The notes under the pieces were generated by a model. It was given only the letters and a program-made list of their open reading frames with translations, did not search any database and was not told the origin of the DNA. DNA of 64,000 nt, from positions 1,674,001 to 1,738,000 of the forward strand of contig OZ004586.1 of NCBI GenBank assembly GCA_963924555.1. Direction: 5' to 3'. This document shows positions 1 to 64,000 of this stretch, one piece after another (position 1 is the first letter of the stretch; each line of letters starts with the position of its first letter). Made by a program: the position numbers and the translations under genes. This DNA is from Crambe crambe. Taxonomy: Eukaryota > Porifera > Demospongiae > Poecilosclerida > Crambeidae.

Positions 1-159
1 CTGTGAAAAGAGTAATAATCGTATCTCTATATTCACCTCCAAGGGTCAATTTGTGAGATTATTTGGGTCAGAGTTTAAGTCTCCTCGTGGTGTAGCAGTG
101 GATAGCAGTGGAGTAGTATATGTGTGTGACAGGTCTAATAATCGTGTTCAAGTATTCTA
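1..159 (+). pseudogene. 3' end of a TRIM-NHL gene copy (cut by the window edge)
   Basis: The sequence is nearly identical to the last NHL repeats of the intact TRIM-NHL gene (compare about 6,486-6,654). It includes the same final codons and stop. About 15 bases of the intact version (the HYGSEPR stretch) are missing near position 68. The following 200 bases also match the 3' flank of the intact gene, so this is the tail of a duplicated gene and not a chance match. Whether the part left of the window is intact cannot be seen. Confidence 0.75.
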
Positions 160-349
160 ATTGTGTACCTTCTGTGCATCAATTGATAGCACTGCTCATA
201 ATAATTATGAAAAACAGTCCTTTGAACACAATATGTACCTTTTGGAGTATTACATTATGTTATCATTATCTGTATAACAATATTTCCATTAAAAATATTT
301 TGTCTATCATTCACGTGCACTGTGTGTCTATGTTCACCTCCAGTCATTT

Positions 350-475
350 GACCAATTAGGGGAAGGACCAGGAGAGTTAAGGAATCCTTGTGGTGTATGT
401 GTAGACAGCAATGGAGTTGTATGTTCGATTATGGTAATGATCGTATCAAATTTGACCATTCTAATAATACTATAG
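350..475 (+). pseudogene. NHL-repeat remnant
   Basis: Reads as a single NHL-like blade (GEGPGELRNPCGVCVDSNG) in a short open stretch that soon loses frame and has no start or partner repeats. It lies between two other TRIM-NHL remnants, so it is best read as debris of the same tandem family. Confidence 0.55.
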
Positions 476-564
476 TGTGTATATTGAATTATTGGTGTTT
501 TATGATCGTTGAGTGATGTGCTTAACAGGATTTTTTTTATATTTGACTTAAGCTGTCCATAGGG

Positions 565-965
565 TGGGGGAGTATCCTTGAAACAATCATCGCATACAGA
601 AGTTCACAGCAAATGGCCAATTTCTCTCTGCAGTTGGTACTAAAGGTGAAGGACCTTTACAGTTCTGCTATCCATCAGAAATTGCCTACAATCCCACTAA
701 TAACAAGGTGTACGTGGCAGACAGTGAGAACCGTCATGTTCAGGTTCTGAACTCTGACCTCAACTTCTCCAGCTCCTTTGGAAAAACGGCAATGGCAAGG
801 GACAGTTTAGTAAAGTTTATGATATAGCCTGTGACAGCACTGGGAAGGTTTATGTGGCTGATATTTTAAACCATCGCATCCAAGTCTTCACAGTTAAGGG
901 AGATTGTTTGGGAAAAGTATATGTGTGTTACAGCTATAACAATCGTGTTCAAGTATGTATTTGAA
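565..965 (+). pseudogene. Decayed TRIM-NHL copy (NHL repeats only)
   Basis: Aligns base for base with about 6,060-6,385 of the intact TRIM-NHL gene and then jumps to its last 45 bases, so an internal block has been deleted. A two-base loss (GGAAAAACGGC where the intact gene has GGAAAGAAAGGC) breaks the frame. The 3' flank (965-1,050) again matches the flank of the intact gene. A further scrap of NHL sequence lies at 1,050-1,112. RING, B-box and filamin parts are missing. This is a clear pseudogene. Confidence 0.8.
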
Positions 966-1198
966 TGAATTGTGGATCTTCTGCACATCAATTGATAGCA
1001 CTGCATTATAACTATAGAAATTAGTCATTTGTACACATACATAGCTATAATCTATACGTAGAGCAATGGAGTTGTGTATGTGCGTGATTATGACAATGAT
1101 CATATCAAGGTGTTTTTTTTACCATTAACACTATACAGTATTGAATTTCATTGCATTTACCATAATATGATTGTTGACATGGTTAACTGGATTAGTGG

Positions 1199-1250
1199 GC
1201 TGTGTGTTCCACTAGTCACAACAACTTTTATCAAATGAGGCTTATGGAAG
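1199..1250 (+). repeat. Copy of the sequence flanking the intact TRIM-NHL gene
   Basis: The stretch beginning TGTGTTCCACTAG and ending CAAATGAGGCTTAT matches 4,397-4,470, just upstream of the intact gene, apart from a 26-base gap. The two copies bracket the inverted-repeat elements. This suggests the TRIM-NHL unit was duplicated with its 5' flank and mobile elements later landed between the copies. Confidence 0.6.
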
Positions 1251-1483
1251 GGACTTGGTAAAATCAGAGAGCATGATAGCATTCTCTATGTAGGGACAAC
1301 CTATGACTCTCCATAGGACTAATACTAAATGAAGTTGAATTTTCTCAGAATATATCAGAGAGAGTGGTAGCTCTCTCTATGTAAGGATGACACGGACGGC
1401 TGCGCACGCCGCATATAGACTAATATATTATTATTGTTTTGTCCCAACTCCCAACTGTTCCCATAGTAATAGTTATAGCATGC

Positions 1484-1560
1484 CTTCGAGGGCTGTATGT
1501 GATTTATCACCTGAGCCGAGGGTAAAGGTGATAAATCACATACTGCCCGAGGTAAAGGCT
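1484..1560. repeat. Palindrome with 18-bp perfect arms
   Basis: Arms 1,496-1,513 (GTATGTGATTTATCACCT) and 1,526-1,543 are exact reverse complements around a 12-base loop. An imperfect extension continues on both sides. The short open frames over it on both strands are products of this symmetry and are not reported as genes. It is probably the core of a small foldback element; I could not place its outer ends. Confidence 0.6.
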
Positions 1561-1789
1561 TGCTACAGTCTGTTTCACTACCTTTGCAACGGGCAACTAA
1601 GCAGTCTCTAAACCACAGTTTACACAATGACATTTCTCTGCTACTGTGTCTTTGACCACGTGCGTTTGAGTTTGATGGATAGACAAAAAAACTAGTGGAG
1701 AAGGCAGTGGATACCCAGGTACCTTTAACTATCAGTGGGGTTATTATCAACCTCAAGTATCCATCTCCTCTTGCCCTGTTGCTCAGCCA

Positions 1790-2250
1790 TGTATCAATTA
1801 TTCAAGAATCGTGATTGTGATGTGACACTCTGGTGTATAGCTGAAAAACGTGATAAAAAGTGAAAAACTGAGGAATCAGAAGAGGCAGCACCAACCAAAC
1901 GTGTATCAAAGGAAGATCAAGTGGATGCAATGGCAATGGAACTACGTGAGAAGCATGGTGAACAGTACGATTTGAGACAGCTACAGCTCTGGGCTCGTAT
2001 GAAACTCAATGGTCAACATACTAGCTTGGAACACCCTCCCTGTATTTCATTCTTTAGTGGAGCTAATGTTAAGCCTGCTAAGAGGGAATCTTTGAGTGAT
2101 GCTCTAACTAGTGCAGCTACTGCTGTAGTACACAGAAGGTACTATGTCTCCAGGGAAACGTGCTCAAGTTTCAGGCCAATACCTGGAGCAATTGGAAAAA
2201 CTTCTAAAATTACAGGAGTCAGGTGCGCTAACTGCTTCCGAGTTTGAGGA
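1790..2250 (+). pseudogene. Broken gene of an unclassified family with a SHOCT-like tail
   Basis: Reading from 1,790 gives an N-terminal stretch, an in-frame TGA near 1,861, then an open frame from 1,921 rich in charged residues with LRQLQLWARMKLNG and HPPCISFFSG. A one-base frame change near 2,140 is needed to enter the last part (2,144-2,251), which ends LEKLLKLQESGALTASEFEE. That tail resembles the SHOCT domain, a short C-terminal helical module ending in a T-x-x-EF pattern. I do not recognise the rest. The stop and frame change make this copy non-functional unless unusual splicing removes both. No function is assigned. Confidence 0.5.
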
Positions 2251-3306
2251 ATAGAAAGGAATAACACTTGCCAACCTCAAACAACTCAATGCGTAACTCA
2301 AAGAACTCGTGTAATAATTCAAACTCATGTGTAATAATTCAATGCGTAAGTCAACATTCAAACCATTATTTTATTATGCATACTGATTCCATCATTGTAC
2401 TGAGCTTGCTACTATACTCAAACTATTATATGTATCCACTGTGTTCCATCCAATTTTGGCAGTCATTTGCTGTGATCATTGCAAATGATGCTTCTATTAT
2501 GTAATCAATTTCCGAATCATTGGCTATTTGAGTCATTTGCTCTTAATAAACTTTTGAAAAAATATTCCTCTATGGGATTCAAATGGGGGGGGAATACGGT
2601 GGCAGGTAGATCAGTAGTGCTCCAGTTGATTCTATGAGAGATTCAACTTCCGGTAAGTGGTGAATACTGGCATTGTCTAGAATAACAACACTATTTCGCT
2701 ATTTCTATTGATCTCCACCTTAGAGTAAGCCTTTGATCTTTCAGATTGCATAGACATCTCATTCCAGGGGTAAGGACTTCTGGAAGTCCTGGTTGTAAAG
2801 GTGGTGGAACAGACTGTATAACTATTTTACAGCCGTCTGGTAAATGTTTACATAGCTACAGTCTACAGCTGCTAGGTAGCTATGCAACTAGCTGTATCAT
2901 CGATGACATCATGTTAATGTTGAGAAGCTGCTGGTGATATCAAATATAGAAGTAGCTGAGACTGTTAGCAGTAAGTTCTGCATTGGACTGAAAGATTTCT
3001 GTATTTGTGTTTTTGAGCGAATGGGGCTGATTTCTCTTGTTAAAAATCTTTTTTTTCTTTCAATATTTCTCAACACTTGGGCACCATCAATAAATTTCCA
3101 GGGCTGATATAGAAGTGTCTAGACAGGCAGGCCTAATACGTTCCAGGAAACTCTTGTTGCATAGAGATGTACTATCACAAACCATAAAATTCAATTGGAC
3201 ATGTTATAATAGTAGCCACTTCATATCAACTGTCTGGCCTTTGAAGTAGCCACAATGTACTAGAATTACAACTGGTGGCTTCCCTTTGATGTAGCACTCA
3301 AATAGG
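2251..3306. other. No gene seen
   Basis: A+T-rich sequence without a supportable coding frame, RNA gene or clear repeat. Short open frames here have no recognisable motif. Confidence 0.5.
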
Positions 3307-3834
3307 CTGTACAGCAAGTTTCCTCACCTTTGCCTTGCAAAGCCAGAGGTCTTAAAACCAGTTGACACAAACCTTTTGTTCTACTGAGTCACAGTGTACA
3401 TAGACCTGGTGATTTCTTTGAGTACAGAGTGCTTGGTCTAAAGGCTCTAGCTCTACAGTAGTTTGCAGAACAGTTGTCACGCATCAGGCAGGGATAGGTG
3501 GTGGCTTTGAAGTATTTGTGGCTGGGGAACAATAAAATGTTTTCATAGCCCTATTGTTCTTAGCCACTAGCTACTCCAGAGCCCCTGCCTTATGCATGAC
3601 AACTGTTCTGCAAACTACTGTACAGTAGTTTGCAGAACAGTTGTCATGCATCAGGCAGGGATAGGTGGTGGCCTTGAAGTATATTTGTGGCTGGGGAACA
3701 ATAAAATGTTTTCATAGCCCTATTGTTCTTAGCCACTAGCTACTCCAGAGCCGCTGCCTATCTCTGCCTTATGCATGACAACTGTTCTGCAAACTACTGT
3801 AGCAGTGGCAAAAGTGAGGAAACTTGCTGTATAG
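3307..3834. mobile_element. Foldback element holding two tandem small inverted-repeat units
   Basis: Outer arms of 28 bases (3,307-3,334 and 3,807-3,834) are reverse complements with two mismatches. Inside are two head-to-tail units, 3,455-3,621 and 3,622-3,800. Each starts ACAGTAGTTTGCAGAACAG and ends with the complement CTGTTCTGCAAACTACTGT. The units are about 95% alike. No transposase frame is present, so the element is non-autonomous. Confidence 0.75.
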
Positions 3835-4397
3835 GGTAGGTGTGGGTATTATGAGTCAGCTAAGTATTGTTGCTCTTTTCTTGGAAATGGACTATCTTAG
3901 AATCCTGAAAATTGCTCCAGATATAAAATAGGTTATGTAGAACTAATGTGTGGAGAAAGTAATAAAAATATTGCATCTTGTAGATAGGAGTTATGATCTT
4001 ACATAACATACTCAGGATGGTATTATGAGTTAAGGGTATGAATTATGAGTCGCTGACTTGATTTTTGTCTCTAAAAATTGATAATGTAGCTAAGATTTCT
4101 ACAAAATAAAAATAATAACCTTAGATTACTTTAAAATTCATTTTTTACTCCATCTTATGGCATCATTGCTTCCCTGCGCTTTTTTTATTCAGATTGGTTA
4201 CGATTATACCCATTTTTAAAGTTCTCATTTAAGATTATGTTTATGCATGAATAAGGCATTTTCTGGATGATTTTATTTGATCAAAAGACCAAAAAAATGA
4301 TTAAGTTTTCATATCTAAAGTATCAACTCTTGTAGATTCTTATCAAGTGGTGAACCCATAATAGGGACTGACTCATAATACCCACATCTACCCTATA
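3830..4397. mobile_element. Non-autonomous element with 31-bp terminal inverted repeats
   Basis: The left end TATAGGGTAGGTGTGGGTAT (3,830 on) and right end (to 4,397) are reverse complements over about 31 bases with one or two mismatches. The interior is A+T-rich and non-coding. It abuts and slightly overlaps the foldback element to its left, so one probably inserted at the end of the other. Confidence 0.7.
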
Positions 4398-4533
4398 CTG
4401 TGTGTTCCACTAGTTTATTCATTACCTTGACTTGTGGAATTCCACAAATAACGACTTTTACCAAATAAGGCTTATCATTGCAACACACATAAAACAGCCC
4501 TTGAAAAGTTATAGCTTAGTTTAATGGTTAGTC

Positions 4534-6654
4534 ATGGCTGAAAGTACCATCAAGAAACTTGAAGGACAGCTCAATTGTGCCATCTGTCTTGAGACCTATA
4601 AAGACCCTAAACTACTCCAGTGCTTCCACATCTACTGCAGGGACTGCCTTGAGAGACTTGTGGTCAGAGACCAGCAGGGACAACTCTCCCTAACTTGCCC
4701 AACCTGTCGTCAGGCAACACCCATTCCAGCCAATGGAGTGACAGGCCTCCAGTCAGCATTTCAAGTCAACCACCTCTTGGAGATCTTGGAACAACACAAG
4801 AAGGCTAAAGATGCAGCAGACAGTCAGGAGGTGGTGAAGACTGACGTGACACACTCCTTTCCTTCAAAGAAGGTCATTGCTAACTGCTTTGAACACAAAG
4901 GCACAGAACGACAGCTTTACTGCGAGACGTGTGAGGACCTGATCTGTTTTAAGTGTGCGATTAAAGGGGGGAAGCATCATGATCACGATCACCATCTATT
5001 GGATGAGGCATTTGAGAGGTACAAGGGAGAGGTTGCACCATCACTCCAGCCGATGGAAGGGAAACTGGTGGCTGTCAAGGAAGCACTGGCAGTGTTGGAT
5101 AAGCGTTGTGGGGAGATATCCGACCTACGGGAAGTTATCGAAGCTGACATACACAACACTTTCAAACAACTTCAGGAAACCCTCAATGTCAGGAAGACCA
5201 AGCTAATAGGCCAGTTACATCAAATCACTCAGAGAAAGTTGAAAGACCTTGCAGTCCAGAGGGACCAGATGGAGACCATCCTGGCACAGCTGAGCAGCTG
5301 TCTTGACTTTGTCAGGGAGAGCTTAAAGATAGACAGTCAGGGAGAAGTACTGATGATGAAGTCAAACATAATGAACCAAGTGAAGGAACTGACTTCACCT
5401 TTCCAACCAGATGTACTGAAGCCTAATGAAGAAGCTGACATGAAGTTTTCAGCACCACGAGACATGATAGCAAAGTGTCAGAACTATGGACAAGTATTCT
5501 TACCAGGGTCACCTGATCCATCAAAATGCCAGGCCACAGGTAGGGGTTTGGAGGTGGCAGTGGTTGGAGAGAAGTCTACTGCCTTCCTGCAAGCTATTGA
5601 CTTTAATGGTGAACCATGTATGAGAGCAATCGATTCATTGAAATGTGAACTAGTGTCTGAAATAACAGGTGCTACAGAGAGAGGAAATGTTGAACACAAA
5701 GGACGAGACAAATATGAGATCAGCTACCAGCCCACCATCAAGGGGAAGCACCAGCTAAGCATTAAAGTTGAAGACACACACCTCAGAGGGAGTCCGTTTG
5801 CTGTATCTGTGAAGTTACCAGTTGAGGAGCTTGGCACTCTAATCCAAAGTATTGATGGACTAATGCGTCCATGGGGAGTTGCTGTCAACCAGAGGGAAGA
5901 GGTGGTGATCTCAGAGGAAGATAAACATTGCATTTCTATCTTTAGCCCCAGTGGTGAGAAACTTCTTACATTTGGTACTTATGGCTTTGGTCAGGGACAG
6001 TTTTGTGTACCTCGGGGAGTGGCAGTGGATGGTGAGGGCAATATCCTTGTGGCAGATTATAACAATCATCGCATACAGAAGTTCACAGCAAATGGCCAGT
6101 TTCTCTCTGCAGTTGGCACTAGAGGTGAAGGACCTTTACAGTTTTACCTTCCATCAGACATTGCCTACAATCCCACTAATAACAAGGTGTACGTGGCAGA
6201 CAGTGATAACCATCGTGTTCAGGTTCTGAACTCTGACTTTAACTTCTCCAGCTCCTTTGGAAAGAAAGGCAATGGCAAGGGACAGTTTAATGTAGTTCGT
6301 GGTATAGCATGTGACAGCACTGGGAAGGTTTATGTGGCTGATATTGGTAACCATCGCATCCAAGTCTTCACAGCTAAGGGACAGTTCTGCATGATGTTTG
6401 GGAAGTATGGTGAAGGCTTGGGGGAACTAAACTACCCCGGTGGTATTGCTATTGACAGAGATGACATAGTCTATGTCAGTGAATATAACAATGATCGTAT
6501 CTCTGTATTCACCTCCAAGGGTCAGTTTGTGAGATTATTTGGTCATTATGGGTCAGAGCCAAGAGAGTTTAAGTATCCTCATGGTGTAGCAGTGGATAGC
6601 AGTGGAGTAGTATATGTGTGTGACAGGTCTAATAATCGTGTTCAAGTATTCTAA
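4534..6654 (+). CDS. TRIM-NHL E3 ubiquitin ligase (TRIM2/3/71 type), single exon
   Basis: 706 residues, uninterrupted. A complete C3HC4 RING (Cys15, Cys18, Cys30, His32, Cys35, Cys38, Cys55, Cys58) is followed by a B-box from Cys118 with a His-rich end (148-154), a coiled coil about 160-300, a filamin/Ig-like domain about 330-425 (ending RGSPFAVSVK), and six NHL repeats about 430-706 (NNHRIQKF, DNHRVQVL, GNHRIQVF, NNRVQVF). This order is the full TRIM-NHL layout: the RING recruits E2, and the NHL propeller binds RNA or protein targets. The start at 4,534 lies a few residues ahead of the RING. The 5' flank (from about 4,397) and 3' flank are repeated beside decayed copies to the left, so this is the intact member of a local tandem family. 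No intron is needed, which suggests a retrocopy origin or simply an intronless lineage. Confidence 0.93.
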   Translation: MAESTIKKLEGQLNCAICLETYKDPKLLQCFHIYCRDCLERLVVRDQQGQLSLTCPTCRQATPIPANGVTGLQSAFQVNHLLEILEQHKKAKDAADSQEVVKTDVTHSFPSKKVIANCFEHKGTERQLYCETCEDLICFKCAIKGGKHHDHDHHLLDEAFERYKGEVAPSLQPMEGKLVAVKEALAVLDKRCGEISDLREVIEADIHNTFKQLQETLNVRKTKLIGQLHQITQRKLKDLAVQRDQMETILAQLSSCLDFVRESLKIDSQGEVLMMKSNIMNQVKELTSPFQPDVLKPNEEADMKFSAPRDMIAKCQNYGQVFLPGSPDPSKCQATGRGLEVAVVGEKSTAFLQAIDFNGEPCMRAIDSLKCELVSEITGATERGNVEHKGRDKYEISYQPTIKGKHQLSIKVEDTHLRGSPFAVSVKLPVEELGTLIQSIDGLMRPWGVAVNQREEVVISEEDKHCISIFSPSGEKLLTFGTYGFGQGQFCVPRGVAVDGEGNILVADYNNHRIQKFTANGQFLSAVGTRGEGPLQFYLPSDIAYNPTNNKVYVADSDNHRVQVLNSDFNFSSSFGKKGNGKGQFNVVRGIACDSTGKVYVADIGNHRIQVFTAKGQFCMMFGKYGEGLGELNYPGGIAIDRDDIVYVSEYNNDRISVFTSKGQFVRLFGHYGSEPREFKYPHGVAVDSSGVVYVCDRSNNRVQVF

Positions 6655-7085
6655 TGAGTTGTGGACATTCTGTGCATCAATTAAATACCACTGCATTAGC
6701 TGTCTTATATCATAGCTATAGAAACCAGTCCTTTGTACACATGCATATTATGTACCTCTACATTATCATTACCACATAATATAACGATATTTCCATTTAT
6801 GAAAAAAAAATTTTTTTGTCTATCACTTGCGTGGATTAGCTTTACGTGTGAATAACATAGTTGTTTGGGGTGGGCATTATTTAGAGTACCACTTATAGGT
6901 TGCAAAGAAGCAGTAATAAGTGAGGTAAGCTTAGCATACCAGCGAAATAAAATAAGCAGAAATAGAGCTTATAAGCTAACAGTACGTATATAGTGCATGG
7001 CTCATTTTTGAATACTTGGGCCTCAAATTTTTTCTCACTATACATTAGTCCCTCCCTTTTAAATGCACAGCCTATTAGTATGTAC
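6655..7085. other. Spacer; 3' flank of TRIM-NHL, no gene seen
   Basis: The first 200 bases are the conserved flank shared by the TRIM-NHL copies. The rest is A+T-rich. The minus strand was searched for the next PIKfyve exon (expected to start near PSYQCPSMFC) and none was found. Confidence 0.6.
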
Positions 7086-10000
7086 CTGAAGCAGTAACGT
7101 TGGAGGAAGTCTCCAATGGATATGTCATTATGTCCATAGTAGAACATGGGGATAACACTGAGGGGAGAGGGGAGGAGGAAGGGGAGGGGAGGGGAGGGGA
7201 GGAAGGGGGAGGAGAAAGGGGAGGGGAGGAAGGGGAGGGAAAGGGGAGAGGGGAGGGAGGGAGAGGAAGGGGGAGGAGAAAGGGGAGGGGAAGAGGAAGG
7301 GGAGGAGGAAGGGGAGAAGAAAGGGGAGGGGAAGAGGAAGGGGAGGAGGAAGGGGAGGGGAGGGGAGAGGAGGGAGGGAGAGGAAGAAAGGGAGGGGAGG
7401 AGAGGAGGATGAGTTGGGAAGGGATCAGAGTATTATCACTTGAAGAGAGTGGACTCACCAAGGATTGAGACAGGGACGCTGATGTTTCTGTCCATCATGG
7501 CAAGTGTTGCTGAAGAGGACTGATATCCCCTGGTGCTTGTAAGGGTCCAGACAGTCTGTTTGCTAGAAAGAAGAAGCAAATACACCAAAAATGGTTCCAG
7601 TGTAAGAATCAAGTACACATGTCTCTCTCTCTCTCTCTACCACTAATGTATGTAAATATTGAGCTGATCATTACATTTCCATATCAGTTTTCCTAGTTAA
7701 ATGTACATATTTGGAATCGAGGAATAGAAATCCAGGGAATGGGAATCAGAATTTAGATTCAAAAATGGAACCGATTATGCACATACGTACCTGGTCAGAA
7801 GTTAGCCAGTCATTGTAGCTCAGCTCTAAGCCATACTTCTCCAAGTTCTCATCATCTTCCTCAGCCGCATCCCTTGGAACCAAATCCATATCTTCCAAGT
7901 TCCTAGTCCGGAACCGGAATCCGATATCATGCCCTGGTGACTCAGCACTCCCTGCTCTGAAGCTCCGGTGCATTTTATGACTTGCATGTGAGTGACCTGA
8001 CTCAGCAGAAGTGACAAGGGCGCATTTTTCGGTTTCCTGTCGGTTTGAGGTCAGAGCACTTGATTCCTCAGAGCGGTGCTGACTAGCACTTATTATCGTC
8101 ACAGTAGGTGTGGCTTCTCTATCAGTGACTCCACCCACACTGACAGTCATCAAGCAGGTCTTCTTTCTATCCTCTTCTTCTTCTTTCTTTTCCCTCCTCC
8201 TCATGTTTCTGGTCAAACTCGTTTTCAAACTGTTTGTACTTGTTGAACACGTTCTGCAGGTGGAGGTGGTAGTCAGCAGCTCTTCTAGCGGATTTGAAAA
8301 AGAAGGAGTTGCTCTCACTTGGAACACCAGCTCTTGCTCGAAAATCAGCCAATGCTGCTTGCATTTCATTCGTGTCTGCCTTCAGCAAGAGAAAGGAATT
8401 GGTAAGGGGATGTTCTGAAACACTCCTATAAGAAGGCTGGTGCAATTGGCTCTGCACTCTGGAAAAACTCCTGGACCTGGGGTGTGCTCTATTTGAAGAT
8501 GCAGCATCCGCCAAACCCTTTGTCAATCCCATTTCCAGCTGGTCTGTCGAGTTGCCATGTGTGACTTTAGGTCTAATTACAGGTTTGAACTGGTATGACC
8601 AGTAAATCACGCTTGGCAGATACTGCCGAACGTCAGCTTCACGACCAGAAACAGTCTGAAGATAAGGAATCCCGAATTTCACGTCAGGAGAAATGGATAG
8701 TATCTGTCTTCTCATAGCTGCTTCGAACTCTTTCTCACTCAGGGTGGCCAGCACTTCTTTATCTATGCCTTGAAGTCGTAAAGAATATATATCTTGGAGC
8801 ATAGTCGTGGAATCTACCTGTGTTGAAACAGTCTGGGAATCAGTTTTTGTAAGACCTGTATGGGAATCAGTTTTTGTAGGAGCAGTTTGGGAATCGACCT
8901 GAGGAGGAACAACGAACTGATCATCTTTGGTATGAACCTGTGTAGGGGGGTCGGACTGCATTCCATTCCTGTCATTGGATTCTACGGAGACTTTCTCACC
9001 GATACAAGTCCCACTCCCAATTTCCAATCCAGAATTTTCGTTTCCCCCGATTTGAAAACTAGGAGTAGTAGTGGAATCACTTTCTCCCAAGGCTGGTAGA
9101 GGAGTTTCGGAATCTTCATCAGTTTCCTTGTTAAGAGCATCATTTGTGTCAAAATCATCACCACAGAGTCCAAGAGATTGCAGCCGCTTGACGACCTCAG
9201 CAGGAGGCAAAGACTCGAAAGGGTGGGCTAACGAGGGGTAGAGGGGGTACTCTGGAGTCACTGGAGTTGAGGAATAAGGCTCAGGAGGAGAAGGCGGTGA
9301 ATCGTTGGTTTTACTGGGACATGCAAACTCGTCTAAAAGAAATGACGACTCCAGGAGCGAGTTGTGAGCAAGATGCAACCCAAATTGAGTGACCTTTTTG
9401 ACCTTCTTGAGTTCTTGTTTCGTGCCTCCCTGTAGTGTCACAACGCAGCCGAATTTTCGATTGCAATCGTCGAAATACATCAACGTTTTCTTGATGCCCG
9501 ATTCAAGAGTGTAATTACGAAGGTAAAATTTCCCACATGTCCCCAGGCGGACATCGAAGAAGAGCTGGTCAAGAGAAGTGAGTATCTCACCTTGAGTGCA
9601 TCTGGCAACACGAGACATAACACTTGGTTTCACATTCACAACCACTACGATTCCAAGATCATAAAGATTCTCCAAAGCAAGCCTTGAAACTGATTTCTGC
9701 ACGAGTATTATTCTCGGACTGAAAGCTTTGACTTTATCAACGAGATTATTCAAATACTTGGTCTCCTGGAGATAAAGAGTGTCGAAAGAAGAAAACTGGT
9801 TCTCACGTCGCTGGAAATCAAAAGCACATTTGAGGAGCAAGATCGTTGGTTTCTTGATTTCTGTGCACATCTTTTTGTGAGTGACATTTTTGGTGCAGAC
9901 GACACCAAAATTCAGGGAGCAATTGGGATCTTGGATGCAAGGGATTTTTTTCACACGTATGTACTCGTTGATGTCCATCACGTCTTCATTTGTGACGTCC

Positions 10001-12663
10001 GTACGGACTGTCTGAACTGCTTCGAAGATGCAAGGGCGCAGGATATCTAACCAGGACAGGCTTAGTCCATAAGATTTTATTACCTACAGAGGAAATAAAA
10101 AATTTTAAAGGATGAAGGAAAATTGGAGCTATATTTCTCTGCAAAATATTGTAAGGTTGGGTACAGGATGGATAAGGGGTACATGGTGGAGTGGCTTTAA
10201 TAGAGAGGTGGTCTCATTATAGAGATCTAGCAGCCTAACACTGAGATCCCTGGAAATGGTCTAAAGTGACCAGCAGCGATCAGTAGTTCTGTGCTCGGGT
10301 AAGTTTGAAGACTTTTCTACCTATTATTTTGGAGTCTCCCCTAGCTGTACTTTCAAACAGGGTGCTTATGCATATTCACGAGAATATACGGACCCAACTG
10401 TCTCTTTATCCAAAAAGGGTGGCCCACCCTGCATTTAGTATACTGGGGGAAACCCTGTTATATGTATGTATGCAAATGTTGACCACTGACCTGTGTCATC
10501 AGAGTATCAAAATGATCATTGTATTTCTTCTTGAAGATGTCCTTCACATCTCCATAAGACTTGGGTCTGCTGCTGCTGCTGCTTGAAACGTCATCTTGAT
10601 TCCCAACGATATATGCTGGCTCTATGCCATCACGCTCCACATCAAAACTCAGGAGAGATGATTCGGTGGAGACCAGTCCTGTAGAATACTTCGCTTTCGA
10701 AGCAGGAGAACTCGCAAGCTTTGGCTTTTCAGTCTTATTATCTTGGATGGACGGATCTGGGGGAATTGGTAGAGTTGAGGGGTAAGTGGAGAGAGGGGAG
10801 GGGCTTGAATGTGACGATTCCATAGTAATGCTCTTGCTCATTAGTTCTTCATCGATGACGAGGTAGTCGTCCTTGGAGGGCTTGGTCATCTCCTTGTTGC
10901 TCTCTTGGCTGCCGGTGAGTTTGGAGACAGAGGAGAGGGTGACAGAGTGGTCGTAGAGGGGCTTGTAGGGAGGGGTATGGCTTCTAGGAGACGTGGAAGT
11001 TGACTTACTACTAGAAAAAGAAGAGAACAGTTAAAGTATGACGAGTTTTGTGGAACTAAATGGGTGCCCTGGGTCTAAAAGAGGTCACTGGTGAGTTAAA
11101 TTAGATTAGCTATGGCTTTGGAGACTTGTATTCTACTCACTTCTCCTTGGGGAGATGCGGAGATACCTCGTATTCCGAATCGCTCTCCTGCGGCAGGTGC
11201 TGAAACCACTTGGGGGCATCTCTGACCACAGGACTGTTCCCCTCCTCGTCCACAGGGAGCTGGGCTGCTTCTCCCAACTCCAGGAACAGGTTTCCTTCGT
11301 CCTTGAACTCTGGGTCTACGGAGCTCACAATCTTCAGACGTTTTGTGTCGACAAGTGCCTGACCCACTTGTATCCCAGCAGATCTGTAGGGAAAAAAAAA
11401 TCTTGAAATAAGCATTTCAGAGTCTTAGATGGAAAATGTTTTAAAGTGTGGGTTATATGTGTGGGTTATATGTGTGGCTTTTTGAATTTGTGCAGGGGAA
11501 CGGTTTGTCTGCCATTTCCTGTTTATCAGGTCAGCATGTGATTTGGCCCTGCTGTAAGCTATGTATGCCCTAGATATTACAACTTGCACTGTGTTGTTTT
11601 CATACTGAGTTGCTGACCTTGAGGCAATGTGGCCATATTGCAAGAGCCAATCCACAATGCAGGCTCCAGTGTACGAGTCAGGAAAGACACGCAACCGATG
11701 GCGACGGTTCATCCGGGAGCAGCCAGACGTTGGATCCATGAATGAGGTCCAAATCCCGCTGGCTATGAATCCAACTTCATCCTACAGCGAAGAAGATGGA
11801 GAAACACATATGGGACTACAATGTCCTCATATTTCAGGAGGGACACAGAAGTGTCATGATTAGTGTCCTGACTAATGTCCTGACTAATGTCCTGACTAGT
11901 ATCCTGATTAGTGTCCTGACTAATGTCCTGACTAATGTCCTGACTAGTATCCTGATTAGTGTCCTGACTAGTATCCTGATTAGTATCCTAACTAATGTCC
12001 TGACTAGTGTCCTGATTAGTGAGTCCTAATTGAAGGGTTGTACTCAACAGTCTTTACTCATACGTACCTCGTCAAGAATCATTATGCTTCTCCTCTGAGG
12101 GTTAGCACTGATGGCATCAAAGTTAGTCGGCCTGCGACTAGTTAGGCGACGCCTGGTGGGGGTGGGGTTATCAAACTCCATAATACCGGCATGCGAAGGG
12201 GACATCTCCACAATCTCCTGACTCCGCCCACTTGATGCCTCGTCCCAGGACTTGTGGGGACTCAAGATACTCATCGTTCCTGTACGTGAGCCAGCATGGG
12301 GGCGACCAAGATTACCACTATCTGCAGAAATCAAACAAAATTGATATGTCAAGTAGAAATCAAATAGCCACTTTTAAAATTTTGGCTTACCATAACTCAT
12401 GACTACTAGTGGCCATGGTCTGGTAAGCCAATTAATAATTTCTACATATTATGACTGTCACATATGAATTTCAAGACACTGGAGTACAGCTTACTTGAGA
12501 GAGGTTGAGAGGATTCGGCCCCCAATGAGGGATGCGGGGAGGTGGATCCGAGGGTCAGGTCCACCTTGATGGAATCACTGGTCTGTGTCACCTTTTCAGG
12601 CATTTTAGAGATGCAGAACTCCTTGAATACCTCGCAGCAGTCCTTGCACACTCTCAAGTTACC

Positions 12664-12757
<94 letters not shown>

Positions 12758-14311
12758 ACATGATAATCACATGTATGTATAGAGTACTGAATAGCAGCCC
12801 TATATTTTTCATACTACAATTTTACTGCCTTATGTATTTCAAGCACTGCATAGTCATGTGATCATACATACATACATATGCTGTATGTCCTTCATATCTC
12901 AACAATGTATATACACCACTCACCTGCAGATCAGACCTGAGCAGGTTTCCAGGGATGGTGACGTTGCAGCAGGAGTGACAGAAGATGCGTCCACAGATGC
13001 GACAATGGTGTTTACGGACAAACACATTAAACTTGACTCCACAATCAGAACACTCCTTGCAGGCTTTGTCGGGCATCCAGTACTTACGAAAGTCGGCATT
13101 TGTGTCCTGCAAATCAGTTGAGTACACTATAACGAATACTGACCACATACCTCAATGAAGAGGCTGAATGAGAAGCTAAGGTATTATTAATTCAGTATAC
13201 TATAAGAATACTGACCATTCGTACTTGATGAAGCTGAATGAGAGAAGCTAAGGTATTAATTGAATACTGACCATACTTCAATGAAGAGGCTGAATGAGAA
13301 GTTTTGACCATATGCAGAATGAGAAGCTAATTCAGTATACTATAAGAATACCGACCATACATACTTCAATGAAGAGGCTGAATGAGAATTAGTTACACGG
13401 AAAATAATGAAATGTGTTTCATGGGTGACTGTTTTGACTGAGAGCAAAAAGATGTTTGCAATTCAAGGAATCAAAGACGTCCATCTAAAGAGAGCAGTGG
13501 AAGTATAGCTCTTACCACACTGTTTAGCAAAGGAATTATAGAGAGCAGTTTTCCCCCAGTACTAACAATAGTAAAACTCTACGATACATAGTGATAAAAA
13601 GTACTTATTTGGATACAACAATACTACATATGCAGCCTTCATACACTGCAGCAGACACATGTACCAGATGATTGCATCTGTTAGAGAACCCTTTTAACTC
13701 ACCTGGACTTTATTCTCTGCTATGCTTCCAAACCGCTTTAACATTTCCGTTTTATTGACAGCCTGTGACTGGACCCTACTGCCGCCACTGTCTCTCCCCT
13801 GTTGCTTGGCAACCATACGACTGTGTGCATCGGAATAAGAGGTAAGGGAAATTCGCGGGTCCTCATCGAGAGTCGATTCCATGACGACAGCGAGGCCGTC
13901 TCCAAAATTGGTAGCCTGGTTGCTCAGAGCTGCATTATTACTGCTACTCATTGCAGGCCCTTTGACATTCGGGGGCTTATTCATCACAGAGGTTTGGGCA
14001 GGAGAGGGACCAGAGAATGTATTGGATGAAGCACTACTAGAGCCACTCACAGCTGACTTTATCTTCCTGAAAAGAACTTTACCCGCTGAGCGGGATTCTG
14101 AATTCTGAAACTCTATCTCTCGGCTCCTATTACTGCTCACACTAGTCCTGCTTTCGTCACTGTCATTTTCAGAGCTCCTCAGGAAAGGCGCTCGGGATGA
14201 CTTGTTGGCTTCGAAGGGCGCAAATAGAGTTATCTGGACCTCGTCATTAGTGTCAGGCGGGTGCTCAGACGACGTAGGAGGCTTGGTAATTCTCTCTGAA
14301 GTCATGTTCAC
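7086..14311 (-). CDS. PIKFYVE: PIKfyve/Fab1 PI3P 5-kinase, N-terminal and central exons only
   Basis: Ten exons: 13703-14311, 12924-13106, 12495-12663, 12068-12321, 11618-11781, 11141-11383, 10491-11010, 7791-10083, 7459-7562, 7086-7157. The FYVE domain follows residue about 204 with WMPD, RKHHCRICG and RVC, the PI3P-binding signature. A DEP domain covers about 405-490 (RLRVFPDSYTGACIVDWLL). A TCP1/chaperonin-like domain begins about 730 (KKIPC, FGVVCTKNVTHKKM, LQGGTKQELKKVKK). The last two exons give TDCLDPYKHQGISVLFS and FYYGHNDISIGDFLQRYCFR, the start of the Cys-rich region. The rest of that region and the PIP kinase domain do not appear in the 7 kb to the left. The large exon contains a one-base frame change near 8,190. 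FYVE proteins of this family act on endosomes to make PI(3,5)P2. The 3' half lies outside the window beyond a very long intron, or is lost. Confidence 0.9.
7158..7415. repeat. G/GA-rich low-complexity array in a PIKfyve intron
   Basis: Irregular units of GGGGAGGAAG type. On the transcribed (minus) strand it is a 250-base C/T tract running straight into the 3' splice site at 7,158. Long open frames over it (poly Gly/Glu/Arg or Ser/Pro) are artefacts. Confidence 0.9.
10328..10455. mobile_element. Small inverted-repeat element (copy 1 of 2)
   Basis: Shares TAGCTGTACTTTCAAACAGG and a TTTAGTATACTGGGGGAAAC end with a second copy at 33,714-33,873. Ends of the form CAGNGT(C/T)TCCCC resemble hAT-type termini (inference). 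It sits in a PIKfyve intron. Confidence 0.6.
11855..12030. repeat. Minisatellite of 12-base units in a PIKfyve intron
   Basis: About fourteen copies of GTCCTGACTAAT and its variants (TATCCTGATTAG). It lies between the DEP exon and the exon ending at 12,068. The open frame across it only translates the repeat. Confidence 0.9.
12664..12756. repeat. (AG)n microsatellite serving as a polypyrimidine tract
   Basis: About 46 uninterrupted AG units. Read on the minus strand they become (TC)n ending in CTCTCAG, the 3' splice site of the PIKfyve exon starting at 12,663. Confidence 0.95.
13150..13400. repeat. Irregular tandem repeat in the first PIKfyve intron
   Basis: Several copies of a phrase containing TCAGTATACTATAAGAATAC and GAAGAGGCTGAATGAGAAG, with unit lengths near 50-70 bases. 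Confidence 0.7.
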
Positions 14312-14595
14312 TTACAGGCGAGAAGCATGGAGCACATCTGTTTCTTCCGTATGATTAAACCACGCCACCACACCGGCTAGTAGTTACAACTTTTTCGAGC
14401 AGCTGAGCTTACCTACTTCTTGCTGTACAGTAGCTTCGACATTTCGACATAAAAGCTGATCTTATGCCTATTCAGCATAATAGACACACCCCCTAAGTCA
14501 TGGCCGGCCGGCCCAAGCATGCGCACAGAATACGCGGGAAATTAGAAATTGTTGTACTTGTAATTAGTAATGGGCGACTAATAATTATGTATTGT
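14312..14595. promoter_or_regulatory. Spacer holding the PIKfyve promoter and TAF5 3' end
   Basis: Only 284 bases separate the first PIKfyve codon from the TAF5 stop, both on the minus strand, so the PIKfyve promoter must lie here or overlap TAF5. A short GC-rich palindromic stretch (GGCCGGCCGGCC) near 14,503 is the one local peak of CpG. No core motif is certain. Confidence 0.4.
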
Positions 14596-15728
14596 TCACT
14601 CATTGTACGGTCCAGAAGCTAATAAAAGGTTTTTCCTAGTGAAGTGAAGGCAGTGGATGGAGGTACACTTTGTTCGATAACTTCCCAGCAAGCTACAGCA
14701 TAAAAAAAGAAAGAAAATTTGGAAGAAAAAAAATATTTTTTTCCTCTGTACGTTATATACTGACCATTTAGTAGGATCCATGCTCTTTGAGTTCTCTTCA
14801 AAACTGGCAACATCCCAGAGTTTGACACAATTATCAAGACCCCCTGACGCCAGGAGAGTCCCATCCCGGCTGAATACCAGCTGGTACACAGTGTGGGTGT
14901 GGTCTTTTAATTCACACACCTGAGAGGCGGAGCCTAAGTCCCAAATCAAGATACGCCGATCCACTCCTTTCAAAACAAAAATGAATAAAAATCTTTTCAA
15001 ATACAGTGATTGATAAAAGGACGCTCCAAACCTCTCAACAAAGGACAATCTAAAAGTACCTTTGTATATACACTCCATACAAAATAACCTCCAAAAGAGG
15101 ACAACTTCTCTACAAAGGACAAAAGGCTGGGTCCCAAGTGTGTCCATTATTCAGAGGTTCCACTACAAATCCATGGGTGCTTGAGGTTATAACTGAAGCT
15201 CGGAGGAGAAAGGAAAAGGGGATCCCATGTCTATGTACGTACGTGTTATGGCTCACCAGATGATGCCAAATACTTGCCATTGGGTGAGAAACACAGGGAC
15301 TGCACTGCTCCCTAATAAAAAAGTCATCATAATTATTATTACAGCAGCTGCAGATTATCTGCTATAGTCCAGTTGTCATAAAGTGCACTTGTACACACCA
15401 TATAAATTCAAGCCAAACTACTCATGTATAATGGAGTGTACAATACTTATCATGTAAAGACAGTAATGTAACTGCATCATCATGTACAAATGGGACACTT
15501 GAAAAATAATGAAGTCACATTGGATAAGCAACATTCTAGAATCTACCAGGTAGTCTGAGGAATCCTTCCCTTCTAAAACCATCTACATCTCCCATACTAT
15601 CTCACCTTGTGTCCAGTGAAGACTCGGACACACTGTCCGTTCAGCATGTCCCACAGTCGCACGCTACGGTCACATGACCCAGTAGCCACGTAGTTACCAT
15701 TTGGATGAAACTTACAGCACTACAAAAC

Positions 15729-15761
<33 letters not shown>

Positions 15762-18700
15762 TATAAAGCAATTCATAATTATGTGATGGATGAAAGTTAC
15801 CTCAACATCACTGAGGTGGCCTGCGAAGATTCTGATTGGTTGGATGTGGTCCGTACTCCATATTCGGACAGTTCTGTCATGTGATGCACTTGCAAAGTAG
15901 AAGCCATGAGGGCTAAAGTAAAGGGGGTACAGTTGTTGAGAGGTTTGTCCTCTTTCAGAGTGTTCTTTATTGTACGTATGCATATACGTACCTGAATTGG
16001 AGATCCCACACTGGGAAGTTGTGGCCCTTAAAGCAAACCAGAGCTGTGTATGTCTGCAGGCTCCACAATCGAACTGAAGCAAATAGTAAAAAATTACACG
16101 CCCCACCACGCCCCCCACACCCGAATTCTGAGGGAACCAAGCACAATGAGAATCAATGCTTTGGGGGTAGTCATGTGAACTTAATTCAGGGGTTAATTAC
16201 AGCAATGGGGTTTTCAGTTTTGTTTATTTGTTTGTTTGTTTGTTTGTTTGTTTGTTTGTTTGCTGGTTGGTTGGTTGGTTTTGTTCGTTTTGTTTTGTTT
16301 TTTCTCCTTATTTCAGGGAGTCCACATTGCTACAGTCCTTGTTGGGTTGTGCATGCATGTATGTATGTTAGCTATACCAGTGCCATCCTCCGAAGCAGAA
16401 ATAAGGAAGGAGTTATCTGGATTGAAGGAGGTGGCAAATACGGGACCACTATGTCCAGTCAGCAGTCGTACTTCATTGCTGGAGCTACACACATACATAG
16501 AGGAGAAGGAGGAGGAGGAGGGGATGAGGAGGGGGGAGAGGGGGAGGAGGGAGAGGGAGAGAGGGAGAAGAGGGAGAGGGGGAGGAGTTGGTAAATTTAA
16601 TTTTTGTGGTTTTACTACTAAAGCAAAGGGATTTATATGGTTCATCTTCGATTTTTGCCAAATGACAAAAATCTACCCAACAAAAATTTCATGCGTAATT
16701 CCATTTGTCATTTCTACTTACGTGATGTCAATGATTCGTTCAAAAATATCCTCTGCAAAAGGGAGAAAATTTATAATAGCACAGGATGATTACGGAGACT
16801 TACGTACCTGGTCCGAATGCGAGGGGGGGGACTTAATTACAGGATGTAATTATTAGACTTACCTGCTCCAAATGTGATCATCTGTAGCTGGGTAGGAGGC
16901 TTCAGTGGACAGAGTTTCTTGGGGGTCAAAGTCCACACACGGATGATGGAGTCGCTGAAGGAACCAGAGAGGAGTGTGGAGTCTTCAGAGATACACACCG
17001 CATTCAATCTGTAAACAACAAACAAACAAACAAAATAATAAACAAACAGACAAAATAACAAACAAACACAACAAAAACAAACAAACAAGACCTATAAACA
17101 TGTCTGCATAGGTGAAGTATAACTATTATGGTGAGGAATTGCCATGAATTCATGCATATCGAAAACTAAACTGCAGTGAAACCGGACCCAGTGGAGACAT
17201 TTCATATAATTAATTATATAGAGTGCATATACTAAAATTGTTGAGAGGTTTGTCCTCTTTCTAAGTGTCAGGAGTACATATAAAAAGTTCACTTGCCCAT
17301 TATGAGTGTTCATGAGTGTATAGAAGCAGATGGAAGGAAGGTTAGAAGGACCGAGACCCACACACTTAGCAGACTCCTTGAAGGCTATATACTTGGCAGT
17401 ATGCTCACATTCACGTCTGAGTTGGATACAAATTTGTGGAAATTAAATTGCATTCTCAGAACTGATTGACTCACAGTTTTGGAACTGGAATGCGATTTAG
17501 GGATGGGGCATTGGGAATGTTGGTCATCTTCCCTTTCTTGCCTATGAAAATAACAAGATCTAATTCAGCAGGAATGGAAAATCAATTATATAATACCGGA
17601 GTAGAGTCCAAGAGGATCTTTCTTTGATTTCTTTTTCTAATTAAGAGAATAGCATAAAGTTTCTTGTAGCACACACAGACAATTGACCAATCAAAACGTA
17701 CCTTTGGCTTGTCCTCATCTCCATTGTTCTCATTCTCCTCCTCCTCCATCTGGATGAGGGCAGCAGCCAGGTCAGGATCCCTTGGCATCCCGTGGAGAAC
17801 CTTGGCCTTATTGGCTATAAATAGTCATGCACAAAGTGTTAGTAGTTAAATATAAAAAATTAAAAATAACTGTAGAATCCAGCTAGGAAGGAACTAGGAA
17901 GTGAGTTCTTCTCCATGCATGCCAGTGAGGATCATAACTCTTTTGAAATGATCAAATAAGAGTTGATCGGCTATAATAATATTATGATATGGCCTTTAAA
18001 TAGATACATTCCTAAGTGCAATATGCCAACATGATGTCAGACCAAAGCAAATCTGATCAGACATTTGACCCTTTGACCTGGTAAATGGCCTATGGCAGAC
18101 TGTTATAATCATCACTGCATGCATAGGTGGATTTCATTCTTGTAATAGTGCCAACCCTCTTTATGTATGCAAAATCACCCCTTGGAAAACGGCAATTTCT
18201 ACATTACATCCTGTTTTTGTGTATTTTAAAAAAACGAAATTTTACTTGAAAAGTTCCTGCTAAGCCACACCTTTTGCTGAAGCTTCTCCATCTAATGCTC
18301 CAGCTGCAGCTGTGATGTCAATCCTCGTCCTTGGGGTCCCATCAAACACTAGGCATAAAAAAAATCACACTAGTTAAATTAACAGGTTTTGATGCTTCAG
18401 CAGTATACAATGGGACCTCCGAGTGATGGACACACTTGGGACCTAGCCTTTTGTCCCTCTTTCATTGAAAGGTTTGTTCTCTTTCAGAGTCAGAAGTGGA
18501 CCTGTATAGCTGATGAGTAATCTTTACTAACCATCCAAATCCAAAAATTGATTGACAATGTTAAGAATGAGGGTTTGCTGGTTGACCTACAAGAATATAT
18601 TAGTGAGTTAATAGCCATTCTCTCCAGTTCAGATTTTTTAAGCAATGGCTATTACTCTTGCCTGCAAATGGTTGACAAGACACTGAAAGGAGTCATTGGA

Positions 18701-19296
18701 AATCCTGACTGTGAACTTATTCTTTCTGTAAAGGCAAGCAATTATATGGTAAAGGGTCGAATGACAATTATGCCTCGAATGATACTCATATGGTAAAGGG
18801 TCGAATGACAACCGCATGATAATCATATGGTAAAGGGTCACTGACCTAAAGGCTTCAAAGAGCTCATTCTTCATCATTTGTTGCACAGTTGTGATGCTCT
18901 TAAGTCTTAGAAGTTCTTCCTCATAGAATGTCTCCTGCCTTTGATAGTGATGAGAGAAAAACAGCTGAGCTGCAGATAAAGAGATTACGAGGGATATAAC
19001 CTCTGTTTACATTCTTAACCTCTATAATACCTTGTTGAGAATGTCTAGATAATGTCAAGTCGATGAAGAGATGCACAAAGATAGGATATAACAGGAGGGA
19101 GAGCTCACTCTGTGGCAAATGGTTATTTAATTCAGTGGAATTACTGCTCATGCAGACAACTAAAGAACATGGCCTGATTAATCATTAAAATAATAATTCT
19201 AGGTTTTGGGAGGGATTGCATTGCATAAATTATTTATAAAGGTCCTCAGTCACTTACTCTGTACATATCCAAAGACTGATCCACAAATTTCACAAG

Positions 19297-19377
<81 letters not shown>

Positions 19378-22300
19378 AAATACAAGGGGAGATGATTATC
19401 TATAGCATGGATAGATAAACCATCAACCAAAATCCACTAATTTATGATAAGCATTGTTGATAACTAGTGCAGCATTGATGTGTGCACACTACAATGCAAA
19501 CCATTAATCTTATAGCATCTGACATTATTGCTTACACAGTGAAGGAAATTTGGGAATTTAGATGTGTGTGCAGATACTCTACTATAAAACACGAGTTTTG
19601 CAGCAACGCATGCTGCTGTTACTATCAAAGTGTCCTTGTGACATGCAAGCCAGTGGCATGCAGTGATGTGTAGTCGGCTACATAATAACAAATAGCAAAT
19701 GAGATTTTAAAGCAGCTGGACACACTGTAAAAATGAAAGTGCGTACTGCACACTGTGTATATAGTGCATTTAAATAGAGATATTTTAACGTGCATAATAA
19801 TTATCACTTCTGTTCTTACTGCAAAAAGCTAAGCTTGAATTTCCTTATATGGTTCTTATAGTAAGTATGTACTGTAATTGTGACTTCAAATGTTAGTTCT
19901 TCATTCTTGTTTGCAAGCTACAAGTGATGTTAAACTCTGTCTCTTCCATGAGGTTGGGGACTTGACAAACGCACTCACTAGTGGCCAATTGAGCAGCTAT
20001 CTCATTTCGAAGCTCCTGCTGGCATCGACACATGTCGGCATTTATCCTGGAGAAAGATAACACTAAAGAAGCAGAAGCCAAGGCACTGACCAACACCAAT
20101 CCTATAACACACAAGACAACCACGATTGGTTTCACTTTCCTTGGTTGAGCATGTTTACTTGAATTATGACTCTTTGCAGTGTTTTCTGGAACGGTACTAT
20201 ACAATTCTGTCTTGTCTTCTGCACTGTTCTTATTGCCAGTGTTGAGAGTAACATACGGTCGCTCTTCGTCTCTGTTGGTCAGCTTCAGGACAGTGTAAGG
20301 GTCCACTTCTGTCTCTTCTTCTGCATTGTTCTTATCTCTAGTGTTGGTAGTATCGTACGGTCGTACTTCATTTCTGTTGGGCAGCTTCAAGTCAGTATAA
20401 GGCTGCACTTCCTCAGTTTGATAAATCTCATTGACAACATCATAGTCACATTCAGGCTCCATTGCAGCGAACTAGTATAACTATAGATTATGTTCAAGAT
20501 TACCAAAATTCAGTAGAGCCTGGCTGGATTCACACTCAATAGCATAAACCAGACCTCATAAATAAGTTGTTGTTATTCTCATTACTATCATAACAGAATT
20601 GTTGACTTTCAGGATTGGCAGACTTCAGAGGACTGAAGGAAGTCAGTGTACGATACAGTAATAATACACTTCAAATGGATTCAGATAAGATTGCAAACTT
20701 TTATTATTGATGCTTTCCAGATTTTCCTATACACAAGTTAGTATACATGGGAGTCTGAGAGTAGGTCCATCAATTAAAGCAGTCGGCATTAACCTTTCCT
20801 GATGCAAATAGCTAAATTAAATACCAAAAGCAACATAATCTGCAATTACCTAAGAGATGGACTTTATGGTTCCTAATTTCAAGGCATTTACATAAATATT
20901 TAATACTGGAGCCTAATTAATAAAGCTGGTGCCAGTGTGGTCTCCAAGTGCCATGAGATGAACTCAATGCATGTCTTTAGTAACTAACTAGTTACACAAG
21001 AAAGTATTTATTTTTTAAAGCATATTGAAAATCCAAAATTATGGACATGTCGTATTGAAAAAATGTACAAAACTGTAAAAGGGGTAGCACAAACAATAAC
21101 TGTTTCACTTGCATTTTAAAAAAAAATGCTAAGCTTCGTTATGAGAGTATATACATCGTACAATAAGAATTTTTGAGTTTGAAGATTGAATAAGCATAAA
21201 TGTAGCATTGACCAGCACGAGTTGCACTGGTATGCATTCAAAAAAAAAAAAAAAAGTCGGATAACTATTATAATCACTTGGACTTATATGATTTGATGTT
21301 CAGTGTTTAAATTTTGATAGCGATGATTCAAGCCCTGGTCTGAGCCACTTGTTGCAAGCTGAGTAGTTGGGAAATCAGAGGGTTGCTGACCAATGGTGGA
21401 CTGCAGTTGGTATGACTCGTGCCAAAAAGCATCGGGTGGTCTCGCGACTGTGTGACAGATGCTACGAGCCCCATAGGGGAGAGAGAAGAACTGCTAAATT
21501 GGATGGGACTGGAGATGTTGGAAGACTTGCTGAGCTCTTCGATGGTAAAGGGTGTCTTTGGTGGAGATGGACTTCGCCTCTTCTGAGCCATACCTCCCTC
21601 GTAGGAGGATGCAGGTGAAGGGGCACCGCTTGAGGTGGTGGAGATGGAAGAGTCTTGTTCAAAAGCAACTGGGCCATCAGACAGCGGAGTGCCAGATTTC
21701 GACTTCTGCCTCTTGTTGCAAAACCATACACGCACCTCCTCGGGGAGGATGTCAAGCTTCTGCGAGATCTCTTCAATGACCTGGCGATTTGGTTTGGGGT
21801 TTTGGCTGAAATATTCATCCAAGGTGGACTTAGTCTGAGAAGAGAAAACAGCCCTCTTCTTGCGCTTGCGGCCAGCCATCATAGGGAGAGTGTTGCCCGA
21901 ATTGGCTAGGGCTGTTTCAGGACTTTCGGCTTCGATAAGCCATTTTTCAAGTATGATTCGGATAGTTGCAGCATTCGATGGACTCAACTGCATTTGCTCA
22001 AACCGACTGATGGTGCTCTGAGCGAAGTTGCTATAACCCTTATCAGCAAGAGACTGTCCAACTGCTCCCTGTGTGAGTCCGAGACGGATCCTCCTTGTCT
22101 TGAAATCCTCAGCAAAGGCTTTGAGCTCAATTTGTTCGGGAGTAAGTTCAGAGTGGGGGATAGAAGCCAGAGTACGTGGCTGAGGCACACCACTCATAGG
22201 CGACATCAAGTTATCTTGAGAGAAAGTCTGTCCAGTTGTAGGTTCAGCCATGACTTTCTTCTCCAATGACATATCCTCGGACGTGATGGAATCAGATCTC

Positions 22301-25300
22301 TTCTCGGTTCGAATTTGAGGATTGGTTGCTGGGAACGTCTTGCTGATCAGTGACTGGATGTCGAGATTGGGAGCTTGGAGTGGATTGGTTAGAAACATTG
22401 AAGGCGTGGCTGCCAATCCTGAAGGTGGAGAAAAAACAGTTAGAACAGGCCCCAAGAGAGGTGTGGTCACACCCGATGGACCTGCCAACTGGTACAAGAG
22501 AGGGGTATGCATGCCTAAGTTTTGTGAGGCGGATGTCAGTCCGACTGTTGATGTCGTACTGGGTGTGCTTTGAATGAGAACTGTCTGTCTGCCGAGGGGA
22601 GAGGAGAGGGGAATACCAGCAGAAGTTGGAACGATGATGGGCTGGCTCATGTTGCTGCTGCTCAATGGCAAAGAGTTGCGCACCCAAAGTGGGCTCTTGT
22701 CGAAAACGCCAGAAACATTAGCAGCAGTAGTTGCAGGAATGGAAGGTGATGGACCATCAAATACATCATCAGCCTTGGACTTTGACCCCTTCAATTCTTT
22801 CATTTTATGAAAGTTCCTCCTCATATCATTAAACGGCATCAAAACAGGCATTTGTTTGCATGTGGCATTGCTTGAAATGTGATCTTCTTCGAAATCTTGC
22901 TGTTCATCGTCTTCTTCATCTTCCACTTCAATGACAGGGGCTTGGGAGCTGGATGGCAGGCAGGGGGTGGGGTTAATGGGTGTGGCTTCATTGCAGCTGA
23001 AAGCAGTAGCAGTAGGAGACATGGGGGTAGCGTTAGCTAGCTGAGAAGTGACAGCTTTTGTAGATTGGGAAGTGGAGGAAAAAGGAGCAAGGCTGTAGAA
23101 AGAATGGGAAAAAAATTTTTTGTTTAAAGTTTGTGATTGTGGTCTCCTCCCCGGCCAACCTGACCCACCACACCCCCTGAGCCAGAAGAAAAACTCTTTT
23201 TTTTTTTTTGCCATACTCTTTAGCGTTTTTATAACCAATCATTCTCTACCAAGTCTTGAATAATATGTCAGCGATTGCAGGAGGACAAATTCAATTGCTA
23301 TGATATTTATAAACGTATTTGTAACGTAGAAGCTCTTCTAGTGTCTGATTAGTGGTTTACATAGTACAGATTATTATCATACTCAACCATGCACACTACT
23401 ATGTAACAAGTACTGCAGCTGCCTATTTTAGTTGTAATATTAACACCCACATAACTTCAATTATATTTTTTCCACTAAAATACTATATGTTAGAGGTCCT
23501 AAACTTACCTGGTATAGGAGTCCTCATAATGAACAGGCTCTGTGCCACTAAAACAAACAAATAAACAAACAAACAAACAAATAAACATTAAATAAATAAA
23601 TAGTCTCTCAATGGAAATCATCATTTATCTATTGGACCATTAAGCTCCCAACTGAGTACCTGTTAGAGTGGGTCTTACTCACCTCTGTCCTATGGCAGAG
23701 ACTTGGTAGGAGCCAAGCAATTCTACGTCTTCCTCGCTTTGACTGGACAATTCTTTCCTCAAGGCTTCTTCAGTCTCCTACAAAAAGACGTACAGAAATC
23801 ACATAAAATCTGCTCATATGAGATCACTTTAAAGTCCAATCTATACTGTGGAACTGCCTTAGATCTGCTACGATAGCTTTCATTCAAAATAGCCCACACC
23901 AATGCTACAGTCAAAAAGAACCCTCTGACATGCAAGCACCTCCTACCCTCTCAAAGGAATTCATGCTACACCGCAACTAATTTTCACCATGGCAACCATC
24001 TCACTTCTGCTGGGAATGCATGTTCACCATAAACCCAGTCAAAGTACGGAAAGTACACATATTACTATGGCAACCATCACTTACTTAGTTGGAATGTGTG
24101 TGCCATAAAGGGAACTCAGGATCTACATAAGTGCACCTGAAACAATAGTGGGACCATACTAGGACGACCTGATCCTGTGGCCCCTAAAACTACAACAGGA
24201 TGGGATGGAAGACAAGGCGATTAGGCCCTTAGCAAATCTACTTAAAGGTGCCGATTAGGCTCTTAGCAAATCTACTTAAAGGTGCCGTGGGAACATGATG
24301 AGAGAGATGAGATTAGGTTCTTTTAAACCCACTCATAATTATAATAAAAACATAAAAGAACGCTGTGAACCAGTGGTGGAAGTAACTGATAGACACTTTG
24401 TCAGTCAAAGAAATCCTTCAAAAATTTATCGGCTGAACTTTTCTCCTCACTCTTTATAACAATTTAGTGCTATTGATAAGATCATTACATGGTTGCCAAG
24501 GTTTCCACTACAGTTCCACTGTAACCGTGGAGATACAAGTGATCACCATGGTCACTAAATGAGTATTGGCCTGTGACGCAAGCAGTGATTGGCGAAATAC
24601 TCCACCAGGACATAATATTGACATTTTTTTAACCCACGTACCAGTCTCGGATTGAAGGACACACATGAAAACGAAAATGAAGGACACAAGCGAGAAACTA
24701 CTCACAATGGACAATCTACACTTGTTTGTTGCTGTTGTTATTATTCTGTGAGGCTAGGACACAGAGATTGTTACACTTGCAGGAAGATGAGGAAGTTATT
24801 CTAAACGTTCTACAACTAACACCAAATTAACAGTCTTGGATGAACCAAGCTATGACGACGCTGCAAAAAAAGGAAGACCTTTTAGAAAGCAATGCCAAAG
24901 GAAGGACACCTCAGGCCATTTAAGTACAAATTTTCAGGTTGTTGGTGAGGAATCACAATTGTACAATATTTTTTTGCCTCGGCACTTCGGTGCCGAGGCG
25001 CAGTGCTGGGATCGACTATGTGTCCGTGGTACGTACGTCGTAATACTAGCACACCACGCGTTCATGTACACCCATGCAATACATTGCATGCATGTGCAAT
25101 TGAAGAATAGGCCATAGATTTGAGCAGAACACGAGACAGCGACAGAAACAGCAGGCTAGAGACGACAGTCTAGGGGAAGAAACAGCAGGCTAGAGACTAG
25201 GTAAAGAATTCATGAACAAGTGAATATTTCAACAAGGTAGGCCTAGTGTGCATGCAGGCAACACTCAACAGGAAAGCCAAGAGTGAGAGAACATCGACTA

Positions 25301-26618
25301 CATGCCAGAAAGTAACAGCAGAGACAACAGTCTATAGTCAATAAGAAAGCCAGGATAATAGCGTGACCACTGAGAGGACAAGACTACAAGCCAGAAAGTA
25401 AAGCAGAGGCGACCACATGTGATCAGCTAGACATCAGGAAAGGCAAGAACAATGAAATCAAAGACTATACAGACCTTGCATGGAAGTGAGCATTTGAGAA
25501 CGGCACACACACACGCAAGTAAACTCTTAAATTGACATTTGAATCATCTGACTTATTTAACAAAGCTACATGAGCCTAAACCCTTCATTGATTACAAAAA
25601 CTTGAATTTGTCATTGTTCCATATAGCTAAGCTACCAGTGCCGAGGCATAAGTCTTTTTAAAGACTGACTTGTTAGTTGTATACTAACACTGAGATAATG
25701 CTCCATTCTCAATTTGCATTCACTTCATCCCTTGATAATTTCCTATATCTGCTCTAACATTCTCAATTCTCACATTAATTTTGTAAAATACCTGGTTTTG
25801 AAATTTGAAGGATTGGGCTCTCTCTTATCTTATCATACATGCATCTATTCACGTTGCCCACCCATAGAGATCCATATAGCCCATTGTTCTATCCACTACC
25901 CACTTTTAATATTCTGATTTGTGGCTATCAACTGACATATCAATGGCAGATATATTATGTGAGCACACTCCAGGAAGAATAGGCAAGGAGCGTGTGGAAA
26001 CACAGCCAATCTCATATCTGAGAAGCGCATTTATTAAGCTGAGGTCGGGGTTAGTTACAAGGAGAAAAAAAAGGAAAAGTGATCACTAGACTGGGCGACT
26101 CCTGTAGCAAGCCACGTGAAAGGCCTTTCCTCTCTAACAAAACTCCTCACACTAAATTGGGTGGACTACATTCCAAAGGATATGAATTAAAATTGCCTAG
26201 AAACTTGCCAAGTTTTCTTAACCTCAACTCACTAATATGGAGATGTTGTTGTTGTCACAGCGATGATAATGATGCCCAGAGGTAACTCGATTATTCATTT
26301 TTAAGACAAAAATCATTCAAATTCTATCAAGATCAAGACTGATAATGACGCCCAGAGGTAACTCGATTATTCATTTTTAAGACAAAAATCATTCAAATTC
26401 TATCAAGATCAAGACCACATAACATGTGCCCGGGCAGTTTGATTCATTTGGAACCAGAATGGGAATACCTCTGTGGAAGGTCACCCATATCCTAGGTGCC
26501 TACCCATAGCTAGCCTTGGTACTGGTACCACGGAATTGGAATTGGAACGAGATTAGCAAACTAAAGAGGATCACACATGGGAAGTGGGAAATGAAAATGT
26601 GACCCAGGGTCATGGACA

Positions 26619-26659
<41 letters not shown>

Positions 26660-26884
26660 CATGTATGTTGGGATATAACTAGCTCAATATGTCCGGCTAA
26701 CTACATTAAAGGGATATCTCTGAACACAAATCCCATTTTTCAATTGAATACAGCCTATGCTAGATTTTTATGGTAAGCTTACCTTTAGGTTTTTGTTTTT
26801 CAAGAAGCCAAGAACGGTGGCTAGCAATGCCTTGTCAGGGACGGCAGTTGCTTCAGAATCTTGAAGTTGTGAACGGGACATCAT
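14596..26884 (-). CDS. TAF5: TFIID subunit TAF5 (LisH, NTD2, WD40), 21 exons
   Basis: Exons: 26783-26884, 23683-23777, 23509-23547, 19258-19297, 19031-19109, 18846-18969, 18662-18725, 18532-18586, 18271-18348, 17702-17814, 17475-17536, 17297-17416, 16863-17008, 16722-16752, 16378-16484, 15992-16073, 15801-15912, 15606-15719, 15257-15311, 14765-14966, 14596-14692. Phases close to 638 residues. A LisH motif (about 20-45) is followed by the TAF5 NTD2 (about 75-200, with LLYPIFVHLF and ILNIV), the linker NAPSLNRIP typical of TAF5 and not TAF5L, then a WD40 propeller (about 284-620; SASEDGTVRLW, GHNFPVWD, ATGSCDRSVRLWD) and the family ending HCLHFTRKNLLLASG. TAF5 is a core scaffold of TFIID. Exon 12 ends at a GC donor. 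The 4.2-kb intron after exon 3 contains two other genes. It is shorter at the N-terminus than vertebrate TAF5. Confidence 0.95.
15055..15170 (-). mobile_element. Dispersed small repeat (family with a GTGGAACCTC end), copy
   Basis: On the minus strand it reads from GTGGAACCTCTGAATAATGG through CCCAGCCTTTTGTCCTTTG to AGGTTGTCCTCTTTTGGAGG. Related copies or fragments occur at about 15,925-15,965, 17,235-17,280, 18,405-18,495, 29,868-29,965, 35,700-35,860, 37,855-37,935, 39,770-39,920, 39,985-40,100 and 42,970-43,055. The CAGTGGAACCTC end resembles pogo/Tigger termini (inference). Confidence 0.7.
15722..15760. repeat. (AAC)n microsatellite at a TAF5 3' splice site
   Basis: About 12 AAC units. 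In the transcript they become (GTT)n directly before the splice acceptor of the exon starting at 15,719. Confidence 0.9.
16220..16300. repeat. (GTTT)n microsatellite in a TAF5 intron
   Basis: About ten TTTG units followed by GGTT and GTTTT runs. This one lies within the intron between exons 16378-16484 and 15992-16073, away from either splice site. Confidence 0.85.
16497..16585. repeat. Purine-rich array just upstream of a TAF5 exon
   Basis: GGAGGA-type units on the plus strand. In the transcript this is a C/T tract ending 10-12 bases before the acceptor at 16,485. Confidence 0.85.
17012..17088. repeat. (AAAC)n array at a TAF5 3' splice site
   Basis: Degenerate AAAC units. The transcript strand reads (GTTT)n and ends in GTTTACAG, the acceptor of the exon starting at 17,008. 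Confidence 0.9.
19301..19373. repeat. (AG)n microsatellite serving as a polypyrimidine tract
   Basis: About 36 AG units. On the transcript strand (TC)n ends in CTCAG at the acceptor of the TAF5 exon starting at 19,297. Confidence 0.95.
19893..20462 (-). CDS. Small single-pass membrane protein with ITAM-like tyrosine motifs
   Basis: 189 residues in one exon, inside a TAF5 intron on the same strand. Residues 1-112 are hydrophilic and Tyr-rich and contain two 34-residue tandem units (21-54 and 55-88). Each starts PYTxLKL and has a second Tyr 14 residues later. In the second unit Tyr56-T-V-L and Tyr70-V-T-L are separated by ten residues, which fits the broad ITAM form YxxL-x(6-12)-YxxL; Tyr22-T-D-L and Tyr88-S-T-V flank it. 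A transmembrane helix spans 113-137, followed by about 50 residues with four Cys and one N-glycosylation site (NIT). There is no N-terminal signal, so a cytoplasmic N-terminus (type II) is expected. I cannot name the family. A signalling adaptor or receptor tail is the inference. Further 3' exons cannot be excluded. Confidence 0.65.
   Translation of the reverse strand: MEPECDYDVVNEIYQTEEVQPYTDLKLPNRNEVRPYDTTNTRDKNNAEEETEVDPYTVLKLTNRDEERPYVTLNTGNKNSAEDKTELYSTVPENTAKSHNSSKHAQPRKVKPIVVVLCVIGLVLVSALASASLVLSFSRINADMCRCQQELRNEIAAQLATSECVCQVPNLMEETEFNITCSLQTRMKN
20481..21327. other. Intronic spacer between two nested genes; no gene seen
   Basis: A+T-rich, with an A-run near 21,240. It would contain the promoter of the membrane-protein gene (left side) and the POU 3' UTR (right side). 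No motif stands out. Confidence 0.4.
21328..23238 (-). CDS. POU-class homeobox transcription factor nested in a TAF5 intron
   Basis: Up to 636 residues. The first 360 are Ser/Pro/Thr-rich with an acidic patch (EVEDEEDDEQQDFEEDH). A POU-specific domain lies about 365-440 (FKTRRIRLGLTQGAVGQSL, STISRFEQ, LEKWLIEAE). After a short linker, a homeodomain lies about 453-513 (RKRKKRAVFSS, ending VRVWFCNKRQK). Helix 3 has Lys in place of the usual second-last Arg of WFCNRRQ. POU domains bind octamer-type DNA sites with both halves. The class cannot be settled by eye; the spacing resembles class I or VI. The first 45 codons are odd (Lys- and Phe-rich), and a good acceptor (TTCTTTCTACAG) precedes 23,091, so the true start may be an upstream exon. 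Promoter space is at most 270 bases from the host exon. Confidence 0.9.
   Translation of the reverse strand: MVIKTLKSMAKKKKEFFFWLRGCGGSGWPGRRPQSQTLNKKFFSHSFYSLAPFSSTSQSTKAVTSQLANATPMSPTATAFSCNEATPINPTPCLPSSSQAPVIEVEDEEDDEQQDFEEDHISSNATCKQMPVLMPFNDMRRNFHKMKELKGSKSKADDVFDGPSPSIPATTAANVSGVFDKSPLWVRNSLPLSSSNMSQPIIVPTSAGIPLSSPLGRQTVLIQSTPSTTSTVGLTSASQNLGMHTPLLYQLAGPSGVTTPLLGPVLTVFSPPSGLAATPSMFLTNPLQAPNLDIQSLISKTFPATNPQIRTEKRSDSITSEDMSLEKKVMAEPTTGQTFSQDNLMSPMSGVPQPRTLASIPHSELTPEQIELKAFAEDFKTRRIRLGLTQGAVGQSLADKGYSNFAQSTISRFEQMQLSPSNAATIRIILEKWLIEAESPETALANSGNTLPMMAGRKRKKRAVFSSQTKSTLDEYFSQNPKPNRQVIEEISQKLDILPEEVRVWFCNKRQKSKSGTPLSDGPVAFEQDSSISTTSSGAPSPASSYEGGMAQKRRSPSPPKTPFTIEELSKSSNISSPIQFSSSSLSPMGLVASVTQSRDHPMLFGTSHTNCSPPLVSNPLISQLLSLQQVAQTRA
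23551..23600. repeat. (AAAC)n array at a TAF5 3' splice site
   Basis: AAAC/AAAT units directly before (in the transcript) the acceptor GTTTTAG of TAF5 exon 3. Confidence 0.85.
24970..25655. mobile_element. Inverted-repeat element with a UUCG-type terminal hairpin
   Basis: Positions 24,976-24,999 form a perfect 10-bp stem closed by TTCG (GCCTCGGCAC-TTCG-GTGCCGAGGC). The first arm is repeated in inverse orientation at about 25,640-25,652 (AGTGCCGAGGCA), giving 12-13 base terminal repeats around some 680 bases. The interior has short direct repeats (AACAGCAGGCTAGAGAC) and no transposase. It lies in TAF5 intron 1. Confidence 0.6.
26265..26416. repeat. 76-bp tandem duplication in TAF5 intron 1
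   Basis: Two copies of a 76-base unit starting GATAATGA(T/C)GCCCAGAGG with one or two differences. Confidence 0.9.
26621..26657. repeat. (TG)n microsatellite
   Basis: About 18 TG units within TAF5 intron 1, not near a splice site. Confidence 0.95.
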
Positions 26885-27431
26885 TATTTATAACTCAAAT
26901 GGAGTCTTGTGAAGGGATAGTAGCTAACGAAGGATGGAAAAATAGCTCAAGTTTTTAGGTATCTAGAGATCGAACTTAAAGATGTCAAAAGTTGACACTT
27001 AGTAAACTCTTCACGCTTGCTAATGTGGCAAGAGTCGAACAAGGAGAGGGTAATAATCCTCCTTTCCCTCCACTTACTTTTAAACTTTGTCTCTGTACTA
27101 AATTACCTAAAAACACGCCTTGAGGCGCCCCATTATATTTCGGATAACTTCCTGTCATTTCCGTTTATGATTGCGACATGCCTTCGTTTTAACTCCGGGT
27201 ATTACTTGATTCTGCATCGGAGTGCGCAGCGTTATTGCTACGATAAAAAGGTAACTGGTTATTTTTAGCAATGAAGGTGTCCAGATAATATTCATACATG
27301 TGGGGCATGAATCATAGCTAGCTGTGCAGAAAAAGTATAAAAATGGCGCCAAGCCTGGAAAAGACCTTCATGGTGTGCGTCTATTAGAAATAATTCAGCT
27401 TTGGCCTTTAATAGGTATTTATCCACAAAGA
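26885..27431. promoter_or_regulatory. Divergent promoter region TAF5 / CASC3
   Basis: 547 bases separate the first codons of two head-to-head housekeeping genes, so both promoters must lie here. An earlier in-frame ATG for CASC3 exists at 27,324, but the residues it would add look random; MAEAQREE at 27,432 is preferred. No TATA-type element is convincing. Confidence 0.55.
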
Positions 27432-30400
27432 ATGGCAGAAGCTCAAAGGGAGGAGCTGCCCCAGGTCCAAGCAGACGAAGAGCCTCAAGCAGTAGTGAAA
27501 GAAACTGAACAAAAATTGTCTCCACCTCCAAGTGAGCTCTCCAATGAAGCAGCTGATAGCAATCCAGATACTAGCAGCCCACCTCCTAATGAGATAGGAG
27601 ATAAAAAAGGTTTGTTATGTGGTGTGTATGTAGTGTTTGTTTGTGCTCAGTCATGCAAGTCTGAATTCTACAACCTGGTGTATCCCCTTTTCTATGCAGA
27701 ACTAAATATTTTTTGCTGATAATCAAAATATTTATCAGGACCCCAAAGACTGGAATAGTGATGTCCTGTCACACTGGTAAAGGCACCACATAAGAAGCTC
27801 TATATCTTTTAATAAATTCATACCTATACCACAAAATTTCCACATTCTTGTATGAGATTGCATTGGCAGTCATGTGACCTTTGACCTGCCATCCCTACTT
27901 AGAGAGTGTGTTATGCATTGACACAATTGATATTATAGTGCAACCTACTCATATATTCAGAACGCAATACAAAAACCTCATTTTCAAGGAGCCAAACCAT
28001 ACTAATTGAACCTCTGAAGAGTGGAACCCTCTCTATTAAGGAAAAAAATAGCTGGTTTCAAAGTGTCCACCATATAGAAGTTCAGGGCCATATAGCGGGA
28101 AAGTATTGTGGAGTGAAATGTGGATTTCATGTTTACACAAAATAAGGGAATTTAATAATCAGAAGATCCAAACTTTCCTCCCCCCTCCAAATTATTCTAG
28201 ATATCCCCAAGAACTCCCCATTAGATGCTGCAAATTCTCCAGAACCCTCAACTGTAGATGATTCCACAAGCAAGAAACCTGTGACTCCTCCCCCTGTAGA
28301 AGAGCAAGTGGGTGTGGCCGGTCAGACTGGGAATGGTGGGAGTGAGGGGGGTGATGATGAGGACTATCTCACACCCACAGAAGAAGGAGGAGAAAATGAA
28401 GAAGAGGAAGTGAAGGATGAGGAAGAAGTTAAGGATAAAGAGGAGGAAGAAGAAGTTAAGGAAGAAGAGGATAAAAAGGAAGAAGAAGAAGTTAAGGATA
28501 AGAAGGAAGAAGAGGAACTGTCGGAACGTGATGATGGTGAAGAAGAGGAAGTGTCGGACAATGAGGGATCAGTGGAAGGGGGTGTAGTCGATCATAGACG
28601 AAAAAGGGACAATGAGGATTCAGTGGAAGAGGTCGTGTCAGAGGAGGAGGAGGAAGAGAGTGTATCAGAGGAAGAAGAGGAAAGGGAAGAAACTGTAAAA
28701 TTAGATGTATCTGAACGAGACGAGAGGGAATTGATGGAGAAAGTGGGTGTGTCTGATGGTGACGGAGAGAAGGTAGAGGAGGAGGAGGAAGAAGGTGACG
28801 GATGGGACAATAAAGAAAGCAGTGCTAAAGATCCAGAGGACAAGTCACAAGATGATGAGGTCAGAGATCAAACAGGAGCAGCTAAAATAGTAGAGATATT
28901 TTTCCAACCGATTACATTCATTGTCTTGAACAGGAGGAGAACACAGTTAATAGCCCCATGTATGTGCCAACAGCAGGAAAATTCTTCCAGCATGACACAC
29001 GAGAAGGAGCAGAGGGTGATGATGAAGACCAAAAAGTCGCGTAAGTGGACAATTTGAAAGGTGTACACTAGATCCAGAAAATGAGTCAATTTTTTATGTA
29101 TTTTTAGTGAGCCTCCCCCTCCTTTGTCTCGTGCTGATCAAGTAGACCGATGGACTCACGACCTCTACAAAGAGGAAGAACAAGGCCCCCGCCAAGAGTG
29201 GGAGAAACAAAGAGTGAGCTGTAATTCAAATTTTTATGCTCATTAATGTATCAATAATAAGAGCATGCTGTGAATGCCAATAACTAATGAGGCACCTTCT
29301 GGTTTAGTATACAATGGATTTACGGTCCGTTCATATGCCGTGCATGGGAAGCGTATGCTTTGTGCGTGAATACATTTATATTGAAAATCAAGGCATAAGC
29401 TTCCCGTGTACGGCATACGGAATATTCAAACGGAGCATAAATCCACTGTAGTTATTTTGTTGTGTCTTGTTTTTTTAGAGTTTGCTGATGTGATTCACCA
29501 AGCCCTAGCTATGTAGGATTGCTTTCCAATTATGTATCTAGCACTGAACATACGTAGGATTGCTTTCCAATTATGTATCTAGCACTGAACATACACGTAG
29601 GATTGCTTTCCAATTTTATGTGTATGGCATCTTAGTGTACTTTGCCCTTCCCACTGTACACATACGAGGATTCATAAATGCAAACGAAACCACATAATGT
29701 ATGTACAATGCTCGATATTCAAACTGGTGGCTACTTTGCATCCCACTGACTGTACATAAATAATCATAATGCTTGAAATAGCAGAACTGTTTAATAGCGG
29801 TCTATCTTCAGGTATAGGCAATTATAACTGCCTTACTTCAAACACTGTGGTACTATCAACATGTTTTACAGTGGAACTTCCAAATAATTGGTACCCAGCC
29901 TTTTGTCCTTTGCAGAAAGGTTGTCCTCTTTTGTGTTATCTGGTACTTTAGTTTAGGTTCCATTGTATAGGTTTTTTTGTTTTGATAAAGATAAAGCTAG
30001 TAAGCCTTTATATTTCCAAATAAGGTAATCCTTCCAGAACTGATCAGCCAATTAACACTTGACATGGTTGCCTGTTTCCTACAGAAGAATGTTATCTAAT
30101 AAGGCAAATTTCTTGCCCATTGTCTAATCTTGTTTTGAAATTCTTCTTTCCCTTCAGGATGCCAAGTACTGGGAGAGGAGAGAGTAAGTCAGTACATTGT
30201 TTTCATATCTGCTAATGAGGTTATGGTGTTAGTCAAAGTGATTGCAGTGAACAAGTCTAAGTGGTTGTGATTAAAGTATTGTCTGCCTTAAGATATCAGC
30301 TCCATAAAATACGTTTTTTCCTCTCAATATCAATATAGACAATTGGTCCTGAAACAAAATCAGGATGCTTTTCAAAGTATCCAAATTCACCCCCTTAAGG

Positions 30401-33400
30401 TCTTAAAATAGAATCAGGACACATTTTAAAGGTCCTAGAGTCAACCCTGAAATAGAATCAGGACCGTATGTATCCACAGTGAGAGATCTGTTAATTCGCT
30501 GGGATTACGTTTATGGGATTTACGCATTCCTTTATCCAGGTGTACGTTATTCTGGTTGCTATCCTTTAGTGTAAATTCTTTGTTTGTGGTAGAACTGGTG
30601 CCTCTTATTTAGTCTCAGTTTTTGTTGTTGTTTTTTGACTGTGTGTGCATATTTTGTTGTGGTAGGAATAGAGGCGACGAAGGGGGGCGTGGGGGCAGAC
30701 GAAACAGGAACACAAACCTCGGCAGCTATATGAGTGGAAGGAATTGGGATCGTCCTGGACGTGGGCAGAGAGACGATAGGGAGAGAGATGGGAACTGGAA
30801 GTCTTCCAGACGGTATGTTAGTTCTCATTGCTAATGCATGTACATATTATAGTCTACAGTTTATTTTTTTTATGTCACCTGCATGTGCATGCAGTCATTT
30901 CATCACATGTATGTCACATGCACATGCATGCAGTTGCGTAATCACTGTGCATGAGCATGCTCATTACTGTCACTTTATGACATGCACATGCATGCATTCA
31001 CTTCATCACATGCATGTGCATACAGTCACTGTGCACATGCATGCTGTCACGCATATGCATGCTGTTATCACATGCATGAATAATTGTACCTTTTAGAAAT
31101 GATTCCAGACAGCAAAGATATCAACAGAGAGATAACTGGGAAGGAGGAAGAGGAGGAGGGAGGCGTGGTGATGGGAGAGGAGGGAGGAGAGAAGATGAAA
31201 AACGAGATGGAGATGATTGGGGAGGAGGAGGAGGGAGACGTGGTGATGGGAGAGGAGGGAGGAGAGAAGATGAAAAACGAGATGGAGATGATTGGGGAGG
31301 AGGAGGAGGGAGACGTGGTGATGGGAGAGGAGGGAGGAGAGAAGATGAAAAACGAGATGGAGATGATTGGGGAGGAGGAGGAGGAGGGAAACGTGGTGAT
31401 GGGAGAGGAGGGAGGAGAGAAGATGAAAAACGAGATGGAGATGATTGGGGAGGAGGAGGGAGGCATAGTGATGGGAGGAGGAGGGGGTGGGAAGATAGAG
31501 AGGAGAGACAAGGTGGAGAACGTGGTGGGGATAAGAGGAATTGGGGGAAGAGGAGAGAGGAAGAGGAAGGAGGAAGGGAACGTGATGGTGGGAGAACATG
31601 GGGGAGTAGGAGAAGAGAGGACGAGGGAGATCGCAGAGGAGGTGGAGGTAAACGCGGAGATAATAGGCGTGGTTTTGATGGTGAAAGAGGAGGAGGAGGA
31701 GGATGGGGAGCACGACAAGAACAAAGTGATCGGACAAGAGGCAACGAGTAAGTGCATGGGTGATCCTGTCATTTAATAATGTAATTGCATATTCTGTTCT
31801 TAATTTGACCCCTCCAGCTCTAGAGATTCACAGTCGAATCAAGATCCTTCTAATCCTGTTCCCTTGGAAGAAAACTGGGATGACGATAGCATCAACACTA
31901 TCGCTTCTTCAACACAACAGAATTCAAGTTCCAATAAACCCAGCAATTCCCACTCCAGTTCCAATATTGATGCACCATCTGATTCCAGATCCAAGAAAAG
32001 TAACAGCACCATTCCTACAGCAACGTCTATTTCATCTCAAAATGAGAAGGGGGAGGCGCCACACTCTCTATCAGAGGTCCCAGATCAGTCCTCCCCATCT
32101 TCTCGGGGGATCGATGCCCCACCCAAGGACCCTTCCCCACGTACCATGTTTGGAAGTGGCGGGGGGAAAGCGTCGATGGTTTTTTCTCTTTCGAAAGAAA
32201 AAGAACTTGTCAAGTTGCAGGAGAGAAGAGGGAAGGCAAGAGGGCGTGGTCGTATCACATCTAATAAATCCACACCTCAAGTGGGTGGAGCCAAAGAGAG
32301 ATCAGCAGCGACGACGACGACTCAGACGAAATATCCACCCCCAAAATCGGGCAGTGGGGGAATAACAGTTATCGAGCCTTTGGACAAGGGAGAAGAGAAA
32401 CAAGAACCTGCTCAGTTTAACGACAGCACTGCTGACACCAGCACACTAGACTCAACTGATGATCGACCTGGTCTGCCGTCAAGGGGTCACGGCGGCAATA
32501 ACCCTGAAAAGCCCTCTGATACTCCATCTATAGAAACGGAAAGTGCAAAGTCCAAAGTGGAGACACCTCCTGTTTCTAGTGCTTCGTCTCAACAAGCGAG
32601 TGTGGAAGTGGCTGGGAAGGAAGGACCTGGTGTTCCTTCTGCCTCCGTTCCCAAACCAAAGAGGTATTCCAGTCAGCGACAGAAGGTAGCCAGTAGTGGG
32701 CAAAGTGACGAACAAGGTTAGTCTCTGGTAGTCTTAACCTCATACCTAGGCCAGCATTTCTTGCATATCTGGAGAAAAAAGTATGTACATAGTCTGACCT
32801 GGTATACTTCTTTCTACTGTGATAGTGTCAGACCAACAGGAAAATGGCAATTATTCGACACTCCTTTCCTTTTCTGTAGTACCTAGTAGTGTAGCAGCTC
32901 AGCAAGCAGTGGCTCCCGAGCAAGCCTACCAAGGCTACCAAACCCAACAAGACATGATGGCTCAAATGAACATGATGCAACTGCACGAGACGATGGTCGC
33001 AGCTGCTGCGGCAGCTGGAGCCATGCCCCGGGGGGCTGTGCCCATGCCTGGAAGCACTTCCCCTCAGGACCTACTGAACCTGCAGGCCATGATGTACCAG
33101 AATAACCCACTCTTTTGGGTGTCATTACAACAGCAACAGAGAGAGGTATGGTGTGTTTTTGTTGTTATTGTTGTTGTTTATTTATGTTTTTTTATTTTTC
33201 AATAATTCATGCCTAAAATCATGAATTGCAAGGACTTCTCTATAATCAGCACAGTGAAATGGATCAGAGCAGTGTTTGAATACCACATTAAAGGATTTTG
33301 ACATTCTTGTGGCTATTAAAATGCATTGTTTTAACCACATGAAAGAAAAATGGGCCCCATCAGAGTGGTACATGTTGCACCTCTCTAACACCCTTTGTGG

Positions 33401-35666
33401 AGAACCCCGAATCAGGACACTTCTCAATATCTTATCGCCATTTCTTTCTCTCTTGTAGGCCTCTGCTATGCATAGAGTACCCATGGGACCCGATCAGGTC
33501 CCTACGAGCACGCCTCCAATCCTCGAGGGAGTTCCTTCCACGCATTTCACACCCCCTCACCATGCCCACCCACGTATGGGAGGAGATATATCCCTGATGG
33601 GATATCCTCCTGACATGCAAGGTAAAGGTTATGGTCTAATTATATTGATTATTGATTGGTTCTGACTAGCTATATATTATCTTCTTACTTAAATGAAATT
33701 TGACTGCATGTCCAGAGTCTCCCCTTAGCTGTACTTTCAAACAGGGTGCTTAAGTATATTCATGAGAATATAATTCAAGTTAGTGCCATAGACCCAGCCC
33801 ACTTTCTTTGAAGTTCTATATCCAAACAGGGTTGTCCCGCCCTGCGTTTAGTATACTGGGGGAAACACTGATGTCAATTATTGAAACCTAGTAAAATGGT
33901 GGTAAATTGGCTCAAACATCGGCTACTGATTGTTTGTTTGGTATCAGCTGAAAGTGACACCCATTGCTCTCATTCCATCAGATTTACTACATAATCAACT
34001 GTTACGCAGTGGAACCTGTAACGAGACCACCTCTCTATCATGTCCCAATAGCATCTATTCCAGCTACAGTGAAACCTGTTCACTTGGTAATGAGACCACC
34101 TCTCTATCATGTCCCAATAGCACCTATTCCAGCTACAGTGAAACCTGTTCACTCTACAATGAGACCACCTCCATGTCCCAATAGCACTGAATAGAACCTA
34201 TATATTCACTTTGTAATGAAACACCTCTATTAAGGCCACTTCCCCATGTCCATGAAACCTGACTACCCTAAGTGTAAATGAGACCACCTCCGTATTGAAG
34301 GTCCCAATAGCACCTATTCCAGATGTTTTCAACCTCCCTAAATGAGACCACCTCCATATTAAGGCCACTTAGTGGTTGCAGTGTGCATGATTTCACTCCA
34401 ATGGTCTCAGTGTCTCACTTAGATGAATTTTGGTCGAGCTTTGGTTGGGCAAATTTCCTTAAATAGTCAGTCAGGAAGATGACAAGTGACCTTGCGTATA
34501 ATTTTAGAGCAATTATATCATGTTTTGCAGTGGGAAGATAATCACTATTGCTATTTGGCATCAGAAGCGTATTCAGTTCTAGGTGTTGGATTGGAGGTGC
34601 TTTTGGAACCTGTCAGTAATGGGATTTGGGACCAAGCATTTTGTCCATTGTAGAGAGAGGTGTCTTTTTAAAAAAAAACCTTAAAAAAACAAACAAAACA
34701 GATAATCACTATAATAATTGGTCCTCAACTAAGTGTCCAGATTATCCTTGGAGGTCTCACTCTGTTTCTCTATAATTTTTCAGGGGGTCCAGTGTTATCA
34801 CATGGAGGGGGCATGGATCAAGTACCCCCAGACGCTTCTGCTCATTACACTTCCCCTGGAGGACTATTTATCCCTGCTTTCTCTCCTGAACAACAACTCC
34901 ATGCCCAACAACAACAACACAAACAACAAATACAGCAACAACAACAACAACAACAACAACAAAAACAACAGAAGCAGCAGCAGCAGCAACAGTTACCAAG
35001 GGGAGGGGCCCACATTCAAACGATAGGAAAATCCCGTAGTCAAGCTATACCCATTCTTCCTCCTCCTAAAGTAAGTAATGCTGAATCAGCAGAAAATGTG
35101 TTATTTTTTTTTATTAAACTTGTACTCTTTGCAGGAATAATGAAATTTTATACAGTAGGGACAGTTGGAAAAAAACCAATTATGATTATTTATAAACTAT
35201 AACTTGTTTGTTTGTTTACATATCTTCCTGTTTTGTACACAAGTAAGTTGTTTGTTATAAGAATAACTCTAAGTTTCTACTTCTCATCAAAAACCTTCTT
35301 AGCAGAAAATGAGGGAATAATTGCATTGTACATCGTGCTACTGAGTCACAGTGGCTTTACTTTTGAGGCAAGATGGCTATAACTATTATAGAAAAGTGCA
35401 CAGAATTTTCAGTGTCATTCTTAATGGCATGTATGCTTAATTGCTGGCATGTCCTGGATGCCTATATAGGGGAGAGGATACTTCAATATCTATTCCTTTA
35501 TTTTCCTGGAATAACTTCCTAAAGTAATAACTCTCGTTACAATTCCTGTATGTGAGCAGGACATACTGTATCATCATCATCACGACTTCTTTTTTTTTGT
35601 TTTGAACAGCACAGATGTCACAGCTTCCCTTATGGTAATTTAGTTATCGCATGGATGGTTTTTTGA
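27432..35666 (+). CDS. CASC3: CASC3 / Barentsz (MLN51), exon-junction-complex core factor, 12 exons
   Basis: Exons: 27432-27609, 28201-28889, 28934-29040, 29108-29213, 30158-30183, 30666-30812, 31097-31747, 31818-32716, 32880-33145, 33459-33621, 34784-35070, 35610-35666; phases agree throughout. Residues about 60-289 are extremely Glu-rich. Residues 290-369 carry the SELOR region that binds eIF4A3 in known CASC3 ([33 protein letters not shown]). Residues about 369-635 are an RGG/RRGD-rich tract containing four 25-26-residue tandem units (31,191-31,490). Then follow Ser/Pro-rich linkers, a Met/Gln/Ala region and a poly-Gln tract (34,905-34,990). At about 1,190 residues it is much longer than the vertebrate protein, owing to the acidic and RGG insertions. 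The last exon (18 residues) is weakly supported; the frame could instead run past 35,070. Confidence 0.88.
29308..29452. mobile_element. Small element with about 50-bp inverted repeats
   Basis: Left arm TACAATGGATTTACGGTCCG and right arm (complement TACAGTGGATTTATGCTCCG) pair over roughly 50 bases with few mismatches. It lies in a CASC3 intron. Confidence 0.75.
29512..29615. repeat. Tandem repeat, about 43-base unit
   Basis: Two and a half copies of a unit beginning GTAGGATTGCTTTCCAATTA, in a CASC3 intron. Confidence 0.85.
30870..31075. repeat. Degenerate (ATGCATGC)-type minisatellite
   Basis: Repeated CATGCATGTGCATGCAGTCAC phrases, alternating purine/pyrimidine, filling the intron before the RGG exon of CASC3. 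Confidence 0.8.
31191..31490 (+). repeat. CASC3: Coding tandem repeat (75/75/78 bases) in CASC3
   Basis: Copies start at 31,191, 31,266, 31,341 and 31,419. In the spliced frame each unit reads [14 protein letters not shown] plus [10 protein letters not shown]. All steps are multiples of three, so the frame is kept while copy number varies. The long open frames in the other five frames are artefacts of this composition. Confidence 0.9.
33714..33873. mobile_element. Small inverted-repeat element (copy 2 of 2)
   Basis: Matches 10,328-10,455. Begins CAGAGTCTCCCCTTAGCTGT and ends GTATACTGGGGGAAACACTG, so the termini are imperfect inverted repeats. It lies in a CASC3 intron. Confidence 0.65.
34000..34340. 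repeat. Tandem repeat of a GAGACCACCTC-type unit
   Basis: Units of about 74 bases (TGAGACCACCTCTCTATCAT followed by CCCAATAGCACCTATTCCAG), first two or three nearly identical and later ones decayed. In a CASC3 intron. Confidence 0.85.
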
Positions 35667-37380
35667 CATCTTGCATTGAACATTACAGAGCCTGGTTCTT
35701 TTCCAGTGAAACCTCCACATAGTGGACAATGACCTTTAATTCATACAGAGATTGTCCTCTTTTGGAGGTGGTTATGTATAGTGTGTGGTTTGGTTTGGTT
35801 TTCTTTGTCCTCTTTCGGAGTGTCTTTCATCAGAGGTTGTCTGGCCAATCAAATCAAAGAGCCTTTATTTACAGAAATCATCCACTCCTCAAAAATGTCC
35901 TTACGAGGAATTGGAAATACTCCATAATGATCATTGTTTATTTTCAACTATTGTGAGGTTTATAATGTTTTATCTAGACAGATTGCATATTCAGAACCAT
36001 GTGTGTGATTATGCCATATAAAGGCTTCCTTGTGAAGCCCATTTCAATGGATACCCTCACCCCCACCACTCACGTGCACATTGCCCACCCTAACTGCTTT
36101 CCCACAATAACATAACATGACTGCAGTTCCTTGTTCTTATTAACCTGGAGATATGTAACTTTCATTGCCTCTGTACTTGCCATTATAATTTTACATGAAC
36201 CCACTTCCTCTGATAGACCAATTCCTTTCTTTTTAAGTCCATTCTTGGAAGTGATTCTTTGTTTTCTTGCAAACTAGATGCTCAGACTAACTGCAACAAG
36301 CACCATGGCAATTAATTAGACATCCTACATTAATTTTTTAACTACTCTGATAATAATGGCAACTCCCTTTTTGATTAACAGCATTTTCTGAGGAACAGAG
36401 TGAAGAGTTAGGTTCCTACTGAGTACTGGCAGTTTCAAACTTCCATACAGAATTCCTCGTTGATGATCAAGAATTTCAAAAATCAATCCCCAGCACGACA
36501 AAGTTTCACAAGATTCCCCGCACCTAACAAATATCTTTGTTACCATGACTATCATCAGGGTTGTCATTAATTTTTATGACAATTATATAAACTGATAATT
36601 CAATGATGACGCAAAAAAGAAGAAAAGAAGAACTAGAAATGAATAATTATGTCATTTGGCATCAGTGACATCGCATTACATCACGCTCCTTTCTGGGAGA
36701 CTTCAATGTAGGGCATGCCATATTTGTACTAGTGGTGGGAAAAAATTGAATAACAAGATAGTAGAGTAGAGTGTACATGCAGCCTTAGTAATGTGATTAT
36801 GGGCACGGCTATGCAAGGGTACATTCCAATGGGGCTGTAGAGTGTCACCCAGCAATGACTTTTGTTGATGTTTTGGTGAATTTTATACAGTATAATTCTA
36901 CTCGCTCATGGCCATGGGATGACTATTATCAGCTGCCCAAATATGCTTAATATTCATCTTTGAGCTGTAGCTGAATCTGGTGTGTCTATGTACAAGCTAC
37001 TTCAAGTGAACTCTCTCTCTATATTCAGTATTTTTCAATCTGCTAATCTCTGAAGAGTTCCAAAGTGCCTAATATTATAAAGGTTCCGATTAACTGTTTA
37101 GTTACAGGGGAGGGGGCGGGGTTCCAAACATCAGAAGTGACATGGCTATTTCAACATTTAATTACCTTCATAGCACAGGTATGACCTAGATACTCCATTC
37201 TCAACCTAGAACTGCAGAAAGACACCAATACAGTAACGAGATATCTCAACAGCAAAATCTAAGCTCTACACAGTTAGTGTAGGGACTTCAATGAAAAAAA
37301 GAATAAACTGATTCACTTTGGATACCTCGTATGCATTCATACATAATCTAAGCTCTACTCTGTCTAAGTCACTGTTAGCC
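35667..37380. other. Convergent spacer CASC3 / ACER3; no gene seen
   Basis: Contains a fragment of the dispersed repeat family (35,700-35,860). The minus-strand open frame at 36,325-36,567 could be a distant last ACER3 exon (it follows a TTTGTTAG acceptor and keeps phase), but its residues do not clearly match the family. Confidence 0.4.
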
Positions 37381-37500
37381 TATTGAGACGGAGAAAATCA
37401 ACTTTCCTGTACTGTAGCTTGTATGCATTCATGCACAGCATTAGAGATATAGTGTAGTTGAGTAGTCTTCTTTTTTTTTTCTAGGCTCCTACCTACCTAC

Positions 37501-40500
37501 CTGAGCACCAGATGACAATATGTTCCTATGGCGGCCAGACAGTGCCACCAGGCATGGAATTGAGTGATGAAACCCACCATAGAGTGGGTTGACCTGAAGG
37601 ATCTGTCCAGAAATAAAGAAAAAAAGATTACAGTAGAACATGCTCTGAAAGAGGACAAATTGACTACCTTTGTATATGTGACAGTCGAGGGTAGAAATCA
37701 AACTTTATTCATGTTTTAGTCAAAGTTTACTTTTGTCTTGACTGATGATTTACAATAAAATTTTCTGCCCTTTTGTCGAACCTTTTTTTTTTTTTTTTTT
37801 TTCAAAAGTAGAAAGCGTGAATAAAGTTTCTACCCTTGACTGTCACACATACGTACATACACTCTATATTTAAAAATAACTTCCAAAAGAGAACGACCTT
37901 TCTACAAAGGACAAAGGACTGTGTCCATTATTCACTGTCAATTATAGCTCAGATTACAATAGGAACCAGATCAGCTTCTGGCCACTTCCTAATGGAAGTA
38001 TCGGTGACCTGGACCACCAGTCATTTTCCAAGGAAATGGCTAATGGATAAAATATCGAATATCTAACTGAATTTTGCCTTGAAACGTGCATGGCCGGATT
38101 TCCGTTATGATACACACAAAACAAGGGAAACTTATTATGGCTCACACACAAATAAATATTAATTTGCATGCATGATCAATTCTTGCTTATGATATTTCGC
38201 AATAAGCACTTGTACCATTGATTTAAATTTGACCTCTGTAATGAGACCACCTCCATTAAGAGCCCACCTTGCACCTTTTGGTGGCCCAGAGGTAGGTTCA
38301 CTTTTCACTGTACTATATGTAATCAAGTCAGACCATTTACTATTTTAAACTCTTGTACAAATTAGTTATTCAATATTGCTCTACCTGAAAGAAGGGCAGA
38401 AGTGATTGTCTATGTTCCATAGGATGAAAGCCAGCAAGTACAAAGAGAAGGAAAATACAGCAAATGCCATATACTTCCACCTGCTGTATTTCCTGTGCAC
38501 ATGATTAGAAGATTATAAAGGGTCATTTAATTATTGCACTCATAATAAAGAGCTCGTGCACAGCACGTGGAAAACTAGTAAGTAAGTTATTTATGTCATG
38601 CAAGTCAAGAGAATCCTAACTGTTATATCCGAAGGGGGTTGGGAAAAAGACAGCCCGGTATACACACATTGACTGAAAAATGTACCAGAAATTCTGGTAC
38701 TTATAAGTTAAGTTATGCACAATTTGTACCAGGGGCCATCTTTTCCTTTCCCCTTCCCCACAGCCCTTCCGATGGTCTGGGGGCGCAGTGGAGACTACAG
38801 TGTAGGAATCTATGTAGGACGCCCTGTGGTCTATTATTAGGATGTCCTATGGTCAATTAATAAAGTGGCCTAGGAAATTCATGTCCCTAATTCAATACAG
38901 GGTGGTCTCATTAGATACAAAATACCAGAACTTGCTATCATACCAGAGTTCATTATCATACCAGAGTTTATTCAATGTGCTACCATATTTGATAAAATTC
39001 AATGTGCTATCATATTCAATGTGCTATCATGCCAGAGCTTACTCAATGACATTTTGCTATCATACCAGAGGTTATTCGATGACATTTTGCTATCATACTA
39101 GAGTTTATTCAATGTGCTATCATACCAGAGTTTATTCGATTAAATTCAATGTGCCAGAGCTTATTCAATGACATTGTGCTATCATACCAGAGGTTATCTG
39201 ATTCAATTCAATTCAATGTGCTATAATATATATCAGATTTCCCCATAACTCACACTAGATTCTTAAAGCCCAAGAATGCGATAGCGATCACCATTAAGGC
39301 ATATGCCACCTACAGAGACACAAAAGAACAGTATAAAAGAAGCAAGCATTATGGATTAGTGCAGGATATAATTATTTCACCTCATGAAATGTTGGGTCAT
39401 TGATGATAATGTATACCTGTCACAATGAAAATAAAATAAGAGCATGTTAATATGTCGACCCTTTACCAAATATAATATTCCTCACCAGTGACACTATAAC
39501 TGTGTAGGCAATTAAGACAGATGTCTTGACATACGTCCAGGTACTATGGTGTCCTCTTACTTCCCCCATTTCTTGTCTATAATGTTTTGAGGGAATAAGA
39601 CAAGCATCAGATCTAATATTTTATCAATGGGAGACCCTCTCCTTCCTAGTAAGGGATACAGTACATAACTTGCCTTGCAATGCATACCATAATTATAGTA
39701 AAAAAAAATTTGTGGTGTAAAATTTTCGTGGTTTTTAAAAGGAAATTCGTGGAATGTTCGATTATAGGACTCTGAAAGAGAAAAAAACTTCTCGACAAAG
39801 AACAATATAATGATTATACACTTGTATACAAAATAACCTCCAAAAGAGGACAACCTTCTCTACAAAAAAAGAAGAAAAAAAAAAGGTTGGGTCTGAAGAG
39901 TGTCTATGATTCCACTGGACTTCAATTTTGCAGAACTACGAAACTTTTACCCTCCACAAAATTTTCTCACTATGCTCTGAATAATGGACACACTTGGGAT
40001 CCAGTCTTTTGTCCTTCGTAGAGAGGTTGTCCTCTTTTGGATTAGTATAGAGTGTATATACAAAAGGTATTGTTGAGACTTTTGGAATGTCCTTTATCGG
40101 ATTTGGTGTGATATTTCTCACATGTCTGGTGTATTGGTGAGTACAACATGGAACAATAGAGTCCACTCCCTCGTTAAAGGGACACCTTGTGTGTTGTTGT
40201 TACACGCACATAATTTAAGTGGAAGCTCTTTTGTGACACTTACAGTGCAAAAAGCATGAAGGCCGACAAGATCAGCATGGGAAGCTCATCCAATAGCTGC
40301 AAGGAGGGGAGGAGGAGGAGGAGGAGGGAGAGGAGGAGGAGGAGGAGGGAGAGGGGGAGGGAGGAGAGGGAGGGAGGAGGGAAGGAGGAGGAGAGGGAGG
40401 AAGGAGGGAAGGAGGAGGAGAGAGGGAAGGAGGAGGAGAGGGAGGGGGAGGGAAGGAGGGGAGGAGAGGGAGGGGGAAGGGAGGGAGGAGAGGGAGGGGG

Positions 40501-41304
40501 AGGGAAGGAGGAGGAGAGGGAGGGAGGAGGACGGGAAGGGGAGTATGAGGGAAGGAGTAGAGGGGAGGGTGGGAGTGGATGAAGAGAGGGAGGAGGAGGA
40601 GGAAGGAGATGAAGGAATGCAATTACTTACATGAAAGTGATGATGATAAACTTACTTGCATGCTCAGCTTGAGGGTAGCATGGAACAGAAACGAGCCAAT
40701 GCCAAGAACTTCACAAAATACATCATCATAAATCTACACCCTATGCTAGCCTCAGACACAAAGTCTGTATTAATTTTAGCGAGCAAATTTCACTTAAAAG
40801 GGGAATGGCATTATGCCCCAGGGGGTGTGGCACCTATCATTGTTCCTATGTCCACATACCTACCTAAGAGTACAACATAGCAGAAGAGGTAGCGGGCTTC
40901 AAACTTATACTTGACTGTGTACCAGATTCCAACAAAGGCCGGGATGATAAACAGGAGGTTGGTCATGGTGTTCCCTGGTTATGGATCGGGAATAGGATAC
41001 GTGTGTCATGGAATGGGAGAAGTGAGGAATAACGATAGAATGGAATAGAAATGAATATGTGTGTGTTATGGAATGGGAGCGATGTATGGAATAATGGAAT
41101 TAAAATGAAGGAAACACAGCCAAAGTACCAATATGCATTGCAATAATTGCGGGAGTGGCTAGCTAGGGATTTATAGTGTTACTTACATAGTTCCGCGATG
41201 AGTAAAGTAGTGATATAGTTTTCCTCGCACCAGTCCAGAGTGGAGGTAGGAGGACCCCAGACTCCAGTTCTCTGCCCGTGTTCAGAGGCGATATAAGGAG
41301 GCAT
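37501..41304 (-). CDS. ACER3: Alkaline ceramidase 3, nine exons (last exon uncertain)
   Basis: Exons: 41187-41304, 40864-40974, 40656-40708, 40244-40296, 39486-39576, 39381-39416, 39254-39309, 38385-38483, 37501-37602; phases agree. The start reads STLDWCEENY and AELWNTMTNL as in ACER3. The catalytic Zn site residues are present: GSFLFHATLK (Ser and first His), LLDELPM (Asp), and QFHAWWH (two His). Several hydrophobic segments match the seven-helix fold, and LWNIDNHFC precedes the last His pair. The enzyme hydrolyses ceramides with unsaturated acyl chains in ER/Golgi membranes. The 239 residues rebuilt lack only the short cytosolic end; candidate final exons lie at about 37,380-37,420 (YSTGKLIFSVSIG) or 36,325-36,567. 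Confidence 0.9.
37855..37935 (-). mobile_element. Dispersed small repeat, copy
   Basis: Minus-strand match to the GTGGAACCTC-ended family (AATGGACACAGTCCTTTGTC, then AGGTCGTTCTCTTTTGGAAG). Confidence 0.55.
38885..39235. repeat. Irregular tandem repeat in an ACER3 intron
   Basis: About ten copies of GTGCTATCATACCAGAG(T/C)TTATTC with spacers such as AATGACATTTT; unit 25-36 bases. Confidence 0.9.
39770..40100. mobile_element. Two facing copies of the dispersed small repeat
   Basis: One copy on the minus strand (39,770-39,920) and one on the plus strand (39,985-40,100, GGACACACTTGGGATCCAGT then TAGAGAGGTTGTCCTCTTTT) face each other in one ACER3 intron. Confidence 0.65.
40300..40612. repeat. GGA-rich array at an ACER3 3' splice site
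   Basis: About 310 bases of GGAGGAGGG-type units. In the transcript it is a C/T tract ending CCTCCTTGCAG at the exon starting at 40,296. Open frames over it are artefacts. Confidence 0.95.
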
Positions 41305-41434
41305 GGCAGCTATTATTTTAAAAGTTGCTTTAATTATATACAGCTATATATGGTTAGACGCGTGACGACGCTTTACCATTTTATTTATTTATTTTACACT
41401 TTTATTAACTAGCTGCTAAGCAAACAGTCAGCAG

Positions 41435-42427
41435 TTATGGTTCTTCTTTATCACTCTCCTTTGCAGATGATACTTCATTTGTTGTCTTACTCGACTTTCC
41501 AGACAAAATATCTTCGAGACTGACTTTGCTTCCTTCACCCGTCTTTGATTTCGGAGACTCTAGGCGTTTTTCACTTCCTTCAGAAAAAATATCTTTGAGA
41601 CTGACTTTGCTTCCTTCGCTTGTCTTTGATTTTGCAGACTCCGGGCGTTTTTCACTTCCTTCGGACGACATATCTTTGATACTGACTCTGCTTCCTTCGC
41701 TTGATTTTGCAGACCCCTCCCGTTTTTCAGTCTTACTTGACTTTGCAGATAAAATATCTCTGCTTTGTTCTCTTCTCCTATTTGATTTTGCAGAGTCATC
41801 CTGTTGTTCACTTTCTGCATCTTCATCATATTCTTTATTCGTTGTTTTACTCCCCTTTTCAGACAGTGTGTCTTCATCCTGTGTATCTGTTGCCACACGT
41901 CCTTCAATTCCTTCAACGCTTATACTTACAGTCTGTGCTTTTTCTAACAGTTCATTCCTTTTCTTAACTTCTTCCTCTTTCTTTCCCTCCTTTCCACGCA
42001 CCTCCTCTATGGCCATTTTGATAGCTTGCTCAGTCCCGTCTTCTCGTAACTGATTGGCCAAATCTAATGCTTCCTCGTATGCCTCCACTGCAGCTTCAGA
42101 ATCACCCAAACGACCTGAAAGTAATGCAAGAGAGACTCATTGTAGAAATATTGTCGAGGACACTCTGTCCTCTAACACAATTGATATGCTAATTCACTTG
42201 GTCCTAACTTGATAAACTTACTTTGGACCTGAGCCACAAGCATACCAGCATTGAGCTGCCACATCTGGTCATTACATTGCTTTGCAGCTTTGAGTGATTT
42301 CTGACCCAGCTCAAGAGCCTCATCTAGATCCCCTAGCTCCAGCTGGCACCTCCCTAGCTCATGATGGAGCCATGCACTCTCCTCTGTTGTGGTAATCAGA
42401 GGTAGCTTCTTGCCCCAGCTAAATAGA

Positions 42428-42482
<55 letters not shown>

Positions 42483-44649
42483 ATAGATAATAGATTAGTA
42501 ACTTACTATACTGATGCTTTCCTGAAGTCTCCTATGACAGCATACACTCGTCCTATATTGTCTAGGGCTCGGGATTTGATCTCAACATGTTGTCTGTGAG
42601 AATATTATAAATAGCTATTAATATTATTTTTCAGCCTGAAGGAATAGGGGTGGTTTCACACATCAAAGGCATAGTAGGCCCTTATACTTAATGCTTGGGA
42701 GAACACTGAATTTCTACTTAATAATTTTTGACTTACAGCTCTTCGCCTATCTCCAAATCCTTAAGATGATGGTTCAGGGCTAGTTCCCCCTCACCTGTCT
42801 CCAGGTGGGCATTTGCAATACAAGAATGGAGGCTTGCTACAAACTCTAGCTTATTGGGCAAGTCTTTATCGTTAAGTCCCTTCACAGTCTTCATCAACTT
42901 TTCTGCCTGTGCCAGGCTGCCTTCAGCATCACCATTAGACAGTGCTGTACAGGATAGATTATATATAATTAAAAGGACACTCTGAAAGAGGACAAAAAGA
43001 GGACAAAGGACAAAAGGCTGGGTCCTGTGTGTCTATTATTCGGAGGTTCCACTGTAAACCATACTTACCTGAATCTATGTCTTCCAAACACTTGATGACA
43101 TATTTTGTGTGATCAACTGGACCAGCACCATGCTTAGTATATAACACTCAGTCAAGGAATCTCTGATACTAATATTGTACTGATAACTATGTAGAACAAA
43201 AAATGATATAGGGAGCCAGACAGGGTAGGGATTTAGTTAGTAATATTGAGGATATCCAAATTCTCTTGGTTTAGTAGGTGGAGGTCTGAATTTTTTAAGC
43301 TCCTTTTCCCTCTTGCGAGCATAAATCGGTTTTTGCTGTCTCCAAAACTCAGTCCTGGCATCCAGGTATATTAGAGCATCCTCCGCGGCATCATAAATAG
43401 AATGGTCTTTTTGACCTAATACTAAACCTGTAGTAATATAAAGGTCATTTCATGAGGTAGAGGGGGGAAAAAGGGAGAAAAAAAAATCCTCCCATGCGGG
43501 GAATCGAACCCCGGCCACGGCGGTGAGAGCGCCGGATCCTAACCACTAGACCACATGGGAACAGGTACTGTATAGTAGACCTACTAGGGTCTTTCATGAG
43601 CTTGTCCAAGTATTCTCTGTCCGAATATAGTTCTCCCAGTAACTAGAGCAAGTGAATGAATACACAAAGTAAACCAATAACAACTCACAAATTAACAAAA
43701 CTAACTTCTTTTATAGTTTTCTCAGAAGCAACTGGCTTTCTCTCTTTCTTTTGTTGAGCAACTTGAGGCCTGAGGATCTTTTTGGTCTTTTTCTTTGCCT
43801 ATTTTTATTAGGAACTATTATAATAACTACAATCACACTACTCAGTTCCTTTAATTTACAAGATTATCCTGTTGCTGAAAGTAACTCAAGTCTCCAACTT
43901 TTTCCAATTTGCAATGATCAGGAGCTAACAGAAATGAAATTACATGAAAGATATCATGGAATCAGCAGAGCCTCCAATCATACTGATTTGATCAAAAATA
44001 CCTGGTAAACTTACTATAAACATTATAAAAAGGCTGAAAAAATCATGGTAAAATGGAGGCACTTTAGCTATATTGATCAAAGTTCACAGGTTGGAGGCAC
44101 TGAATCAACCCAGGCCCAATTTTGTACCTGGGTATGAGGCTATAAATCAGCTAGGTACACAATATCTAATTGATGACTTACTTCCTATGGAATTAATGAT
44201 TGCCTCCTGAGCTTTTTGGATCCCGAGTGTAAACTCATAGAGCTCAGGACGAATCTTGTGCCCACGATGGTAAAACACGAGAGCATTCTCAAAATTTCCC
44301 ATAGCATAGAGCACTTCTGCCTTCTGGTAGAGTCCTTTGTGGTACTTTTCATTTTCCTTGAGAGAGTCTTCTGAGTCCTTTAGAGCCAATGCAGTATTAC
44401 CCAGATGTAAGTAGCACTTGGAACGTGACACCAAACATAATTTGTCTTCAGGCTGAAATTCCAAAGCCTAATTTGCATATACTACATTAGAACTGTTGAG
44501 CTTGCTAGCTGCTATTAAAACAACTTGTAGGTTACACTTACCCTAGAAAAAGAGTCAATGGCTTTAGTGAATTGACCCTGCTTAGCTAGAATTTCTCCTT
44601 CAGCAAAGAAGATTGCGAAGGTGCCTTCGGGTTCTCCATCGTCAGACAT
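41435..44649 (-). CDS. ODAD4: Outer dynein arm docking complex subunit 4 (TTC25), 12 exons
   Basis: Exons: 44542-44649, 44182-44467, 43860-43924, 43706-43798, 43585-43642, 43256-43415, 43069-43136, 42737-42944, 42507-42593, 42222-42418, 41435-42114, plus the U12 boundary between 43256 and 43136; total 669 residues, all phases closed. The N-terminal TPRs read ARSKCYLHLG-like KCYLHLGNTALALKD, YQKAEVLYAMGNFENALVFY and RGHKIRPELYEF. Then LLGELYSDREYLDKLM, EFWRQQKPIYARKR, KSRALDNIGRVYAVIGDF and WQLNAGMLVAQVQ follow, all close to TTC25. The C-terminus (from about 444) is charged and holds 27-residue repeats around EGSKVSLKDI. The protein docks outer dynein arms on ciliary doublets, here presumably for choanocyte, larval or sperm cilia (inference). 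A tRNA gene lies in one intron. Confidence 0.95.
42422..42485. repeat. (AAAT)n microsatellite at an ODAD4 3' splice site
   Basis: About 15 AAAT units. The transcript reads (ATTT)n ending TATTTAG at the exon starting at 42,418. Confidence 0.95.
42970..43055 (-). mobile_element. Dispersed small repeat, copy
   Basis: Minus-strand GTGGAACCTCCGAATAATAG, GACCCAGCCTTTTGTCCTTT, in an ODAD4 intron. Confidence 0.65.
43137..43255 (-). other. ODAD4: U12-type AT-AC intron of ODAD4
   Basis: The upstream exon would hit an in-frame TAA and no GT donor is available. Splicing at ATATCCTCA (43,255 down) to an AC acceptor (43,137) restores the frame as EFG-KHGAG. TTCCTTGAC, an exact minor-spliceosome branch consensus, lies at 43,159-43,151, about 14 bases before the acceptor. 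Donor, branch and terminal dinucleotides all fit the minor class. Confidence 0.85.
43489..43561 (-). tRNA. tRNA-Glu (anticodon CTC)
   Basis: On the minus strand a full cloverleaf: acceptor TCCCATG/CATGGGA, D-arm with TGGTCTAGTGG (A box), anticodon stem CGGCG/CGCCG around CTCTCAC, and a T-arm CGGGG-TTCGATT-CCCCG (B box). Discriminator G. A run of T after the 3' end is a Pol III terminator. No intron. The gene lies in an ODAD4 intron, same strand. Confidence 0.95.
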
Positions 44650-44870
44650 CTTTTCTTTGTTTGCTTCTTTGAAGTTAGTTGCTTAGCAACTTGCTGGATG
44701 GGCGTGTCCTTTCTATTTAACCGAAATATTTATACGTACGTTTGCAAAATTGAAATACTAGAAGTGATCTCAAGATCAAGAGGTTTGTTCGTTTTCAGGG
44801 AGATGAGAAAGTGGTAGGGAAGAGAAATATTTACCACAAGGAGGAGATCTTTATAGCTGTATAAAAAGAC
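44650..44870. promoter_or_regulatory. Divergent promoter ODAD4 / WDTC1
   Basis: 221 bases separate the first codons of two head-to-head genes. Repeated GTTGCTTAGCAACTTGCTGG near 44,680 contains GTTGCTTAGCAAC, which fits the imperfect palindrome bound by RFX factors (X-box, GTNRCC-type half sites), a known ciliary-gene element. That fits ODAD4 regulation (inference). Confidence 0.55.
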
Positions 44871-47800
44871 ATGACAAACATATGCGAGCTGATTTCATAC
44901 AGACAGCAATCAGTGAGTCAGTCATTGGAGTCAGTAGTTGGTAACTTACTGAGCTCTATTTACTAAGGGTAGGTCATAAGATCACGTTTAATTAGTGGGG
45001 TTATCTACTTACTTTCTCATACACAAGGAGGGTTTATTATTGTCATTGAGCTCCAGTTGATGTTGAGTGCTGGGCTGTCTCGTACAGTCATGTGATCAGA
45101 CAGTGTGTGGGACAGACATCAGGCTATTTTGACACATTAAACTGGCCCAATTTGCATACATACACACATACATACATACATAGAATCCTCAATTGTTCCT
45201 TGATTCTCATTCACTAGTTTCATGTTTCCATTGACAAGTGTTCATGTCAGTGAGTAAAGACAAGTAGTATTCATACGAGCAGTACATATATATACACATG
45301 TGTATGGTACTGTGCCATCATGGTTGAGTAATATGTTGTAACCTTGTATAACAAATATGCAACTCTTATAACACTTGGTAGTGACAGTCTATTAGATACC
45401 TACCTCCATCATTTAACCAAATTTCCAAAAAAAAAATCAGCAATAAAACAAACAAAACCAGTGGATGATCAGCTCTCTGCTGGTGTTTTAAAAGGTCAAG
45501 AATTAGAGAGTTAGAGCAGCAAATTATCAAGGGGACACAACTAGATGATCATCCTCCCATTCCAATACTAGCATGTCCAGTTCCTAATTTACATTCTAGA
45601 AATCAGCCTTTGTTAGTGCCACCGGTTGCATTCTGCATTCTTCCTGTACTTTAGACTTTGGACTCTCTGCAAAGGAGGTTATTCCAGCATCTTCATAGCC
45701 ATGATTCCTTGGTAGAGAAGCTGGGTTACTCTTGTGAGCTACAGGTGAGACATTTTGAACTACGGTACAACTACATCTGAAATTGAATTCTTAATTTTCA
45801 TTTCCTCCTCCCCTCAGGGCCACAAGGGCTGTGTTAACTGCCTCCAATGGAGTGATAGTGGAAAGTGAGTATACGACACACACACAGGACAGAAATTTGG
45901 GTTGATTCCTACATGTGACTGTCAGTCAATTTTGCAAAACCATAAAAAAAATTTTCCCACAATAATTATGACCTTTTGATAGCCATTGTCTATTCAGGCA
46001 TGTTTATTTGAACCCATTGGTGGTCTCTGTACTTATATAAACAGAGTTTCCATGAGTTGATCTATCTGCTCAGAGGTCATCTTTTTCCTTAGTCTTCTAG
46101 TGTCTGGTTCAGACGACATGACGGCCATTTTGTGGAATCCTTTTCAGAGGAAAGCAGAAGCTACTATGCCCACTGGACACACTGGAAACATATTCTCTGT
46201 TAAGGTCTGTACCTCAAGATTGTGTATCTGTGAAATTAATCAACTGTTGTTGTTGTCAGTTTCTTCCTTTTACTGGTGACAATCTGCTGATTACTGGATC
46301 CGAGGATGGGGAAGTTCGTTTGCATGACCTCACCACATTTGATACCACCCAGGTATGTCATTTGGTAATGGTCATCAAAACCATTTGGTAATGGTCATCA
46401 AATCCATTTGGGTAATGGTATGGTGATATGGTTAGGCCTGAGCTAATTATTCGGGAATAATTTTTTGAATAATAGGTAGCTTCTTTCAGAAATTGCTCTA
46501 ACTGAGACATCTTTGATGCTTCAGCATATGTACGTAAACTACTGTATATTCTATTTAATCCCCACCTAGGTGTGGCGTTGTAGTCAGGGACGTATCAAAC
46601 GTGTGGCCACGTGTCCCAACTCTCCGTACCTATGCTGGTCTGCTTCAGAGGATGGGTGCGTCCGCAGATTGGACACAAGGGAACCCCACACCTGCGATGG
46701 AGATGGAACTTGCCGAAACGTCTTGATTGACATAAAACTAAGTACAAAATCAGGCCTAGCCATGTCTCCACAGTGTAAATGCATCGACATCAACCCAGTA
46801 CGTACTGAACTAATAGCCATCGGTGCCCTTGACACTTATGCTAGGATATATGATGCTCGTCTTTGTACCCTGAGGTCACCAGGAAGAAGCTCTTCGAGTG
46901 AGAGCGATCCCAGCTGTGTGACTATGTTCTCTCCTGGTCACATTACAAGTTCAATAGTTGCTAATCGAGGGAGGAAACCGTCTTGTAGCACTGTTGCGTC
47001 GACTTATATCACGTTTAGTCCAGATGGTAGAGAACTCCTAGTGAATCTCTCAGGTGAACAGATCTATCTCTACGACATCATGGAGCACCAAGTTCCCCTC
47101 AGTTACGAATTTGATAAGTCTAATTCCAGTTTTATACCTAGACTCAGACCCATTCTACAAACCTATAGAAAACATTTGAGTGGTGTAGCTGGAATCAGAA
47201 CGAAATTGATGCCGTTTGTATCTGAACCGCATTCCATTCCAAAAAGGTCTGTGGAGGAGACGGAAGTGAGTAGTAAAGTGTTGAAATTGAGGGACAAGGG
47301 AAAAGAGTTTTATAAACAGGAAAAATTCAATGAAGCTCTGCGATCGTTAAACTCGGCAGTCGATCTTTGTCCTAATTGGCACATTCTGTATTTTTTGAGA
47401 GGAACGACACTTTATTCTCGCAAATGGTGAGTCAGTTCTCCTGTCACTTAGTTGAAAAGAGCTAATTAAAATTTTGTAGTTTAGTTTCAATCATAGTGTT
47501 TATTCTCTTCATGACAACCTTGGGTGACTACAATGCTTGCATTTTCATCCCACAAAATGCTCTCTGAGTTCATTCCACAATTATTTTTCTTATCATACAG
47601 GACTGGTGATATATATGCTGCCCTGAGGGATATTGAGACCTCCCTCTCTCTCTCCCCCTCCCATAAGTTGTCCCAGCAGCGTCGGATTCAGTGTCTGATG
47701 GACCTGGACATGCATGAAGAAGCCAACAGGTTCCTACATCAATACCAGCTCGATCATCCCAGCGACTCCAAGTTTACCAACAGGACAAAAAAAGAGCTGG

Positions 47801-48718
47801 AAAAATCCAAGAGTATCAAAGATGGCCGTGTACAAGGTAAACTTAATGTAAAAGTAGCTTTTTTGAAAGAGTTCCTTCCCTCATAGTTGATGCCACACCC
47901 CTTCTGTGGCTTGCGTAAATAAGGTCACGCCCCTATTATATAGTATTTTATAAAGCAGCCACACCCCCTCCAGTCTTATAAGACAGCCACACCCCTTCTG
48001 CAGATCAATTGAATAGCTTAGGGTGAATTGTAATGTGGCTATATACTTAATCCTCCTCCCCCTCCCCCTCTCCCCTCCCCCCTCCCCAGCATCCAATGGG
48101 AGCAGTAGTTATCATGGCAATGGCCGAACAAACCACCATCTCCTTTCCCATCAGCAGCCAGTCTTTGACTACAAAAAACGATACTGTGGCCACTGTAACA
48201 CGCACACAGACATCAAGGAGGCTGTCTTTATTGGTGATCGTGGAAACTACATAGCTGCTGGCAGCGACGATGGAAATATCTTTATATGGGAAAAATCTAC
48301 CGGGAATTTGGTGCGTGTTTTAAATGGTGATACTTCAATTGTGAATTGTATCCAGTGGCATCCGACCACAGCCCTAATGGCTACCAGTGGAATAGAGAAT
48401 GTGGTGAGATTATGGGAACCAAACTGTGGTGGTAAGGAATCAGAATCTAGGGTTAAATTGGACCTTATCAAGATCAGTAAGGACAACCAGCATAGAATGG
48501 GAGTGGACCCTTTTGAGGTGATGCTGATGAGGATGGGTTTCAGACTAGCCATGGCCGAAGAGGGAGAGATTCATTATGAACCACATGAGGGTGATGATGA
48601 AGGAGCTGGAGGTGGGGCAAATGCTGGTGGTGGTGGTGGCAGTGGCGGTGACGATGCTGCAGAGAGTGGGAATGAATTGAGATGGATCCAGAATCCATCC
48701 AATTGTCGTCAAAGTTAG
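44871..48718 (+). CDS. WDTC1: WDTC1 / Adipose-like WD40-TPR protein, eight exons
   Basis: Exons: 44871-44912, 45655-45744, 45818-45864, 46093-46204, 46260-46352, 46570-47426, 47601-47836, 48090-48718; phases close to 701 residues. Exon 1 (14 codons) is short but fits the family start (NI..LI). WD40 repeats follow (GHKGCVNCLQWSDSGN-LLVSGSDD, GHTGNIFSVKFLPF, WSASEDGCVRRLD, VTFSP-like ITFSPDGRELLVNLSGEQ). A TPR pair lies about 330-440 (GKEFYKQEKFNEALRSLNSA). A C-terminal WD40 part reads RYCGHCNTHTDIKEA and GSDDGNIFIWEK, and ends near DPFEVMLMRMGFR. In other animals WDTC1 is a CUL4-DDB1 substrate receptor linked to fat metabolism. A Gly/Asp-rich tail is specific to this copy. Confidence 0.92.
48044..48088 (+). 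repeat. C/T array at a WDTC1 3' splice site
   Basis: CCTCCCCCTCCCC-type tract ending CCCCAG at the exon starting at 48,090. It is the plus-strand counterpart of the purine arrays beside minus-strand exons. Confidence 0.9.
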
Positions 48719-49144
48719 AGAGAATTGCTGAATAATTATGCTCATTGCTCCATTAGCAAGAATGATGCTTGTATTACATAACAATGTACTAATTTCTTCC
48801 CTTCAATTTTTTTTTAACAATCTCAAAATTTGCAGTTATTGTTTTTGTTGGCCATAGCTAGTGTTTACACTATTCTTTCATTGATATGTAATTAGCTATT
48901 AATGATCATGATTATAACCTGTTAATGTTTTGCCATTTCGCTGAAAAGACAATTCCAGGCCACACAGCCACGTATATAGCTGGCTGGGATTTACCCACTT
49001 TTGATCTTGTTGTACGGTTGCATGAGGTCATTAAGAGGGGTCAACTTTTTTATCATACAAAGGTAGCTAATTGATTCATAATTTTCAACAAAATAAGTCT
49101 AATAGTAATATATCTTTTTGTTGTTGTTGTTTGTTTGTTTGATG
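48719..49144. other. Convergent spacer WDTC1 / receptor; no gene seen
   Basis: Holds the 3' ends of both genes. (GTT)n at about 49,120. Nothing else stands out. Confidence 0.5.
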
Positions 49145-52100
49145 TCAAACTATAATATTATGCTCTTCAATAGGTGACAAATTATCCTCAGTGTGTGTGG
49201 TATAACCACTAGAGGGTTTTATAGAAGATAAAGATATCTGAGTCCTTTGACTGAATGCTGAACCATATCTGTCAGGTAACCGGAATTGTAACCCCGAATC
49301 ACCCTCTTTACTCTGGTCTTTATTTTCTACGATTATCAGATGTTTCTTTGGACGGTGCAATCGATCACGTCTAGGTTTATCGTGTCTGTAGAACATGTAG
49401 CTGCAGAAGGCCGACATGACAGCAGCAATAGACACTATGCAAATTAGAATAGCTATAGCTATGAGTACATTAGTTCTTATGTTTATACCACCACTGTTTC
49501 TTTCTGGTTCAATTCCTACAGTAAGAAAATAAGAAGGAAAGATCCTACTGAGTACATACGTAATTATAAGTTGTATACACCTATAGAATACATTTTCCCT
49601 CATTAGCTAGTTCATGCAATTAATCCCTAATTGCACTCCTACCTATTATACTGCACATGTGCTAGTGGATTGTTAGTCTAGTAGGCCACCCCGTTTGCAT
49701 GGCACTTCTTATCCAGATCAGAATCCACATGTAAATACCTCAACCCACATCTAGATGTGGCTAATTCACTTTGACTGTTTACATGTGAAGTGGATTTGTA
49801 TCTCTGGACAAGTGGTGCTATGCTGTGTAAATGGGGCTTAGCTAAGTGCTTCCTCTTTGTGGCAAGCATTATTTACATGCAGCTGCCTGGTTGATACAGG
49901 CTGCAATAGTTAATAGGCAAATCACATGCTTTTTCATGCAATTTGGGTATAATTACATTCAAAATGGTCTAAAATAGCACTCAGCTTTGCCTCATGAATT
50001 AGCTACCTAGCCATGCAATAACCCAAATTGCACTCATGAGCATGTGATTAGCTAGCTAGCTACATTACACAGCATACGTAATATTATCCATTAGAATTCA
50101 AGCTGAGCAGTTTATGAAAATACAAAAAAGTGACCAAAGATATTGGAGTAGCTAAAAAGTACTAGTTGCTGGAGAGCCCAATTTGAACTTTGACCACTTG
50201 GGGAGGCATCGAAATTCAAGGAGGGAGGACCTAAGGAATTAAATTACCATGGCCCTACTTACCAAATATATAGGTATTCAACGCCAGTGGATTGCTCTCT
50301 CCTTCACAGTTCACTGTTATCAGAGTAACTGAGTATTGCACATTGAATTCCACAGTCACATTCCAAGAGGTAGCATACACTATGATAGGGTTTGGATGTG
50401 AGAGAGGTTCTGGAGTGATTACTATCTTATAGTAGTGGATAATGGCCTCTGGACCGCTACCATGAGGTGGATCCCATCCTAATGTAATGATATTTGAAGC
50501 AGCAGTGTAGCTTTCCTTGACTTCAAAATTGGTGGCTGATAGTGGTGCTAGAAAAAGAAGAAATAAGTAGCTACTAGCCATGGCTATGGTATCCAAGTAA
50601 TTCTATACAGTAGTGCAGACAGTATCAAGACTATTTAGAGAGGGCTACATACCTGATGTATTGACAGTGAGGCTCATTGCACTACTTGCTAGGTTTGGGG
50701 CAATGCTACACATCACTATTGTATCGCCACCCATTGAAGCATTTCTGCTCAGTGTGAATACCATCTCAGATGCTATCGTGTTCTGGTATGTGTAGTTAGT
50801 CAATACTGTACTGACTCCAATATCATTATGACGGATCACTTTATGAAGAACAGATGTTTCATTATATGTGATATTAATGGGCATGAGTCCAGAGAAGTGG
50901 ATACTCCATGTTAGATGTAGGTTCTCACTGTTTGATTCTATTAAGCAGCGGTAGACTACAGTGTCTCCTGGGCAGTCAATATCATCAAATGTTTTATTTC
51001 GTTCAATAAGCCTTAGTTTTGCAGAAGCTGAAAATTAACAAATAAATAAACAAACAAACAAACAGACAGACAGACAGACAGACAAACAAACAACAAACAA
51101 ACAAACAAACAAACAAACAAACAAACAAACAAACAAACAAACAAACAAACAAATCTGAATGGTGATAAATAACATACCCCTGACCAGTGTGCAGTTATGT
51201 TCATGTGGTTTTGGTTTCCATACTCCGGATCCTATACCATTGCTGCTATTCATACAGGTTGCATTCATCACAGCTGATGGAGTATAGCCTTGGTCACACT
51301 GAAAGTTGACAGTGGCTCCTATTCCACTACTACCAGAGTAGTTGCTCAAGCTGCCACTGACAGGAGGTGCAGGAATACCACAATTAATAACTAGGAATAT
51401 ATAAATTATTATGATTAGTAGCATTAGCATGTAAGCAAACTTGGGTTACATATGATACTGCTTACTGTATTCAATATTGAAGGGGGGACTCTTTCCAGCA
51501 CAATTCTCTGCAGTGATGATAGCTACATATCTCCTATTATAAAGAAGAGTCACATTCCATGGTGGAGAGTTGATAGAATTCAATCCAGGGTGAGAGAGTG
51601 GATTAGGTGATATTGAGATGCTGTAGCGATCTACAATGGCCTCTGGACCAGTGCCTGATGGGGAATCCCAATCAAATGTGACTGTGATATTAGATGATTG
51701 TGAATAATACTCTTTAATGATGGAAAATCCAGTAGGAGAAAGAGGAACTGTTAAAGATAAAACATCATTAATTAAGTCATTAGGTCATATTTATGGCCAC
51801 CTTATGGGCCAGGAATAGAGGTTTTTCAGGAAGATGTGGTCTGATATGTTCACTTTATATAGTAGAGTGTTAGCTAAATCATTTTATTGTATACCTGACA
51901 TATTGACTAAAACATCAACTACTGCATTATCAAGGTCAGAGGAACTACACTGCAGTTCAGTTCCATTAATATGAACATTCTCCGACATATTAAAGAAAAT
52001 GAGAGACTCAATGTACTCATCTTCCCTGAATTTCATCAAAGTTGTGCTGATATGAATATCCAAGTAATCTCGCCTATTGAGCAAGGAGTTGCTATTGTAT

Positions 52101-55100
52101 GTGATGCTAATCGGTGTCATTACTTCATCAGGCAATGTGATTTTCCAGGTCAGCTCTACAGTTTCACTATTGGATTCTATGCTGCAATTGAATGATATGA
52201 TGTCTCCAGGGCAGTTAATATCTGATCGTTGCGTTTTTTGGTCATGAATCGTTAAATCCACATCAGCCACAAGAGCTGAATGATAATAATAATTATTTTA
52301 AGTTATGAAAATTATATATATTAAGTACCTGTGCAGTTATGTTTCGCTGGTGCAGGATACCACCTCCCTTCTTTAGTGCAATTTCCTCTCATATTGTGTG
52401 AAGGACGAAATTCTCTACTGCAATTGAAGATGACAAAATCACCGATTTTAGTCCCAGAATAGTTCAGTATGTGTCCGTCCATGGGGGCAGCTGGGGCATA
52501 GCAGTCAACTGCATGAAAGACAATGCCTCTATAGTGCAAAGAACCCAGGCTTTTTTTTGGGGGGGGGGGGGGGGCGGAGGGATGGAAAAGAGAGCCTGGT
52601 ATCCAATTTTGGGTACATATGTAGGGCCCAAGAAACAACCAATCTATTTGGTATGGCCTTAATACTGTAGAAACTCAAGGTTGACTCACTAAATTTGATG
52701 CCATGTAATGTAAACGGATGACTATCTCCAGCACAGTTAACAGCAGTAATGCTTGCTGAATACTCCAAATTGAAATAGAGGGTGACATTCCAAGATGTAG
52801 AGTATGATATGGTATTGAAAGCAGGATGGGATATGGGTCTAGGAGTAATTGAAATTTTGTAGCTGTTGACAATGGCTTCTGGACCACTACCCTGTGGTGG
52901 GTCCCACTGGAAAGTGACAACAGTGTCAAGAGAGCTGTCATATTGCATTGAAGTATTGAAGCCTGTTGGCATGAGTGGCACTGAAATTTTGAAAGAGAAA
53001 TAGCTACGTAGAAGGATTTTATAATAGTAGTTATATGCATACACTGAAGATGACTCGAGGCTTGAATGGAAAAGCCTCATGGTTAATTGCATTCAATAGC
53101 TAGCTAAAGTAACATCCTAGGACTTACCTGATGTATTAACTAGTAGATGCATCATACTAACATAATCAGGACCGGTGCTACATGTTAGCTCTGTTCCATT
53201 CATTGTGACATTCTTCAGCAATGTTAATGTGATTTGAGACTCGATGTACTCATCTAATCTAAACTCAGTCAATATACTACTGATATTGAAATCCAATTTT
53301 CCCATGTGTCTGAGGGTAGAAGTGGCAGTATAGGTGATATTGAAAGGTTCAAGTCCAGGAAGATTAATACTCCATGTTAAATGCAAACTTTCACTGTTTG
53401 ACAGTATACTGCAATTGTAAATAATTGTGTCCCCAGAACAATCAATATCAGGAGAGATCTCATTCTGTTCAAGCAAGCTTAAAGTGATGGAGGCTATTAT
53501 TATGAGAGAAAATAATAATTGATGTCACTTTGTTCAAGCTGACAGAAGAGAAAAATTGATAATTGATTTAATGGACCCCCCTCCCCCCACTCGCCCTTTT
53601 TGGTTCTTTCTTTATGTACCATAATATAAAAAGCCTACTTGCAGTTAAGATCAAAGTACCACACTACTGCTCTCTATATGCCATACAGCAGACTTGTTGT
53701 TTACAGGAGGCTGAGCCAACAAGGGAGGAGTGAGGTACTACCTAGGATGTGACTAGGGCAATATCAGGAAGCCGATACATTTCCATTGTAGGCTTTAAAA
53801 ACAGTTAAACCATGCCTCACCCTTGTGCTGTACAGGCCTTTGCCCTCAGGCATCAGGCAATATATCCTGTACAACAGGGTCCCACATTGCTGCACATGCC
53901 ATCATCAAGTACTTTCTTAAAAAATTGTATACCTTTAATAAATGTACAGTTGTGTTCACTTGGTGCTGGATTCCATCTTGTGTCTGATCCACAAGTACCA
54001 ACCACTTCAGCAGATGGTCGAAAACCTTCATCACATTTAAAGGTAACTAATAATTTGGTACCAGAATAATTTACGATACTTCCATTGATAGGAGGAATAG
54101 GGATACCACAGTTCACTGTTGTACAAGAATGATCGTGATAATTACTGATTATATAATATTATTATTACACTCACAAAATTTGATGTTCTGTAGTGTCAAA
54201 GGCTCACTTACTCCAGCACAATTTTGAGCAGTTATAGTTGCATTATATTCCACATTATAGTTCAGTGTCACATTCAATGATAAGGTATTGAGCACACTTG
54301 AAATTGGATGAGATAATGATCTTGGCATTATTGTTACTTCATAAGTATCTACAACAACTGCAGGACCACTGCCTTGTGGTGGGTCCCATTGAAAAGTGAC
54401 AGTGACATTCGAAACTCCATGAAATTTACTTGTAATATTGAAGTTGATTGGAGAAAAAGGAACTAATAAATCACAAGGTATATCACAATCTTACATTACT
54501 TTGTAGCTAAAGTACAGCTATTCTTGTTTGTCTGTTTATAAACCTAAGTACAATCATGCACTTTACCTGATGTATTAACAAGCACAAATGTGGTATCGTT
54601 ATCAAGACTTGGGGAAACACTACATTCCAGTAGTGTTCCATTCATCGTAACATTTTTTAGCAATGTGAACTTTATTACAGATTCAATGTATTGATCAGGT
54701 ATATAGCGTAATAGAGTAGCACTGACATTCAAACCCAAATAATCCATGGCATTGATCAAAGAACTGTTGTCATATGTGATATTAATCGGTGCAAGTCCAG
54801 GAAAAGCAATGTGCCATGTAAGATGAACCATCTCGCTGTTGGATAGTACACTACAATTGTAGGTTATGGTATCTCCCGGACAGTCTATGAGGGTCGACAT
54901 TTCATTTCTCTCCAAAAGAAGTAAACTGACATTTGCTATGACTGTATAATTATGAATTCAAAGTCCTGTTAGATTAACTATTTTACATATCTGGCCACCT
55001 ACCTTTAATAAGTGTACAATTATGCTTTTCTGGTGCTGGATTCCATCTTGTGTCTGATCCACAAGTACCAATCACCTCAGCAGAGGGTCGAAAACCATCA

Positions 55101-58100
55101 CCACATTTAAAGGTAACGATATTTCCTAGTTTCGTATCAGAATAATTTACGATACTTCCGTTGATAGGAGGAATAGGGATACCACAGTCCACTGTTGTAT
55201 AAGAATGATCATGATATTACTGATTATATATTATTACACTCACAAAATTTGATGATCTGTAGTGTCAAAGGCTCACTTACTCCAGCACAATTCTCAGCAG
55301 TTATACTGGCTGTGTACTCCAGATTAAAGTTCAGTGTCACATTTAATGATAAGGTATTGAGCACATTTAAAATTGGATGAGATAATGATCTTGGCATTAT
55401 TATTACTTCGTAAGTATCTACAACAACTGCAGGACCACTGCCTTGTGGTGGGTCCCATTGAAAAGTGACAGTGACATTCGAAACTCCATGAAATTTACTT
55501 GTAATATTGAAGTTGATTGGAGAAAAAGGAACTAATAAATCACAAGGTATATCACAATCTTACATTACTTTGTAGCTAAAGTACAGCTATTCTTGTTTGT
55601 CTGTTTATAAACCTATAAGTACAATCATGCACTTTACCTGATGTATTAACAAGCACAAATGTAGTATCGTTATCAAGACTTGGGGAAACACTACATTCCA
55701 GTAGTGTTCCATTCATTGTAACATTTTTTAGCAATGTGAACTTTATTACAGATTCAATGTATTGATCAGGTATATAGCGTAATAGAGTAGCACTGACGTT
55801 CAAACCCAAATAATCCACGACATTAATCAAAGAACTGTTGTCATATGTGATAGTAATTGGTGCAAGTCCAGGAAAAGTAATGTGCCATGTAAGATGAACC
55901 ATCTCACTGTTGGATAGTACACTACAATTGTAAGTTATGGTATCTCCCGGACAGTTAATGAGGGTCGACATTTCATTTCTCTCCAAAAGAAGTAAACTGA
56001 CATTTGCTATGAGTGTATAACACGAATTATGAATTCAAAGTCCTATTAAATTAACTATTTTACATATCTGGCCACCTACCTTTAATAAGTGTACAATTAT
56101 GCTTTTCTGGTGCTGGATTCCATCTTGTGTCTGATCCACAAGTACCAATCACCTCAGCAGAGGGTCGAAAACCATCACCACATTTAAAGGTAACGATATT
56201 TCCTAGTTTCGTATCAGAATAGTTTACGATACTTCCGTTGATAGGAGGAATAGGGATACCACAGTCCACTGTTGTATAAGAATGATCATGATATTACTGA
56301 TTATATATTATTACACTCACAAAATTTGATGATCTGTAGTGTCAAAGGCTCACTTACTCCAGCACAATTCTCAGCAGTTATACTGGCTGTGTACTCCAGA
56401 TTAAAGTTCAGTGTCACATTTAATGATAAGGTATTGAGCACATTTAAAATTGGATGAGATAATGATCTTGGCATTATTATTACTTCGTAAGTATCTACAA
56501 CAACTGCAGGACCACTGCCTTGTGGTGGGTCCCATTGAAAAGTGACAGTGACATTCGAAACTCCATGAAATTTACTTGTAATATTGAAGTTGATTGGAGA
56601 AAAAGGAACTAATAAATCACAAGGTATATCACAATCTTACATTACTTTGTAGCTAAAGTACAGCTATTCTTGTTTGTCTGTTTATAAACCTATAAGTACA
56701 ATCATGCACTTTACCTGATGTATTAACAAGCACAAATGTAGTATCGTTATCAAGACTTGGGGAAACACTACATTCCAGTAGTGTTCCATTCATTGTAACA
56801 TTTTTTAGCAATGTGAACTTTATTACAGATTCAATGTATTGATCAGGTATATAGCGTAATAGAGTAGCACTGACGTTCAAACCCAAATAATCCACGACAT
56901 TAATCAAAGAACTGTTGTCATATGTGATAGTAATCGGTGCAAGTCCAGGAAAAGTAATGTGCCATGTAAGATGAACCATCTCACTGTTGGATAGTACACT
57001 ACAATTGTAAGTTATGGTATCTCCCGGACAGTTTATGAGGGTCGACATTTCATTTCTCTCCAAAAGAAGTAAACTGACATTTGCTATGAGTGTATAACAC
57101 GAATTATGAATTCAAAGTCCTGTTAAATTAACTATTTTACATATCTGGCCACCTACCTTTAATAAGTGTACAATTATGCTTTTCTGGTGCTGGATTCCAT
57201 CTTGTGTCTGATCCACAAGTACCAATCACCTCAGCAGAGGGTCGAAAACCATCACCACATTTAAAGGTAACGATATTTCCTAGTTTCGTATCAGAATAGT
57301 TTACGATACTTCCGTTGATAGGAGGAATAGGGATACCACAGTCCACTGTTGTATAAGAATGATCATGATATTACTGATTATATATTATTACACTCACAAA
57401 ATTTGATGTTCTGTAGTGTCAAAGGCTCACTTACTCCAGCACAATTCTCAGCAGTTATACTGGCTGTGTACTCCAGATTAAAGTTCAGTGTCACATTTAA
57501 TGATAAGGTATTGAGCACATTTAAAATTGGATGAGATAATGATCTTGGCATTATTATTACTTCGTAAGTATCTACAACAACTGCAGGACCACTGCCTTGT
57601 GGTGGGTCCCATTGAAAAGTGACAGTGACATTCGAAACTCCATGAAATTTACTTGTAATATTGAAGTTGATTGGAGAAAAAGGAACTAATAAATCACAAG
57701 GTATATCACAATCTTACATTACTTTGTAGCTAAAGTACAGCTATTCCCAGTTTGTCTGTTTATAAACCTAAGTACAATCATGCACTTTACCTGATGTATT
57801 AACAAATACAAATGTGGTATCGTTATCAAGACTTGGGGAAACACTACATTCCAGTAGTGTTCCATTCATTGTAACATTTTTTAGCAATGTGAACTTTATT
57901 ACAGATTCAATGTATTGATCAGCTATATATCGTAATAGAGTAGCACTGACGTTCAAACCCAAATAATCCATGGCATTAATCAAAGAACTGCTGTCATATG
58001 TGATATTTATCGGTGCAAGTCCAGGAAAAGTAATGTGCCATGTAAGATGAACCATCTCACTGTTGGATAGTACACTACAATTGTAGGTTATGGTATCTCC

Positions 58101-59419
58101 TGGACAGTCTATGAGGGTCGACAATTCATTTCTCTCCAAAAGTAGTAAACTGATATTTGCTATAATTATTAAAAAAATCCTCACTGCTAATATTATAAAC
58201 CAGGGTGCTATAATACCTTTAATCAAATTACAATTTGGAACTGGTAGCCAACTTGAATCCATGCTACATGTACCAAGCATCTCATTGGAAGGACGAAACC
58301 CATCATTACACTTATAGATGACATAGTCTCCCACTTTAGTACCAGAGTATCTCACTATATTGCCATTAGTAGGTGGTAAAGGGATTCCACAATCAACTGT
58401 ATTCAATGCTCAAATTAGTGCATGACAAATTTTAGTGGTATATTAATCTACACTCACGAAATATGATATTATGGAGTGAATATGGGCTCCCAAATCCAGC
58501 GCAGTTTATTGAAATGATAGTGGCATTATATATCACATTGAATTCAAGTGTTACATTCCAAATTAAAGCTGTGATAATATTCGAAGTAGGATGAGAGAGG
58601 GGGGCAGGCGTGATTATTATCTTATAGCCATCCACAATGACCTCTGGGCCATAGCCTTGAGGAGGACTCCATTTGAATGTTACAGTGACATTTGATACAG
58701 TGTGGTATTCCTTTATGATGTCGAAGTGGGAGGGCTGATTAGGCACTATGATAGGTAGCAATAAAGAAATAACCAACACAAAATAAATTTTAGCCTATTC
58801 ACATAGCTTACCTGATGTATTGATAAATACTGTTACCATGTCACTACCAAGGCTCTCAATACTACATTCCAACTTAGTTCCATTCAGACTAAAACGTTTT
58901 GGTATTGTGATAACACTGGTTGACTCTATATAGCTGTCAGTGAAGTTATTCAGGTACACACTGGTGTTCATAATCAGTGGGCTTGGAGTGTTAAGCACTG
59001 AGTTGCTGTCGTATGTGATGTTCACTGGCATGGAGCCAGGGAGAGTGGCATGCCACATTAGGTGAATGTATTCGCTGTTAGACTGGATGTTACAATTATA
59101 TGATAGAGTATCTCCTGGACAGACGATATCAGATTGGCTTGTGTTTCTACTCAAAAGAGTTAGCGTTACAATTCCTAAGATTCATAGTATAGCTATTATT
59201 GTTATGCTAACTTAATTATTATTCTGTACCTTTAACCAATGTACAATTGTGTTCTTGAGGTGCTGGACTCCATTGTCCTTCCAGTGTGCAAGTTCCATTC
59301 ATTTCCATTGAGGGACGAAATCCCTCATCACATTTGTAGGTCACATTATCACCCACTTTTGTACCAGAAAAACTCGCCACGCTACCATTAGTGGGAGGGA
59401 CTGGTGCATAGCAGTTAAC
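49145..59419 (-). CDS. Modular surface receptor: eight CCP-Ig-FN3 modules, TM, cytoplasmic tail
   Basis: Each domain is one exon and all are phase 1. In transcript order (CCP, Ig, FN3): 59229-59419, 58811-59174, 58456-58745; 58220-58397, 57791-58160, 57397-57685; 57157-57345, 56715-57083, 56321-56608; 56080-56268, 55638-56006, 55244-55531; 55003-55191, 54567-54935, 54175-54462; 53933-54115, 53128-53493, 52690-52980; 52329-52508, 51895-52275, 51466-51747; 51178-51390, 50653-51027, 50263-50547; then TM/tail 49145-49515. CCPs show CGIPxPPxNGSI and a C-terminal HNCT. Ig exons show CPGDTITYNCS and GTxLEC. FN3 exons show WDPPQGSGPEA. The membrane helix is about VLIAIAILICIVSIAAVMSA. The tail is basic then Ser/Thr/Tyr-rich (YGSAF, SGYTTH) with no kinase domain or clear ITIM. 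Many N-glycosylation sites. No signal-peptide exon was found directly upstream; the N-terminus may lie in the 60-64 kb region. An adhesion or recognition receptor is inferred. Confidence 0.85.
49516..50262 (-). other. Receptor intron; no further feature
   Basis: A+T-rich intron between the last FN3 exon and the TM exon. Contains short GCTAGCTAGC repeats; no coding signal. Confidence 0.5.
51033..51152. repeat. (AAAC)n/(GACA)n array at a receptor 3' splice site
   Basis: About 28 four-base units. In the transcript (GTTT)n and (TGTC)n end in TTTTCAG at the Ig exon starting at 51,027. Confidence 0.95.
55003..58160 (-). repeat. Tandem 1,077-bp module repeat within the receptor gene
   Basis: CCP exons at 55,003, 56,080 and 57,157 are exactly 1,077 bases apart, and introns repeat with the exons. 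The two full copies differ at only a few positions, many in introns. The third copy diverges from about 57,720 on. An older, more diverged copy lies at 53,930-54,935. Copies are clean multiples of a CCP-Ig-FN3 module, so each added copy keeps the frame. Confidence 0.95.
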
Positions 59420-59689
59420 TGAAGTATTTGTGAATCAAAATAAATAGCTAGCTACGTGGTTATAGCTACCTTTAAATTTATTGCTACAAGCAATAATTAA
59501 TTCCTGTGTTAAAGATTGCATGACGTGTAATCGAAGGTATTTTGTGCACTTAAAATGAAAACGCAGATTATCATGATAAATCACATGCAAAATGACCATG
59601 AAGACGCTTACGTAACGTGTAATGGCACGTACAGATTTACACATGCAAATAATAGTTAACCATGCAGCACAGGTAAATACATATTACAG

Positions 59690-59960
59690 AACTATAATAT
59701 GGCACAATTTAGGCTCTCTGGTGGTGGATTCCATCTGTACATGTGGTTACCATCACAGCATTATACTGGAAGGTCACATTGGTTCCCTCATCAGCAGTAC
59801 TTTAAAGCTACCCAGGCTCCCATTTATAGGGCCACAGCCAACTATAACCGGAATGTATCTTTTAAAAAAGACAAATAGAATCAAGTTGGTTTCTTTCTCA
59901 CATCAAATTATTCACTCACTGAATTCCATAGCTGGTAGGGCTTTGACGGTCTACTATCGA
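59690..59960 (-). repeat. Fragment duplicated from 61,815-62,125
   Basis: Contains the CCP-exon 3' part, following intron and start of an FN3 exon of the neighbouring copy, with deletions. Not coding. The plus-strand open frame across it is an artefact. Confidence 0.75.
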
Positions 59961-60239
59961 TATTGTGCCCCTCAATATTTTTGCACCCCCTGCAGTGGCA
60001 GATCCAACTATAAACAAAAAATGTTCACCACCCAAGGTGCATGCTATTTTAGTAGGTAGATGCTTTGATTGCATATTTTTTCACTTCCATGCTTGGCACT
60101 CGCTGAGGGTCTGGTCCCCCTCCCCACCTCAAAATTCTAGATCCACCCCTGCCCTGGGCTAATGCCCCCCCAACTTATAATTCCCAGTAGACCTATTTTC
60201 TGGTCCATATTGAGTAGTCCACTCAATAGCTAATGGCTG

Positions 60240-60625
60240 TGGCTAGATATACCTGTTATTTCCAATCAAAAGTTTGTGGTAGCATCAGCAGGAAGGGATG
60301 GCCTGGACACAACTGCTTTGTAGTATCCATTATCATACACCTCAATTATTAAACGAGTAAATTATCCTCAGTGTGTGGAATTGTAACCCTGAATCACCCT
60401 CTTTACTCTGGTCTTTATTTTCTACGATTGTTATCAGATGTTTCTTCTGATGGTGCAATCGATCACGTCTAGGTTTATCGTGTCTGTAGAACATGTAGCA
60501 TGCAGAAGGCCGGCACGACAGCAGCAATAGACACTATGCAAATTAGAATAGCTATAGCTATGAGTACATTTATTCTTATGCTTATACCACCACTGTTTTT
60601 TTCTGGTTCAATTCCTACAGTAAGA
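60240..60625 (-). pseudogene. Broken second TM/cytoplasmic exon fused to an Ig fragment
   Basis: Matches the intact TM/tail exon (49,145-49,515) closely. An extra base after TTCTGC breaks the frame just past the helix, and most of the Ser/Tyr-rich tail is deleted. Downstream in the transcript it joins a piece like the Ig exon at 63,468-63,590 (VYDNGYY region). This shows a whole receptor copy once ended here. Confidence 0.85.
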
Positions 60626-60859
60626 AGGAAAGATCCTACTGAGTACATATATAATTATAAGTTGTACCTTATGTGAGCAGTATTATATCTGGTCCAGATA
60701 CATAGCTAGAGTTGTGGGCACAGGATGCAGTGGGCAGGCTTCTTGTTGAGTCTGCCAACTTGCTTTGTGGGCATACCAGTAAGAGATACATGTGTGCCCA
60801 TATAACTTTTGCTCACTAGAGTATCTCCTGGAGATAGTAGATATCAGATCAGGTACTCG

Positions 60860-63127
60860 AAAGAGTTAGCGTTATGATTCCTAAGGTTCACAGTATAACA
60901 ATCATTGTTACCTAACTTTAACCAATTGTGTTCTTGAGGTGCTGGACTCCATTTTCCTTCAATTCCATTCATCTCCATTGAGGGATGAAATCTCTCTTCG
61001 TATTTGATGGTCATTATCACCCACTTTTGTACCATCACGCTACCATTAGTGGGAGGGACTGGTGAATAGCACAGGATCACTCACTCCAGCACAGTTAATT
61101 GTAATTGTATATTCCACATTGAAACTCAGAGTAACATTCAGAGTGATGAAATTGCCTTTGATAGGCATACCAGAGAGTGGTGGTGGCAAGATGTATGACA
61201 TATACCTGTCCACAATAATTTGTGCACAACTTACCTGTGGTGGACTCCACTGCAATGTGATAGCTAGTGGTATACTCAATGCTTCATCATGCCGACCAGT
61301 AGTTTCAAAACCAGTTGGTGGAAGAGGAACTATAAAAAGGTAATTATATTTGTGATGGTCTCGGCTAGTTACAGTAGCTTAATAAAAATATGCTATTAAA
61401 GTATTCTAGCTGTCACTTACCAGATGAGTTCACTAAAGTTATCGTGCTATTTCCCGTGTTCAGTACCACTTGACCTCATCTTCCAGCACTTTGACATTAT
61501 AAATGATAGCTCATTTCCAGGATACAGGATAATATAACTGTCCATATCAGGTTATGAATCATCTTGTGATGCTAAATATATGAGAATGTATCTCCAGGGC
61601 AGCGCTAGTCTATATCAAATCTGCTTGTATTCTGCTCATAATGAATGGAGCCACGACAAAGCATGGTGTAGCTAAAGCTAGCTAGATTGTGTGAGCATTA
61701 GCGTAAATGCGCAATATTGGCATCCACTTGTGCTGCAAGCAAGATTTCATGAACAAAAATCTGCACGTGTTTGCGTGATGATCTGCATGTTTGTGGGAAT
61801 AGAAAATACCTGCAACTATGGCACAGTTTAGATTCTCTGGTGGTGGATTCCATCTTCTCTCATCTGTACATGTGGTTACCATCACAGCAGAAGGAACTAA
61901 CTCAGCATGCATTACACTGGAAGGTCATATTGGTTCCCTCAGCGGTACTTTGATAGCTACCCAGGCTCCCATTCATAGGGGGGGATGGATGACCACAGCC
62001 AACTAAAAGAATACGAAACCATACAATACAGAATGTATCTTTTTTTTTTAAATAAATAGAATCAAGTTGCATGGTTTCTTTCTCACATCAATATATTCAC
62101 TCACTGAATTCCATAGCTGGCAAGGAAGTTGGTACACTCTCACCAGCACAATTTACAGCAAAGATTGAGACATTATACTGCACATTGTGAGCAAAAGTTA
62201 TATTAAAAGGAGAAGGGTGATATCTCATAATTCTACTGAAACCCATCATAGGTGCTGGTGTGACAGTGATCAAGTAGCTGTCTATAACTCTCTCTGTATT
62301 GATCCCACGTGGCTGGTCCCAATGAAAAGTTAGAGTAGTCTCTAGTACCATGCTATATTCTTGTATAGTGGTGAAATTCAGTGGAGCATTGGGAGCTGAA
62401 AAAAAAGTAAACATGCAAGGTCAAATAAATTGCATGCAACTAACTTTATAACAGCCTACCAGATGTGTTGACTGCAATTTTCTCCTGATCACTCTCATAT
62501 CCAGCAAGATTGCACTCCAGCAAAGTCCCATTCACAATGGCGTCTCCCAAAACTGTCAACTTGATAACAGACTCTATGTATCCACTGGCTCTGAATTTGG
62601 TCAAAGTAGCACTGACGTTCATGCCAAGATCATTGACAGTATTACGAATAGAGTGGGCATCGTAAGTGAATGTTATAGAGGAGTTCCCAGGGAAGGTGAC
62701 AACCCATGTTAGTTGTAAATAGACAGCATTTGACACTATGCTGCAGTTGTATAATATAGTATCCCCGGGACATTCAATATCAGATCGAGAGTTGTTTCGC
62801 TGAATAAAATCTAAGCTCAAAGAAACTAAAAAATTATATAATTATTGTGGACTTCTGAACTTATGGAATGCCTGTACCTCTAAGTTCAATACACAGAGTG
62901 CTTGGATCTGGTTCCCATCCATAACTGAAGTTCTTGTAATTGCATATGATATCTATTGGACTGATTGGAGTGTATCCAGCGCTACACTGGATAGCCACAG
63001 TAGAATTTGTTGTGGTATTCACAATATTTTCAATGGCAGATGCGTTTCTAAGCAATGAGAGTGGGCTTTGACAGTCCACTATTAATATTGATGCATAGTA
63101 AATACAGATAATCTATATAATAATAGG

Positions 63128-63226
<99 letters not shown>

Positions 63227-63758
63227 CTACCCAACTACCTAGGTACAGAGCCTATGCAAATGTGGGGGTATTAGGGTTACATGCCCCACCCCCCCCCCCC
63301 CCCCCCCCCACAACTTTTAATCCCAGTAGTTAGTGCAGCCCCTCTTATTGGCTGTGCCCTCCAATGGAAAGTGCATTCCTACGTACATCTACAGGAGGTA
63401 TAAGGGCTTGAGAGGAAAAGTTCCATTTCCTCCTGGTCCATGTAGAGAGGTTCTAGGCTAGATATACCTGTTATTTCCAATCGAAAGCCTGTGGTAGCAT
63501 TAGCAGGAAGGGATGACCTGGACACTACTGCTTTGTAGTATCCATTATCATACACCTCTAAATTTTGAATGATTAAACGAGTGTTACCCTCCAGAAATGT
63601 AAAGTTTTCTCCTGACGTGATCCTATTGCCCCTGTGATCATACCACTGAATCTCATCAGGAGTCACAGGAGGATTTCCAGCAGTGTATACTTTGAGTGAT
63701 ACATTTCCACCTTCTGGACCAAGAAAATGTGGTCTTTCTGGTTGAACTGCTAAGGGAC
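60860..63758 (-). CDS. Second receptor copy, partial and partly decayed
   Basis: Transcript order: Ig-like exon 63468-63758, CCP 62870-63079, Ig 62456-62826, FN3 62105-62395, all open. Then a CCP at 61,810-62,003 with a frame change near 61,905, an Ig remnant at 61,420-61,660 without an open frame, an FN3 at about 61,085-61,330 (open), and a CCP at 60,900-61,075 with several indels. The first Ig-like domain lacks both core cysteines (NVSLKV and DNGYYKAVV where Cys is usual). Either this is a dying paralogue, or its first four good exons splice past the damaged ones to exon 59,229-59,419 and provide the N-terminus of the intact receptor. The sequence alone cannot decide. Signal peptide not in the window. 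Confidence 0.65.
63131..63224. repeat. (AG)n microsatellite
   Basis: About 46 AG units, about 50 bases upstream (in the transcript) of the acceptor of CCP exon 62,870-63,079. A poly-C run lies at 63,290-63,309. Confidence 0.95.
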
Positions 63759-64000
63759 CTGTATACAGTAATAGAAGGCAGGGAAATAGCTATGGTCGAA
63801 GTATTTCCCTCTTAGGTTACATGTGCTGTTGACATAGAAACAACATAATACCTGTAGCTACACTTTACGTAGTTCATAACTGTATAGCCATAGATATTCT
63901 ACTGCTATGTTATAGATATTCTACTGCTATGTTGGCTGTGTAATTATGAATGAAGCACATTTAGTTGCTGAGGCTATTCTATAGGCATCCTGAAACCTGC
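63759..64000. other. Upstream intron/flank of the second receptor; no gene seen
   Basis: A+T-rich with a short direct repeat (ATAGATATTCTACTGCTATG). The first exon of the receptor is expected beyond the window. Confidence 0.4.

Follow-up and report, generated by a model that had tools for sequence, protein, structure and literature searches.

The receptor gene in the window (the whole 64,000-nucleotide stretch of Crambe crambe DNA that was analyzed) probably belongs to a family of large surface receptors that span the membrane once, vary in module number, and act in recognition or adhesion. In protein order, it would comprise a signal peptide, five N-terminal Ig-type domains, nine CCP-Ig-FN3 units, one transmembrane (TM) helix, and a short tail. 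This architecture was established in full for the window gene and in part for the other genes. Since each domain corresponds to one phase-1 exon, units can be added, removed, or spliced over in frame.

Exon structure of the receptor gene

An exon pass over the window found 24 of 24 domain exons open on the minus strand from 59418 to 50263, in strict CCP-Ig-FN3 order over eight modules. Each of them is bordered by AG and GT, is in phase 1 at either end, and has a length of 3n; joined to the TM exon, they yielded 2379 amino acids with a sole, terminal stop. This layout of 24 symmetric phase-1 exons in eight triplets, followed by a TM/tail exon, had been described in an earlier note on this DNA and was borne out. 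With one domain per exon, phase 1 at both ends, and 3n lengths, the gene is of the exon-shuffled class 1-1. The extent given in the earlier note, 49145 to 59419, was one base off at the start of the array (59418), but the gene itself is larger and extends past these coordinates, with the exons of the signal peptide, of five Ig-type domains, and of a ninth module at 66010-62105. The exons are as follows.

66010-65962, minus strand, signal peptide exon (outside the window, numbering continued)
65850-65506, minus strand, N-terminal Ig-type exon IgA (outside the window, numbering continued)
65427-65155, minus strand, N-terminal Ig-type exon IgB (outside the window, numbering continued)
64988-64701, minus strand, N-terminal Ig-type exon IgC (outside the window, numbering continued)
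64627-64310, minus strand, N-terminal Ig-type exon IgD (outside the window, numbering continued)
63468-63758, minus strand, fifth N-terminal Ig-type exon IgE; phase-1 borders, open frame, related exons in the main C5 cluster
62105-63078, minus strand, module 0: CCP0 63078-62878, Ig0 62825-62460, FN30 62395-62105
58458-59418, minus strand, module 1: CCP 59418-59230, Ig 59174-58812, FN3 58745-58458
57398-58396, minus strand, module 2: CCP 58396-58217, Ig 58159-57791, FN3 57685-57398
56321-57345, minus strand, module 3: CCP 57345-57157, Ig 57083-56715, FN3 56608-56321
55244-56268, minus strand, module 4: CCP 56268-56080, Ig 56006-55638, FN3 55531-55244
54175-55191, minus strand, module 5: CCP 55191-55003, Ig 54935-54567, FN3 54462-54175
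52690-54115, minus strand, module 6: CCP 54115-53933, Ig 53493-53128, FN3 52980-52690
51466-52508, minus strand, module 7: CCP 52508-52329, Ig 52275-51895, FN3 51747-51466
50263-51390, minus strand, module 8: CCP 51390-51178, Ig 51027-50653, FN3 50547-50263
49145-49515, minus strand, last coding exon (TM/tail): short juxtamembrane stretch, one transmembrane helix, short tail, stop

The full gene model has 34 exons, and their in-frame joining yielded 3187 amino acids with one stop and 130 N-glycosylation sequons. Counting module 0, the window gene has nine modules. The helix in the TM/tail exon is VLIAIAILICIVSIAAVMS, with a mean hydropathy of 3.0, and together with the signal peptide this one helix indicates a single-pass surface protein. 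A Pfam scan of the tail listed no signaling domain.

The neighbors of the receptor gene in the window are ordinary genes.

4525-6654, plus strand, RING/B-box/filamin/NHL gene (TRIM-NHL type)
8167-10083, minus strand, TCP-1/cpn60-domain piece, which we take to be PIKfyve-like
21328-23238, minus strand, POU-homeodomain gene
46570-48718, plus strand, WD40/TPR pieces, ending beside the 3' end of the receptor gene

Domain identity and folds

The Pfam CCP scan covered modules 0, 1, 2, 7, and 8. PF00084 (Sushi) scored 58.9 and 43.9 bits, against a cutoff of 20.7, in two stretches (module 1 plus the CCP and Ig of module 2, and module 7 through module 8 to the TM exon). CCP0 was weak (E = 0.055, 14.3 bits), below the same cutoff. 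The N-terminal 504 amino acids gave 74.3 bits for Pfam Ig_3, a match that is spread over three stretches and does not confirm the five exons singly. The module "Ig" domain had no Pfam Ig match and is predicted by the structure model to be a V-like Ig fold; the module FN3 scored under the Pfam cutoff, and the model predicts an FN3 fold for it. The window protein is a CCP (Sushi) protein, a fibronectin type III protein, and a member of the immunoglobulin superfamily, and these domains support the suggestion of the earlier note that it is a surface protein of the recognition or adhesion type. The Pfam-scanned stretches listed neither an SRCR domain nor the Calx-beta repeats of the sponge aggregation factor, and every coding exon of the model was assigned to a domain type other than SRCR or to the signal peptide or TM exon. 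On this basis the protein fits neither the sponge SRCR receptor family nor the aggregation factors.

Paralogous arrays in the genome

A genome search in which part of the candidates was scored matched the module sequences to C5 and C16. Modules were mapped by running profiles built from the window exons on fetched genome stretches, which gave the following arrays.

Array V, C5, 20 modules, one CCP ahead of the array
Array P, C5, 10 modules, two extra CCPs after it
Array B, C5, 10 modules
Array U, C5, 8 modules
Array c, C5, 3 modules, one CCP ahead of the array

With the window gene, arrays of 3, 8, 9, 10, 10, and 20 modules are present in one genome. Within five genome stretches, 205 of 223 domain hits had a phase-1 acceptor and donor no more than 8 codons from the expected place. 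Hits were taken at an E value of 1e-3 or lower, weaker ones being dropped, and the test was lenient in that one relic FN3 and one relic CCP also passed. Placement among the 205 was exact to the codon for 194 acceptors and 184 donors. All hits of the main C5 cluster (132/132) and of a second C5 locus (30/30) passed; of the 18 misses, 12 belong to a decayed locus on C16, 4 to another decayed stretch close to C5:7.475 Mb, and 2 to the window's own relic.

A TM exon was predicted after arrays V, U, P, B, and c and after the decayed C16 array, alongside weaker candidates. Paralogues sharing the TM/tail exon had been envisaged in the earlier note; arrays with other module numbers were found, but the exon is shared with the relic copy only. 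Whole-genome matches to it were itself and that copy (3 rows), and the genome search detected no similarity between it and the TM/tail exons of the paralogues. By eye, the family has four other tail types, short and differing among genes. Relatives of the window gene's N-terminal Ig exons were found at V, U, and P, in the main C5 cluster, and at a group of small units; none were found at arrays B and c or at the decayed C16 array. Ig0 and FN30 were nearest to the first modules of P and V in a nearest-neighbor comparison. Signal peptides of the paralogues were represented by weak candidates only.

Several further loci were observed. The four small units lie in tandem within the C5 cluster, at C5:8613900-8625200 (L040, L041), and each consists of relatives of IgD/IgE plus one module Ig and FN3, with no CCP hit and with short, weak TM candidates only. 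The decayed array at C16:4784502-4790304 (L050, L051) shows frame breaks and a single CCP hit in the opposite orientation; its predicted TM exon resembles that of gene U. At C12:6.05-7.09 Mb lay 19 of 72 matches to the N-terminal Ig part, at 36 to 51% identity to its IgD/IgE portion, which are possibly another Ig family related to the head. The Sushi search, with 150 of 413 candidates scored, gave large exon clusters at C14:6.859-6.897 Mb, C15:5.83-5.89 Mb, and C11:1.207-1.263 Mb, and its list did not contain the window's own CCPs. Seven of the C15 Sushi exons had an equal top score, which suggests near-identical tandem copies.

Constraint on residues and proposed function

The dN/dS ratio was estimated on close pairs (0.02 < dS < 0.4), which are not independent of one another. 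Median values were 0.28 for Ig (62 pairs), 0.33 for FN3 (59 pairs), and 0.31 for CCP (65 pairs), and ratios above 1 occurred in 0 of 62, 3 of 59, and 1 of 65 pairs, respectively. Within the Ig domain, the five loop regions and the rest lay between 0.07 and 0.44, except for one five-residue stretch with a ratio of 1.34, which rests on 8 synonymous differences in non-independent pairs. These ratios point to purifying selection on residues, i.e., coding constraint. Diversifying selection at the residue level was unsupported, with medians near 0.3 and no convincing loop-focused diversification. With such ratios and quiet loops, fast change concerns module number and arrangement and not residues; the locus had been called fast-evolving, and this holds for module number and exchange but not for the residues themselves. 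The absence of loop-focused positive selection in the module Ig makes it a poor fit for a classical diversifying immune receptor.

We infer a role for the protein in cell recognition or adhesion, in which the number of modules would be the property that varies. The N-terminal Ig cluster would form a binding head, the 27 module domains would provide a long sequon-rich stalk or a multivalent surface, and the contact could be with microbes or with other cells of the animal. The main rival reading is that of a purely structural product, a long adhesive or anti-adhesive fiber whose module number sets its reach, with no variable recognition and with the Ig/FN3 logic of titin. Purifying selection in all three domain types would suit such a fiber, as would the shortness of the tails, the one that was scanned having no recognized domains. 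According to nearest-neighbor lists, the first and last modules of different genes also still correspond for the most part, expansion being in the middle. Against a mere spacer, the N-terminal Ig cluster common to several genes resembles a head, and the family has diverse tails. We regard the fiber as possible, though on the unlikely side.

A more far-reaching version of the recognition role is that self/non-self or symbiont recognition is written in module number and order instead of hypervariable residues, which we consider very unlikely. If it were true, module count would vary from one individual to another, register or length would decide which receptors match, and module changes would arise by unequal exchange within and between genes. 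The variable receptors for self/non-self and microbe recognition in sponges are poorly defined, and the family offers concrete loci, with arrays of 3 to 20 modules and apparent recent exchange between genes. Should the function prove to be plain adhesion, the family would still be a clear natural case of module turnover in an early-branching animal lineage.

A decayed duplicate between the 5' exons and the module array

The interval between 62105 and 59418 contains the following relic sequences.

60925-62000, minus strand, relic A, with the four pieces below in this order
62000-61814, minus strand, relic A, CCP slot 1, in two pieces
61649-61536, minus strand, relic A, Ig slot 2 fragment
61327-61064, minus strand, relic A, FN3 slot 2
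61071-60925, minus strand, relic A, CCP slot 2, overlapping the FN3 end
60377-60666, minus strand, broken TM/tail exon copy and some adjoining sequence; 91.9% identical to 49575-49282 in an alignment of 298 columns
59695-60361, minus strand, relic B, IgE fragment and slot-1 CCP remnant

The best matches of relic A were P_CCP1, P_Ig2, P_FN32, and W_CCP1/P_CCP2. In the TM/tail copy, the reading is split between frames and a stop lies inside. The IgE fragment of relic B (60361-60241) is 90.2% identical over 122 columns to 63577-63456; the slot-1 CCP remnant lies at 59839-59733 and nearby (P_CCP1, E = 3e-5), and an FN3-end match at 59944-59921 was nonsignificant (E = 0.4). The order is thus paralogue slots 1 and 2, TM, IgE, and slot-1 CCP remnant, which is what a meeting point of two tandem genes would leave. 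These are the decayed remains of a tandem duplicate. The "second copy next door" of the earlier note was not found: the stretch holds the 5' end of the same gene and this decayed duplicate with its broken TM exon, which together rule out a clean second gene copy adjoining the array.

On the simplest reading, the 3' half of a first gene and the 5' half of a second gene would have decayed, with splicing now linking the sound halves. Because exon phases are equal on both sides, the halves can be joined across the relic without frame loss, and FN30 (62105) is presumably spliced to the CCP of module 1 (59418) in one gene. Alternatively, there could be two genes, a truncated upstream one (signal peptide, five Ig domains, and one module) and a downstream array without a 5' end, either a large recent pseudogene or a gene with an unseen start. 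A relic TM exon followed by an IgE fragment is the order expected at an old junction of tandem genes. We nonetheless find two genes unlikely: the 24 downstream exons are all open with splice sites in place, dN/dS is low among modules, and one common phase serves all exons on both sides. Furthermore, apart from IgE, the N-terminal exons had no significant match within the relic, the signal peptide having had no dedicated scan. If the halves are so linked, the relic shows how modules can drop out of a gene and be passed over when its exons share one phase.

Turnover of modules

Modules 3 and 4 of the window gene are 99.7% identical over 1077 bp, introns included; on the same basis, module 5 is 97% and module 2 is 91% identical to both. 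Modules 5 to 16 of gene V had a mean identity of 0.90 at lag 2 (range, 0.83 to 0.95) versus 0.70 at lag 1, which indicates that the 20-module array is built as a higher-order repeat of two modules. In exons, genes P and B are 87 to 96% alike over the eight module pairs compared. Genes P and U have a tract in common, in which P05/U03, P06/U05, and P07/U06 are 96.8 to 99.7% identical in exons and 84 to 100% in introns. U04 is another P06-type module (85 to 96%), giving U one module more in the tract. Beside the tract, identity drops (P08/U07, 65%; P09/U07, 71 to 82%; P04/U02, 73 to 93%). We read the tract as the probable product of a recent exchange between these genes that altered module number; it could also reflect shared descent with replaced flanks.

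Recombination between nearly identical repeats appears to add and remove modules. A unit of about 1.0 to 1.1 kb would be added or removed by unequal exchange between neighbors with the frame kept, and a damaged unit could be bypassed by splicing, again without frame loss. That module number can change in this way had been proposed from the exon layout, and the near-identical module pair, the repeat in V, and the P/U patch with its extra U module agree with it. Modules 3 to 5 or the 20-module array could in principle be assembly artifacts, with a smaller real expansion, as 99.7% over 1077 bp is within the range where assemblers miscount copies. This is highly improbable given the graded identities of modules 2 to 5, the lag-2 divergence within the long array, and a slot order that largely recurs at independent loci.

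Comparison with known systems

A single-sequence protein search gave five matches, namely three fragments, a protein from Halichondria, and a Sushi-domain protein from a pseudoscorpion; P0004 was matched at 6.3e-10. A profile search over the best 7989 candidates by shared words gave 62 matches, and the 16 that were named were all from Halichondria panicea, which points to a sponge, most likely a demosponge, as the source. The profile included P0001, P0002, and P0004, whose own matches are therefore built in, as are in part those of their kin. A weak test with 1429 amino acids of the protein, of which residues 501-1390 were scored, gave no match at an E value of 1e-3 among the best 7995 candidates by shared words. 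According to our own profiles, each of the 16 Halichondria panicea proteins has one FN3, 15 have CCPs, and 9 have a detectable Ig; with 23 to 29% identity to the first query row, they look like single-module relatives. They (P0004, P0006, P0019, and others) are named SVEP1-like, mucin-2-like, or uncharacterized. Like the window family, they combine an Ig-like domain starting C-P-x-D-T-V with one FN3 and CCPs, and three of them, by eye, have an N-terminal signal-like stretch and a transmembrane helix, as does the window protein; unlike it, they have no repeated triplet, and their tails differ. The tail of P0019 (810 amino acids) had a subthreshold Death domain (19.7 versus 22.6 bits) and, by eye, several Y-x-x-hydrophobic motifs, which would make a signaling member possible.

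Literature searches, mostly of papers available without subscription, returned no description of a repeated CCP-Ig-FN3 family. CSMD proteins are single-pass proteins with a short tail and a long strict CUB-CCP alternation; the window protein may be likened to them in its long strict alternation, although the domain types differ. The Geodia multiadhesive protein, going by its title, is said to count among the sponge CCP/FN3 surface proteins. Sponge SRCR receptors and CCP/FN3 surface proteins mix CCP, FN3, or Ig domains, as the window family does, and some are encoded by tandemly clustered genes that differ in their number of domains (PMC10855680, PMC6208332, PMC8242945). In contrast to SRCR receptors, the window protein showed no SRCR in the scanned stretches and keeps a fixed triplet order. 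Genes with Sushi, Ig, or FnIII domains are listed among the sponge responders to microbial patterns in two studies (PMC6208332, PMC8242945).

Extracellular modules that were shuffled in animals usually have the class 1-1 phase layout (PMC8001218). Such proteins, titin and twitchin included, likewise have one domain per symmetric phase-1 exon and mixed Ig/FN3 repeats (PMC8001218). Because this layout is general among animals, the phase pattern alone is unsurprising. Unlike titin and twitchin, the window family has a strict three-type unit that includes CCP, a transmembrane helix, and module turnover with relics. What is notable is that a strict three-type unit is repeated up to 20 times with visible turnover.
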